In this document: positions 1-64,000 of the stretch, one piece after another
Layout of the letters: each line of letters begins with the position of its first letter
Numbering within the stretch: position 1 is the first letter of the stretch
Source: Beroe forskalii
Taxonomy: Eukaryota > Ctenophora > Nuda > Beroida > Beroidae
Direction of reading: 5' to 3'
Length of the DNA stretch: 64,000 nt
NCBI GenBank assembly: GCA_011033025.1
Contig: WFMF01000118.1
Location: 391,621 to 455,620 of the forward strand
Notes under the pieces: model-generated
Told to the model about the DNA's origin: nothing
What the model saw: the letters and a program-made list of their open reading frames with translations, nothing else
Database searches by the model: none
Program-made: the position numbers and the translations under genes

Positions 1-2639
1 AATTCAAGAAAATAATAAATCTTATGTAAAATGTATAAATTTCAAATTTACTATCAGGGGTGTGAGTACGGAACATTGACCAGTGAACAGCGACTGAACC
101 ACTGTTTAGAAGTGTAATATTGCATCATATTGCACGAACTACTGAACAGCTCCGCAACCTGGACTAATACCTTGCCATGTTTTGTAAAACACATTAACAA
201 GGACAACAAACAACCTACATTACACTACGTATATTACTGCTGACTGGTGAGTTATTATAGTGGTTTCTCATGGACGTCAGATGGACAAAAAGTAGGTTAC
301 TTTGATATGAAATACTCTAGTTCAGCGATTGTTACTTTAGTAAGAAGAGTAAAATGTGAAAATAAAGATCTGCAGGTCAATTATCTAGTGTAAATTAAAG
401 TAGTTAATATATAGTCCAACTGCTGCTCCAGTCTACATTTAAAACATTTTCTAATGGGTTACTATAATGACCATACTAGGTGTTTATAATGATTTTCCAC
501 AGGACGACAACAAGATTTAAAAACTTAAATATAAAAAGTACAGCCGCTAAACTTGACAAGACCGTGCAGCAGCAGCTATTGATGGTCCTTCCTAATGCTA
601 TAATAGAGTAGTATATGACATGGCAAAGCAGGAATATTGTCTATGCTTCATGGTAATATTCAGAGTTATATATGAATCACGTTGCACGCAAACTCTACCA
701 AAGCTGTCTGACCTCACGTAGGTTTATTCCCTCTTACAAGTGCCTATACTTATTTATTATTGCATATATGTCTACTTATTGATCGATTATACAAATAGAT
801 GGGGCATCGACAGGATTTCGAAAGAAATTTCTTTCGTAAGTAGTATAATTTACACGTGAGTTATCATAAATTACGAGCCTCTCTCTAGGAAAGGACCCTT
901 CCCTAGCCTTCAAAAGGCCTTCCCATGAAAAATATTTTGGGGGGGGGCTTGAGCCCCACTTGCTTTCACGAAAATATAAATTCGCGATCTAAAGGGTAAA
1001 TAAGCCTAGAATTGAGTATAGACATGGACCTTATCAATCTGATCAAAATAAAATAAACTTTGCTTGTTTTCTTCTACCACAAAGTGATATTAAAAAATTT
1101 CTTGGTCTCTAAACTAATGTTGATTATGAAAAAACAGTTGCGAAAAAAGACTGCTCTCAGAGCCTAAGTTTAGAAAAGGATCCCACTTGCTCAACAATCG
1201 ATAGAATGACATGTTGCAAAATATGCGAAACTATGTTGTCAGTTTCCTTTTTATCCTAATACAGCTCATTAGCATTACAAAGGTGGTTTTGCTCTTGCCT
1301 TGACTTATTGTTTATTTATGCCGCCACGAATATTTCGAAAGCGAAATGGCGGAGTTTATATCTTTACGTAACCCTCACTGCGTCAGCAACTCAGCAGGGA
1401 TCATTGTGCATCTTTATTATTTTTAACTGCCCCTACACTCGTAATAACGCGGGATATGCGTTCCCAATCAATCGCATTGGATGAGCACCTTGCTCGTGAC
1501 GCATACACCCATCTGTGTTGGGGTAAGGTGACGGGGGATTGCACCGCTGGAGTGATGCCAAGAGTAGCGGTCGCAAAGGATAGCTTGTGGTATGTAATTC
1601 AACTAAAAAGTCAACAATTTACCATTATAAACCATAACAATACTAACGCCATTAATGACCATTCTCAACCAATTCTATAAATTCTATCAGCTGTTGAATT
1701 TTCCCCCATCATTATGAAGATAAATTGAGAAACTTCCAGAAACACACTCTGGAATTGTTCACATAGTACGACCAATTTCGGTTGCGCGCAGCATCAGTAC
1801 CTAATTCAGGTTTAACGGTTCGTGGGGAGAAAAAATCACATATTTTCGCATTGAGCTGAAGAAGTTCGTTGGAATTATTTTGCCGTTGTGTTCTGGTATA
1901 AGAGTAAAAGGAAGTGCTACTAATTTAAGCGTTTTAATTATACCCATTGTCCACATATTAATGCCATTGAAACATGATAATTAAGAGGATTGAATGGACA
2001 TTTCTGGTACGCAATGCCAGACAACTACAGAGTGTTCATGCACACAGCGCATGGAACTATAATGCAATAAGTTAAGTAAGAAAGAGGCATTGGCAACACC
2101 AACTTAAAACTTTGAATCAGATGGAGGGCTGAACATCCGTAATGAAAGATAATAGCCAATAAGCGCACACAAGGCAATTAATCCCATGACTTTAAATAGG
2201 CACCAGAGCATTCCCAAATCCCTTCTATCAGTCAATTCTATATTTTATTTATTACTATGAGTTTACTAATCGACTTATTGAATTATTTTGCATTGTTCAA
2301 TCTTCTCCATCATTTTACCCGTATTATGTTTATACTTTTCAGATGTATTTAAGTTTGATGTTTTTATGATGTATTATTATTGATATTGTATTCTTTCAGA
2401 TGTATGTTACCCATTGATAATGTAAACTTTCTTTTAGATATTTATGATCCATTGAAATTGTAACACAACCTTTTAACTGTGCTCTGACCGCACGTCATCA
2501 CTTGACTTTTCAAATTTGATATTGTATTCTGTTATACTAATTCGTTTATGTATTTTTAGTATGATCCTTAGAAGATGTAATTTATCGAAGTTCCAGATCA
2601 GTTAAATGTTGTATCATTTGAGTCCTGTTGAATTTGAAA
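1..2639. other. No recognisable gene; unique-looking AT-rich DNA
   Basis: No coding region is convincing here. The only notable structures are short palindromes: an 18-bp perfect one at 819-836, a GGGGCT/AGCCCC hairpin near 953-966, and a CCGCCA/TGGCGG stem at 1321-1352 enclosing a second small stem. Hairpins of the last type are common near the ends of Helitron-like elements in invertebrates, but no element boundary can be drawn. Confidence 0.6.
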
Positions 2640-2885
<246 letters not shown>

Positions 2886-3385
2886 GGGGTCATGAAAATC
2901 AATTTGGACGATTCCCCATAAAATTGGTACCAAAATGATCAGCACGATGAGTTCTTTCAAACAAACTAAGTTTTATTGACCAATTTGATGATTTGAGAGA
3001 GTTATAGGCTGCACGTGGGCAAGGAGCCGCGCTCAAAATGTGCAACGCCGAAATTTCGCTCAAAATTACGCATATCAATCGTCCTCACAAAAAACGCGAT
3101 TAAATGGAAAATCATCGCTCAAACTACAAGATAAAGCATGGAAATCATAGCTTGATCATTCTTCTGACGTTCCTCGAAACATTCAGGGCAATGCATTATT
3201 AGTCAGGGATGACTTGGAAATCCGTTGGCGTTGTTTGAGCACGGCGATTTCTCAACGGGATATGGTATTTTAGACCCTAAGGAACAAAACTGAACTTGTC
3301 GCCAATTTTTTATTTGGCGGCCACGCCCATTTTTTGCCACACCCATTTTTGCGATTGGAGCACATGGTCGAATTATCGTATCTTG

Positions 3386-4430
3386 GGCCAGGAAGGTCGT
3401 AGAGACTTTGTTTTTAGTGCAAAATGTGCGCAATGGCCATGTTTTTATACAACTTTTTAATACAATATACCCTAAAACGTTCGCAAACAGAGTTATGGGC
3501 CAAAAACTGAATTTTAGGCCACTCGCAAACCCCATTTTGGGTAAAATTGATATCTCAGGCCAGGAAGGTCGTAGAGACTTTGTTTTTAGTGCAAAATGTG
3601 CGCAACGGCCATGTTTTTATACAACTTTTTAATAACATATGCCCTAAAATGCTCGCAAACAGAGTTATGGGCCAAAAACTGAATTTTTGGTCACTCGCAA
3701 ACCCCAATTTGGGTCAAATTGATATCTCAGGCCAGGAAGGTCGTAGAGACTTTGTTTTTAGTGCAAAATGTGCGCAATGGCCATGTTTTTTACAACTGTT
3801 TAGTAACAGATGCCCTAAAACGCTCGCAAACAGAGTTATGGGCCGAAAACTGAATTTTTGGTCACTCGCAAACCCCAATTTGGGTCAAATTGATATCTCA
3901 GGCCAGGAAGGTCGTAGAGACTTTGTTTTTAGTGCAAAATGTGCGCAATGGCCATGTTTATATACAAATTTTTAATAACATATGCCCTAAAACGCTCGCA
4001 AATAGAGTTATGGGCCAAAAACTGAATTTTTGGTCACTTGCATTGCAAGTTGCAAACTTTAATTGGGTCAAATTGATATCTCGGGCCAGGAAAGTCGAAG
4101 AGACTTTGTTTTTAGTGCAAAATGTGTGCAATGACCATGTTTATATATGACTTGTTAATAAACATATGCCCTAAAACGCTCGTTGCTCACAAGCAGAGTA
4201 ATGGGCCAAAAAACTAATTTTTGGACACCTGCATGAGCCGAGTCAATATCTTGATCTAGGAACTTAGTAAGGTTGCTGACTGCTGAGACTTCGCTTTCAG
4301 TGCAAAATGTTTGCAATTTGGCCACGTTTATATACGACTACTTGATTAACATACACTCATATATGCCCAAAAAGCTTACAGCTTTACAGAGATATAGGCC
4401 AGAAACTGAATTATTGGTCTTCAGTTTCTG
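3386..4430 (+). repeat. ~172-bp tandem repeat, left foldback arm
   Basis: Six units start with GGCCAGGAAGGTCGTAGAGAC-like sequence (last base trimmed variably) at 3386, 3558, 3730, 3901, 4084 and about 4253. Spacings are 172, 172, 171, 183 and about 170 bp. Units diverge progressively to the right, so the left copies look the most homogenised. Short open frames across it repeat the same peptide and are by-products of the repeat. Confidence 0.9.
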
Positions 4431-4479
4431 CTTTTCTGCCCAGAATCCTGTACGCTTTTTGGAAACATTTTTTTGGTGA

Positions 4480-5480
4480 CAAGCCCACTGCCATGGTTTT
4501 TTCATTGTATTTTCACAATGAACTGGTTTACTTCTATGAACGGTTAACTGATATCATCATGAGCATTGAGGCCCAATATATCTATTTGGAATAATTTCAT
4601 GTGATTGCTTATATTCATTGAGCAGGGAGAGATCATAGTATTGAAAGAAAGAAAAAATATGAATTTGGGCTGAGGGAACAAAGAGAGAACCTCAAACCAG
4701 ATCTTCAGTCTAGTTCTCTAATCATGCTACTGGCATCCCCATGCCTCTTTGGACTTTAGGAACTTCAGGAGGAGCTTGTACTCCGATTGCTTTACTAACT
4801 CTCTAAGCAAAGTCGCATTATAACATGTGGCAATGAAGTACCTATCTGGGTCAGGATCAAGCTGGGCCAGGAACACTAGGCTACCTTGCGTCCTTGTAAC
4901 TTTGTAACCACTACCATGTGGACTCAGGAAGATCTTCAGCTGATCTTTGACATAATCTGCAATCAAACAACGTCCAAATACTCAAATACTTCTTGGTCGT
5001 GGGGAGCTGGTGTGATTCAGAACAGGCTCTTTACAAGAACAATGCAGAGGGCCAGCTACCCCAGACCGTGGTAAAGTTGACGAAAGACTTAATTTGGCTT
5101 AGTTCACACAAAAGTTTCACTAGTCAGTTCTTGTAAAAGGCCAAATTAGCCTTGTATCAAATTAGTTCTTGTATCAAACCAAATTAGCGCGAGTCCATCG
5201 GAATTTAATGCTGGAGGGGGGTTCTGCCTATCTCTGAGGCGTTGTAACGGCTGGGTGAGAGGTTGGGGGAGTGAGGGTTGGGTTTATCTACTGAAAAAGG
5301 CAAGGAGGGTATAGGACTATAAGATCCTAGGTACTCAGTGTGTGAGTGAATATATCCGTCAACAAGGACTATTCTATAATATTTATTTTACCTATACAAC
5401 CTTTGCGGACCTTTTGCTAGGATTAAGTTAAAAACAGAAGACTGTACAGGGTACGACCTCAAGGCCAGATTTATCAATGA
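4480..5480. other. Unique centre of the foldback structure
   Basis: Non-repetitive DNA between the two arms. Apart from the possible exon on the minus strand I see nothing coding. It contains runs such as a GTGGGGAG-rich stretch and no terminal repeats of its own. Confidence 0.4.
4727..4966 (-). CDS. Possible terminal exon of an unidentified protein
   Basis: On the minus strand a TTGTTTGATTGCAG acceptor-like sequence is followed within 3 nt by an ATG and an open frame of about 79 codons, ending in a TAG at 4727. The peptide has a mixed, protein-like composition: a D-Y-V-K-D-Q-L start, a L-D-P-D-P-D segment, and a hydrophobic/charged C-terminal stretch ending E-A-W-G-C-Q. It lies in the non-repetitive centre of the foldback structure, so it could be a captured exon fragment. 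I do not recognise the family, and it may equally be chance. Confidence 0.25.
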   Translation of the reverse strand: MIADYVKDQLKIFLSPHGSGYKVTRTQGSLVFLAQLDPDPDRYFIATCYNATLLRELVKQSEYKLLLKFLKSKEAWGCQ

Positions 5481-5489
5481 AGGGTGCCC

Positions 5490-6109
5490 TAAAATCCTTA
5501 CGTTTAGATTTGGTTTGTGAACGTTTTAGGTCATATATTTAATGACAAGTCGTACATAATTTATAAACATGACCATTGCGCACATTTTGCACTAAAAACA
5601 AAGTCTCTACGACCTTCCTGGCCTGAGATATCAATTTGACCCAAATTGGGGTTTGCAAGTGACTAAAAAATTCAGTTTTTGGCCCATAACTCTGTTTGCG
5701 AGCGTTTTAGGGCATATGTTATTAAAAAGTTGTATAAAAACATGGCCATTGCGCACATTTTGCACTAATAACAAAGTCTCTACGACCTTACTGGCCCGAG
5801 ATATCAGTTTGGCCCAAATTGGGGTTTGCGAGTGACCAAAAATTCAGTTTTCGGCTCATAACTCTGTTTGCGAGCGTTTTAGGGCATCTGTTACTAAAAA
5901 GTTGTAAAAAACATGGCCATTGCGCACATTTTGCACTAAAAACAAAGTCTCTACGACCTTCCTGGCCTGAGATATCAATTTTACCCAAAATGGGGTCTGC
6001 GAGTGGCCTAAAATTCAGTTTTTGGCCCATAACTCTGTTTGCGAACGTTTTACGGTATATTGTATTAAAAAGTTGTATAAAAACATGGCCATTACGCACA
6101 TTTTGCACT
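5490..6109 (-). repeat. ~172-bp tandem repeat, right foldback arm, part 1
   Basis: Reverse-complement copies of the 172-bp unit. The motif GTCTCTACGACCTTCCTGGCC recurs (with small changes) at about 5603, 5777 and 5948, close to a 172-bp period. The array is interrupted at 6110 by a TIR element and resumes in the same register at 8055. Confidence 0.88.
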
Positions 6110-8054
6110 AGGCTTTCCATTATCGGTAACAAATTTTTTATCTAGATAAACCGATAATTTTTTCGGTTTTATCTCGATAAAATTTTTATCTAGATAAAAT
6201 CTATCAATTTTCAAAAACTTTTCTGCTGCTGTCAATCTGGTAAAATTCCTTAAATATACGTCAGTCTGGTATCTTGGTGATTGTTGAATGTTGATACGTC
6301 CGACTGGCGTCAGTGAAAAAAGTGAGGCTGGTGTTAGTAAAAGTGCTTCGTCTGATAATTTTCAGTGATACGTCACAGTGGTGGCAGCTCAGGCACTTCA
6401 AAATGGTGTCAGTGTTCATTCAGGTTGGTATCATTGATTTGTCAGTGTCAGACTGATGTTATTAACCCACGTCACAATGATGTCAGACATGCGTAAGTAA
6501 TGTATCACTATCAGTCATACATGAGATTACTTTCAGTGAAACGTCAGATTGGTCTGAGTGGCGACATTTTTACGGCTGTATGGTATCATTGATGAGACAG
6601 AATTGAGAATGGTATCTGTGATGCTTCTAACAAGTGTAAATGATGCGGCAGAATAGTTATGACTGTAACTGTCAATAGTCAGTGATACATCAATTTGGTA
6701 TCAAGATCAACGATACGACTAGTGTCAGAGATGTTCTGAAAGGATCAGTCATGATACGTCAGACGGGTTTGATTTCCCATATGAATACTGTTGTCAATGA
6801 TCGACAGAAATTAGTGCCAATTATTAATCTGTCTATCAGTGATGAGACAGACAGGTGTCAGTTATTAGTCAGACAGTGTCAGTGATACATCAGACTGGTG
6901 TCAGTGAAACGTCACAATGGTGTCAGTTATACGTCAGGCTGGTGTCAGTGATCCGGCAGACTGGTGTCAGTTATACCTTTATACGTCAGACTGGTGTCAG
7001 TGATACGCCAGACTGGTGTCAGTGATACGCCAGACTGGTGTCAGTGATTCGTCAGACTGGTGTCAGTGATCCGGCAGACTGGTGTCAGTGATACGCCAGA
7101 CTGGTGTCAGTGATACGCCAGACTGGTGTCAGTGATACGTCAGACTGGTGTCAGTGATACGCCAGACTGGTGTCAGTGATACGCCAGACTGGTGTCAGTG
7201 ATACGTCAGACTGGTGTCAGTGATACGTCAGACTGGTGTCAGTGACTCAGTGATACGTCAGACTGGTGTCAGTGATCCGGCAGAATGGTGTCAGTGATAC
7301 GTTAGACTGGTGTCAGTGATACGTCAGACTGGTGTCAGTGATACGTCAGACTGGTGTCAGTGATACGCCCGACTGGTGTCAGTGATACGTCAGACTGGTG
7401 TCAGTGATACGTCAGACTGGTGTCAGTCAACCAGCGGATTAATACGTCTGGCCAGATGAAATATTTGACTGGTGCATGTGATACGCTGTGCCAGTGTCAC
7501 ACTGGTGCCAGAGTTGTGTCAGAAAGGTGTCAATCATCCATTCAACATGTGTCAGAATTTTTACAAGAATTCAAAATATAATTTGTGACAAAAGCAATGC
7601 CATTCAAATCACATACAAGGTCAGCATAGCATTATGTTAACGAAGATGATGAAGTGGTTTGATGCATACTCATTGATCAATGAAATGATTCGAGGTAGCA
7701 GATGAAAGGATACAAGAAAGGTACTAAAGTGATACATCAGGATAGCGACAACTATACATCTATAATAGGTGTCTGTGGTTCGTCGGACTGGTGTTTGTAA
7801 TGGGTAAAAAAGGTACCAGTGACAATTGACATGCTAGATTGGTGGCAGTGATCTGTCAGGCTGGTGACAGTTGAAACCAGTCTGAACCCGAGAGTTTTTT
7901 TTATTGATTTTTTCCAATTTTACTAGCATTTTTCAACGCAGACTTTTTGCTATTTTATCTAGATAAAGATAAGTTTTATCTAGATAAACCGATAATTTAT
8001 TTTGACGAATTATCGGAGATAATTATCGGTTTCGATTATCGGACTGGAAAGCCT
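6110..8054. mobile_element. 1.9-kb TIR DNA transposon, non-autonomous, with internal minisatellite
   Basis: The ends are AGGCTTTCCA (6110-6119) and TGGAAAGCCT (8045-8054), a perfect 10-bp terminal inverted repeat. The 10-bp target sequence ATTTTGCACT is duplicated directly outside (6100-6109 and 8055-8064). Removing the insert restores the 172-bp repeat exactly. Both subterminal regions are rich in TTATCTAGATAA and CCGATAAT motifs in opposite orientation. The interior is a degenerate-to-perfect 22-bp minisatellite. No transposase frame is visible. A 9-11-bp duplication fits the Mutator-like (MULE) class best, but the superfamily is inferred from duplication length only. Confidence 0.85.
6880..7432 (+). 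repeat. 22-bp minisatellite (GTCAGACTGGTGTCAGTGATAC)n
   Basis: Roughly 25 near-identical units with changes at a few positions (ATACGT, ATACGC, ATCCGG). More degenerate versions extend outwards over about 6230-7870, filling most of the host TIR element. The perfect centre with decayed margins is typical of local unequal exchange or slippage. Confidence 0.93.
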
Positions 8055-8280
8055 ATTTTGCACTAAAAACAAAGTCTCTACGACCTTCCTGGCCTGAGAT
8101 ATCAATTTTACCCAAAATGGGGTTTGCGAGTGGCCTAAAATTCAGTTTTTGGCCCATAACTCTGTTTGCGAACGTTTTAGGGTATATTGTATTAAAAAGT
8201 TGTATAAAAACATGGCCATTGCGCACATTTTGCACTAAAAACAAAGTCTCTACGACCTTCCTGGCCCAAGATACGATAAT
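8055..8280 (-). repeat. ~172-bp tandem repeat, right foldback arm, part 2
   Basis: Direct continuation of the array at 5490-6109 after the TIR insertion; its first 10 bp are the target duplication. From about 8265 to 8458 the sequence is the inverted counterpart of the unique arm end at 3205-3385. Confidence 0.85.
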
Positions 8281-8460
8281 TCGACCATGTGCTCAAATCG
8301 CAAACATGGGCGTGGCCAAAAATGGGCGTTGCCGCCAAATAAAAAATTGGCGACGGGTTTAGTTTTGTTCCTTAGGGTCTGAAATACCATATCCCGTTGA
8401 GAAATCGCCGTGCTCAAACAACGCCAACGGATTTAGAATATCGACCAAGTCATCCCTGAC

Positions 8461-10189
8461 TATATGTGGAAGAAGAGTTATCAATCTTCAAAGTCAACTG
8501 GTCAAAATTTGGACGTATTTCGTCCATAACTCGGCTCAGGATAGACGTAGAACAAATCTGAAAACACTATTAAATAGCGCGCAAGCGCCCCCGTGCATTC
8601 CCACGGCGCGCGCAGTTCTAAATGTTAAAACGTAGCACGTGCGCACTGATTAGTTTCGTTGTTTGGGCATATTTTGTCAGTTCCGCGTGTCACACTGAAA
8701 AACTGGATTTGGGGAAAGTACTACAGTCCACATTTTTTATCGGATCATCATGAAACTTTCAGAAATGTCAGAGAACAAAATTTTGAATTTAACACACGGA
8801 AAAGAATTTTGAAAATCGATCCAATTGACGAGATATAGGCAATTTAGTGAAAATTTTCAAAATTTAGCGTCTATTTTGGTCATAACTTCCTTTATAAGCC
8901 GAATTTTGAAATTCCCTCTGACTGAAGTATGCTCCTTAGTGTTTTATAGCACATATCCAAATTTCAGACCGATCACACGTGTAGATCTGAAGTTATGACC
9001 ATTTGAATGCAAAATTTTGTGTTTCACTTTTTCTCGTAAATTCGTGCTAGTACTTTGTGCGCAAGCACGCGTTGTGACACCCCTATAATATATATCTTAT
9101 ATATAAAGTAAATTCACACGTGAATAATGTTTGTTTGTGCCGCTGTATACAATTAAATTTGAGCTTGCCAAGATGATATCAAGAGAAACGAAGGCAAAAG
9201 GGAGAAAAGAGATGCCGTTGCTATGGAAACCTATTTTTTTCACGTGCAGATTATGATCAGTTCTATGCGAGTGCTTTCTATTACGCTACGTTACTGTTAG
9301 TAGCTAAACTGTAGTTTTTGAAAATTTGACGTTTTCTTTACTTCAAATTCAATATTTCAAGATGGAGAATGGACATAACTTGAATAAAGGAGGATATTTC
9401 AGATGAATTGTTTTCTGTGGCAGAGGTTGGCCGATAATCAATGCTGAGCCGGCGATAACAGTAGTAACTATTGTTTCGAAATTAGCCGTTAAGTTTACAA
9501 AATCGTACTGTTCAATCGCGTCGAATATAGGTGTAGCAGATTACGAAGACAGTTCCTGGCCTGGATGTGAACAAAACAAAATGGTGTAATGTCAGTATCA
9601 GTATGAGAATAAGGAAATATACTTTTGGATCCGGAGTGGTAAGGACGCATACTTGTAGTTGTGGGAGTGGTTTGGTATGAGATTCGGCGTCCGCGCGCGC
9701 GGTTTTAGTTCAAATATGTAAACAAACTGAAACTGGAACGCTCCTGCACGTGCAGTTCACACCAACTTCACCTTCAGAAGCATGCCCTAAATTCTTATCA
9801 CCAGGAGCAGCTATAATCGAAATACCTAAAATCTAAATACGTAACCACTCCCGCAAGAATGCCGTTAGTGTGTTACTACTGAGCAATGATAACACGGCTG
9901 TGTGTATCATACCATACCACTCCCTCAATCACCCATTATAGCATTATGAATTATCGTGTAGGTATACCTGATTTGGTATCACTGTTCCTAACCACTCCGC
10001 CTAAGATTTGTTATCGTATAATGAAATAAAGATAATGACCGAATGTAACTTATGTGTAAATATGTACGTAAACACTATATTACGCGAACTTACATAGCAC
10101 ACACTCATACACACGACAGCTTTTCATCCAGGCCAAAGTTTCAATTTTCAAAAGACGAAAAGTTTGAAAAAGTGGGGTTTGCAACCAAT
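8461..10189. other. Intergenic, repeat-derived DNA without clear units
   Basis: Contains GC-rich alternating GCGCGC stretches near 8580-8640 and 9690. The segments 8870-9005 (phrases like GGTCATAACTTCC and GAAGTTATGACCATTT) resemble old, diverged relatives of the 172-bp family. No gene is supported. Confidence 0.4.
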
Positions 10190-10465
10190 ATTATCGGCGA
10201 TAAATTATCGCCGATAAAACGTGAAAAATATCGGATATCGCCGGTCATAAAATCTGAACGATAATATAACTGATAATTTAATTAGCAAAATTTTCCATGT
10301 TTTGAAGAATTTTCTTGACACCACTTAAGCTCTTAAGCACTAAACCCTAACATCACATTACCCCGACTTCCCTGGCACCACTAAACCCTGACACAACTCA
10401 TCTCTGGCACCACTTTACCCAGAAACCACTAAGCCCTTACGGCACTTTTCCCTGGCACATTGATA
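10190..10465. repeat. Palindromic TTATCGGCGATAA motifs and degenerate minisatellite
   Basis: A TTATCGGCGATAAATTATCG palindrome is followed by GATAAT-rich sequence like the subterminal zones of the 6.1-8.1 kb element. After it comes a degenerate repeat built on CTGGCACCACTAAACCCT. This may be the decayed end of a related TIR element; no opposite end was found. Confidence 0.4.
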
Positions 10466-10479
10466 TGATAATATTTAAT

Positions 10480-11000
10480 GGGGTTTATTTTATGAGGTTT
10501 TTGGTCCTTTGCGGTCGAAGCAAAAAGGGCTTGGTCGGCCCTACAGGTTCAGGGGAAGGTCAAGGCATAATTGAATAACATCAGCAATCGATTCTGGACT
10601 TCAAAAAACCACTTCTTCGATGCCCTACATTGATATAATACTGATTGCGATGATTCATGAAGTTTTGGCCTCATGGGATCCAAACAAAAAAGGGCGTGGT
10701 CGGCCCGAGAGCGTCAAGGGAAGGTCGAAACTGAAAAATAACATCAGCAATCGATCCAAGGGTTCAAATTAGTACTATTTTGATGTATAATATGTCATCC
10801 AGAGGAAATTAATGCTTTTGGATCATCTTGAACTGATACGTTAACAAAAAAGGGCGTGGTAGGGCAATGGTCAGGGGAAGGTTGAAATGAAAAACTGATA
10901 CCGGGAGGCGGGAATCGATTCAGCAGATCAAAAACATGCTATTTAGATGCCAAGCAAATGAAAATTGGCTGAAAATTAGAATTGTAAAATTTTCTCACGA
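10480..11000 (+). repeat. ~165-bp degenerate tandem repeat, about 3 units
   Basis: The phrase AAAAGGGCGTGGTCGGCC (or a close variant), followed by GGTCAGGGGAAGGTC and AACATCAGCAATCGAT, recurs at about 10525, 10690 and 10850, a spacing of 160-167 bp. Units are strongly diverged, indicating an old array. Confidence 0.75.
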
Positions 11001-11943
11001 TTAGAATAGGCGTGGTCATTTGGGCATGTTCCCACACTTTTCAACATTGGATCATGGTACATTTCGAAGGAGTTACATCTGGAGAACCTATAAACCGAGT
11101 CAAACTTGCACCTATAAATGCAGAAATTCAGCAATTTTCGTGCATATCTGACCAGACTTTATTGCAATATGTCCTGTTATTGCATTTGGTTATCTTTATT
11201 TCGCCATGTCATTAGCCATGATTTTGTTATTTTTCGGTAATTTTCAATGGGGCTGGCAAGTATGGGAGCCCGGGAATAGGGGGAGGCATTAATGCTCCCC
11301 CTATTCCCGGGATCACATAACAGGGTTCACCGCCCAGTGGAATAATATGAGGATTGTAGGAGCGGCAATCCCAGCCGAAATTTGCCCAAATTGAAGCAAA
11401 AAAGCCCATTTAGGTTGACAGTTATTAAAGAAATTAGATACTAATATTTGGCTATTTTACGCCGCGCAATAATTCTCATCGTCTCAACTCGCTAGTTTTG
11501 ATAAAGGAGCAATTTCCAAACTGCGTCAGAATCCAATTAGCGCGCACGAAACGCGTGCCATCATTCACTCTTAAAAAAGCTACCAGACTCCTAATCTAGC
11601 CGAAATATTCCCAACCTAGCTGCCAGACTCCAAAAGTAGCCAGACACTCCTAAAATCCGCTGCAGGGCTGCCATTGCTTGACAGGAACTCATCATACTGT
11701 ATCATCTTTTTGCCGTGGAACTCAACATTTTGAAAGTTCTGGTTTAAACTTTTAAACGGCCAGTGCAACATGCTTATTCGAGTAGATCCCGCTATATATT
11801 TCGAAATCAAACTGCTGAATCAATCTTAGAATTTTTTGAATCAATTTAAAATCGTTCTGATACACTGATTGGGCTTTAGGATCATTATTTGCTATCAGAA
11901 AACTGACCTCAAGCTAAGAAAATGAAAATTTTGAATTTGAGCA
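11001..11943. other. Intergenic; one short inverted repeat
   Basis: A GGGAGCCCGGGAATAGGGGG / CCCCCTATTCCCGGG hairpin lies at about 11268-11310. Otherwise nothing recognisable. Confidence 0.4.
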
Positions 11944-12020
11944 TAGTGGGGCTCGAACCGGCGACCTGGCGCATCACGGCTCTTCTAAGTCTGACGCTCT
12001 ACCACCTGAGCTAGCGAGGC
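11944..12020 (-). pseudogene. tRNA-derived relic (SINE head or tRNA pseudogene)
   Basis: On the minus strand the sequence begins GCCTCGC, then TAGCTCAGGTGGTAGAGC (a good A-box and complete D arm), then TCAGA-CTTAGAA (the 5' side of an anticodon arm). It reaches a perfect B-box GGTTCGAGCC near its end. The 3' half of the anticodon stem and the T stem do not pair, and the A-to-B distance is slightly long, so it cannot fold as a functional tRNA. It most resembles Lys/Leu-type tRNAs. A tRNA-derived SINE head is the simplest reading, with an AAATTCAAAATTTTC-rich body following; a lone tRNA pseudogene is the alternative. Confidence 0.65.
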
Positions 12021-12289
12021 GTGTGCATCAATGAAAATTATGTGAATCTATACGACAAAAATTCCTTACTTCTTAATTGCTTTCACTGTTTTATTATAAC
12101 TTTATGATATTGATTCAGTTTTCTACAACATTTCTCAAAGAATAGTCAAATTTGGCGAGCCTCCTTCACATTTCCGTGATTTTGAGACATGAAATCATGA
12201 ATGAAGTAGTCTTAGATTTTAGAGACGCCATAAGACAGAAAAAAGCCATTTTCCCGCTAAATCCTCATTCCAAGCCACTTTTAAAAATA

Positions 12290-12600
12290 ATTCCACTGGG
12301 GTTCACCGTACGCAGGCTTCCCCTAAACCTGGGATCACCTTTAATCATGGACTCCCCTATACACTGCTCCCCTTAATCAGTTAATCTAGGGCTCACCAGA
12401 TGTTCCGGGGCTCACCTCTATACCCGGTCTGGCCCATGCCAGACTCACCCCATTGCCGGTCTTCACCATACCAGGCTGCACCGAACCTCGGGCTTCATCT
12501 ATGCCTTGGGATAACCCCGATACAGGGGCTCACCCGTACCAGACTCACCTCATTGCTGGGTTTCACCATACCAGGCTCCACCTTAACCTCCAATATTTTA
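12290..12600 (+). repeat. Degenerate GGCTCACC minisatellite
   Basis: Diverged units of about 17-25 bp built on the phrases GGCTCACCATACC / GGGTTCACC / CCAGACTCACC. Frames through it are open by chance because the array is poor in stops. Age is suggested by the lack of any two identical neighbours. Confidence 0.6.
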
Positions 12601-13090
12601 GTCGGGTAAAAACTAAAAATATAGTCGGAATTATTATAGTCGTAAAATTAGTCACAGAGGGCCTGAGCTGGAGCATATAATGGTCTGCCGAAATTTTAGT
12701 CGGCATTTTTGGTAAAATTTTCAGTCTCAAATTTCGATTTTCAAAGCATTTTTTAAAATTTCTTTGACTTCAAATTATCGAAGATCATAGATTTTAGTAT
12801 GGCTGACTGAGCCAATCCCTACAGCCTTCTTGATAATTCTTACAAAATCATCTCAAATGCTAGAATGACATCATAAAAATCCATTTTCTGACCAGGTTGC
12901 ACTCTCATAATATTATGCTGAACTTACAAACTTACAAAAATTATGGTTGGAAAACTAAAGTCTGCGGTTTCTATAGTCGGTAATAATTATGGTTTGCCGA
13001 ATTTATAGTCGAAAATCGAATTTTGACTAAAAAATAGGCCGAATATATTTTCGGAGGTTAAGGTATATTGTACTGGATTGCTTAATTTAA
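12600..13090. other. Intergenic; scattered TATAGTCGG motifs
   Basis: The motif ATTTTAGTCGG/TATAGTCGG occurs several times (12610-12710, 12960-13010) in loose inverted and direct arrangement, suggesting remnants of a palindromic element. No gene is seen. Confidence 0.35.
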
Positions 13091-13105
13091 GGGGGGGGGG
13101 GGGGG
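13091..13105. repeat. 15-bp poly(G) run
   Basis: Homopolymer at the left end of the foldback region. Similar G runs terminate other elements in this window (16088, 26930, 29460, 37290). Confidence 0.9.
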
Positions 13106-13190
13106 TTCACCCCTCACATTTTGGAAAACACGAATTTGAGATATGAGTTGGCCAGGATGGCCAGGGCGTGTACCAACATTTTGACGGTGG

Positions 13191-13554
13191 TCTTGAGTCC
13201 ATAGGTCCAACATTGCCCATGTGAGGCCTCGGAGCAAAAATGGCGTCCAAAAATCGAAATTTTACCTGATGGAGATAGAGCTTAGCTTTTGATTGCATTC
13301 GATTCGTCTCGACGAGCTGATCATTTTAGTGTATTTGTTTGTCATCGGATGAAAAATGGCCAAGTTATGCCCATGCGAAGCGTGCGCGCCAAAGTGGCAG
13401 TTGGCCTATTTTGGGCCTTCAGATTTCGGCCACATTTTTGGAGACATGAGCTTCAAACTTGTTTTGCCCATCATTTAGGTCAAAATTTCGATTTTTGGAC
13501 GCCATTTTTGCTCCGAGGCCTCACATGGGCAATGTTGGAACTATGGACTCAAGA
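13191..13554. repeat. Foldback repeat with 73-bp arms
   Basis: Arm 13191-13263 is the reverse complement of 13482-13554 with a single mismatch; the loop is 218 bp. Such near-identity means a recent origin or active correction. Just to the right (about 13560-13660, minus strand) lies sequence matching the G-rich end of the element copies at 29.2-29.5 and 37.0-37.3 kb, so the hairpin may be the body of a member of that family. Confidence 0.85.
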
Positions 13555-13559
13555 CTATG

Positions 13560-13660
13560 GACTTAGGGGGGGAGGCCCCCTCTAGTTTTGAAAAGCTCCC
13601 CCCCCCCCTAGAAAAATCTAAGGGGGGCCTTGGCCCTACCTAGGATTTCCGCATTGATGT
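13560..13660 (-). repeat. Partial copy of G-rich-terminus element family
   Basis: Read on the minus strand it shows CCTAGGTAGGGCCAAGGCC, CCCCCCTTAGATTTTTCTAG, a G run and CTTTTCAAAACTAGAGG. The order matches the right ends of the copies at 29155-29490 and 37015-37321. Confidence 0.6.
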
Positions 13661-13774
13661 TGTAAAATACCTAGTGATTTGCTTCAATTGCCTTGATCAT
13701 TGACCTTTGTTTGTTGCATTTGCAAGCTTCACCTCTTTATTGCAAGAAATTTGGGAATAAATGCGCGCGCAGAT

Positions 13775-13955
13775 GCGGTACGTACCGCGGTATGTACCGA
13801 CTAGTTAGGATATGTTCCGGGGTATGTACCGCGGAACATGTTCTAACTAATCGGTACATACCGCGGTACGTACCGCGGTATGTACCGACTAGTTAGGACA
13901 TGTTCCGCGGTACGTACCGCGGTACGTACCGTGGTATGTACCGACTAGTTGGGGT
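13775..13955. repeat. Palindromic tandem repeat (GGTACGTACCGCGGTATGTACC type)
   Basis: Built from short self-complementary modules: GGTACGTACC, ACCGCGGT, GACTAGTT and GGACATGTTCC. The interval 13821-13918 is a near-perfect 98-bp palindrome centred on GGTACGTACC (13865-13874), with only a handful of mismatches. A similar half-unit follows to 13955. Confidence 0.9.
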
Positions 13956-14159
13956 CTACTTGCCAACTTAGTGTAGTAATATGGTGTCATGGTGAGTAAT
14001 AATGTCGAGCCCCGTAGGGGCGAGCCATTACGTACTAATACTCTAATACTGCAACCACTATAGTGTCGAACATATTCTAATAAGATTTGCCTCGAAAACC
14101 ACTCGATTTTAGCAGTTTTGCAACAAAACTTATCCAAATATATGTGCATATTTCAAAAC

Positions 14160-15313
14160 CCTCTTTTTCGTAACGGAAGGAATTGATAGTCTATTCCTTT
14201 CATAACTTAGTCAAATAATGCTCTAGATCCATGAATTGACAGTCAGGTAAACTCTTGTGTGTCCAGAATGTTGTGTAAAAATTTCAGATCGATGTGACCA
14301 AGCAATTATGAGATATTTTCGTTTGAACATTTTGTAACGGATGGAGGGATAGATTTTGCTTCAAATTTTTTTTTCACTCAAACTCAATTTTTATCTCAGA
14401 AATTCGCTTTAAGACTAAAATCTTTTAACAGGGTGATCGAAAATAATCCCTTCACTTGACCATCCCATAGGAAATCAGCTGTAGAAAAAGGGTTTAGTTG
14501 CTTTTATACGATATTTACAATAGCCTCTAATTCGTAACGGAGGGAATTCGATTTTGTAACGGAAGGAATATCAAATATTTCCATGTTCCTAGTGTCAGAT
14601 GGTGAAAATATCCATGCAATATTGATATATAACTTCATTTCTGTCTGCCCAAACAAATGATTATGGACAGATGGATTTTATGATTGAATAATCGGGGCTG
14701 AAAAATTTCAAAATCACGAAATTCTGAAAAAGACCTTAGAATGAAAAATATCATCTTAAAGTACATGAAAATCTCATACATGATGTATTTCACCATTTAC
14801 TACAATATAGCTCAGCTTGAGATCCAATTACCGTTATTTTTCTTGTTAAATTAGCAAAAAGTGTCTCTAAGGACCAGAAAATTCCCTAAAAACCATCATT
14901 TTTGGCCCATTCCTCCATCAGATTTTATCATAATCCCATTATATTTGGGTCCCAATGTCTCTGAAGACCGTACACGACCACAGGCAAACTATTCATGAGG
15001 TTTCACACTATTTAGGTGCTCAGGAGTTGCAAAATCGGTCACCAAATGTATTTAAATTCACATTTGGACCTACAAATTTTAGAGTTGTGTCCGAAATGTC
15101 GGTTTATATGAACTGAATCCTCATTTTTCTTACTTATGGAACATTCTATAGGTAGTCTACTTTGACATTTCTGGCCTGTTTGGGATTGTCTGGAAACAAA
15201 AATGACTGATTTTTAGATATTTTCAATAAATGCCCAGCCTAATTTTCCGTAACGGAAGGAGGGTTTATTTTTGGTATAAGTATCACAATTTATGAAATAT
15301 TCCAAAATCAGCA
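14160..15313. other. Intergenic with recurring GTAACGGAAGGA motif
   Basis: The 12-bp phrase GTAACGGAAGGA, or one- to two-base variants, occurs near 14171, 14335, 14530, 14556 and 15250, without a fixed period. The rest is AT-rich and non-coding. It may be a decayed tandem repeat. Confidence 0.4.
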
Positions 15314-16087
15314 CTGCCGTTAAAATCACGCTTCTATCACTTTTACTTTTTGAGATATAGCCGATAATTACTTTAATTGGCCAATTATCTAATTAGGCAG
15401 GATACCATCAATACTCAAACTAATCCTAATGAACGTATTATAGGCCGTAGTGAATAATGCCGTTAAAATCACGCTTCTATCTCTTTTATTTTTTGAGATA
15501 TGAGCGATAATTACTTTAATTGACCAATTATCCAATTAAGCGGGAGACCATCGATACTCAAACTAATCCTAATAAACGTATTATAGGCCGTAGTGAATAA
15601 TGCCGTTAAAATCACGCTTTTATCACTTTTACTTTTTGAGATATAGCCGATAATTACTTTAATTGACCAATTATCCAATTAAGAGGGAGACCACCGATAC
15701 TCAAACTAGTACTAAAAATCGTATCATATGACGTACTGAATAATGCCGTAAAAATCACGCTTCTATCTCTTTCACTTTTTGAGATATAGCCGATAATTAC
15801 TTTAATTGACCAATTATCCAATTAAGCGGGAGACCACCGATACTCAAACTAATCCTAATAAACGTATTATAGGCCGTAGTGAATAATGCCGTTAAAATCA
15901 CGCTTCTATCACTTTTACTTTTTGAGATATAGCCGATAATTACTTTAATTGACCAATTATCCAATTAAGAGGGAGACCACCGATACTCAGACTAATCCTA
16001 CCAATCGTATTATAGGCCGTAGTGAATAATGCCGTTAAAATCACGCTTCTATCTCTTTTACTTTTTGAGATATATAAGCGATAATTA
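15314..16087 (+). repeat. 143-bp satellite, left block
   Basis: The phrase TGCCGTTAAAATCACGCTTC (third and last bases vary) begins a unit at 15314, 15457, 15600, 15743, 15886 and 16029, exactly 143 bp apart each time. Units carry GAGATATAGCCGATAATTAC and CCAATTATCCAATTAAG segments. A TIR element interrupts the array at 16088 and the register resumes at 17112. Confidence 0.96.
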
Positions 16088-17111
16088 GGGGGGGCCAACC
16101 CCCCTAAACCCCCTCATATTTAGCCCCCTATTGGCAATTTTTTATGTCCACCTGGGGGGTTAAATTAAACCCCCCTAAATTAAACCCCCTATCGACAGCA
16201 AAAATTACTCAAATTTGACCAAAAATCACCACCAAAAATGGTACCAATTGAAAAAGATGCCGAAAATCAGAAACAAAAATGGTACCATTTTCAAAAATCG
16301 CCAAAAATCATGACCGAAAATGGTACCATTTTGAAATTGTGCAAAAAATCAGGAACAAAAATGGTACCATTTTAGAAAATCGCCAAAAATCGGACACAAA
16401 TTTGGTACCATTTCAAAGGTTACACGTCTGAAAAATCAGAAACAAAAATGGTACCATTTTGAAAATGTGTCAAAAACGGAAACAAAAATGGTACCATTTT
16501 TCAAAATCGCCAAAAATTACCACCAAATATGGTACCATTTGAAAAAGATGCCGAAAATCAGAAACAAAAATGGTACCATTTGAAAAAGATGCCGAAAATC
16601 AGATACAAAAATGGTACCATTTTTCAAAATCGCCAAAAATCACCACCAAATATGGTACCATTTGAAAAAGATGCCGAAAATCAGAAACAAAAATGGTACC
16701 ATTTCAGAAAATCGCCAAAAATCGGACACAAATTTGGTACCATTTCAAAGGGTACATCTGAAAAATCATTTTAAAAAGGGTCAAAAAACGGGAACAAAAA
16801 TGGTACCATTTTAAAAAATCGCCAAGAATCAAGAACAAAAATGGTACCATTTGAAAAAGATGCCAAAAATCAGAAACAAAAATGGTACCATTTTTCAAAA
16901 TCGCCAAAAAACCTCCACAAAATTTGGTACCATTTGAAAAAGATACCGAAAATCAGAGACAAAAATGGTACCATTTGAAAAAATAATGTCCCTTTTCTCT
17001 CAGTTAAGCTTGTCTTGACACTGAAAATTCAGCCCCCTTAAACCCCCCAAAATTAAACCCCCTATCGGCGATTTTTTATATCCACCAAAATTGAGGGGGT
17101 TGGCCCCCCCC
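16088..17111. mobile_element. 1.0-kb TIR element with KpnI-site minisatellite core
   Basis: The left end is GGGGGGGCCAACCCCC (16088 on). The right end is its inverse, GGGGGTTGGCCCCCCCC, ending at 17111. The 9-bp sequence CGATAATTA flanks both sides (16079-16087 and 17112-17120), a target duplication within the 143-bp satellite. The interior repeats AAAATGGTACCATTT about 20 times, separated by AAATCGCCAAAAATC or AAGATGCCGAAAATC linkers (roughly 30 bp per step). Subterminal blocks rich in AAACCCCC and GGGGGTT are inverted with respect to each other. No transposase frame. The 8-9-bp duplication suggests a Mutator-like or hAT-like superfamily. Confidence 0.88.
16225..16985 (+). repeat. AATGGTACCATTT minisatellite
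   Basis: About 20 palindromic AAATGGTACCATTT cores alternate with two linker types (CGCCAAAAATC and GATGCCGAAAATC). Each core is self-complementary, so the array could form a series of small cruciforms. Confidence 0.9.
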
Positions 17112-17300
17112 CGATAATTACTTTAATTGGCCAATTATCTAATTAAGCGGGAGACCACCGATACTCAAAATAATCCTACCAATCGTATTATAGGCCATAC
17201 TGAATAATGCCGTTTGAATCACGCTTCTATCTCTTTTAGTTTTTGAGATATAGCCGATAATTACTTTAATTGGCCTATTAACCAATTAATGAATTGGCCG
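17112..17300 (+). repeat. 143-bp satellite, right block
   Basis: Continues the 15.3-16.1 kb satellite after the TIR insertion, with a unit start near 17207 (TGCCGTTTGAATCACGC). It decays after 17290. Confidence 0.9.
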
Positions 17301-17639
17301 AAAAATTTTTCATATGGCCTAGTGCACGCACACCATTCTGAAGTTTCATATGCCGTTGAGATTAAGATTCTATCTTTTATGGTTTTCGAGATCACTCAAA
17401 GATAAAAAGTGTCGGACCGTGCCGTGCCGTCCATAGTACAAATTTTTGGAAATTTGGCTTTTTTCAATAATTTATTTTGAGAAAACGACGTGATCGATTT
17501 TCATGAAATTTTGAGGGTTTGTTATTCATGTCATGGACTACGGCTGTACAAATTTTCATGACCAACAGATTAAATTAACATGCTTAATAAAACGCGACCC
17601 GAAAATCGCGATTTTCGCGAATCACTACATTTTTATATA
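17301..17639. other. Intergenic, nothing recognised
   Basis: AT-rich sequence between the satellite and a degenerate minisatellite; a tandem GTGCCGTGCCGTC phrase at about 17419 is the only feature. Confidence 0.4.
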
Positions 17640-17975
17640 ATGGGTCAGCAAATAGGTCAGGCAAAAGTCTCATCATTCAGTCAGACAAGAGAGCAAGAGG
17701 CCCTACTTGGTCAGGTCAGAGTTACCAGTGAATTATGCATGAGTTGCAAAGCTGGGTCAGCACTCAGCGGGTCAGCCAGGAGTTTCAGCCGGAAGTCTCG
17801 CTCAAGCAAGAGGTGAGAGTTCCCATTGGATCAGGTTATAGTTACCAGTGAGTTAGGCAACAGTGACAAGCTGGGTCTAGCATGGTATGGTCACCAGACA
17901 CTGAGGCAAAAGTCGCCAGTAGGTCAGCAAGAGACACCAGTTAGTCAGGCAATATTGAGCATTTTACTGCTAGGT
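17640..17975 (+). repeat. Degenerate GGTCAGGCAAAAGT minisatellite
   Basis: Diverged units with the core GGTCAGNCAANAGT...ACCAGTNAGTCAG recur every 25-45 bp. It keeps two overlapping stop-poor frames, which I do not regard as genes. Confidence 0.55.
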
Positions 17976-18124
17976 GATACCAAAGCCCTTCAAGCTCTGA
18001 AAGTGTGAAAATAACCATTTTTATTCATCAAATAACCCTTAAGAGCGGCTGACTGTGAAATATATATTCAAAAACAACAGATTTTCAAGTTAAAATTCAT
18101 TGGAAAAATCCCCAGAAATTACCA

Positions 18125-18178
18125 AAATGTAACCCAAAAAAACCAAAAAAAACCAAAAAAACCAAAAAAAACCTAGCC
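18125..18178. repeat. (CCAAAAAAA)n low-complexity tract
   Basis: Seven AACCAAAAAAA-type steps immediately 3' of the minus-strand gag fragment; a likely slippage product. Confidence 0.85.
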
Positions 18179-18395
18179 AAAGAATCGAAAAATGGGGTAG
18201 GGCTTGTTTTTTTTTGGGCTACAATCCCCCCTATACTCCTCCAAACACTGTGTGTATTCTGTCATAGCTGCCTCCTTTCCAGCATCGTCGGCTTCATCCA
18301 GCTTCTTCTGCGCATCCTGCAGCTTGGTACGAGCGTCGCCTGCGAGCTGGATAGCTTCCAATAGCTTAGTAAGATTCTGGAATTGCGAAGTCATT
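18173..18395 (-). pseudogene. Gypsy-type gag, N-terminal fragment
   Basis: The minus-strand frame starts M-T-S-Q-F-Q-N-L (ATG at 18393-18395) and continues for about 60 residues through a helical, Ala/Gln/Lys/Asp-rich segment (L-Q-D-A-Q-K-K-L-D-E-A-D-D-A) before running into low-complexity DNA. Its style matches the N-terminus of the gag at 24463: a short helical start, A-Q/K-rich repeats, and a hairpin-array leader upstream. I infer the 5' end of a second LTR retrotransposon truncated shortly after the gag start. The peptide alone is not diagnostic. Confidence 0.5.
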
Positions 18396-18407
18396 GGTCT
18401 GCTGTGA

Positions 18408-18945
18408 CAGTAAGTCCACGCAGAATCAGATGCAGAACGAGTTGACAGTAAGTCCACTCAACAGAAGGGTAGGACAGACAGTAAGTCCGTTCAAGAGGTA
18501 AGCACTGACAGTAAGTCCGCACTTGGGAAGATGAAACTGACAGTAAGTCCGTTTCAGGGAAGATAGTACTGACAGTAAGTCCGTACTAGAGAAGATGAAA
18601 CTGACAGTAAGTCCGTTTCAGGGAAGATAGTACTGACAGTAAGTCCGCACTAGAGAAGATGAAACTGACAGTATAGTAAGTCCGTTTCAGGGAAGATAGT
18701 ACTGACAGTAAGTCCGCACTAGAGAAGATGAAACTGACAGTAAGTCCGTTTCAGGGAAGATAGTACTGACAGTAAGTCCGTACTAGAGAAGATGAAACTG
18801 ACAGTAAGTCCGTTTCAGGGAAGATAGTACTGACAGTAAGTCCGTACTAGAAAAGATAAAACTGACAGTAAGTCCGTTTCAGAAAAGATAGCACTGACAG
18901 TAACTCAGTAAGTCCGTACTAGAGAAGATGAAACTGTAAGAGGGA
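18408..18945 (-). repeat. Hairpin array in the leader of the gag fragment (32-bp units)
   Basis: About 17 units share the core GACAGTAAGTCC (plus strand); neighbours are ~32 bp apart and alternate in a 64-bp pattern. The core folds as GAC-agtaa-GTC, and the flanks that extend the stem differ between units yet stay complementary: AGTAC/GTACT (18565-18587), GAAAC/GTTTC (18597-18619), GAGT/ACTC (about 18438) and GGAC/GTTC with a G-T pair (about 18473). Some units have AC mismatches (AGTAC/GCACT) or short duplications. It lies immediately 5' of the minus-strand gag ATG, so in RNA it would be a leader of successive stem-loops. Confidence 0.8.
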
Positions 18946-18989
18946 AGAGATAAGACAAAAGGCAAGTTCTTGCTTTCTTGGAGCCGAGG

Positions 18990-20386
18990 CCACCAGTTAT
19001 AGTACCGCGGGGGTACGGGTCTCGTGGGCGTAGCGGTAGTACACGAAGTAAAGACACTAACAACTTCGCTTTTATCTGTAAGAAGTTCTATGTTATAACA
19101 CTTCTTAAAGAACTTGGTTTTGACACTGATACACTAGAATGTACGGGTAACAAAACCTACTCTCCTCTCCCAAACGACCCTGACTTCTACGTCGAACAAA
19201 TAACCTCGACATTACGAGACAAGTACTCTATCACCGTCGACGACCAAAACATGTGTCTACCACGGCTGTTCTGGAATCCCAAACTCCACAAGAACCCATA
19301 CAAAGCACGCTTCATAGCTGGGGCTAGAAGCTGTGCTACCAAACAGCTGAATATCCTTGTTAATTGTAGTCTTAAACTCCTCCGAGAATACTTTAAGAAG
19401 TATTGTCAGACAATATACAATAACAGTGGTGTAAATGTGTTCTGGAGCATAGATTCTTCTGCACAGTTTTCTTGAGTCACTGCAGGGCAGTGAAGTATTT
19501 AATCTCCAAATATATGACTTTACCACTTTATATACCAATTTAGACCTTAAAGAAGTTGATGATATGATTGGAGAAGTTATAGACCTTATCTTTTCGGAAA
19601 GAAACAAGTACATAAATATTTGTAAGTACAGTATGATACAAACAAGTGTTTCTTCGCGAAGAAGGTCTATGACGGCTACCATAGTTTTGATAGAGATCAG
19701 CTCAAAGAAGCAGTACATTTTATCATCTAAGCATCTATCACACCTATATAGTTTTCGCAGGTAAAGTTTTTATCCAAGTCTTAGGAATCCCCATGGGTGG
19801 AAATTCCAGTTCCCCCATCGCGGATCTCACTCTCGCTAAACGAGAGTTTAACTTCATGCTTAATCTTTTAAAGTCTAAAAAGTTCTCTCTCGCTAAGATT
19901 CTTTCTAAGACACGACGCTACGTTGATGATCTTATAACCACTAATTATCTCAACTTTGAAGCTCTCATCAAACAAATCTATCATCCTTCTCTTGAAATGG
20001 AGAGGTCAGGTAACGACAACAAAAACGCCAATTACCTGGACCTCAACATTTCTATCCAACCAAGCAAGGTTATTGTGTCTGTATATAACAAGACCGATGA
20101 CTTTAATTTCTCTGTAGTTTCCTTATTAACATTTCCACAAAGTAATATCCCTCTAGATGTAGGCCATAATGTATTTTACAGTCAAATCCTTAGATATGCA
20201 AACATTTGTACTGAATTTGAAACTTTCCCTCTCAATCTTAAAAAAGTTTTCCAAAAACTGATTGAAAGGGGATATAGTAGCTCCAATCTTGTAGACATTA
20301 TCAAACGTTGCCTGAATAAGAATAGCTTAGTTTTTCAAAAATATGCCATTTTAGATAACAGTGTTATATTAAATCAATTTGATTAG
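18990..20386 (+). pseudogene. Penelope-like element reverse transcriptase, frameshifted
   Basis: Three frames together give a Penelope-like RT. The first (to 19475) contains PKLHKNPYKARFIAG, the RT1-2 region. The second, from about 19474, carries I-Y-D-F-T-T-L-Y-T-N-L, the RT3 (motif A) region with its Asp. The third holds G-I-P-M-G-G-N-S-S-S-P near 19784, then R-Y-V-D-D-L at about 19916-19933 (catalytic DD), then Y-L-D-L-N and a P-Q-S-N-I-P thumb region. Frame changes occur near 19474, 19632 and 19750, and stops lie at about 19728-19756, so the copy is dead. The N-terminus is abrupt and no GIY-YIG domain follows directly; it ends with TAG at 20384-20386. A GIY-YIG relic of the same class lies at 37.6 kb. 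Confidence 0.88.
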
Positions 20387-21262
20387 GTATTGGCACGCGA
20401 GGTTCTTCACATTCTGTACTGGTTTGTCGTGCAGCTTGTTGCTGACCTCGAATAACTTGCTGTATGATTAACCTGGGACTAAATGTGTGGCTGAACAGGC
20501 AGATGCCTGCAACCTCACGTCCATTTTAGCTTTCACCTCCAGGTTTTAATTGCATAACATTTAGATATTCACCTCGATTTTAGCACTCAATGATCTTTCA
20601 CCTCTACTGAACTCTTTCCTTTTCCTCTCCCTTCCCTCTAAACTGTGTTGCTCAGGAATCCGGAGTCCTGGGTGGCCCAGCCTTGCAGTTGTAAGCTGTG
20701 AGGGGTACGTGGGCCGAAACCCCTCCGTTTCCCTTGTCACCTGCTGATGGGACACCTACATCGCAGATGGCAGGGAAACCTTACTACTGTAGGGTAACCG
20801 CTGACGATTCACAGTTTAGTCTCTTCCGCCTCTTATGCCAATCTTTGAATTAGGAAATCGATATTCAGTATTTTGTTATGTTTGTATACCCATACACCTC
20901 TATAGATAAGACATTGGATTGAATCATTGAGGAAAGTAAACTGCGTAACAAAGAACTGAACAAATCACTTGCGTATCCAATATCGGGTCCACGCGTCAGA
21001 GTAATCTAATCAGCTAAGTAAACATCTCTGCAAGATCTGCAGAGCTGCGAGATACACACCTCAGCTATACGTAATAAGGTTACACAATCAACATGCTGTA
21101 ACTCTACCGCGATGTATAGAACAATATCAGGCTACACTATACTGAGATACACTGGGGTACAACACAAGTAACGTGGGTTTGGACTACGTGAGGGCAAGTT
21201 ACGTGGGTTCAAACTGCGTTTGGGCAAGTTACATGGGTTCAAACATAAATCTGTCAAGATAT
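20387..21262. other. Intergenic; possible 3' region of the Penelope-like copy
   Basis: No open frame is convincing. The first ~200 bp after the RT stop may be its 3' tail. A degenerate direct repeat (CGTGGGTTTGGACTACG / ACGTGGGTTCAAACTGCG) lies at 21170-21240. Confidence 0.35.
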
Positions 21263-21407
21263 CACCACCAAAACCGTTGGACGGTTGGTCTAGTAACCCC
21301 CCGCGGGTTTGGATGTGACAACAGAACCTGAAAAGGTCCAAAATGGACTGACCACATCCAAACCAGCGGGGGGTTACTAGACCAACCGTCCAACGGTTTT
21401 GGTGGTG
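21263..21407. mobile_element. 145-bp palindromic MITE
   Basis: CACCACCAAAACCGTTGGAC... (21263) is answered by its near-perfect reverse complement ending at 21407; the arms are about 56 bp. TAT sits on both flanks, compatible with a 2-3-bp target duplication. Related single-arm copies with CCAAAACCGTTGGACGGTTG lie at 36168-36260 and 36424-36513, so the family is dispersed. Confidence 0.8.
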
Positions 21408-21423
21408 TATATACTTATATAAT

Positions 21424-21427
<4 letters not shown>

Positions 21428-21456
<29 letters not shown>
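21428..21456. repeat. 29-bp poly(A) tract
   Basis: A pure A run 20 bp right of the MITE. It could be the tail of a retroposed sequence, but no source transcript is recognised. Confidence 0.85.
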
Positions 21457-21903
21457 CGAAAATTTATATACCGCTTAACCATTGCTGGGATCAGCCTTGG
21501 TCGACTGTCCCTAGGTAACAAAGCGGTCCTTTTCTGAAATAGAAAGTTTGTCAGTGAGAAGTCCAGCAAGTTTTCTGGAACTCTACCTGAAAAGTGTAAA
21601 GTAAATTCAAAGTGAGAAAGTGCACCTATCAACTGCATCTGAAGAGGAAAAACAGTTTTGTGGCAAGTCTGGGCAAATACTAACAAAACTCCTACCATAA
21701 TTCATAGCATTTCAATACTAGAATACTGAAATTGAAAACAAAATCAATAAATTACAAGTTGTTTTCCATCGAAATATACCAGGGCCATCTGGTACCTGTT
21801 GGATTTGTTCATTTGATTTGTTCTTTTTTGAACCAACAGGATTTTATTTATTGGACACTTTTTTAGTTTATGATTGTCATTATTTATTTATTTATTATTT
21901 ATA

Positions 21904-21930
21904 TATTATTATTATTATTATTATTATTAT
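21904..21930. repeat. (ATT)n microsatellite
   Basis: Nine ATT/TTA steps. Confidence 0.9.
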
Positions 21931-23400
21931 GTATTATAATGCATTACATGGGTTTGAGCAGAGCATGTTTCCACACATGTATCTCCATGCTGATATTATA
22001 ATGGAATATTATAGAGTGTATTGGCAAGACCCCAAATCTTACATGTCACTTTTCAATCTCACTCTAAACTAGGGACTTGGGGCACACAACACTCCTTCTC
22101 ACGATTCAGTCACATAATGGAGCTTATATCATTAGCAATTTGGAATGAACTGAGAAAATTGAGGCCAAATCATAAGTAATTCTGAATGGGAATAGGTAAG
22201 TGTCATCGAAATTTAAAAAGTTTGAATTATCTGCATTTTTCAATGATATTTGAATTTAATAAAGAGAGTTTTATTTGAATGATATTTTTCAGATTTTTCA
22301 GCTTCAAAGAATAATAACATTGTATGATTGAAGTGTCAATTTTGTTATATTGGAAATTTTAAAAGATAATCAATCCAATGGAAATTAAATGTGAAACTTA
22401 AAAATAAGGAAAGTCATCTGGAGTGTGCATACCTGTTGAGTGCAAGTCAGTAATCCAATTTTCAGCAAAAATCGTACTCCATAACATAAACAATAATATC
22501 ATTCTACCTTGGGAAGATACTAATCATAGCAAGTTATCACAAATATCATACAAAAATGAGTTTGGCAATTCTTTGAAATTACAAATCAGTCAGGTAATGT
22601 CAATGAATTCCACGAACAATAATAAACAAAATGATTGACTTACCTCATCAACTATATTTACATTATACTGGAATTATATTTTGACAATTTCAAATGTGTT
22701 AGACAGAGGGTACCTATAAATAAAACATTTGTCCTATAGTACTGGCTAGGTATGTCTAAGTGCCTAACCATGGTGAACTCAGTGTAGATCCTTGCTGTAC
22801 GGCATGTTAAACAAGGAATCGAAGCTGGGGGGCTCCGTACAGGACATTACTATTTCGGCATTTGTGATTATACAGAAAAAATTTAGATTAGGTATGAAGT
22901 AAATCTAAGCAAAAACCTATTGCACATTTAATACAAGGCACCTGCAAAGAAACAGCTGATGCAACCGATTATTCAATGATTCTGTCCATATCTACTCATG
23001 AAAAATGATTATCAATTAACCCATTAGTGCTCCGCGTAGCTTTTAAGCAACAAATCTTTAAAGGCCATTTTGAGCTTTTGAGGACATCTGAAGTTGTTAC
23101 AGAATGGGTTTTTGCTTTGTTCAGGTCCTTAATAAGTCCTTGAAAATCATTGAAAAAGTTGATTTATAGAAAATCAAAAGACAGGTAATTAGTAATTAGA
23201 GCTAATTGCGTCACCTAATTAAGTAATTAAGAAAAATGCGCTATTTTAATTTCCTTAATTAGTTGTCATACCAATGAATGGTCATTATCAAAGGAGTCAA
23301 ACCTTTGCGGTTTGCCTGTTCTATTTAGATCCATCTTTCACCTCTAGCCTAGTGAAAAACCAATCAATCACAGCCGGTACAGGAAGGATTTGAAGTAAGT
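21931..23400. other. Non-coding; right part probably includes the 5' LTR of the Gypsy element
   Basis: No gene is seen. The region beyond about 23000 probably contains U3 of the LTR, because a poly(A)-signal hairpin and a primer-binding-site candidate follow. The LTR start cannot be placed: no second LTR is present for comparison. Confidence 0.35.
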
Positions 23401-23410
23401 GTATCTAAAA

Positions 23411-23445
23411 AGCAACATGGAGCATGTTGCTTAATAAAAGCAACA
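23411..23445 (+). promoter_or_regulatory. Probable R-region poly(A) signal within competing hairpins
   Basis: AGCAACATG/CATGTTGCT (23411-23419 with 23423-23431) forms a 9-bp hairpin. TGTTGCTT/AAGCAACA (23425-23432 with 23438-23445) forms an 8-bp hairpin that puts AATAAA across its loop. The two share the segment TGTTGCT, so they are mutually exclusive. A poly(A) signal in a hairpin is familiar from retroviral R regions, which supports this being the LTR of the downstream gag-pol. Confidence 0.5.
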
Positions 23446-23699
23446 AATTCTTTTTGCTTATCTAAGCTCCCAGAGAGCTTATCTTAATTCTTAAATTGCA
23501 ACAAACTTTGGATGACATACCTACATTTATTATACAAAGTAGTTCCATACCTATAACTCTATAAGCTTTATTTTAGGATCGGGGCCCTTTCATTGCACCA
23601 GAAAACTACTTGTGTTGTTTTAGTGTTTACCGCTCGGCACTAGACTATTGTTCACCCCAAGTGGGCTTACTCTTACCGGCTAAACCCACTTACTTTAAC

Positions 23700-23710
23700 T
23701 GGTGGCCCGG
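23700..23710 (+). promoter_or_regulatory. Candidate primer-binding site TGGTGGCCCGG
   Basis: It starts with TGG, lies ~270 bp after the poly(A) hairpin and 31 bp before the first leader hairpin, and would pair with a tRNA 3' end CCGGGCCACCA. From memory, isoleucine tRNAs end similarly, but I cannot verify this. The position is right for an LTR retrotransposon. Confidence 0.35.
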
Positions 23711-23737
23711 TTTAAGAACTTTTCTTTACTTGTTTGA

Positions 23738-24439
23738 AGGACTGTCTTCGGCAGTTCTGTTTTGCTTGTCTTGTTTGCAACAGGACGAGTTTTTCTTTTC
23801 GAGCATCTGTTTGCAACAGATCTCGTCTCTCTGCTAGTTGTTTGGGCACTGTATTCTACAGTACCAAACTCTTCTGTTTTGCTTGTCTTGTTTGCAACAG
23901 TACAAGTTTTCTCTTCGAGTCTCTGTTTTCAACAGATCTCGCCTCTTTGTTAGGTGTTTGGGCACTGTATTCTACAGTACCAAAGCCTCTGCTGCTAGTC
24001 TTGTTTGCAACAGGACTAGTTTCTTTCTATCTGCTATCTGCAGTGTTTTGAGGCTCTGTTTTCAACAGACCTTGCTTCCTTGCTTGCTGTTTAGTTACTG
24101 TAAACTACAGTAGTACTAGACTTGTTGACTAGAGTTTTGTCTGCGGCAATACTCTCGTCTTGCTGAATTTGACTTGTTAGCAACAAGCTCAGATTCATCT
24201 CTGCTATCTGCAGACGCCCAGTTGAATTGTTCTCTACAGTTCACTCATTCTTGTTATCTACAAGATCTTCCTGAGATCACTGTCAGCGACAGTTCTCATT
24301 TTCTTGTCTCCTGAACCCTCTGTCATCGGCAGATTAGGTTCTTCCCTCTGTTATCAACAGAGTAAGTGAGACAACCTCTGTTATCTACAGGGTTTCCCAT
24401 CTGTTATCAACAGATCTTCCTTCCTGATTGCTTCAGGAA
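23738..24439 (+). repeat. Array of ~20 covarying hairpins in the gag leader
   Basis: Consecutive hairpins with 3- or 5-nt loops fill almost the entire 700 nt. Examples are ACTGTA-ttc-TACAGT (23848-23862 and 23964-23978), TCTGTT-ttc-AACAGA (23922-23936, 24055-24069), ACTGTA-aac-TACAGT (24097-24111), CTTGTT-agc-AACAAG (24173-24187), TCTGC-tatct-GCAGA (24200-24214), TCTTGT-tatct-ACAAGA (24249-24265), ACTGTC-agc-GACAGT (24279-24293), CTCTGTT-atc-AACAGAG (24346-24362), ATCTGTT-atc-AACAGAT (24399-24415) and TTCCTGA-ttgct-TCAGGAA (24421-24439). Stem bases change on both sides together, with G-U pairs as intermediates. The last hairpin ends 23 nt before the gag ATG. Confidence 0.9.
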
Positions 24440-24462
24440 CTTCTCATTCCTACACCACCAAC

Positions 24463-25557
24463 ATGGATCTCCAAGCATGGGCTCAGCTGAAGATGACGCT
24501 GCAGAATGAAGTTCAACAGCAACAGCAGGCTGTTGAAGCTGCCCAGCCTGCAGACAAGGATGCTCAGCAGAAAGTGCTCGACGACAAGCGAGCTGAACTG
24601 CTAGTACTCTTCAGAGAGGAGCATCAACTGCAGACCCAGCTGTTAGGTGGTGGAACGACTTCTGGCAGAGTGACAGCTGCCGTAAATGAAAGTGGAAACA
24701 ACGTTATGGGCAGTGAGGTTGACGACAGTGACTCAGAAGCTGAGGAGTCTACAACCGTCAAGTACACTTTTAAACTCACTCGCCCAGACAAGTACAAGGA
24801 GGGGAACAACTTTGCTGATTTCTGTGCTGACTTCAGAGAGCACGTCCAACTCACTAGGATGAAGGACGACAACCTCAGCACTTACTTCATAAATCTCCTG
24901 GATGCAACGACGAAGAAAAAGCTTCGCAAAGCTATCCTTTCCCCAGCCCAACGTCGGGATCCAGACAAGTTCATCCCGATCTTCAGGAGGAAAATGATGC
25001 CCCCTCATGAAGCTGAAAACCTCCAGATGGATTTCTCAGACTTAGCCCAGAAGTCTGACGAATCCATTGAATCCTTCGCACACAGAGTTGAAGACACTGC
25101 TTCCCTCGCCTTTGCTGAGGATTCCCGTGCCAATGTCGACGATCAGTGCTTCTCTGCCTTCGTCAAGGGGCTCAGTGACACCAAGCTGAGGATTCAGCTC
25201 CGTGAGAGCTCCATCCGGACGTTTACTGCTGCTGTGGAGGAAGCTATTCGTCGTCATGGAATCAGGCAGGCGGAGGAGAAGAGGAGAGCACCGGAACAGA
25301 CTACTGACATCCCTGAGGAGGTCTACAGGATCGAGCAAGATACCCTGCATCGGGACCACAGACACCACGAAGCTGCTGCCCATGGAAGCTCGTCCAATCA
25401 GCACTTTGACAGACGCAAGGGCAGAGGAGGAGCTAAACGTGGTGGTAACAGGGATACTCGAGACAGAGCGGAGAAGAACAAGAACAAGCTCTGTCACTAC
25501 TGTAAGCAGCCTAACCACTTCGCCAAGCACTGCCTTCTGAATCCTTTAAACTACTAG
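24463..25557 (+). CDS. gag: Gag polyprotein of a Gypsy-type LTR retrotransposon
   Basis: A 364-residue open frame from the first ATG after the hairpin leader. Residues 1-60 are helical and Gln/Ala-rich; 80-100 are acidic (D-D-S-D-S-E-A-E-E). From about 104 (K-L-T-R-P-D-K-Y-K-E-G-N-N-F) to 270 comes the retrotransposon capsid-like region. A basic Arg/Gly/Lys stretch (R-R-K-G-R-G-G-A-K-R-G-G) leads to a CCHC zinc knuckle, C-H-Y-C-K-Q-P-N-H-F-A-K-H-C, at 344-357. The product would assemble the particle and bind genomic RNA. The frame is intact with a high-GC codon bias unlike the AT-rich surroundings, suggesting a fairly recent insertion. It ends seven residues past the knuckle, right after a slippery sequence. 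Confidence 0.93.
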   Translation: MDLQAWAQLKMTLQNEVQQQQQAVEAAQPADKDAQQKVLDDKRAELLVLFREEHQLQTQLLGGGTTSGRVTAAVNESGNNVMGSEVDDSDSEAEESTTVKYTFKLTRPDKYKEGNNFADFCADFREHVQLTRMKDDNLSTYFINLLDATTKKKLRKAILSPAQRRDPDKFIPIFRRKMMPPHEAENLQMDFSDLAQKSDESIESFAHRVEDTASLAFAEDSRANVDDQCFSAFVKGLSDTKLRIQLRESSIRTFTAAVEEAIRRHGIRQAEEKRRAPEQTTDIPEEVYRIEQDTLHRDHRHHEAAAHGSSSNQHFDRRKGRGGAKRGGNRDTRDRAEKNKNKLCHYCKQPNHFAKHCLLNPLNY

Positions 25558-25606
25558 AAGATCGTGCCACTGCTGCAGATGCACGATCTGAGGATCAGAA
25601 GCAGCA
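25545..25606 (+). promoter_or_regulatory. -1 ribosomal frameshift signal (slippery site plus H-type pseudoknot)
   Basis: TTTAAAC (25545-25551) is in the gag register T-TTA-AAC, the canonical X-XXY-YYZ heptamer. After a 7-nt spacer containing the gag stop, stem 1 is AGATCGTGC (25559-25567) with GCACGATCT (25581-25589). Loop bases TGCTGC (25571-25576) can pair with GCAGCA (25601-25606) as stem 2, giving an H-type pseudoknot with 3-, 4- and 11-nt connectors. A -1 shift at AAC enters the pol frame, which has no ATG start nearby. This matches known frameshift signals in every element. Confidence 0.88.
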
Positions 25607-26929
25607 ACATGTTCTGGCAACCTCTGGATTGGATCAGAGCCAGATCATCGTCAGAGGAACCTGTGAGGGAGCAAGTGCGACATTCTTCATCGACACTGGT
25701 AGCTCCGTGTCACTTGTGAGTCGTCACTTCGTCGCCTCTCAAGGCCTCTCTAGTCGGATCACCCCTTCTACTCTCTCCCTGAAGTCCTTCACTTCAGACA
25801 AGATCAAGACCTATGGAGAGATCAAACTGACGGTCTGCCTAGCTGGACAATCTCTTTGTCACAGACTGATCGTCACAGATCTGCTGGATACTCACTGCTT
25901 GGTTGGTCTGGACATGCTTTCTGCGTCCAAGATCAACATTGATGTCAAGGGTCAGTGTCTCAGATCTGCTACCGACACAACACCTTTCCTGAAGCGACCC
26001 ACACAGCTCAAATCCGTTTCAGCAGTTAGGAGTAGACGAACTGTCACCATTCCTCCTAACAGTGTGATGTTCCTCGACTGTAAAGTCCCGGACATTGACT
26101 CCACCTGCTCGCACACTGCCTTCCTGGAACCTAAAGAAGCCCTCCTGACATCGTCAGGACTCCTCGTCCAGAGCAGCCTGTGCCACACTGAGGGAGATAG
26201 TGTACCTGTGAAGGTTGTCAACCTCAGTGACGACCCCACTGTGCTCTACAAGAACAAGGTTCTTGGCCAGCTCCACCCCGTGGACAACTCCTGTGACAAG
26301 CACATCAGGAGAGTGACTGCTACGAGAAGTGAGGAACCTGAGTGGCGGCAGGAGCAGAGAGTCAACGAGATCCTACTTGACGACAAACAGGAGGACAGCA
26401 AACCCTGGACTAAAAGCTGGTTGTACAAGGAGCTCAAGATCGACAGCATCGACGGCATCACCCCACAGGAGAGACATCGTCTCAAGTCCATTGTCTGGAA
26501 ATACCGAGATTGCTTCTCGCGTGGACCATTTGACCTGGGGGAATGCACTACCTATGAGGCGGAGATCAACCTCAAACCGGATTACAAACCCACTTGGGTA
26601 CCTGCCCGACCTGTCCCATACCTACTGCGTGAGGAGATGGACAGACAGATTGCTGGTCTGGAGAAAGCAGGTGTAATCGAGGAGTGCAAGACGAAATCCC
26701 TCTTCAACAGCCCAATCTTCCTGGTGAAGAAGCCTCACCAGCCCAACAAGATGCGCTTCGTTGTGGACATGAGAATGGTGAACTCTCAATGCCTCCCCGA
26801 TGACTACCAGATCCCTCTCATCGGGCATGTTACTGACAAGATAGCTGGCAACGAGTGGTACAGCACGTTTGACTGTTCCCAAAGTTTTCACCAAATCAGA
26901 TATTCTGAGAGCTCCAAACCGGTCACGGC
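25551..26929 (+). pseudogene. pol: Gypsy pol, 5' part: protease and start of RT (interrupted)
   Basis: This frame lies -1 relative to gag and is open from the slippery site. An aspartic protease region has F-F-I-D-T-G-S-S at about 25684-25707. After a linker, the RT begins with W-V-P-A-R-P-V-P-Y near 26599, E-K-A-G-V-I-E-E, S-P-I-F-L-V-K-K, and M-R-F-V-V-D-M-R near 26751. It reaches the motif A region Y-S-T-F-D-C-S-Q-S-F-H-Q near 26860. Coding stops at 26929, where an 8.5-kb TIR element is inserted; the downstream half resumes at 35449. The protein would process Gag and copy the RNA, but this copy is broken. Reading continuity across the insertion shows it was intact when hit. Confidence 0.93.
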
Positions 26930-27070
26930 GGGGGGGGGCCAACGTCCCGCTTTGTCCCGTTTTGTCCCGTTTTGTCCCGCTCCAAAAAATGTCCCGTTTG
27001 GAAAAATAGGTGAGCAACGGGACAAAAATGGGACATAGCGGGACATTGCGGGACAAAGCGGGACATTTGT
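26930..27070. repeat. Left GTCCCG subterminal repeat block
   Basis: TTTGTCCCG repeats run into GGGACAAAG repeats with a central gap, so the block is self-complementary. It mirrors the block at 35305-35439. Confidence 0.85.
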
Positions 27071-27135
27071 CTCTTGCAGACTTCACTGCAACATGAGACT
27101 CATTTTAAAACCTTACAACTATTTGATATAGTCAG
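27071..27135. other. Short spacer carrying the target site of the nested element
   Basis: Ends with ATAGTCAG (27128-27135), the 8-bp target duplicated by the element that follows. Confidence 0.7.
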
Positions 27136-28482
27136 CCCGGTTGGAATAACCTGCAATCCTGGCAATCCTAGCTGGGCAACATTATTTGTTAAAGCAACCA
27201 TGAAATTTCAGAATTTAACGACTTAAAATTAGGTGTGCAGCTACAATTTTACTGTTACATCAGTCAGTTTTCAAAAATGGAGAGTGAAACGTGCAATCAT
27301 AGTTTGCTACTCACTGTATCACCATCAGTATGCAATGCATAAAATTCCCATTTTATTCTTAGCACTAGTCAGGATTACTATGTTGGTATCATTCATATTA
27401 TGATATTACACCTTCTCGCTTTAATAATTACTGCAGAAGGGATATGCGTAGTGTATCTACTTCCCTCATAATATCCAGCATATATCCAGAATTCCATGGA
27501 CCATGCTAGCGCAACCAGAGCAACCCAACTTGTTACTTTTTTCGGAGGATTGTAAGCTCCGCTTACAATCCTGGAGGCTCTCTCGCAATCCTGGTTGCGA
27601 TCCTGGTTGCAGCTGATTAGATTATTGTGAGGGTGAGCTGTAGTAAAACACTGCTGCTGAGAGCAGCAACTTGCAAGCTCTCTAAAGCGGTGGTTGCACT
27701 TCCAGTCGGCATGATCTGATCGAGTTTTAACTTTTAAGGAGTGGACTTAATTTTAACAAAAACAAAAATCCAATTAGAAATAAAAACCAGGAGTATATCT
27801 AATATTCGTATTCAAGATACAGCGACACATAGACAATATTAAATCATGATCAATATTCAGCCTGAAATTTGTTTTTTTCGAACTCTGTGTATGAGTAAAG
27901 GTGACGTTTTGACTCGCTTATCAAACAAAAAATCTGTGCTTCCATTTTTTTTAGGATAGTAATATATCAAACGACAGCCTTTTAGCTGATTATATTTGTG
28001 AGTTATTAAGTTATAAGCCTGACACACAATTGATCTTTGAAACATGAACATTTACTTTTACAATTCATCAATTGGTTGAGTAAAAGAATAGTGAGCAGTG
28101 AGTAAGTGATTCAAATTTTGTCTGTCAGGTGGAAATAATTATGAATTAGGTACATAATGTGTAGCTTACTCGGGGCTTCTGAATCAAAAAATTAGAGATT
28201 TTTGAATGAAACACGCTGTTTAAATCTCGGATATTTTCTTGCTCAAATGAAGGAAAACCCTGCAAAATTATAAATTTTTAGCAAAAATTTTCCGGGGGGG
28301 CTTCGCCCCCTAGACCCCCCACCAGGGGCTCTGCCCCTGGACCCTGCTGGGGGCTGCGCCTCCAGACCCCTGCTGCAGCTCGCTCGGCGCCGCTTCGCGG
28401 CACCTCGCTCGCAACCAAAAGCTACCGTGCTCGCTTCGCTCGCACAGGATTGGCAACCAGCCTAACCTTTATTCCAACCGGG
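27136..28482. mobile_element. 1.35-kb TIR element with 8-bp target duplication (hAT-like size)
   Basis: The ends CCCGGTTGGAATAA (27136-27149) and TTATTCCAACCGGG (28469-28482) form a perfect 14-bp inverted repeat. ATAGTCAG flanks both sides (27128-27135, 28483-28490). Subterminal sequences are rich in CAATCCTGG and GGTTGC in opposite orientation (27156-27620 and 28440-28460). There is no transposase frame. The 8-bp duplication is what hAT elements make, although the terminal bases are not the usual CA-start. Confidence 0.87.
28285..28455. repeat. Cluster of GC-rich stem-loops with CTTCG-type loops
   Basis: Successive hairpins: GGGGGGCTTCGCCCCC (about 28294), CCAGGGGCTCTGCCCCTGG (about 28322), GGCGCCGCTTCGCGGCACC (about 28386) and GCTCGCTTCGCTCGC (about 28428). 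They sit near the right end of the nested element, in a sharp GC peak. Confidence 0.8.
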
Positions 28483-28490
28483 ATAGTCAG

Positions 28491-29154
28491 ATACATCACT
28501 ACATGGGCATTCTATACGTATATCAAACAAAATGGAAGAGATAAGGTCGACTAAACAAGGGAGATTAAGCAGGAGAGAATGGGTCCAAAAATTGCTATTT
28601 TTCTTATGAAATGCGATTGTTCTTGAGTTTTCGAGCCGGAAATTGCTGTCTGATACAGATTAAAAAACTTTTGAAATGACTAGTGTCCAGTTATCCAGTA
28701 TGCCAGACCAGGTATCCTTGATTCTTCGAACCCCAGGCCTGATATACTGATGTAGGCATTAGAAATAAGAGATACGTCCTGGTTTTACGTTCTGATTATA
28801 TGTTTTCAGGATACCTGGTCTGGCATTTATGATCACAATGTTTCAAATAGATGTGGCAATGTTTTTAGTCCGACCTACTGTGGCACGGCACTTTCAGCAG
28901 TCAATGCCATGTTAACAAGACAGTGTTATTGTCGTGGTGTCAGAAAAGCACGCAATTAGCTTGATAAAGTCAATAACTCAGTCGTACTACGAGTCCCTAA
29001 TTGTACAAATACGCCAGACTGCGTGTCTCTCACATCAGGACGTGACACTTCATGTACTATCTGAGTAATTTCAAACCATCACTATCTCTCTATGTAGACT
29101 ACGTGTATCTACTATCTACGTATCTGAAACCAGCATGCCATTACACACTTTTTC
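28491..29154. other. Non-coding; short inverted repeat and start of minisatellite
   Basis: ATGCCAGACCAGGTATCC (about 28699) is inverted at about 28808 (GGATACCTGGTCTGGCAT), a 110-bp foldback. From about 28890 degenerate TGTCTCTGACACCAG-type units begin. Confidence 0.55.
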
Positions 29155-29490
29155 GAGCTAGTGGGGGCCAAGGCCCCCCTAGATTTTTTCAAGGGGGGGC
29201 CTTTTGAAAACTACGGGGGGCCAAAATTTAAAGAAGCAAATTTTCATTTTCCATAGCCCTACTTTTCACAATTTTGCATAAAAATACGACTAAAATCATA
29301 TTTTATTCATTGATTCAACTCTAAAAAAGGTAAATTTCAGGAAAATTTCTGTCTAAATGAACTAAATTTTCACTTCCTTTCTATGTTCAAATTTTTGAGA
29401 AAATCTTAGGTAGGGCCGAGGCCCCCCCTAAGATTTTTTTGAAAACTAGGGGGGCCTGGCCCCCCCCCTAAGGGGGGGCCGTGTAGTCCC
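29155..29490. mobile_element. MITE-like element with G-rich ends, copy 1
   Basis: It starts about GGGGGCCAAGGCC (29162) and ends GGGGGGGCCGTGTAGTCCCATG. It shares order and sequence with the copy at 37015-37321: GGGGGGCCTTTTGAAAA, TTTTGCATAAAAATAC, CAAATTTTTGAGAAAATC, TTAGGTAGGGCC. It splits the TGACACCAG minisatellite. Target duplication not resolved. Confidence 0.7.
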
Positions 29491-29499
29491 ATGGAAACC

Positions 29500-31250
29500 A
29501 GTACATCAGACTACGTGTCAGAGATATTATTTGACACCAGTAGGTAAGTGTTGACGTCTTTTGGCGTATTACGGCACGGTGCCTGACACCAGTACGTCAT
29601 ACAGAGTGTCCTTACTGCCTACTATCTTTAAACATCAGTCACATAATGTGTCTATGACACCACAACAGCTCTGACACCAGTATAATAGTACCAACAATTC
29701 TGACACCAGCATTAGTAAAACATCATAGTCTCTTAAACCAGTACGTCATACAAGATGTCTCTGTCACCACTACGCAACCCTCTAACACTAGTAAAACGCC
29801 TTATGAAGAGTCCCTGACAACAGTACTGCAGACAACTCTCAAACATCAGTGAGACTACCCGGGGTGTCTGACACGAGCAGATGAGACTACGTGTCTCTGT
29901 CACCAGCCGGTGAGACTACGTGTCTGTCACCAGCAGGTGAGACTTCGTGTCTCTGTCACAAGCAGGTGAGACGTGTCTCTGACACCAGCAGGTGAGACTA
30001 CGTGTCTCTGTCATCAGCAGGTGAGACTACGTGTCTCTGTCACAAGCAGGTGAGACTACGTGTCTGTGTCACAAGCAGGTGAGACGTGTCTCTGTCACCA
30101 ACAGGTGAGACTACGTGTCTCTGACACCAGCAGGTGAGACTACGTGTCTCTGACACCAGCAGGTGAGACGTGTCTCTGTCACCAGCAGGTGAGACTACGT
30201 GTCTCTGACACCAGCAGGAGAGACGTGTCTCTGTCACCAGCAGGTGAGACTACGTGTCTCTGACACCAGCAGGTGAGACGTGTCTCTGTCACCAGCAGGT
30301 GAGACTACGTGTCTCTGACACCAGCAGGTGAGACTACGTGTCTCTGTCACCAGCAGGAGAGACATGTCTCTGTCACCAGCAGCTGAGACTACGTGTCTCT
30401 GACACCAGCAGGAGAGACGTGTCTCTGTCACCAGCAGGCGAGACTACGTGTCTCTGTCACCAGTAGACAAGACTCGGTGTATCTGACACCAGGTTGTGAG
30501 ACTGCATGTATCTGACAGCCTGACACCAGTAGGTAAGACTTCGTGTCTTTGACACCAGTATACAGTCAGTATGTGAGACTAGGTGTCTCTGACACGAGTA
30601 GGTGATATGACGTGTCTCTGACACCAGTAGGGGGGACTACGTGTCTCTGACACCAGGTGGTGAGACTGCGTGTATCTGACACCAGCAGGTGAGACTACGT
30701 GTATGTCAGTATGTGAGACTAGGTGTCTCTGACACGAGTAGGTGATATTATGACGTGTCTCTGGCACCAGTAAGGGGACTACGTGTTCCTGACACCAGTA
30801 GGTGACACAACGTGACTCTGACACCAGTATGTGAGACTGTGTGTCTACTGTCTCTGAAACCACTGGTGAGACACTAGTGTCCCTGACATCATTATGTAGA
30901 ACTGGAGGTAAGACTACGTGTTTATGACACCAGTAGGTGAGACTACGTGTCTCTGACACCAGTAGGTGAGACTACGTGTCTCTGACACCAGTAGGCGAGA
31001 CTACGTGTCTCTGACACCAGTAGGCGAGACTACGTGTCTCTGACACCAGTAGGCGAGACTACGTGTCTCTGGACAAGGTGGTGAGACTGCGTGTATCTGA
31101 CAGCCTGACACCAGTAGGTAAGACTACGTGTCTCTGACACCAGTATGTGAGTATGTGAGACTTGGCTGACACGAGTAGGTGATATGTCGAGCTGCACCAG
31201 TAGGGGGGACTGCGTGTTGCTGATACCAGTACGTAAGTCGTAAGTCTACC
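29500..31250 (-). repeat. 26-29-bp minisatellite (GTGAGACTACGTGTCTCTGACACCAGCAG type)
   Basis: About 60 units. The best-ordered part is 29870-30460, where 29-bp and 26-bp forms (with or without ACTA) alternate; the margins are degenerate. The unit shares the core CTGACACCAGT with the reverse complement of the 22-bp minisatellite at 6.9-7.4 kb. Open frames on either strand arise from the repeat. Confidence 0.92.
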
Positions 31251-31269
31251 TCAGTTCATCACTTGTTTT

Positions 31270-31760
31270 GTCCGGTTTGTGCAGCTTCTACCACTTTTCT
31301 TCACTTTCTTGAGTCAAATTTGTCTCCATTGTCCTTGTCTGTTTTCATTTTCTGAGTCTCATTTGTCTCTGTCACATTTGTCCAAACTTTCCTTGTCCGT
31401 TCTCACTCGTTTGAGTCCAATTGCCTTTGTCCCAATTGTCCCTCTCATCCCAATTGTCCATATCCCAATTCCATTTTTGAGCCCTATTAGTTATCCGCCG
31501 GTTATGTCATCTTTTATAGCCTGAGGCACTACTTGGCAAGGTCACATGGCCGGCGGATTTTTAATACGCGAAGTATATTCTCTGACCCAACTTTTCATGC
31601 CCAAATTCACTTTTCGAGTCCCTTCTGCCCCTATCCCAATTTCCCTGATCCGTTTTCACTTTTTGACTCCCATTTGTCGCTGTCCAATTTATCTCAATCT
31701 TTCTTGTTCATTGTCATTCTCGCCTCACAAATTTGAGTCCACACTCCTACTCTTCACTCC
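31270..31760 (+). repeat. Degenerate pyrimidine-rich minisatellite (TTTGTCCCAATTGTCC)
   Basis: Diverged units built on CCAATTGTCC / TCATTTGTCTC / TTTGAGTCC every 20-30 bp. Confidence 0.55.
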
Positions 31761-32370
31761 TCTTCAGACCATGCACAAGCTCTAACCAGTGGCATGCCCA
31801 AAGGGCACAAGGTTAACAGTTTATGGACTAGACATGGTAGAGAGTGGACGAGCGTGTGGTGAAAAAGTCCTACACTTTCTGAACGTTTGTTTTCTTAAAA
31901 AATTGTATGACTGTGATGCTGTGTGCTTGCGTATTGAACTCCACTATTTTATTTTTTCCAACTTCTAACACGTGCAAAATTTTACTAATTAAATAATTAA
32001 GGATTCGCTTCTGTAGTGGATGCGTAATTAGGTTTTGAAACACTTCTCCAAAGGTGGGAGTGGGCTTGCCTGCAGCTAATTAGATTTGCGGCCTGCTAAG
32101 GTAATGTTGCCGGTGATAGTGTGATAATGTTCAGATTACATTACAGACATGATAATCTCTCAAGAGTGTAAGATTAATGTAAAATTGCTTTAGGTAGCGC
32201 AAACAAAATTCTGTGAACAGAGCCTGGCCTCGTAAACTTACAGAAATTACCAGCCCGAGAAAGCTGTAGTTTTGACGTGAAAGATATAAAAATTTGCAGT
32301 AGGTACAGTATAATATCGTAAATTGTTAAAACCATTAAAAAAGCTAAGAAGAGCATCACAAAATGTCACA
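31761..32370. other. Non-coding, nothing recognised
   Basis: AT-rich DNA with no supported frame or repeat unit. Confidence 0.4.
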
Positions 32371-33010
32371 CAAAACTCATACAGTTAGCTATGACCAGTC
32401 GCCTCACAGATGTCGCAGTATTCATACAGCTTATTATGACACTGTCGCCTGTTATATCTTTATATCTCGGCTAACGCAGATGTTTCAGTTTCCATACAGC
32501 TAACTATGACACTGTCGCCTGTTATATCTCGTCTAAGAAAGATGTTACATTATCCATACAGCTAACTAGTAACTATGACACTGTCGCCTGTTATACTGTT
32601 ATAGTATCTCCGGCTAACAGTATTCATGACACAGTCGCCTCACAGCTAACAGTCTAACACAGCATTCATACAACTAACTATAACACCGACCGGGTGGGCG
32701 ATTTCTTAATCTCACGACATTTCATCTCAGGTCACATTATCTCCCTGCCCTAACCATGACCCAAACCCAAACCCCAACTTTGATCCAAACCCATAACCTT
32801 ACCCTTGCAGAGAGCTGATATACTTATTGTGAGATGAATAGTGTCTTGGGATGAAATGTCCGTCCCCTATTAGGTACACTGTAGCCTGTTATAATATCTA
32901 ATACCTACAGATTTCACCCACTATTACACAGTCGCCTCACAGCTAACACAGTATCATACAGCTAACTATGAAACAGTTTAGTTGCCTCACAGCTAACGTA
33001 GCTGATGTAT
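32371..33010 (+). repeat. Degenerate ~60-bp repeat (CAGCTAACTATGACACTGTCGCCT)
   Basis: Units with CATACAGCTAACTATGACAC...GTCGCCTGTTATATCTCG recur at about 32375, 32495, 32557, 32670 and 32940. They are interrupted at about 32690-32870 by a segment whose ends, CATTTCATCTCAGG and TGGGATGAAATG, are inverted, a likely small MITE. Confidence 0.55.
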
Positions 33011-33039
33011 CTCATCAAATAGTAAAAACAACAGACAAT

Positions 33040-33850
33040 GTTTGTTTCACCAACATTGGGAAATTGTATGGTATTGTAGGAAAAAGCGTCGGTACCTATT
33101 ATCGCAGATAAAACGCCGTTTCAGGGACGAATTTTGTACTTTCATTTCATATTTGACCGAAGCCAACTTCCAACGACAAGGTTCAGAAAATGATACGTTT
33201 TTCAGAATTCATGAGTGGCTCAGCTTTCCTTTTAGAAATGCACCAACTATTATGGCCAATCTCTGCCGTATGCCAACAGAGAATTACCTTATCGGACATA
33301 ATTACCTATCACGGATTAAGTTTCACGGACCTAAAAAGCTAAAATTTCACAGACATCATTAATATTCAAGATCGATCCTGTCATTTCAAATTGCAACAAA
33401 AAAGACAAAAATTCGCTTTCCAAATTTTTCCACGATCTGAACACTTGAATTGAAGATTTTTCACTTTTTCGTTAAGTAATTAATATGTACCTATGATAAA
33501 TTTCCATGTTTCACGAAAAAGAGGTAAAATTTCCTTAGAAATTTTCATTATTTCTGCATTTAAAGCAGTAAAGTCAGAAATATTGCGTCTCTACCCGATA
33601 AATTTTAAGAGGAAATAACTGACTTAATTTTCACGGACATTAGTATCACCGCAAAATCTTCACGGACGTTAATCTTCATGCTGAGGTTATCAGCGTGAAT
33701 GTCACGTCCGTGATAATTTTGTCCCATAAGATACGGCTTCTGTTTCCATATTAGGAATGCAATTATTGTGATCATTGCACCATTCTCCAGACTCAAAACT
33801 CCGTTATCGACCAAAAACAAGGCCAAATCGTACGGCTAACAACTTTCTAA
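33040..33850. repeat. Possible foldback element with CACGGAC motifs
   Basis: Left motifs GCCGTATGCC, TTATCGGACATAATTACC and TATCACGGA (33268-33315) have inverted counterparts at 33690-33745 (ATCACGGACGTGAC, CCGTATCTTATGGGAC on the minus strand). Pairing is imperfect and the ends are unclear. A 106-codon open frame inside is not convincing as a gene. Confidence 0.35.
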
Positions 33851-34770
33851 GATTACCAACTACGTTTTGACGTTCTACCCGGTAGGAAGTGTTATAAAAT
33901 TGCTGATTATCTAAAATTATCGATTATCATTAAGTCATAATTACCTACGATTTAATAGGTGTACTGCAGAAAGAAGTAATCAAAGGCCATAATGGCTTAG
34001 GTAGCTGATAAGCTCAATTTTTTCGCGTTCTGACAGACAAGGTGATAAGGTATTACAGTGCTCTAGGTAATTAAGCGGCATTGAAATCCTCATACATACA
34101 GTGCACTTTTGTTAAGTAAGGTATACTTAACACAAACAGTAAGGGTATTTCAACTTTTTGTAATATCATCTGATGGATAATCTGTCCGAAGCAAAATTGT
34201 TGACTCACGGCCCACGGGCGATATCAATTCCACACTCTGGATAATGATAGTTACGTCACTCTTGCAAAAGATCTACTTTATAAATGGCACACATGATCTC
34301 ATTGTTTTTCTTGCCGCTAAATCGTTATTTACACTTTCAAAATAATTTCCCTGTGTATTTATGAAGTCTCCACATGATTAGGTTTCTACACTATCCCATC
34401 TCGCACTAATTGTTATCGAATTACGAGTTCCAAAGATGGGTGCAAGGAGGGACTGGGTCTAATTTCTCAACCGCAATTAGATTCCTTTGATGTCATGCGC
34501 CTCTGTAGGGTAAAAAATACCACACGCTAGTTTTAAGGTACTTTTTTGCAACCATCTTTAATCAAATTAGCCTTAATTAACGAACTAATTAAAATTGAAA
34601 ATTTATTTTTATTCAGTCATACTCGAAATAGGCAAAATCGAAGATAGAGAGAAAATCAGCTTTCTAGCAGCTATGGTTTGTCTGTAATAAAATTGTAAAG
34701 GTATGTGCGGGCATATTCACCACACCCTCGTCGACATACTGTTAAGAGGGTCTCATCACTCTTTTATCTC
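33851..34770. other. Non-coding, nothing recognised
   Basis: AT-rich DNA without repeats or frames that I can support. Confidence 0.4.
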
Positions 34771-34965
34771 TTACCATAGGGATCAAGGTAGTTAATCTTC
34801 GAAGGGGCGCCCCCGACCAATTGTTACTCCTAGAGTATCACCACCTGGTACCAGGTAAGAGGTTGCCAGCAAGGCTAGTAGTGCAACCAGGTGGGTCCCA
34901 GTAAAACTCTCTGCAATTGAGAGTTGCCACCCACCCCGGAAGGGGATGTGGTGGTACGTTGGATA
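34771..34965. repeat. Possible SINE/MITE fragment with CTGGTACCAGG hairpins
   Basis: ACCTGGTACCAGGT (34850) and ACTCTCTGCAATTGAGAGT (34907) hairpins are followed by CCACCCACCCCGGAAGGGG. Similar CTGGTACCAGG-containing sequence interrupts the small-gene block near 40100. Confidence 0.35.
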
Positions 34966-35439
34966 TTCTGATATTGCACCAAACAAACAAATTGTCGTTC
35001 TCTTGCGTACCATTTGTCAATGTCCCATTTGTCCCAAGTGTCCTAAAGGTATTTCCTTAAATTTTCAAAATCAAATGCATTCAAGACCATTGGGCCATTG
35101 GGGTGAGCGTTTAACTTTGCAGCATATATTTGTGAGCTATAAGGGCAAGAAAAGTAGTCCATGAGGCTGAGATCTAAGGTCAGATTTCCCACCATGAGGT
35201 CGAAAATATGCCTGGGATGAAGTTTCACCCCTTATTCAATGAATTCAATGCCCGGTGAGCCAACAAATAAACTTTTTCCTTAAATATTGGAAATTTCATA
35301 TCAGAAATGTCCCGGTTTGTCCCTGTATCGCTTTTGTCCCGGTTTGTCCCGCTCCAAAAAATGTCCCGCTCCAAGATTTGGGTGAGCAATGGGACAAAGC
35401 GGGACAAACCGGGACAAAGCGGGACGTTGGCCCCCCCCC
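34966..35439. repeat. Right end of the 8.5-kb element, GTCCCG block
   Basis: The terminal 135 bp (35305-35439) mirrors the left block, with CTCCAAAAAATGTCCCG in the middle and GGGACAAAG repeats leading into nine C. The first 340 bp of this interval show nothing specific. Confidence 0.75.
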
Positions 35440-35448
35440 AGTCACGGC

Positions 35449-36027
35449 CTTCACAACCTCTAATGGCACCAGGTATTGGTTTCGTCGAATGATCATGGGA
35501 CACAAGACCAGCTCAGCACAGTTCAGTCGATGTATGAACAAGCTGATGTCTTGCCTACCATTCGACGAACTCATCTTTTTCCTTGATGATCTTCTTCTTG
35601 CCTCTAACAGCGTTTCAGACCATCTCGACAGGCTGGAAGTGGTACTCCAGCGACTGTTGACTGCCAACATGAAACTGTCCCCTGGGAAGTCCAATTTCCT
35701 ACAGAAGAAGTGTACCTTCGTCGGAGTCTCCATCGACAAGGATGGACTGTCCATCACAGAGGAACGGCAGAAAACCCTGATGGATCTGAAGCCCCCTACC
35801 AACAGGAAGTCGCTTATGAGTCTTCTTGGATTCTTTGGCTTCAACAGGAAGTGGATTCCTCACTACAGCGACCTCACAACTCCTATGTACCGCCTCCTCA
35901 AGAAGGACGTAGCCTTCAAGTGGACAAAGGAGTGTGACGACAACACAAGTGTGCAGGGGCATTTCAGGAAAATGTGTTCTAGCGTTTCTAGATCCCCGTC
36001 GCAAAGACTACACCGTCTGCTGTCCGT
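35449..36027 (+). pseudogene. pol: Gypsy pol, 3' part: rest of RT and start of RNase H (truncated)
   Basis: It resumes immediately after the 8.5-kb insertion, in the frame expected once the insert and one target copy are removed. F-L-D-D (35579-35590) is the catalytic motif, with Phe where many Gypsy elements have Tyr. V-G-V-S-I-D and L-L-G-F-F-G-F-N-R-K-W-I-P mark the RT thumb and connection. Near 35950 a small indel changes frame; the continuing frame reads L-A-F-L-D-P-R-R, a typical RNase H entry. All similarity stops at about 36027. RNase H, integrase and 3' LTR are missing, so a second, independent break truncated the element. Confidence 0.92.
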
Positions 36028-36167
36028 GACAATTTTCATTTTAAATCTCATATACCTACTTAAAAGTCGGAATCCTCATAAGAAGTTTATACTGGAATTG
36101 AATTAATTTATAGTTATTAGTGATGCCTTTAAAGTTATTATCAATCACTTTTGTCCAATCTATAAGG
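36028..36167. other. Breakpoint region after the Gypsy truncation
   Basis: AT-rich sequence; no LTR end or integrase trace seen. Confidence 0.5.
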
Positions 36168-36260
36168 ACCTCCAAAACCGTTGGACGGTTGTCGTAGTAA
36201 CCCCCTGCTGTTTTGGTTACGTCAGTCTATTTCTTTTGGTTGGGACCTACGTAATCGGAA
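36168..36260 (+). repeat. Single-arm copy of the CCAAAACCGTTGGACGG MITE family
   Basis: GGACCTCCAAAACCGTTGG, then GTAGTAACCCCCTGCTG, then TTTGGTTGGGACC, nearly identical to 36424-36513 and related to the palindrome at 21263-21407. Confidence 0.75.
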
Positions 36261-36423
36261 AAGTAGGGTGGGGCTTGGTTTTTTTGGGCTTCATCCCCCC
36301 AACATTTTCCCATCTTAGATCTTCACAACGTGACCTCGATCATGACTCTACCATTTCCCGTTCTTGAGATCTCATCTTTTTATTAAGTTGGGTCCCAAAT
36401 TATCAGCTCTTATTATTAATCTT

Positions 36424-36513
36424 AGGACCTCCAAAACCGTTGGACGGTTGTCGTAGTAACCCCCTGCTGTTTTGGTTTAAACGTCAGTCCATTTCTTTTG
36501 GTTGGGACCAACG
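36424..36513 (+). repeat. Second single-arm copy of the same MITE family
   Basis: About 95% identical by eye to the copy 256 bp upstream, so the pair is a local duplication. The interval between them holds no gene. Confidence 0.75.
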
Positions 36514-36579
36514 TAACTTAACCTCACGCAGTCCGAAACAACGTTTTTTCAACTTGGAATTAACGAAAGTGACGCTTAT

Positions 36580-36920
36580 CCTTATTTCTACAAATCGCCA
36601 ACGTGAACTCACGTGCTGAAATGCAGCACCCAGATCTAATTTCACGTGTATTAGTCGTATTTGATCTTATTTCAACGCAATCAAGTCGAAAATAGCGTGT
36701 AAATATCAATTTCTTTAAATCCCCTAATTTCTTAATTTCTACAAATCGTCCACGTGAACTCACGTGCTGAAATGTAGCACCCAGATCTAATTTCATGTCA
36801 ATAAGTCGAATTTGATCTTATTTATTAACCGAAATCAAGTCGAAAATCGCGTGTGAACATCAATTTCTTTTAATCCCTTAATTTCTACAAAACCTCCGCG
36901 TGAACTCACGTGATTCACTT
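36580..36920 (+). repeat. ~150-bp tandem repeat, 2-3 units
   Basis: TTTCTACAAATCG(C/T)C followed by ACGTGAACTCACGTG recurs at about 36585, 36737 and 36885. Each unit carries the palindrome CACGTGAGTTCACGTG-like core and CAAGTCGAAAAT. Confidence 0.85.
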
Positions 36921-37014
36921 GTTCATCGTATATCTTCCACATTTGGTCACTGTGAGACATGAGGAAACCATTATTAGTTCACCATCGTATCGTAGAATAG
37001 GGTTACAGTACACT

Positions 37015-37321
37015 TTAGGGGGGCCTTTTGAAAATTAGAGGGGGCCTAAATTTTCATGAGCGAATTTTTACATTTAAAAGCCCTAATTTTGCATAAAAAT
37101 ACAACTAAAATCATGTTTTCTGTTTGATTTGATTCCGAAGAGATGGATTTCAAGGACACTTCGGTTTATTTGAACTTGGTTTTTAAACACTTCATTTTGA
37201 TTTTCAAATTTTTGAGAAAATCTTAGGTAGGGCCAAGGCCCCCCCTAAGATTTTTCTAGGGGGGCCTTTTCAAAACTAGGGGGGCCTGGCCCCCCCCCTA
37301 AGGGGGGGCCGTGTAGTCCCA
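37015..37321. mobile_element. MITE-like element with G-rich ends, copy 2
   Basis: From about AGGGGGGCCTTTTGAAAA to GGGGGGGCCGTGTAGTCCCATG; see copy 1 at 29155. The right ~100 bp is almost identical between copies, whereas the centre is more diverged. Confidence 0.72.
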
Positions 37322-37601
37322 TGCATCATTAACGAAATTTCAACCATCTTGCAGCTCAATCTTGAGAGGCTTCAGATGACGACATATTTCGACCGATCAT
37401 CTTAATAAAACTCGTTTCATAGGTAAATCTCGAGGTCTACAAGCAAAATGTCGAAGTAAAACATAATCCGATCCGAACTCTCTGAGTTAGAGTACTTCAA
37501 AGTAGCACCTAGGTGACATGATCTTGAAAAGGAAACGTTTTGCTCTCAATGATAAGTCGCCTGGTACAAAACGTTGCAGACCTCTTTTGGACAGTAAGTA
37601 G

Positions 37602-38114
37602 CAGGGCAAAAAGGAAAGGGAGACCATACGTAGTACATGTCCCATGATGTCTGAAACAGAAAAAATCAAGTCTTCTGCAACTGGAATCACTTTAAACTTA
37701 CCAGGCGCTAACTGCAAAACACGTAATATCATTTACTGTGCCGAATGTTACCTGTGTAATAAACAGTATATTGGAAAATCCTCTAACAAATTACAAACTA
37801 GGATAGTTGGACATAGGTCTCATGTAGGCTATATTGAGGAGGATGATATCATCAATGAATCAGATGAAAAAACATTAGCAGAACATTTACTTTAAGCCCA
37901 CAATTTTGAGTCAGTTGATCACTTTAACAGCAATTACTCTTTCACTGTTTTAGAGGTAAGCCCTAAAAACTTAGATCAGTCAGAACAAAGGTGGGCGAAC
38001 AAACTAATGACATTGAGACCATTTGGATTGAATAAAGAAAAACCAGGTGGTGTTGCTTGTTCTACTTCTTCAATGTGCAGAAGGGCGCTGGATCTGAGGA
38101 TCCAGCTTTTGTGA
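37602..38114 (+). pseudogene. GIY-YIG endonuclease domain of a Penelope-like element
   Basis: The frame has T-C-P-M-M near its start, then a spacer, then N-I-I-Y-C-A-E-C-Y-L-C-N-K-Q-Y-I-G-K (about 37725-37778): the GIY-YIG core (I-I-Y and Y-I-G) plus the cysteine pattern of Penelope-like elements. A conserved Arg follows (L-Q-T-R), then H-R-S-H. After an in-frame TAA (37893-37895) similarity continues as A-H-N-F, F-T-V-L-E-V and L-R-P-F-G-L-N, a typical C-terminal signature. The upstream RT is absent, so this is a 5'-truncated relic. It could belong to the same family as the RT at 19-20.4 kb, or to the AT-rich gene block that follows. Confidence 0.85.
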
Positions 38115-38696
38115 ATTTTTTTATTTAATTGTTCAACTTTTATGGAGCTTATTAAAGCTACAGTTTTTAGTATGAATTAAATAGGTTTTTGAGTACCTAC
38201 TTTTGAATACCTATGAATTTTATTGTAAGGCTTTGGCCATTGATAATCAATGGTTGTGCTATTGATGATAATAACAGTAGTTTTTTTATTGTGGTTGCTA
38301 GGATCACCATTATTTACACTTTCAATCATAGGCTTGTTTTTAATTTACATTCTGGTTATTCAGATGTTGTTCTTCCATGCTATATCATTATTTAAGTATG
38401 ATCAGATAATTTTCTTTATTCCATAAGGTAGCAGAATTTGATAACCTTTGTTTTTAACCATTTTATATTCAAACTGTTTTTGATAATTTATTACATCAAA
38501 TTGAACAATTTTTTAAATTTAATTTAACTAATTCATGATCTCAGGAAGGTGCTTATCACCAAATGGAGTTTTCTGAAGACGAGAAATAATATAATCATTT
38601 TCAACTTTTCAATGTTGTATTCTCGAAACTGGCAGTAAATCAGAGGTGTAAAGTAGATCTGATTTGAATCCATTTTTGCATTCTTAGTGTTTCACT
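38115..38696. other. AT-rich spacer between GIY-YIG relic and gene block
   Basis: A+T is well above that of the Gypsy region. Possibly the 3' tail of the Penelope-like relic; ATCAGGAAGGTGCTTATCACC-like sequence near 38540 might be part of it. No gene. Confidence 0.4.
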
Positions 38697-39521
38697 ATGG
38701 GGTCCCCCTCAGTCAATGCTATAAGCAATCAAGTTCAACACATTGATGAGTACAGTGATGATGGACAAGATGATAATAATTTGAAAATTATTGATAGATT
38801 TGATGATCCTAATGCTAAAAAGAAATACAATTATAAAATATTGTATGAGAATTGCTTGAAATCCAGTGAAAAATGGAGGAAAAGGGTTAAAACTATTTTA
38901 CATATCAATAAAAAACGATATGATACATTTAAAAAAGCATCTGCTAGAAATGTCAAACAGCAGCAGTTAAAATATGATAAGAAAATTAATTCTTTAAATG
39001 AAAAGTGTAATGAAAAAATTGAGAAATTAGAGGAACAGTACAAGGAATACATCAGAAAAATAAAGTCAAAACATGAAAATGAATATAGTAAATTGGAAGA
39101 TGAGTGTGAGGAGAAGATAAAAATGCTTCAAAATCATATTAAGTCTCTGGAAGAAGATGATGAAAGTGTTGACACCTTATCAAAAGCTGTGTTTAATTGT
39201 ACATCCATGAAAGAAATTTTTGAAATCCATAGTCTCATCAAGAACCATCAAATTGATCTGGTTGTAGAACGACATTTCAAAACATTGCAAAATATTTTTC
39301 TTAGCCTTTCATTTGGAATTTTACCTATCTGTCAACCTCAGAGAGAGCAAATCACAGATGATCAACGAGCATTAGTGGAAAGTTTACAGACTATGTCTCA
39401 GAATCGTGCAAAAACTCTACTTACTGAACAGAGACAGAATTTAACGAAACTGTTCACTATAATTGAAGACTCTCTGAAATTGGCACGGAATAGTTACAAC
39501 AAGTATGGTGGTACTTTATAG
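38697..39521 (+). CDS. Coiled-coil protein of unknown function
   Basis: A 274-residue intact frame from an ATG, AT-rich in codon use. Residues 1-40 are acidic and Ser/Asp-rich, with no signal peptide. About 45-155 is a long Lys/Glu-rich coiled coil (K-K-I-N-S-L-N-E-K-C-N-E-K-I-E-K-L). The C-terminal 120 residues look globular: F-E-I-H-S-L-I-K, then L-S-L-S-F-G-I-L-P-I-C-Q-P-Q-R, then A-L-V-E-S-L-Q and a final L-A-R-N-S-Y-N-K-Y-G. Length, intactness and position as first of a same-strand series argue for a real gene. I do not recognise the family; a virion or scaffold role would be a guess. Confidence 0.75.
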   Translation: MGSPSVNAISNQVQHIDEYSDDGQDDNNLKIIDRFDDPNAKKKYNYKILYENCLKSSEKWRKRVKTILHINKKRYDTFKKASARNVKQQQLKYDKKINSLNEKCNEKIEKLEEQYKEYIRKIKSKHENEYSKLEDECEEKIKMLQNHIKSLEEDDESVDTLSKAVFNCTSMKEIFEIHSLIKNHQIDLVVERHFKTLQNIFLSLSFGILPICQPQREQITDDQRALVESLQTMSQNRAKTLLTEQRQNLTKLFTIIEDSLKLARNSYNKYGGTL

Positions 39522-39524
39522 CTA

Positions 39525-39532
39525 TATAAGTA
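39525..39532 (+). promoter_or_regulatory. TATA-like box TATATAAG
   Basis: It lies in the 39-bp gap between two reading frames, about 30 bp before the next ATG. A similar TATAAAT lies at 40962, ahead of the frame at 41016. Individual promoters per small gene would be virus-like, but AT-rich DNA yields such matches by chance. Confidence 0.3.
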
Positions 39533-39560
39533 AAACTTGTGACTCTAAGATTTTGCAATC

Positions 39561-39863
39561 ATGAATTTTTTCATTTTATTCAATAGTATTGCCCAACTTT
39601 CATTTACAATCCAGTATATTATATCGAATCAAAGTTATCAAGAATTTTTTATTTTCAAGGGCAATCTTAGTTATGCTATTTTGTATAGAAAAGATAAGAT
39701 TTTAAACATGTTCACGAATTGTACAGGTAATGAACACAACTACAAATTAGAGACAAATTTTACAAGTTTTAATTTTTCTTGGCCAGAACTCACTGTAAAT
39801 GATATTAAGATGAATGAAACTGATCATAAAATAAAAAATAAACGTAGTTTGTATTTATTTTAA
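39561..39863 (+). CDS. N-terminal part of a secreted or membrane glycoprotein
   Basis: 100 residues starting 39 bp after the preceding stop. The first ~20 are hydrophobic (M-N-F-F-I-L-F-N-S-I-A-Q-L), consistent with a signal peptide. N-glycosylation sequons follow in quick succession (N-Q-S, N-L-S, N-C-T, N-F-T, N-F-S, N-E-T). It ends K-N-K-R-S-L, a basic stretch resembling a furin-type site, two or three residues before the stop. The frame closes where an apparent insertion begins (about 39870-40215). The frame at 40222 supplies a transmembrane segment and may be the other end of the same gene. Function unknown; a surface glycoprotein is the cautious reading. Confidence 0.55.
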   Translation: MNFFILFNSIAQLSFTIQYIISNQSYQEFFIFKGNLSYAILYRKDKILNMFTNCTGNEHNYKLETNFTSFNFSWPELTVNDIKMNETDHKIKNKRSLYLF

Positions 39864-40218
39864 TTAAAAAGAAATCTTTCTTCAAGACATCAATCTGCAA
39901 GACTTTTCTCCAACTCCGTACTTGAACACCAACATGATTCCTTTAGGTAATGCAATGTGGAGAGCAGTAGGATCATAGTGAGTTAATGAGTCACACCAAG
40001 ATGAGTGGTGTGCAGGCATCTTCAGTCCAATACCTACCTCAGCTTTCCGGGTGTTTAAATTGCGAGAGCTTTTTATGAGGTAGGCCCCCCAGCAGTCACC
40101 CCCTGGTACCAGGGTATAGCACCGTCAAGTGCAGTGACCACCTGCCTGAATGAAACTGAAACTTGCTCTTTGGTCTTTGTCTTTACTCCAAGCACCAAGA
40201 AATTAAGCAACACACTAA
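39864..40218. other. Probable short insertion splitting the gene block
   Basis: Higher GC than its neighbours, with CCCCCTGGTACCAGGGTATA near 40098 and GAGTCACACCAAGATGAGTGG near 39990. CTGGTACCAGG recurs at 34850. It may be a SINE or MITE; ends not resolved. Confidence 0.4.
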
Positions 40219-40221
40219 GTG

Positions 40222-40479
40222 TTTAATAGTTTAAAATTTAGTTCCCCTATTGTACAGTTGTATGATGATTGTAAGATTGAACCATTAGTTGATAGTCTCA
40301 AGGAAATAGACAATATGAATTATGGATACATGGTTTTGATCATGATTATTGTTATTTTCTCAATCAAACTTGATTTTAGAACAGTCTTATTAAGAACCAT
40401 GATTTCAAAAATAGAAGGTGATTATGTTTCAATGAAAAATATCAGGGATGACAATATCAAGGAAAATAACAATGCCTAG
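40222..40479 (+). CDS. Membrane-anchored C-terminal fragment
   Basis: The open frame runs through without an ATG near its start (first in-frame ATG about 40315), so it is probably a 3' piece. A single strong transmembrane segment (Y-M-V-L-I-M-I-I-V-I-F-S-I) lies about 32-45 residues in, followed by a charged tail of about 35 residues ending in K-E-N-N-N-A. It reads as the anchor and cytoplasmic tail of a type I protein. It fits as the C-terminus of the glycoprotein begun at 39561, with the middle part lost or displaced. Confidence 0.45.
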   Translation, partial: FNSLKFSSPIVQLYDDCKIEPLVDSLKEIDNMNYGYMVLIMIIVIFSIKLDFRTVLLRTMISKIEGDYVSMKNIRDDNIKENNNA

Positions 40480-40642
40480 ATAACCATGTATATATACAAT
40501 TATGTAACAAGGTAGTTGCTCATTTCTTCTCTTGTATTTCTTGAGTGTGCAACATGACTTTCTATTACAATGATGCATGGCTTGGTTTCCTTTCAGAGAC
40601 TTTTGTACGTGAAGCATTGTCTAATTGTGAAAAAGAGATGGG

Positions 40643-40966
40643 ATGAAGAGTGCTGTGCTACACTTACATCATCAACTGTCCTTGCTTGATAAGTTGAAAA
40701 GATATTTTGAGCAAATCAGGGGCGAACTTATCAGCAAGATTTTAACATTCTACACACAATTCCATATGAAACTTCCTCACAGTGATGATTTGGAAAAGGA
40801 TAAAAATATATATTGTGGTGTTGCTCGAACATTCTTGCTAACATGTACAGCAGAAACAATTTACTATGGTAGATACATCTCAGAAAATATTGACAGTTTT
40901 GTAGCAGAAGCCTTTGAAGTTACTAAATATAAAAAGAAATCAAGATCACGTGACAAAACAGTATAA
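40643..40966 (+). CDS. Small helical protein of unknown function
   Basis: 107 residues from an ATG, intact. Predicted mostly helical by eye: H-H-Q-L-S-L-L-D-K-L-K-R-Y-F, then an F-L-L-T-C-T-A-E-T-I-Y-Y central part, with a very basic C-terminus (K-K-K-S-R-S-R-D-K). No motif recognised. Same strand, base composition and spacing as its neighbours. Confidence 0.55.
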   Translation: MKSAVLHLHHQLSLLDKLKRYFEQIRGELISKILTFYTQFHMKLPHSDDLEKDKNIYCGVARTFLLTCTAETIYYGRYISENIDSFVAEAFEVTKYKKKSRSRDKTV

Positions 40967-41015
40967 ATTTGACTACAAGCTCATATGAATCATTTCTTGC
41001 CATTCAAATTTCATT

Positions 41016-41366
41016 ATGGCTGCATATGTCGGAGTCGAAGGATTCAATCTACCCACAGGATTCATCTGCAAAGAAATTTGTATATGTTTTCCAAATAATG
41101 AGTTTGATCACTACCTTTTGAAATCACCTGGATGGACCCTCACAGAAGCTGACAAAAGAACTATCAGATACACCACCCAGGTTCTGAACAACCTACCATT
41201 CCTGGATGGTCGAGTCCCCTATGAAAACCTCCTGAATATATTGGACCCCATAAAAGACACTGTTGTTTACACTTATGGGGATATAGCTGTCTCATTTCTC
41301 CAAAGGTTCTTACCCACAACGTTCATAAAAAATATACAATTAGATGGGTACCTACACAATGCCTAA
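41016..41366 (+). CDS. Conserved-looking protein, 5' part; candidate DnaQ-like fold
   Basis: 116 residues from an ATG. Notable segments: G-F-I-C-K-E-I-C-I-C-F near the start (in place of a D-x-E strand), a Y-L-L-K-S-P strand, R-T-I-R-Y-T-T-Q-V-L-N-N-L-P-F-L-D-G-R-V-P-Y, and T-V-V-Y-T-Y-G. From memory, this arrangement resembles a family of uncharacterised proteins scattered through invertebrate genomes; I cannot name it. The frame at 41359 carries a Cys/His tail of the sort that would end such a protein, so a 1-base shift near 41355 probably splits one gene. Confidence 0.6.
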   Translation: MAAYVGVEGFNLPTGFICKEICICFPNNEFDHYLLKSPGWTLTEADKRTIRYTTQVLNNLPFLDGRVPYENLLNILDPIKDTVVYTYGDIAVSFLQRFLPTTFIKNIQLDGYLHNA

Positions 41367-41475
41367 GCAATTACCCGAGAGTGGATGTTTCCGTCGACAC
41401 CGCTCCCGTTATTGTGCCAAATCAAAAGCTATTGCTATCAAAGACTATGTAGAAAATGAAATTGATTATGAGTAA
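41359..41475 (+). CDS. Short Cys/His-containing frame, probable 3' part of the preceding gene
   Basis: 38 residues overlapping the previous frame by 8 bp. It contains C-F-R-R-H-R-S-R-Y-C (C-x3-H-x5-C) and ends K-D-Y-V-E-N-E-I-D-Y-E. Either the end of the 41016 gene in another frame (indel or programmed shift) or a tiny separate gene. Confidence 0.45.
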   Translation: MPKQLPESGCFRRHRSRYCAKSKAIAIKDYVENEIDYE

Positions 41476-41479
41476 TTTA

Positions 41480-41690
41480 ATTTAAATTTGTAAACTTTAT
41501 TAAATTAAATATTTATATTTTGATTAGTAAATTATATAATTTTTATTTTGATTTATAAACTGATTAAATTATATAAATTCCATTTTGATTTGTAAACTTG
41601 AATATGTAATATACGTATTATGATTTGTAAACTTGATTCAAATATATAATTTCTATTTTGATTTGATGCAATTCTTGTTTCAATTGGTTC
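41480..41690 (+). repeat. AT-rich ~55-bp tandem repeat at the end of the gene block
   Basis: TTTTGATTTGTAAACTTGA followed by AAATTATATAATTT recurs about four times (41525-41665). It lies directly 3' of the last frame and could mark the end of the inserted unit. Confidence 0.7.
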
Positions 41691-41699
41691 ACATATACA

Positions 41700-43320
41700 T
41701 ATTTACAAATTATTGACAAATTTGTGGGGTTAAATCTGTTCGACAGTTAAAATGCTTAGGATTAGCGGGAAATGATATCATGATGGTCAGATATTTGTGA
41801 CAGTGGATAGATTTGCTGGAGGTTCTCTAAGTTGCATAGGTGTGTTATGCGCATTCCACTTCCTATATAATAGGATACACCTGTTCGGAGGAAATGTACT
41901 GCGCAATCCAAACCATGGTATACATCTTTAATAGGCTTTGTCAGACATTGCCTGACCTTTTTGCTAGACAACATACAGCACTCCTGATTTCATAGCAAGT
42001 GGTATTTACCGAATATTTGACCAAACATAGGTCACTCATTCATTATTTTAAGATCACACCCCACTTGCACTACCCAACATGCCAGAATATTCGTAGGAAA
42101 GCTAGTCATAAAATATGTAGAGCAGTTTGGTACAGTGAGGAGAGAGAGAGAGTGATGAAACAGCACAGTAGCCAAGAATTTAAACAAGCGATTATATTTC
42201 ATTTATGTACCATTAGAATTTATAAAAATGACTAGAAGGCCCGTTGGGCCTTCTAGGTCACAGGACACCCGACCATTTCAATGCTGGCTACAGAGTACCA
42301 CAATGCTAACATATAATTGCCCTAACCAGGACCCTGGTTTCTTAAACCAATAATTTTCAAAATTCATGGATCACAACGTCGCAGATTTCATAGATATTGA
42401 ATGATAGAAATTAATGACAAAAACAATTAATGTTTGTAAAACGTATAAAATTGAAACATGATCAATTGCGTTTTTTAAAGTTTGGAAGTGTCAAATGTGA
42501 TATCTAACACTAAGTAAGTTATTGATGCAACTTTTTACTTTTGTTACTGGGGGTGGGGGTGCAACGTAACGAAATTGCGAAATATTCACATAGGCTTTGA
42601 AAATAAATAAAAAAAATTTACGATTGCATATTTACCTCGAGCAAACAGTTGGTAATTAAGAAGAACTGAAGAACAGTGGTTTTCCAATCAAAAGTTCCGA
42701 TTCGGAGAATAGATCATGGGCAACAAATTTGAATCCAAGCTCATTGAAATAAAAATTGTTCGCATTTTTATCCGTTTATAACCCACTTCTAACTTGAGTA
42801 AATATGACTTCTACATTCCGTCGAATTCTCGCAGCAAACCATGGAAACAATTAATATCTTCACATGAAAGAATTATCGCTGATTTTCACAATGCCCAATG
42901 GAACAAAAAGTTCAATTCTTACCTTTTCTCCTACTCTCCTAAAATACTGATAATAGTCTTCTGTCGTAAACTTTTTACCGAAAATTTAATTGAAAACGCA
43001 AATTATGAATTTAACCTGTTGAAACGTTTCCAAAATACACAATTAAAGAAATGGCAGAGTCTTCGTAAAAATGCATGTGCAGTTTTGCGCGCGCTAGCCC
43101 ATGTAGCCATAGCAACGCGCGCAACTGGTGAATCAATAACTCAATCTTGATTTTCGCGGCCCTTTTTCCAACTTTGAGCATTAATAACGGAAAATCTAAA
43201 GCCTTTACGCAAAAAAGGAAAACGATGTAATACGAAGACACCTTTTTCCTACCACCCTGCAAAAAAATCGCGGGTTTTCAACTCCTAGTGTGTCAGACTT
43301 TCATGGAAAGCGGAGGCTCC
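41700..43320. other. Non-coding; one perfect hairpin
   Basis: TAGAAGGCCC-gt-TGGGCCTTCTA-type hairpin at about 42233-42256. Two open frames (about 41762-41974 minus and 42794-43150 plus) have no supporting features. GCGCGCTAG-type palindromic DNA lies at 43087-43120. Confidence 0.45.
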
Positions 43321-43716
43321 TACTTATAACTACCTCTTTCGATTATAATAATAGATGTCACACTAGTAGGTAGCCTATATTTTAGCAACTTTGCTGCGTA
43401 AAGACTCTTACAAATATAAAGAGAGAAGAGCACAGTAGCCAGGAATTAAAATAGACGATTATAATTCATTTATGTACCATTAAAATTCATAATAATGATG
43501 TCACTTTAGTAGGTAGCCTATATTTTAGCAACTTTGCTGCGTACAGACTCTTACAAAGAGAAAGAGAGAAGAGCATAGTAGCCAGGAATTAAAATAGACG
43601 ATTATATTTCATTTAAGTACCATTAGAATTCATAATAATGATGTCACTTTAGGTAGGTAGCCTAAATTTTAGCAACTTTGCTACCTATCCCATATTCAAA
43701 AAATGTGTTGTGAAGA

Positions 43717-43752
43717 TAGATAGAATATAGATAGAGAGATAGATAGATAGAA
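43717..43752. repeat. (GATA)n microsatellite 1
   Basis: Imperfect GATAGATA run ending in GAAACTTTATTATTGGG. Confidence 0.9.
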
Positions 43753-44598
43753 ACTTTATTATTGGGATTCATTTGACAAGATAATATACTGATAATACCT
43801 ATACTGCTCATGAGAATATGTATTGATGTATTGAACTGTATCAAATAATGCTATTTTTAAAGAAGGGAGAGCACAGTAGCCAGGAATTGAAATAGGCGAT
43901 TATATTTCATTTATGTACCATTAGAATTTATAATAATGATGTCACTCTAGTAGGTAGCCTAAATTTTAGCAACTTTGCTGCCTACAGACTCTTACAAAGA
44001 TAAAGAGAGGAGATCACAGTAGCCAGGAATTAAAATATGCGATTATATACTTATATTTCATAATTTATGTACCATTAGAATTTATAATAATGATGTCACT
44101 TTAGTAGGTAGCCTATATTTTAGCAACTTTGCTGCGTACAGACTCTTACAAAGAGAAAGAGAGAAGAGCACAGTAGCCAGGAATTAAAATAGACGATTAT
44201 ATTTCATTTAAGTACCATTAGAATTCATAATAATGATGTCACTTTAGGTAGGTAGCCTATATTTTAGCAACTTTGCTGCGTACAGACTCTTACAAAGAGA
44301 AAGAGAGAAGAGCACAGTAGCCAGGAATTAAAATAGACGATTATAATTCATTTATGTACCATCAAAATTCAAAATAATGATGTCACTTTAGTAGGTAGCC
44401 TATATTTTAGCAACTTTGCTGCGTAAAGACTCTTGTACAAATATAAAGAGAGAAGAGCACAGTAGCCAGGAATTAAAATAGACGATTATATTTCATTTAT
44501 GTACCATCAGAATTCATAATAATGATGTCACATTAGGTAGGTAGCCTAAATTTTAGCAACTTCGCTACCTATCCCATATTTAAAAAATGTGTTGCGAA

Positions 44599-44672
44599 GA
44601 TAGATAGAATAGATAGATAGATAGATAGAATAGATAGATAGATAGATAGATAGATAGAATAGATAGATAGAT
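44599..44672. repeat. (GATA)n microsatellite 2
   Basis: GATAGATAGAATAGATAGATA steps, longer than tract 1, ending in GAAACTTTATTATAAGG, where the insertion begins. Confidence 0.92.
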
Positions 44673-44752
44673 AGAAACTTTATTATAAGGTTCCCTCAGT
44701 TTTCACATGCATATTATGCATGCTTATGCATACTTATATTCTGCTCACCCTA

Positions 44753-44862
44753 TAATATAACTATAGGACAGCATTTCGATGCATATTGTGCATATTGAAC
44801 TCGGCTTCGCCTCGTACAATATGCACTAATATGCATCTCAATGCTGTCCTATAGTTATATAT
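44753..44862. repeat. 110-bp hairpin element
   Basis: A perfect 23-bp outer stem (44753-44775 with 44840-44862; CTATAGGACAGCATT and its inverse). It continues inward as TGCATATT/AATATGCA and GTGCATATTG/CAATATGCAC. The tip is CTCGGCTTCGCCTCG, the same tip motif as arm 1 of the cloverleaf elements at 45.6 and 46.9 kb. Confidence 0.9.
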
Positions 44863-44867
44863 TACAT

Positions 44868-45010
44868 GGCTCATAAGCCCTTATTCGCTACCATATACAT
44901 CGGGGAATTTCATTAGTATAGGGTCGGTCGGATCCTGTAACCCCATGTTATGTGGTCCATTTCGAACCTATAATACCATGTTATGTGGTCGTTTCCGACC
45001 CTATAAGCCC
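44868..45010 (+). repeat. Dispersed repeat GCTACCATATACATCGG, copy 1
   Basis: GGCTCATAAGCCCTTATTC, then GCTACCATATACATCGG, TAGGGTCGGTCGGATCCTG and CCATGTTATGTGGTC. Copies at about 46420-46575 and 60404-60510; the third forms the right edge of the 7-kb satellite. Confidence 0.85.
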
Positions 45011-45564
45011 GAGCTACAATGATGACTCCGACGTAGATTCAATATGAAAGTTTATGACGTGAGTCGCCTACATACCTTTTTAGGGTCGGGAGGATCCTGT
45101 AACCCCATGTTATAGGATTTTCCAAGAGTTTAAAGCTTATTTAAAATGATGACATCGTCAGATCGTCGTAGATTTAATAAGCAAGTTTATGACGTAAATT
45201 GGCTACATTTGTTTGCGGACCATTATACGAGTTACGAGTAATGATACCTGCCTCCTCAAGTGCCAATTCAATTTGAATAATTCGAATTCTGTGGTATTTG
45301 ATTTTGAGACTCCAATAAACAACAGGCTATTCAAATGACGCCGATATCTGGCTTTACTGTGGTAAATTGCTACATGGCATCACAATATGCATTCCACCGA
45401 CACATATCTACCAGTATCTTGAGAGCGGACAAAATGCAATTACCGGCGAGAGCATCCTGCCCATAAAGCCATGACACCTAATACAAGTAAAACTATGAGA
45501 CGTCATGTTTCATATTTCTTATGAATTTCCACCACGTAATTTATGTTATTTCGCCATGTAATAT

Positions 45565-45743
45565 CACCATAGGTCTCAGGAGTACCTAATACCACATTGT
45601 TTTGAACTCGGCTTCGCCTCGTCCAAAACAAACCATTATTGACCTCAGCTTCGCTTCGGCCAATAATGCGTCTATATATAGTTCGCGCTTCGCGCTCACT
45701 ACATATATGTGGTATTAGGTTACTCCTTCGACCTATAGTTCTA
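45565..45743. mobile_element. Cloverleaf-forming palindromic element, copy A
   Basis: The outer stem pairs 45570-45597 with 45707-45735 (TAGGTC...GGAGTA...CTAATACCACAT and its inverse, a few mismatches). It encloses three hairpins: TTGTTTTG/CAAAACAA (45597-45631), CATTATTG/CAATAATG (45634-45668) and ATATATAGT/ACTACATATAT (45674-45708). Each has a GC-rich inner loop (CGGCTTCGCC, CAGCTTCGCTTCGG, CGCGCTTCGCG). The result is a four-armed junction. A near-identical copy lies at 46917-47097. Confidence 0.85.
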
Positions 45744-45745
45744 CC

Positions 45746-46409
45746 TTATTGTAGGAAATTAAGCACTCAGAAAATTAAGCACCAATGCCTCGAAAAGGGC
45801 TTAATTTCATGGTGCTTAATGACATGCTGGCTTAATTTTTGAATGCCTTAATTTTCAAGTAATTTTGGGATTTTTACACGTCAAAAATTTTTCGATATTT
45901 CGCAGTAGTAATGTAGCAATGGAAGTACAGAATCTAAATGATAATTTAATGATGAATTGAAAATAATAAAATATGGAATAATCAATTGATATTTTCGTCG
46001 TAAGCCTCCATCTCCTCGTCTTCAGCTTCCACAAAGTCTTGGTTCTACATTCTCAAAGTCACCGTTATTGTCTTGATTCCTGTCCACAGAACAGCAAAAA
46101 CTTAGCATTTCCTTCAACTGACCGTTCAAGTTTGACCTGACTCTTGATCTAAAGCCCTCCTTGTGTGATGGGTGACCAGAACTGTTCTTCAGTCAGAACT
46201 TAAATCTGTTTTAGATAACAGATGCACATTAAACATTACGTGTCATTTGAATAAATTTTGAAAAATTTAAATTAAGCTTACATGTAATTTGGCTTCCATG
46301 TAATCAAGCTTACATCTAATTAAGCACCAGATGTCACCAAAGGGCCTAATTTCATGGTGCTTAATGACATGTTGGCTTAGTTTTTTGAGTGCTTAATTTC
46401 CTACAATAA
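45746..46409. mobile_element. 0.66-kb TIR element (TTATTGTAGGAAATTAAGCA ends)
   Basis: The left end TTATTGTAGGAAATTAAGCA (plus CTCA) is perfectly inverted at the right end, finishing CCTACAATAA at 46409. A subterminal GGGC(T)TAATTTCATGGTGCTTAATGACATG block occurs in the same orientation at both sides. No transposase frame. It sits directly beside cloverleaf copy A. Target duplication not resolved. Confidence 0.8.
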
Positions 46410-46419
46410 AATATATTAC

Positions 46420-46575
46420 ATGGCTCATAAGCCCTTATTTGCTACCATATACATCGGTGTATTTCTATATTATAGGGTCGGTCAGATCCTATAACCCCAT
46501 GTTATGTGGTCGTTTCCGACCCTATAACCCCGGATTTTCCGGGGTTATAGGGTCGGGAAGGAACCTATAACCCTT
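46420..46575 (+). repeat. Dispersed repeat GCTACCATATACATCGG, copy 2
   Basis: Same order as copy 1; a CCCCGGATTTTCCGGGG hairpin at about 46527 follows TCGTTTCCGACCCTATAA. Confidence 0.85.
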
Positions 46576-46916
46576 ATATGATAGCAACTCAGTAAAGTGT
46601 CAATCGAATTTGCATAATTTGGATGGGACAAACATAGATCTGCATTCTGTGGTAATAGAATTGATACATTCCACGATGAACAAAATGTTCAAGGTGACGT
46701 CTTTATCAAGATTTACAGCAGTGGGTTGATGGCAAAATCTGTAATTCTTCCTGCAAGACACACCATCAACGATTTAGCACTAATTTGTTCTGATCCGGGC
46801 CGGATGTAAATTTACACATCAACCTGTCTGGCGGCTGTGTGCTACTTATCAAAGTATGTTTTTCACGTTATTACGTATTTTTAGCGCGTTAATTTTTGTG
46901 GTTTCGCCATGTAATA

Positions 46917-47097
46917 TCACCATAGGTCTCAGGAGTAACTAATACCACATTGTTTTGAACTCGGCTTCGCCTCGTCCAAAACAAACCATTATTGACCTCA
47001 GCTTCGCTTCGGCCAATAATGCGTCTATATATAGTTCGCGCTTCGCGCTCACTACATATATGTGGTATTAGGTTACTCCTTCGACCTATAGTTCTAT
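46917..47097. mobile_element. Cloverleaf-forming palindromic element, copy B
   Basis: Nearly identical to copy A, including all three inner hairpins; in the outer stem GTACC is replaced by GTAAC, which improves pairing. Similarity to copy A extends about 15 bp leftward (TTTCGCCATGTAATATCACC) and stops right after GACCTATAGTTCTA. Confidence 0.85.
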
Positions 47098-47098
47098 A

Positions 47099-47295
47099 TT
47101 ATTGGGATTCATTTGACAAGATATCACTCTGATAATATACTGCTCATAAGAATATATTGTATAGATGCATTGAACTGTATCAAAAAATGCTATTATCAAA
47201 GAGAGGAGAGCACAGTAGCCAGGAATTAAAATAGGCGATGCTGTTTCATTTATGTACCATTAACGTTTATGATAATGCCATTGCTTGCTCAAGTG
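47099..47295. repeat. Pearl-like tandem-core element, right part
   Basis: ATTATTGGGATTCATTTGAC, ATTGAACTGTATCAAA and AGCACAGTAGCCAGGAATT follow the same order as 43757-43900. This marks the far side of the insertion spanning about 44690-47098. Confidence 0.75.
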
Positions 47296-48984
47296 GATAA
47301 TTGTAATTTATTTTGCTGCGTACGCACTTTGACAAATATTTCGTGGTCTTGAGTACTCTTTCCAAAATTTCTAATCACATGACATTATTTCCCATTAACA
47401 TCGTCAGGAAACTACTTTTCATACTAACTTTCCTCCTGAGGTGCTGAAATTGAAAAGAATTACACTCCTTCAAAATAAAAAAATAATATGAATGAATTAT
47501 AACTCGCCCGACGTTGCACATTCCCTCCACAAGGTACACATTTCTCAATCCACCAGCATCTTTAGATCCTGGAAACAACATTCTATACTCATTGGTAGTC
47601 ACTCTCTTCCCAGGCTGAAATTAAGAAAGCATTAAACTACTTCTAAATCAAGATAAAATATATTAACTGTCTGACGTCCGAAAATCGTACTGAATAGAGG
47701 AGGTTGAGAAATCAAGGATCCCTGTTACAGAAAATGATATATGAATCCTAGGGCTCTCTTTTAAAGGAGTAAGGAGACTAATTATCAGGAGGAAGTGTCA
47801 TGTATCTAATTTTTGTTTAAAAAATAAAAATAATATTATATATACCGTATATAGCAAAATTATTCATGAATAATTATTTATGCTGAAATATCTAGTAGGT
47901 ATCTGATATTGACAGGACAACGAGAAAGGAGGCAAGATGTCATCCTCTGTTATTTATTCATAAATACTTGACATGAAATGGCTTCTTTTAAATTATATGT
48001 TCACTAGATGAATATTTCTAATTATTACATATTACCGTTTGCCCGCGAAGATTCGCGGAAACAATCAACCTGATACCTTTGGTTCATCTTGTATCCAGCA
48101 GCCTACAGCTACTTGCTTCATGTTACCTCATCTTGGAATTTGTTGGGGGCAATTGGATTACCATTACCGTTTAATACCCACAACATAAATTTGAGATTAT
48201 ATAGTATTGCCTTTCCGTATATTAGCATTAGTAAACGCATGATATTTATTATGCAAATAACTAATCAACGGATAGTCCAATTCAAATTTTCCTTAAATAA
48301 TAATAATCCACTTAATTGGGAGAATATTTTCCGAAAAACCGATCAAAAATGTGCACTTCTTAAATAGTCATTTTACACAGACAGACAGATGCACGAACAC
48401 TCTGAAATTATTAATATAGATTACCCACATGAGTTGAGAGGAGGGTTAGCACTGTGCTAAGGAGTAGATAAGACCTGTCACAGCGATCATCCTCTTGTAT
48501 AGTGTATTATATACCGGTTTTGACAATACCAATTAAATCTAGATTAAAACTCTGATTCAATGGTGGATAGGGGGTATTCTAGCACTACTTATCTTACCTA
48601 TTATACTCCAATTTGATATAACAATTCCTATGAACATACTCATTATGATATGTGCTCTCTCTGAAACTATGTTATCACCTGAATATCACCCCCAACAGAA
48701 CACTATCTCACAAAACTAACAAACGTAGAAGCACACCTACACAAGGTAATAATAATAAAAGACGACGATACACCAGCTGATTCAAGAAAATAATGGAAGG
48801 AGAGCAGGAGGGTCCTGACATTTCGATAATCACCACTCAAAATGAAATCCGTACCACTTTTTATTAAATACACTTATGTTACCGAAGGCAACCCAGCTCA
48901 CGCCTTCAAAAGTTCAAAACTACACTTACCTTTATGACTTTTTGACCGACCCATGGCAATGTGGACAGAGAGAGTAAATCTATT
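47296..48984. other. Non-coding, nothing firmly recognised
   Basis: AT-rich DNA with one CCGCGAA-ga-TTCGCGG hairpin (about 48043-48058) and a CAGACAGACAGA run near 48378. A 75-codon minus-strand frame (47375-47602) lacks support. Confidence 0.45.
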
Positions 48985-49275
48985 TTTCTGTGCTTTGGAC
49001 AGAGATATGGTTGACTCAAACTGTAGTGTGCAGCAGTAAAGGCGGCTTGTCTGGCCTAACACCCGGACCCCCATTGCTCAGTGAAGTTCACCAAGCCAAT
49101 GTCACTGAAATGCTGTTCCCAATAAAGCCAGAGCACCCAGTGGGTACCAGTGGCAACTTGCCGTCGCTATAAGTGGTGTCCCGTGGCCCCAGTGCTGGCA
49201 GTGCCCTTAACTTGGGTACTGTCCCCCTTACTTCCGAGTTTGGGGAACCTACAATACAATACAATACAAAACAAT
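48985..49275 (+). repeat. Possible SINE-like sequence ending in (CAATA)n
   Basis: A GC-richer segment (CCGGACCCCCATTGCTCAG, GGGTACCAGTGGCAAC, CTTCCGAGTTTGGGGAACC) ends in four ACAATACAATAC steps (49251-49275). A short tandem tail is typical of SINE or LINE 3' ends; no A/B boxes are clear. Confidence 0.4.
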
Positions 49276-50131
49276 AGATTGGAAAGTGTCATGAAATTAT
49301 GACGTTGGAATTCGGAGATATGACCGCTGTACCAGATCGACCTTAGTAAAATCAAAATAAATCCTTGTGTTTGACTGTAGTGAAAATATTAGCACGTGGA
49401 CTTTCGATTTTTTGACGTTTTTCCCTTCTTAGCATCACTCTCGAATAGATTGGAAAGTTTCATGAAATTATGACGTTGGAATTCGGAGATATGACCACTG
49501 TACCAAATCGACCTTAGTAAAATCAAAATAAATCCTTGTGTTTGACTGTAGCGAAAAAATTAGCACGTGGACTTTCGATTTTTTGACGTTTTTCCCTTCT
49601 TAGGATCACTCTCGAATAGATGAAATTATGACGTTGGAATTCGGAGATATGACCGCTGTACCAGATCGACCTTAGTAAAATCAAAATAAATCCTTGTGTT
49701 TAAGACTGTAGCGAAAAAATTAGCACGTGGACTTTCGATTTTTTGACGTTTTTCCTTTCTTAGGATCACTCTCGAATAGATTGGAAAGTTTCATGAAATT
49801 ATAACGTTGGAATTCGGAGATATGACTGCTGTACCAAATCGACCTTAGTAAAATCAAAATAAATCCTTGTGTTTGACTGTAGCGAAAAAATTAGCACGTG
49901 GACTTTCGATTTTTTGACATTTTTTTCCTTCTTAGGATCACTCTCGAATAGATAGGAAAGTTTCATGAAATTATGACGTTGGAATTCGGAGATATGACCG
50001 CTGTACCGAATCGACCTTAGTAAAATCAAAATAAATCCTTGTGTTTGACTGTAGCGAAAAAATTAGCACGTGGACTTTCGATTTTTTGACGTTTTTCATT
50101 TCTTAGGATCACTCTCGATTAGATTGGAAAG
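49276..50131 (+). repeat. ~171-bp tandem repeat, 5 units
   Basis: AGATTGGAAAGTTTCATGAA starts units at 49276, 49447, 49778 and 49950 (as AGATAGG), with a shortened unit from 49617. All share GACGTTGGAATTCGGAGATA, GACCTTAGTAAAATC and TTAGCACGTGGACTTTCG. Units are over 95% alike, indicating recent amplification. Confidence 0.95.
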
Positions 50132-50609
50132 TCCAGGTTCTGATGTTTCGGGCACCATACTGCTATATCAGAACATCGGTGAGATTCCCTGGAACGGAGC
50201 TTCGTTGCTGCTCCCAAGGCCGTAGTCTGTAGATTAGCTTGCTAATACTACAGCGATGGTGCGTTAAGACCAAGAAGCAACATGTAGGTTGCCAACTTTC
50301 TTGTACTCTTGTAGTATAAGAACAACGTGCAACCTAATAGACTAGCGCTGTTTTAGCCATTAGTCTTTCTCTTATTAAAGTGAATAGTTCTTTGTGCTTT
50401 TAGCCGGATGAGAACTAAAAATCCTCCAGATCTACCAGTGAGGTCCCAATCTGTCGCATCAAATAACTGACATTGGGTAAATTATCTCCTACAAATACTT
50501 ACTGATCCAAGAACCCCTAGAGATCAGGAACTGTCCCGGAGGTTAACCCTGTTAGGGGACAGTTCACCCGGTTCTTCTGAAAAGAAGGACCGGTTAGCCC
50601 ATTAACCGG
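50131..50609. repeat. Third hairpin array (~10 hairpins), no gene attached
   Basis: Consecutive stems: TCCAG...CTGGA enclosing GTTCTGAT/ATCAGAAC (50132-50193), GGAGC/GCTCC (50196-50214), CTGTAG-ATTAGC-tt-GCTAAT-a-CTACAG (50227-50253), TAGGTTGC/GCAACCTA (50285-50336), AGACTA/TAGTCT (50339-50366), TAGTTCT/AGAACTA (50385-50417), CAGAT/ATCTG (near 50428-50452), GAACTGTCCC/GGGACAGTTC (50528-50565) and CCGGTTCTTCT/AGAAGGACCGG (50568-50593). The last arm can alternatively pair as CCGGTTA/TAACCGG. The style resembles the gag leader at 23.7 kb but the sequence differs. Confidence 0.8.
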
Positions 50610-51364
50610 GATTATTACCAACTTCAACCACTATAGCACTATATACAATCATTGCAATTGAGCTAAAGTAGGGCTTCTTTGCCCTGCGGAAGCTCTGCCA
50701 AAATTTTAAATTTCACCACTTAAAAAACACAGAATAACTTTAACAAGAATTGCGCCTGCCGGCACAATTCTTGTTTGACCATTGTTCTCGTATGCAGGCG
50801 CTTAATTTCCCTCCCCCATGGTGCTTGTTGTAACCTTTGCATCATGATACAACACGCAGTCGTTCGCAGTAAGAGTATTATTAATATTGCTCCACTGCTG
50901 CGCGCAACCACCGAGAACACGCATTGGCACGTGCCATTTCTTCTAAAATTCTTGCCCGCGCGTTCGTACCAACCAAGTTGTTGTACTCAGTTCGTTGTAG
51001 CGCCATTTTGTTGAATTGGTTTACGTTTTGCATCAGATTGTGTCACTGTTTATTTACGCGCTTTATTTTCCTGAATATTTATATGAAGCAGCTTCATTAA
51101 ACAATTAAACCTCCAATCACCTATGTACTTTGCCACATAAGTGCCATCTATTCATCTAGGAACTTTTCTTGTCAATTAGTTATTGGATGAGTGATCATCA
51201 AGAAATTGAAATATCGTGATGGGGAATTTATGAAATTTAAGCACATATGTTAGATCAATGATAGCGATGGTTCAATTATAGCGATTTTATTTACGTCGTT
51301 CACAAAGTTGATATCACTTTCCATCTGATTTTCAAATTTCATGAGTGAATTAATAATGTTCTGA
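50610..51364. other. Non-coding, nothing recognised
   Basis: AAGAATTGCGCCTGCCGGCACAATTCTT-type hairpin near 50747-50775. No gene supported. Confidence 0.45.
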
Positions 51365-51470
51365 TAGCCGCCCTTCGGGTGGCTAATGGCTCTTGCCTAA
51401 ATCAGTAAACCATGCTCGAAAAACCATGAATTTCGGTAAAAAGGCACGGACGGATGGACGGACGGACGCC
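51365..51470. repeat. GCCGCCC-TTCG-GGGTGGC hairpin and (GGAC)n tract
   Basis: AGCCGCCCTTCGGGTGGCT hairpin (51366-51384), then GGACGGATGGACGGACGGAC (51446-51466). A hairpin plus an ACGG-type microsatellite is reminiscent of pearl/Helitron-like ends; no full element seen. Confidence 0.5.
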
Positions 51471-51784
51471 ACAAATATTATAAAGGAGCAATCCGGGCAC
51501 TTTCCAGAAATTACACTAGTTGTATTGCAAATCTGGACCTGCTATGCACATATCCTATTTCTCACCTTTCCAAAACCACGATCTCTGCCAACCCTCTTCA
51601 TTGCCTTTTTGTTTTACAAAAAGGCCAATGGGGAGGGAAAAAATATTCAAAGAGTAATTGATTAATTAATAAGATGATGTGCCAGTATAGCATTATGTGC
51701 AAATATTTATTTTACACCACCAAATTAAAAGTTACAGTTACTGTATGAAATAATTATTAATTAACAATTATTTTGTAAGTTTGT
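51471..51784. other. Non-coding, nothing recognised
   Basis: AT-rich flank of the LINE fragment. Confidence 0.4.
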
Positions 51785-53333
51785 AACAAAATAAGTTTAT
51801 ATGAAAGTAAAGGCTTTGTTCAACATGTGCAAGGTTCAACACATTTCTCTGGAGGCACTCTAGATTTGGTTCTCTCTTTGCCTTTTGCTATTGAAGGCCT
51901 ACCAATTAACGACCTCACAGTGAACTGTGATACTGGAACAACCTCTGATCACTATCTTGTCAGATTTAATCTTCCATTTAAATTATCAACCAAAGTCTCT
52001 AAAAGCAGCACAAAACAAGTCCGTGAATTCAAAAGAATTGATGTCCCCAGTTTCAGAGAAGACTTGTTCTTTTCTCCATTAAACTTCTCTGATTTTGAAT
52101 CAGTTGACCATGCTGTGCAAATCTACATGTCAACTATGAATGATATCCTGGACAAGCATGCTCCTCTGGTAACAAGAAAGTTCAACACCAGACGTTCAGC
52201 TTGGTGGAATTTAAATTGTCAACAGGCTAGAGTTGAGGCAAGGAGGGCTCAAAGGAAACTTAGTAAAAATCCTGAAAGTGATGAGTTAAAAGAAATATAT
52301 AAAGAAAAGTGTATTGACAAGGCCATCATCATTGACAGAGCTCGTAACTTGTTCTTTGATAAAAAGTTTTCATCTGTCAGAGGGGATTCACGGAGTACAT
52401 ATAAAATTGTCAATCAACTCATGGACAGAGAATTTGGGGCTAACAAGCTCCCCAATGAAACAAAGGACTCAGTCACTGCTGAAAAGTTTTGCTCATTCTT
52501 CAGTAACAAAGTCAAATCAATTTACTCAAAAATTGAAGAAGATCTTAATGAATCACCCAAGACAAATCAAGCAACTTCTGTCCCTGACTGCAACCCACCA
52601 AATTTTTGTCAGTTCCAAGAAGTGTCTATTGAAAAGGTAATGGAGCTAGCAAAAAACCTCCCTGATAAGTCATGTGTTCTGGATGCTATCCCTGTTTCCT
52701 TATTCAAAGAATCCTTACCAGAGCTGATAACAGCTGTCCACTATATCATAAATGAATCACTCAAATCAGGATTGTTTCCTTCTGGTTTCAAGACTGCTGT
52801 AGTTAGAGCAAGTATAAAAAAGAAAAACTTAGATAGTGATGTTTTGTCAAATTATAGACCAATAAGCAACCTACCATATATCTCAAAGCTCCTAGAAAGA
52901 ATAGTACATGATCAACTTGTTTGTCATTTGGAGGAACATGACTTGTTTTCAGATTTTCAGTCTGCCTACAGGAAATATCATAGCTGTGAGACTGCAGTTT
53001 TGAAAATACAGAATGATTTGATGATGATGATGGACAAGAAAGATAATGTTGTTCTCCTTTTATTAGATTTGAGTGCAGCATTTGACACTATCAATCACTC
53101 ACTACTGTTAAAAAAGCTGCAGAATAAATATGGAATCTCTGGTGTTGTTTTGAATTGGATAAAATCATACCTCTCAGAAAGAAAGTTTAAAGTAATAGTC
53201 AATGAAAGCTCATCCCAAGAAACCCTTCTTGAAATAGGGGTTCCTCAGGGATCAATTTTAGGTCCTCTCCTATTCATTTTATACACTAAAGATCTTGAAG
53301 ACATCATATCAAAATATGGACTTTCAGCTTTGG
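51785..53333 (+). pseudogene. Non-LTR retrotransposon (CR1/L2/Jockey group) pol, truncated at both ends
   Basis: The frame is open through about 515 codons with no ATG at its start. It begins in the C-terminal part of the APE endonuclease: G-F-V-Q-H-V upstream, then G-G-T-L-D-L-V-L and T-T-S-D-H-Y with the SDH motif. After a charged linker with W-W-N (about 52200), the RT has N-Y-R-P-I-S-N-L near 52848, F-Q-S-A-Y-R, then L-D-L-S-A-A-F-D (motif A, catalytic Asp) near 53067 and G-V-P-Q-G-S-I-L-G-P-L near 53237. It stops just where the YADD motif is expected, replaced by the satellite at 53334. It cannot make active RT. No stops or frameshifts inside, so the truncation is recent. Confidence 0.92.
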
Positions 53334-56300
53334 GTGATATTGATGAATCAAACGGGCTGGTTCATGCTGAGACAAATAATCACTAGTTTTCATGATACAG
53401 CGGTGCTTTGACATAAACACTTATCCATGTTCAGACCATGGCGTGGTATCACATTTCATCTGAAAATCAATGAGCAATATGAAAATAACATTCAATAAAT
53501 AGATAAATATAGCAAAACAAGCGAGCAATCAGAGGCCAGACATGAATATTTGGAGTTGAATTGATGGGAGATCTTGGGTGATATTGATGAATCAAACGGG
53601 CTGGTTCATGCTGAGACAAATAATCACTAGTTTTCATGATACAGCGGTGCTTTGACATGAACACTTATCCATGTTCAGACCATGGCGTGGTAGCACACTT
53701 CATCTGAAAATCATGAGCAATATGAAAATAACATTCAATAAATGTAGCAAAACAAGCGAGCAATCAGAGGCCAGACATGAATATTTGGAGTTGAATTGAT
53801 GGGTGATATTGGTGAATCAAACGGGCTGGTTCGTGCTGAGACAAATAATCACTAGTTTTCATGATACAGCGGTGCTTTGACATAAACACTTATCCATGTT
53901 CAGACCATGGCGTGGTAGCACATTTCATCTGAAAATCAATGAGCAATATGAAAATAACATTCAATAAATATAGCAAAACAAGCGAGCAATCAGAGGCCAG
54001 ACATGAATATTTGGAGTTGAATTGATGGGAGATCTTGGGTGATATTGGTGAATCAAACGGGCTGGTTCATGCTGAGACAAATAATCACTAGTTTTCATGA
54101 TACAGCGGTGCTTTGACATAAACACTTATCTGTTCAGACCATGGCGTGGTAGCACATTTCATCTGAAAATCAATGAGCAATATGAAAATAACATTCAATA
54201 AATATAGCAAAACAAGCGAGCAATCAGAGGCCAGACATGAATATTTGGAGTTGAATTGATGGGTGATATTGGTGAATCAAACGGGCTGGTTCATGCTGAG
54301 ACAAATAATCACTAGTTTTCATGATACAGCGGTGCTTTGACATAAACACTTATCTGTTCAGACCATGGCATGGTAGCACATTTCATCTGAAAATCAATGA
54401 GCAATATGAAAATAACATTCAATAAATGTAGCAAAACAAGCGAGCAATCAGAGGCCAGACATGAATATTTGGAGTTGAATTGATGGGAGATCTTGGGTGA
54501 TATTGGTGAATCAAACGGGCTGGTTCATGCTGAGACAAATAATCACTAGTTTTCATGATACAGCGGTGCTTTGACATAAACACTTATCTGTTCAGACCAT
54601 GGCGTGGTAGCACATTTCATCTGAAAATCAATGAGCAATATGAAAATAACATTCAATAAATATAGCAAAACAAGCGAGCAATCAGAGGCCAGACATGAAT
54701 ATTTGGAGTTGAATTGATGGGAGATCTTGGGTGATATTGATGAATCAAACGGGCTGGTTCATGCTGAGACAAATAATCACTAGTTTTCATGATACAGCGG
54801 TGCTTTGACATAAAAACTTATCCATGTTCAGACCATGGCGTGGTAGCACACTTCATCTGAAAATCAATGAGCAATATGAAAATTACATTCAATAAATGTA
54901 GCAAAAAAGCGAGCAATCAGAGGCCAGGCATGAATATTTGGAGTTGAATTGATGGGAGATCTTGGGTGATATTGATGAATCAAACGGGCTGGTTCATGCT
55001 GAGACAAATAATCACTAGTTTTCATGATACAGCGGTGCTTTGACATAAACACTTATCTGTTCAGATCATGGCGTGGTAGCACATTTCATCTGAAAATCAA
55101 TGAGCAATATGAAAATAACATTCAATAAATATAGCAAAACAAGCGAGCAATCAGAGGCCAGACATGAATATTTGGAGTTGAATTGATGGGAGATCTTGGG
55201 TGATATTGGTGAATCAAACGGGCTGGTTCATGCTGAGACAAATAATCACTAGTTTTCATGATACAGCGGTGCTTTGACATAAACACTTATCCATGTTCAG
55301 ACCATGGCGTGGTAGCACATTTCATCTGAAAATCAATGAGCAATATGAAAATAACATTCAATAAATGTAGCAAAACAAGCGAGCAATCAGAGGCCAGACA
55401 TGAATATTTGGAGTTGAATTGATGGGAGATCTTGGGTGATATTGATGAATCAAACGGGCTGGTTCATGCTGAGACAAATAATCACTAGTTTTCATGATAC
55501 AGCGGTGCTTTGACATAAACACTTATCTGTTCAGACCATGGCGTGGTATCACATTTCATCTGAAAATCAATGAGCAATATGAAAATAACATTCAATAAAT
55601 GTAGCAAAACAAGCGAGCAATCAGAGGCCATACATGAATATTTGGAGTTGAATTGATGGGTGATATTGGTGAATCAAACGGGCTGGTTCATGCTGAGACA
55701 AATAATCACTAGTTTTCATGATACAGCGGTGCTTTGACATAAACACTTATCTGTTCAGACCATGGCGTGGTATCACATTTCATCTGAAAATCAATGAGCA
55801 ATATGAAAATAACATTCAATAAATGTAGCAAAACAAGCGAGCAATCAGAGGCCAGACATGAATATTTGGAGTTGAATTGATGGGAGATCTTGGGTGATAT
55901 TGATGAATCAAACGGGCTGGTTCATGCTGAGACAAATAATCACTAGTTTTCATGATACAGCGGTGCTTTGACATAAACACTTATCCATGTTCAGACCATG
56001 GCGTGGTAGCACACTTCATCTGAAAATCAATGAGCAATATGAAAATAACATTCAATAAATGTAGCAAAAAAGCGAGCAATCAGAGGCCAGACATGAATAT
56101 TTGGAGTTGAATTGATGGGAGATCTTGGGTGATATTGGTGAATCAAACGGGCTGGTTCATGCTGAGACAAATAATCACTAGTTTTCATGATACAGCGGTG
56201 CTTTGACATAAAACTTATCTGTTCAGACCATGGCGTGGTAGCACATTTCATCTGAAAATCAATGAGCAATATGAAAATAACATTCAATAAATATAGCAAA

Positions 56301-59300
56301 ACAAGCGAGCAATCAGAGGCCAGACATGAATATTTGGAGTTGAATTGATGGGAGATCTTGGGTGATATTGATGAATCAAACAGGCTGGTTCATGCTGAGA
56401 CAAATAATCACTAGTTTTCATGATACAGCGGTGCTTTGACATAAACACTTATCCATGTTCAGACCATGGCGTGGTAGCACATTTCATCTGAAAATCAATG
56501 AGCAATATGAAAATAACATTCAATAAATGTAGCAAAAAAGCGAGCAATCAGAGGCCAGACATGAATATTTGGAGTTGAATTGATGGGTGATATTGGTGAA
56601 TCAAACGGGCTGGTTCATGCTGAGACAAATAATCACTAGTTTTCATGATACAGCGGTGCTTTGACATAAACACTTACCTGTTCAGACCATGGCGTGGTAG
56701 CACATTTCATCTGAAAATCAATGAGCAATATGAAAATAACATTCAATAAATATAGCAAAACAAGCGAGCAATCAGAGGCCAGACATGAATATTTGGAGTT
56801 GAATTGATGGGAGATCTTGGGTGATATTGGTGAATCAAACGGGCTGGTTCATGCTGAGACAAATAATCACTAGTTTTCATGATACAGCGGTGCTTTGACA
56901 TAAACACTTATCTGTTCAGACCATGGCGTGGTATCACATTTCATCTGAAAATCAATGAGCAATATGAAAATAACATTCAATAAATATAGCAAAACAAGCG
57001 AGCAATCAGAGGCCAGACATGAATATTTGGAGTTGAATTGATGGGTGATATTGGTGAATCAAACGGGCTGGTTCATGCTGAGACAAATAATCACTAGTTT
57101 TCATGATACAGCGGTGCTTTGACATAAAAACTTATCCATGTTCAGACCATGGCGTGGTAGCACATTTCATCTGAAAATCAATAGCAATATGAAAATAACA
57201 TTCAATAAATATAGCAAAACAAGCGAGCAATCAGAGGCCAGACATGAAATTTTGGAGTTGAATTGATGGGAGATCTTGGGTGATATTGATGAATCAAACG
57301 GGCTGGTTCATGCTGAGACAAATAATCACTAGTTTTCATGATACAGCGGTGCTTTGACATAAACACTTATCCATGTTCAGACCATGGCGTGGTATCACAT
57401 TTCATCTGAAAATCAATGAGCAATATGAAAATAACATTCAATAAATATAGCAAAAAAGCGAGCAATCAGAGGCCAGACATGAATATTTGGAGTTGAATTG
57501 ATGGGTGATATTGGTGAATCAAACGGGCTGGTTCATGCTGAGACAAATAATCACTAGTTTTCATGATACAGCGGTGCTTTGACATAAAAACTTATCTGTT
57601 CAGACCATGGCGTGGTAGCACATTTCATCTGAAAATCAATGAGCAATATGAAAATAACATTCAATAAATATAGCAAAACAAGCGAGCAATCAGAGGCCAG
57701 ACATGAATATTTGGAGTTGAATTGATGGGAGATCTTGGGTGATATTGGTGAATCAAACGGGCTGGTTCATGCTGAGACAAATAATCACTAGTTTTCATGA
57801 TACAGCGGTGCTTTGACATAAACACTTATCCATGTTCAGACCATGGCGTGGTATCACATTTCATCTGAAAATCAATGAGCAATATGAAAATAACATTCAA
57901 TAAATATGTATAGCAAAACAAGCGAGCAATCAGAGGCCAGACATGAATATTTGGAGTTGAATTGATGGGAGATCTTGGGTGATATTGGTGAATCAAACGG
58001 GCTGGTTCATGCTGAGACAAATAATCACTAGTTTTCATGATACAGCGGTGCTTTGACATGAACACTTATCCATGTTCAGACCATGGCGTGGTAGCACATT
58101 TCATCTGAAAATCAATGAGCAATATGAAAATAACATTCAATAAATATAGCAAAACAAGCGAGCAATCAGAGGCCAGACATGAATATTTGGAGTTGAATTG
58201 ATGGGAGATCTTGGGTGATATTGGTGAATCAAACGGGCTGGTTCATGCTGAGACAAATAATCACTAGTTTTCATGATACAGCGGTGCTTTGACATAAACA
58301 CTTATCCATGTTCAGACCATGGCGTGGTAGCACATTTCATCTGAAAATCAATGAGCAATATGAAAATAACATTCAATAAATGTAGCAAAACAAGCGAGCA
58401 ATCAGAGGCCAGACATGAATATTTGGAGTTGAATTGATGGGAGATCTTGGGTGATATTGATGAATCAAACGGGCTGGTTCATGCTGAGACAAATAATCAC
58501 TAGTTTTCATGATACAGCGGTGCTTTGACATAAACACTTATCCATGTTCAGACCATGGCGTGGTAGCACATTTCATCTGAAAATCAATGAGCAATATGAA
58601 AATAACATTCAATAAATATAGCAAAACAAGCGAGCAATCAGAGGCCAGACATGAATATTTGGAGTTGAATTGATGGGAGATCTTGGGTGATATTGGTGAA
58701 TCAAACGGGCTGGTTCATGCTGAGACAAATAATCACTAGTTTTCATGATACAGCGGTGCTTTGACATAAACACTTATCTGTTCAGACCATGGCGTGGTAT
58801 CACATTTCATCTGAAAATCAATGAGCAATATGAAAATAACATTCAATAAATATAGCAAAACAAGCGAGCAATCAGATGCCAGACATGAATATTTGGAGTT
58901 GAATTGATGGGAGATCTTGGGTGATATTGATGAATCAAACGGGCTGGTTCATTCTGAGACAAATAATCACTAGTTTTCATGATACAGCGGTGCTTTGACA
59001 TAAACACTTATCCATGTTCAGACCATGGCGTGGTAGCACACTTCATCTGAAAATCAATGAGCAATATGAAAATAACATTCAATAAATGTAGCAAAACAAG
59101 CGAGCAATCAGAGGCCAGGCATGAATATTTGGAGTTGAATTGATGGGTGATATTGGTGAATCAAACGGGCTGGTTCATGCTGAGACAAATAATCACTAGT
59201 TTTCATGATACAGCAGTGCTTTGACATAAACACTTACCTGTTCAGACCATGGCGTGGTAGCACATTTCATCTGAAAATCAATGAGCAATATGAAAATAAC

Positions 59301-60395
59301 ATTCAATAAATATAGCAAAACAAGCGAGCAATCAGAGGCCAGACATGAATATTTGGAGTTGAATTGATGGGAGATCTTGGGTGATATTGATGAATCAAAC
59401 GGGCTGGTTCATGCTGAGACAAATAATCACTAGTTTTCATGATACAGCGGTGCTTTGACATAAACACTTATCTGTTCAGACCATGGCGTGGTAGCACATT
59501 TCATCTGAAAATCAATGAGCAATATGAAAATAACATTCAATAAATATAGCAAAACAAGCGAGCAATCAGAGGCCAGACATGAATATTTGGAGTTGAATTG
59601 ATGGGAGATCTTGGGTGATATTGATGAATCAAACGGGCTGGTTCATGCTGAGACAAATAATCACTAGTTTTCATGATACAGCGGTGCTTTGACATAAACA
59701 CTTATCCATGTTCAGACCATGGCGTGGTAGCACACTTCATCTGAAAATCAATGAGCAATATGAAAATTAAAAATAACATTCAATAAATGTAGCAAAACAA
59801 GCGAGCAATCAGAGGCCAGACATGAATATTTGGAGTTGAATTGATGGGTGATATTGGTGAATCAAACGGGCTGGTTCATGCTGAGACAAATAATCACTAG
59901 TTTTCATGATACAGCGGTGCTTTGACATAAACACTTATCCATGTTCAGACCATGGCGTGGTAGCACATTTCATCTGAAAATCAATGAGCAATATGAAAAT
60001 AACATTCAATAAATATAGCAAAACAAGCGAGCAATCAGAGGCCAGACATGAATATTTGGAGTTGAATTGATGGGAGATCTTGGGTGATATTGGTGAATCA
60101 AACGGGCTGGTTCATGCTGAGACAAATAATCACTAGTTTTCATGATACAGCGGTGCTTTGACATAAACACTTATCTGTTCAGACCATGGCGTGGTAGCAC
60201 ATTTCATCTGAAAATCAATGCGCAATATGAAAATAACATTCAATAAATATAGCAAAACAAGCGAGCAATCAGAGGCCAGACATGAATATTTGGAGTTGAA
60301 TTGATGGGTGATATTGGTGAATCAAACGGGCTGGTTCATGCTGAGACAAATAATCACTAGTTTTCATGATTATACAGCGGTGCTTTGACATAAAC
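53334..60395 (+). repeat. 7-kb satellite array, ~31 units of 226-243 bp
   Basis: The unit runs GATATTG(A/G)TGAATCAAACGG ... CAGCGGTGCTTTGACATAAA ... TTCAGACCATGGCGTGG ... GAGCAATCAGAGGCCAGACA ... GGAGTTGAATTGATGGG. Length differs by a 10-bp insert (AGATCTTGGG, present or absent) and by ATCCATG versus ATCTG. Units are about 97% alike. The left edge cuts the LINE; the right edge meets copy 3 of the GCTACCATATACATCGG repeat. Short open frames (62-90 codons, minus strand) recur once per several units and are repeat by-products. Confidence 0.98.
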
Positions 60396-60403
60396 AGCTT
60401 ATT

Positions 60404-60510
60404 CGCTACCATATACATCGGGGAATTTCATTAGTATAGGGTCGGTCGGATCCTGTAACCCCATGTTATGTGGTCGTTTTCGAACCTATAATACCATGTT
60501 ATGTGGGTGC
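60404..60510 (+). repeat. Dispersed repeat GCTACCATATACATCGG, copy 3
   Basis: Nearly identical to copy 1 (44.9 kb) through GTTATGTGG; it forms the right border of the satellite. Confidence 0.85.
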
Positions 60511-60598
60511 GCGGACAGAACCCCACTCGGACAAAACCCCACCCGGTCAAAACACCACCCGGACATAACCCCACCCGGACATAACCCCACCTTAGAAC
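60508..60598 (+). repeat. 17-18-bp minisatellite (CCCGGACATAACCCCAC)n
   Basis: Five units, variants GGACAAAACCCCACCC and GGTCAAAACACCACCC. Confidence 0.9.
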
Positions 60599-62315
60599 TA
60601 CAATATGCGCGCGAAGTACTGTCGTGCAACTGGTTGATACGCGTATTTCTTTTAGTTCGTGCGTGCGCGCTTAAATACCTATTTCAATGATGCCGCGAGC
60701 TCCATGATTCACGTGTTACTTTGCCAAAATTGTCACAAAGATTACGGGCAGAATGGTTTATGAGATTACGGGCACAATGGTTTATGTTATGGCATAATTA
60801 AAAGCCACAGATGGAAGAGCCACAGATGAAGGAGTAGGAGGAGACAGAAATAGGGAGCCAGTTCTAATGAAAATTGTGACATATCATATCTCCTTACACC
60901 TCAACCGGCATCATGTCAGAATTGTGACGATTGTGCTTGAACAAGTGAACAACTTCTCGCCAGTATAACAGCAACGCGGACGTTGCCTTTTTGTTACCCC
61001 GACGCACCAGCGCACTCAAAATTAGTGAGGCAGCCGAGCTTCCCAAGACTGTAACAGGGCCACACCACCACATCACTTATTAGTTATTAACAAAAAACCA
61101 AGATAAGGAATCAGGAATGCATACCTAAGCATAGTATGACTCATTTCCATGTGTTCTCTTAACATTCCAGTCACAAAGTTTCACTTATATTGGTTCTTTG
61201 AGTGTGGCTTCGAATACGTCATACGATGGTTTGATGTTTATCCGTTGAGGTAAAGCAATCGAGCAATTTACATCTAGCGTAATAAAGTTGATGAATAACA
61301 TCGATCTACTTAGGTCTACTTAGGTCGATCGACCCAATTCATAAACTGAAACGTGAAAAAGTGGTCATAAAGGCTCTGCGTTATACTGTCATCATTTTTA
61401 AAAACACTTGCAAACATGTTTACAATACCTTTCCTTCAAATCCGCTCATGTTTAAGCCCTATACAACATACATGTTTAAGTTTCAATACTTAATTCGATC
61501 AAGTTTATTCTATGTATGCAGGCCCCTAACTCATAAGTGCAAATTAACAGGTTTTCAACTCGGGCTGCGCACTCGTTAAAACATATCATTCGGCTTCGGT
61601 TAATACTTCGGCGTTGATCATGTTACTTCATACTTTCATACTTACTCTTTATGTAACTCTATATTTTTGGAATATCAAATTGAACGATAAAAAGTTGGAA
61701 AGATGAACATTCATTAGCTCACAAGGTCAACATTGTCAAAATGCTGAGTGTGGCAGTGATGCAATAAAAATCGCCTCGCAGGGTGACGGTTTGGGAAATT
61801 AATGTCAGTTTGGCTCAATCGAGTGTCACACAAATCTCATGTATACGACACGGCTCATTAATTTACTCGTGCCGCTTCGTGAATCTACCAATCAGCGCAC
61901 AGAATCACCGTGGTGTCATGAATTTTAGAGGCACGCAGATTATTACAACACATCTTTGAAGGTGCTTGTTTATTAAAATGCGCTTTACATTGAAAGTACT
62001 AGGCGTGCTGTCATGTGGAGAGTAAAACACGCACATACATATTCCGTGCGCGGATTGGTCAATGCCCAGAACGCCGTGGGTAAACTAATAATCCGTTGAT
62101 AAAAGTAGTAGGTAGATTTTGAATACAGAAAAATTCTGGAATTAAGAAAAAATAAAAGAAATGTAAACGAAAAACTGAACTAACAACAATATCAAATAAA
62201 GAGTTTTTCGTCCTTCTACGCGAGTTCTATCAATACAATTCTATAATCTATATGTGACCTGTCTATCTAGTTCATGTCAGAATATGAGTCCACAAATTCA
62301 TAATACCATATCCAC
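60599..62315. other. Non-coding; small hairpins
   Basis: CTTAGGTCTACTTAGGTC direct repeat near 61310. TTTTCAACTCGGGCTGCGCA...GTTAAAA and ATTCGGCTTCGGTTAAT-type hairpins at 61551-61605. No gene supported. Confidence 0.45.
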
Positions 62316-62499
62316 TTAAGCTGGTATGGTCTTGCTGTCCATGAGGATGGCGAGTTGCCTCAGCGTGGTGAGGAGGTTCAGGTTTCTTCCTCGTCTCATC
62401 CTTTTGCGTAGCTTCTTGACAACCCTCCTGACCATATTGTCCCTGCGCAGAAGCCGTTTGTTTGTCCTTCGTCGCGGTCTGTACCGGCCAGTGGAAATC
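62316..62499 (-). CDS. Possible terminal exon of an arginine-rich protein
   Basis: On the minus strand TTAATTATTGTTCAG (acceptor-like) precedes an open stretch of about 60 codons ending in TAA at 62316. It is extremely basic in the first half (G-R-Y-R-P-R-R-R-T-N-K-R, V-K-K-L-R-K-R-M-R-R-G-R) and then hydrophobic (L-L-T-T-L-R-Q-L-A-I-L-M-D). Basic nuclear or virion-core proteins look like this, but no family is recognised. GC content exceeds the surroundings. Alternative: chance frame. Confidence 0.3.
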
Positions 62500-62739
62500 C
62501 TGAACAATAATTAACATTACATTGTAAATTATTGTATCCATTATCCAATCCATGCAAATACTCGTGCTGATTACTGTTTAGGAAGGGAGTACTGAAAACG
62601 GTCGGCGAAATAGATGCAGGAAAAATAAAGGCCAAATAGCTAAGGTATTATTAATGTGGTAATAGTGTCGACAAAATCCTTGGAACGATTGTTGTGAATA
62701 TCAAGATTTTGGCCCGTATGCAGAAGTTAATGATTTCCC

Positions 62740-63090
62740 TTATCTTTAAGGAAAAGCCTTAAATTTAAGGGTCTCCCTCAAAAAATGACCTTTTCTCTTG
62801 AAACCGGTAGCAAATCCTGGAGAATTTAGGGCGTTTGAACTCGAAATTACGGTTTTCCGACACTAGGGCACCCATGCTGGTGTGAACAAGCCATCTAGAG
62901 TTCGGAAATATGCTTGCAGTACCAAAGTAGAGCGTCAAGAAGAGGTTTAGTAAAACGTAGTGTATTTTTAAGGGTTTTGCTTTAAAAATGAGGGAATCCC
63001 TTATAATCGAAAGGGAAACCCTTAAAAATTGAGGGGATCCCTCAGCAAATCCACTTATTTTTAAGGGATTCCCCATGCTTTCCCTTAAGA
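62740..63090. repeat. MITE-like sequence with CCCTTAAATTTAAGGG motifs
   Basis: CCCTTATCTTTAAGG, TTAAATTTAAGGGTCTCCCTC (trimmed) at left and GAGGGAATCCCTTA, GAGGGGATCCCTC, TTTTTAAGGGATTCCCC at right are inverted with respect to each other around an unrelated centre. Confidence 0.5.
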
Positions 63091-63111
63091 TTTAAACATA
63101 CACTTCGGGTT

Positions 63112-64000
63112 AAGAGGGTAACTTAGGAGTGTGATAGGCTTACTTAGGAGTGTGATAGGCTTACTTAGGGGTGTGATAAGCTTACTTAGGAGTGTGGTAG
63201 GCTTACTTAGGAGTGTGATAGGCTTACTTAGGAGTGTGATAGGCTTACTTAGGAGTGTGATAGGCTTACTTAGGGGCGTGATAGGCTTACTTAGGAGTGT
63301 GATAGGCTTACTTAGGAGTGTGATAGGCTTACTTAGGAGTGTGATAGGCTTACTTAGGAGTGTGATAGGCTAACTTAGGAGTGTGATAGGCTAACTTAGG
63401 AGTGTGATAGGCTTACTTAGGAGTGTGATAGGCTTACTTAGGGGTGTGATAGGCTTACTTAGGAGTGTGATAGGCTTACTTGGGAGTGTGATAGGCTTAC
63501 TTAGGAGTGTGATAGGCTTACTTAGGGGTGTGATAAGCTTACTTAGGGGTGTGATAGGCTTACTTAGAAGTGTGATATGCTTACTTAGGGGTGTGATAGG
63601 CTTACTTAGGGGTTTGATAGGCTTACTTAGGGGCGTGATAAGCTAACTTAAGAGTGTGATAGGCTTACTTAGGAGTGTGATAGGCTAACTTAGGAGTGTG
63701 ATAGGCTAACTTAGGAGTGTGATAGGCTTACTTAGGAGTGTGATAGGCTTACTTTGGAGTGTGATAGGCTTACTTCGGAGTGTGATAGGCTTACTTAGGA
63801 GTGTGATAGGCTTACTTGGGAGTGTGATGGGCTTGCTTGGGAGTGTGATGGGCTTGCTTGGGAGTGTGATGGGCTTGCTTAGGAGTGTGATAGGCTTACT
63901 TAGGAGTGTGATAGGCTTAATTAGGAATGTGATAGGGTTACTCAGGAGTGTGATAGGCTTACTTAGGAGTGTGATAGGCTTACCTGGGAGTGTGATGGGC
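63112..64000 (+). repeat. 21-bp minisatellite (AGTGTGATAGGCTTACTTAGG)n
   Basis: About 42 units up to the window edge. Variants include GGGTGTG, CTAACTTAGG and, near the right edge, GGGCTTGCTTGGG. Because 21 is a multiple of three the frame stays open, giving an I-G-L-L-R-S-V heptapeptide repeat, almost certainly not a gene. Confidence 0.97.

Follow-up and report, generated by a model that had tools for sequence, protein, structure and literature searches.

Hairpin chains with lineage-specific cores in the leaders of Gypsy-like elements of Beroe forskalii, candidate docking sites for Gag

We describe a Gypsy-like element from the genome of Beroe forskalii whose leader is built as a chain of about 22 candidate protein-docking hairpins. 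From their sequence we propose, with moderate confidence, that these hairpins are multivalent sites for the element's own Gag that would mark the genomic RNA for packaging. Related elements of the same genome carry chains as well, and each lineage has its own fixed core with covarying outer stems. The window referred to below is the whole stretch of DNA that was analysed (64,000 nucleotides, G000:C157:391621-455620), and the genome searched comprises 216 Mb on 1,134 contigs.

The element and its leader

The upstream end of the leader is marked by a primer-binding site (PBS)-like sequence, TGGTGGCCCGG, at 23700-23710 of the plus strand. Downstream lies gag at 24463-25557 (+), identified by a profile match and by its CCHC knuckle, CHYCKQPNHFAKHC; the match to the Retrotrans_gag family has an E value of 7.5e-4 and a score of 20.1 bits, which is below the family cut-off of 24.1. 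According to profile matches, the start of pol (25515-26930, +) encodes in one frame an aspartic protease (RVP_2, residues 40-145) and the beginning of a reverse transcriptase (RVT_1, residues 405-472, below its cut-off), in the protease-then-reverse-transcriptase order of Ty3/Gypsy elements; no integrase family was found between the two at E <= 0.001 in this frame. Near 26930 the pol frame is split by an insert that extends to about 35390, whose inverted ends, each about 120 nt long, lie at about 26930-27060 and 35306-35439. No other copy of the stretch preceding 23700 was found within the window, whose end is also that of the contig, and the other LTR may have been lost, may have diverged or may lie past the contig. 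Because a second LTR was not found in the window, the element is called Gypsy-like here.

For the 12-nt form of the PBS-like sequence, TGGTGGCCTCGG, 44 occurrences were counted in the genome compared to 5 for its reversed control, and TGGTGGCC is present upstream of gag in 26 of the 70 gag places fetched (see below); for L006 and L038 it was found farther upstream. A search for a tRNA partner of the PBS-like sequence found none. Comparison of gag with the genome gave 84 matches, the best of which, other than itself, is 36% identical; no close copy of the element was found in the genome, and the leader DNA matches itself only. Nine homologues of the Gag protein, 42-76% identical, were found in public data, and no match was obtained in the viral contigs searched with gag.

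Between the PBS-like site and the gag ATG, pattern scanning, folding and covariation delineate a hairpin chain at 23738-24439 (+) with the core YUGNN-NNC-NNCAR. It consists of 22 copies of a 13-nt hairpin unit (23742 to 24436), all in one orientation and with start-to-start spacings of 23-42 nt, in agreement with the first-pass annotation, which had described about 20 hairpins from the candidate PBS to the gag ATG and whose listed stems were recovered in the hairpin and pattern scans. The unit pattern was composed after the sequence had been read and fixes T2, G3, C11 and A12; the constancy of the inner U-A and G-C pairs therefore proves nothing, since it is imposed by the pattern itself. The first form of the pattern also fixed the third loop base, C8. 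When this base was freed, 22 units were still obtained and the third loop base was C in 22/22. A pattern-free scan (stem of at least 5 with G-U pairs, loops 3-6) yielded 21 hairpins in the leader, 20 of which, by row count, have C third in the central triplet, the exception being the hairpin at 24264-24278. The pair adjacent to the loop of the units is U-A, C-G, A-U or a U-U mismatch, the second pair out from the loop is U-A, U-G, C-G or A-U, and the outer pairs vary between U-A, A-U, C-G and G-U.

A long hairpin at 23764-23790 (+), found by the hairpin scan, has 12 pairs, G-U included, and a TGC triloop; its paralogue at 23994-24020 (+), detected by the hairpin scan and the pattern rows, shows a compensated outer pair. 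A 116-nt tandem duplication of 2.3 copies (23755-24022, +; TRF and repeat search) includes several hairpins, and across its three outer stems one pair appears as U-G, U-A and A-U. The last hairpin of the chain (24421-24439, +; hairpin scan) lies 23 nt upstream of the gag ATG.

Folding and covariation of the leader

The leader folds at -243.3 kcal/mol compared to -173.9 +/- 5.8 kcal/mol for its dinucleotide shuffles (z -12.1; 0/20 as good); equally good folding of shuffled sequence, which had been named beforehand as an outcome that would speak against a structured leader, was not observed. The antisense strand folds at z -8.7. When the span was restricted to 45 nt, z was -12.8 for the leader, -1.4 for the coding sequence after the ATG and -2.1 for the stretch before the PBS. 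Hairpins were also counted in the leader and in 300 dinucleotide shuffles: those with a Watson-Crick stem of at least 6 and a loop of 3 numbered 10 (shuffle mean 0.19, maximum 2), and 12 with loops of 3-6 (mean 0.63, maximum 4). The loosest count (stem of at least 5, G-U allowed, loops 3-6) was weaker, with 21 hairpins compared to 12.0 (maximum 18) in 300 shuffles.

In the eight-pair stems, 83.8% of the cells were paired compared to 67.9% in shuffles, 30 cells carried a double-sided change compared to 11.5, and the covariation score reached 0.476 compared to 0.203 (0/500 shuffles in each case). Sliding the partner by 1-3 columns lowered the pairing to 31-53%. The number of pairs with any double change (6 compared to 4.9; 121/500) and that of further pair types (16 compared to 13.4; 47/500) were not beyond shuffles. 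In the per-pair test, offsets 2, 3, 6, 7 and 8 from the loop centre gave p <= 0.023, and offsets 9-12 missed 0.05.

Because the units arose partly by tandem duplication, the pairing of each flank with its own partner was compared with its pairing with the partners of other copies. For the 8-nt flanks of all 22 copies, own-partner pairing amounted to 3.27 compared to 1.26 for cross pairing (p 5e-5), and when near-duplicates were dropped (18 of the 22 copies kept) the values were 3.06 and 1.19 (p 5e-5). This excess without near-duplicates rules out tandem duplication as the sole cause. The compensated stem changes claimed from the first reading of the sequence are thus substantiated by the double-sided cells and by the preference of the flanks for their own partner. 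Selection on the RNA structure, which had been put forward on the same occasion with packaging, translation or dimerisation as possible uses, is supported by the poorer folding of shuffles and by diverged relatives that keep the architecture with other sequences.

Chain leaders in related elements

Seventy of the 84 gag matches, the element itself included, were fetched with their flanks; among the 14 left out, at least two are second pieces of a neighbouring match. Twenty-five leaders of at least 40 nt were scored by fold, the ATG of L017 being placed by hand. Eight of them had z <= -3.6 with 0/30 shuffles as good, namely that of the window element (L002) and those of L004, L005, L029, L007, L008, L031 and L058, and the remaining 17 had z of -2.0 or higher. 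The same threshold was reached by 1 of 26 coding controls (L018, -4.9; L015 at -3.3) and by 1 of 25 upstream controls (L057, -5.1; L044 at -3.4).

By eye and by pattern, all eight strongly folding leaders are chains. A ninth chain is that of L038, whose leader is partial, as the fetched piece begins 334 nt past the PBS. The unit patterns of the relatives were composed after each leader had been read. About 23 units with the core C-UCACU-G form the chain of L004, and 17-18 units with the core GGAC-UUACU-GUC that of L031. L005 and its near copy L029 have 6 units each with the core GUC-AAC-GGC, L007 has 16 with the core GCACU-loop-AGUGR and a variable loop, and L008 has 10 with the core C-UCAUU-G. 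L058 carries 11 units with the core UC-GGAUU-GA, a few of its loops being GGAUC, which contains a 4-nt palindrome, and 9 units with the core UYGCAUUGA were found in L038.

The window itself contains a second chain leader, located on the minus strand at 18397-18995 and recognised by its pattern and by the own-partner test. At least 14 units with the core GGAC-UUACU-GUC are present between the PBS, TGGTGGCCTCGG, at 18984-18995 and an ATG at about 18394. This leader belongs to the L031 lineage, which differs from that of the window chain, and its own-partner test gave p 0.0001, or 0.0016 when near-duplicates were dropped. By eye, the gag of the minus-strand element ends early, after about 54 codons, with other sequence following.

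The own-partner test was carried out on nine leader chains (window, L004, L005, L031, minus-strand window element, L007, L008, L058 and L038). When identical copies were dropped, own-partner pairing exceeded cross pairing in all nine with p from 5e-5 to 0.0016: 5e-5 for L004, L008 and L058, 0.0001 for L007, 0.00015 for L038, 0.00035 for L031 and 0.0016 for L005, a value near the floor for 6 copies. When near-duplicates were dropped, p ranged from 5e-5 to 0.0088 and was 0.042 for L038 with 4 copies. For L007, no excess pairing was found outside the fixed core with a gapless alignment, and an excess was found once a bulge was allowed. In L031, as in L006 and L021 (see below), no single pair offset reached p 0.05, so that the result is that of the summed tests only. 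Mismatches at fixed places persist in three lineages while the outer pairs covary: G-A at offset 6 in 4/4 kept copies of L031, U-U or U-C at offset 5 in 6/8 copies of L008, and purine-purine at offset 7 in 7/8 copies of L007.

Chains in coding sequence and rejected candidates

L006 and L021 have in common the core C-GACCU-G, arrayed inside a long N-terminal part of gag with the peptide QRPA/QRPV. Own-partner pairing exceeded cross pairing in both (p 0.0002 each), and the array of L021 and its gag match lie in different frames. The RP dipeptides of L006 use CGA in 18/20 and CCT in 17/20 cases; for other R and P codons of the same frame, the values are 8/48 and 11/45. Recent duplication of a peptide repeat could be part of the cause of these coding chains, although both loci have the core in common. 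In L014, L015, L018 and L022, repeats CTTGTTAACTATAAG with pairing flanks precede the PBS rather than follow it. These LTR-side units, TTGTTAACTATAA, gave p 0.005 for L018 and L022 and 0.008 for L015, and were not significant for L014, with 2 copies; stricter dropping of near-duplicates left 2 to 4 copies with no significant offset, and we consider these arrays weak.

Several candidates were rejected. L037, L044, L049 and L067 show a few similar hairpins by eye (three in L067), and their leaders have z of -0.9 to +0.6; with a loose pattern, L044 gave p 0.033 and 0.086. L039 (25 hairpins with one stem) has the look of an ordinary satellite with a single unit, L065 and L069 are by eye ordinary single-unit satellites, and the repeats at 29.8-31.2 kb of the window likewise look like a single-unit satellite. 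The array of L028 corresponds, by its coordinates, to the L004 leader on the opposite strand.

Of the 44 PBS matches, 14 precede fetched gag places, one lies in the window and one is that of L038. Twenty further stretches downstream of a PBS were fetched and 19 of them scored (L081 being left out), 7 judged on their full sequence and 12 on the score and the first 70 bases; the PBS matches left out are five on C392 and those at C35:336776, C325:667720, C913:405512 and C1089:4846. No further chain was found in these 19 stretches, whose halves all gave z of -2.8 or higher. Positions 150-620 of L084 contain repeats of roughly 35 nt (CTGGAAGCAACTGCAGAACCCCTGAAGTGAGG) past a PBS-like site, which do not covary by eye.

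Gag phylogeny

A gag tree was calculated with FastTree for 67 of the 70 places, L031, L040 and L045 being omitted as too short pieces; the minus-strand window element is, like L031, absent from it. The 8 leader chains and both coding chains contained in the tree all fall within one clade of 16 (support 0.83). This clade includes a clade of 5 (window, L003, L004, L005 and L029; support 0.99), in which the position of the window element is unsupported (0.12), and a clade of 11 (0.84). L003 and L039 were not scorable for chains, and L017, L057, L060 and L067 are without a convincing leader chain. These four members suggest that an element can do without the chain or that the chain has moved. A CCHC knuckle was found in 28 of the 30 places scanned and, as it is carried by chain and non-chain elements alike, it does not mark the chain carriers. 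The knuckle contains NH in L002, L003, L004, L005, L017, L031 and others, and GH in L006, L007, L008 and L021; NH is also found in the shorter knuckle of L012, L014, L015, L018, L020, L022, L024 and L028.

Strand of folding and AUG content

Pair types in the stems were summed over nine chains, L029 being omitted and identical copies dropped. Watson-Crick cells numbered 674 compared to 522 expected from shuffles, G-U cells 64 compared to 91, A-C cells 24 compared to 55 and other cells 96 compared to 190. G-U was lost least, which modestly favours the sense RNA as the strand that folds; in L058, G-U was not preferred over A-C (4 and 4).

The nine chain leaders counted (L029 omitted, L038 partial) contain 1 AUG in 5,817 nt compared to about 66 in shuffles, and nine longer leaders that lack a chain have 5 compared to about 45, counts that cover leaders of about 200 nt and longer and in which the end of the leader is mostly the first in-frame ATG, a definition that removes in-frame ATGs and leaves the other frames unaffected. 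AUG avoidance is thus general among the leaders here, with or without a chain. The near-absence of AUG suggests that the leaders are scanned rather than entered through an IRES.

Proposed function of the chains

One fixed core in many copies, with stems that change and remain paired, points to serial binding sites for a single RNA-binding protein. Because different gag lineages of the one host carry different cores, a partner encoded by the element would be likelier than a host-encoded one, and the lineage-specific core, the kept architecture and the location of the array near the 5' end of the RNA argue for Gag as the docking protein. In the mechanism that we propose, the chain would dock the element's own Gag through its nucleocapsid region, and, with so many hairpin copies, the genomic RNA would be recognised with high avidity and self-specificity, leading to its packaging. 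Ribosomes would probably scan the AUG-poor leader through the weak hairpins; Gag assembled along the chain could block this scanning and thereby switch the RNA from messenger to genome, the least supported step of the scheme. More tentatively, the hairpin tag, in 6 to about 23 copies near the RNA 5' end, may be private to each element and serve as an identity code for its own Gag that diverges with gag, so that related elements would package only themselves; the array would then be modular (leader, gag coding sequence, perhaps LTR), and cooperative loading of Gag would stop scanning.

A host RNA-binding protein might instead dock on the hairpins, or the hairpins might act alone, in nuclear export, stability or translation, the cores then reflecting host partners. 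The anatomical evidence that suggests Gag would be explained as well, and structural control of translation would be natural in a leader that is nearly AUG-free and probably scanned. We nevertheless consider a host partner doubtful, since at least seven fixed cores in one host would need as many host proteins and since the change of the core along with the gag lineage would fit a self-encoded partner better. The units might also be recognised as double-stranded DNA by a transcription factor or an insulator protein of the Su(Hw) kind, given that the gypsy insulator occupies the same region of its element in a comparable number of copies (excerpt of PMC2374998) and that the units share their orientation in 22/22 copies. 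DNA sites conserve bases and not pairing, whereas the stem bases change here in pairs, which speaks against this explanation, and each flank pairs better with its own partner than with those of other copies. Related chains are moreover found within coding sequence, and the Su(Hw) core TGCATA occurs 0 times on both strands of 23700-24462, so that DNA sites seem very unlikely.

The symmetry of the stems could in principle be mutational, created without structural selection by template switching in imperfect hairpins during reverse transcription, a process intrinsic to such elements, in which tandem duplication is also evident. Such correction would erase mismatches, whereas L031, L008 and L007 keep them at fixed places, which argues against a purely mutational origin; G-U pairs are common and the loops are fixed in most lineages, and we hold this origin to be hardly probable. 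The hairpins could finally be dimerisation sites, at which two RNAs pair through their loops or palindromic stems: inverted-repeat stems could open into intermolecular duplexes, and palindromes have been suggested to mediate Ty1 dimers (excerpt of PMC4974528). The loops NNC, UCACU, UUACU, AAC, UCAUU, GGAUU and GCAUU are mostly not self-complementary, which speaks against simple kissing-loop dimerisation, and the differing stems within one leader would offer no single kissing partner. We therefore give dimerisation very little credence.

Relation to known systems

Rfam 15 gave 0 matches at gathering score in the window and 9 related loci; the best weak match in 23600-24500 is on the minus strand, with E 0.21 and 18.6 bits compared to a cut-off of 143.5. 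In the titles and abstract beginnings of the open-access papers retrieved, no description of a serial hairpin array in an LTR/Gypsy leader was found. By analogy, the alphavirus packaging signal is the closest system in logic and the gypsy insulator the closest in position. The alphavirus signal (nsP1) lies within coding sequence, at a place that differs between members (excerpt of PMC8233893). It has in common with the chains, known here from sequence alone, a set of several stem-loops that keep a conserved motif and vary in their stems, but it belongs to no retroelement and comprises 4-6 hairpins compared to 6 to about 23 here, where each lineage within one host genome has a separate core. 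The Drosophila gypsy insulator consists of 12 Su(Hw) sites with the consensus core TGCATA in the 5' UTR (excerpt of PMC2374998). The common trait is the repetition of protein sites, candidate sites in the present case, in a Gypsy element's 5' UTR; those of gypsy are AT-rich DNA sites with a stated consensus, and RNA pairing is absent from the description given in this excerpt.

In single-stranded RNA viruses such as MS2, multiple RNA sites touching the coat protein promote assembly (excerpts of PMC4751978 and PMC6281560); these packaging signals are dispersed over the genome, whereas the chains are clustered near the 5' end and have a fixed core. Ty1, Ty3 and retroviruses have cis packaging signals near the RNA 5' end that involve recognition by Gag, and, according to an excerpt of a 2016 review (PMC4974528), the Gag sites in Ty1 or Ty3 RNA were not precisely defined; for Ty1, the excerpt discusses palindromes and a pseudoknot for which no role in encapsidation could be demonstrated, and it describes no series of hairpins of a single type such as the chains here. 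Own-RNA recognition by Ty3/Gypsy elements is poorly defined. As one genome holds several natural versions of the array with different cores, swaps of hairpins and Gag fragments could be tested in vitro, and the chains would clearly exemplify a structured RNA signal in which the sequence turns over and the architecture is retained.

Other features of the window

Inverted-repeat arms of 55 nt, 98% complementary and separated by a 35-nt spacer, are located at 21263-21407. The pol insert (26930-35439) holds 29/26-nt minisatellites at 29.8-31.2 kb, whose hairpin density equals that of the leader but which consist of a single unit kind. Frames at 18954-20386 (+) and 51779-53386 (+) presumably encode reverse transcriptases, as they resemble, by their motifs, Penelope-like and non-LTR enzymes, and the frame at 51779-53386 (+) enters a 234-nt satellite at 53330-60402.
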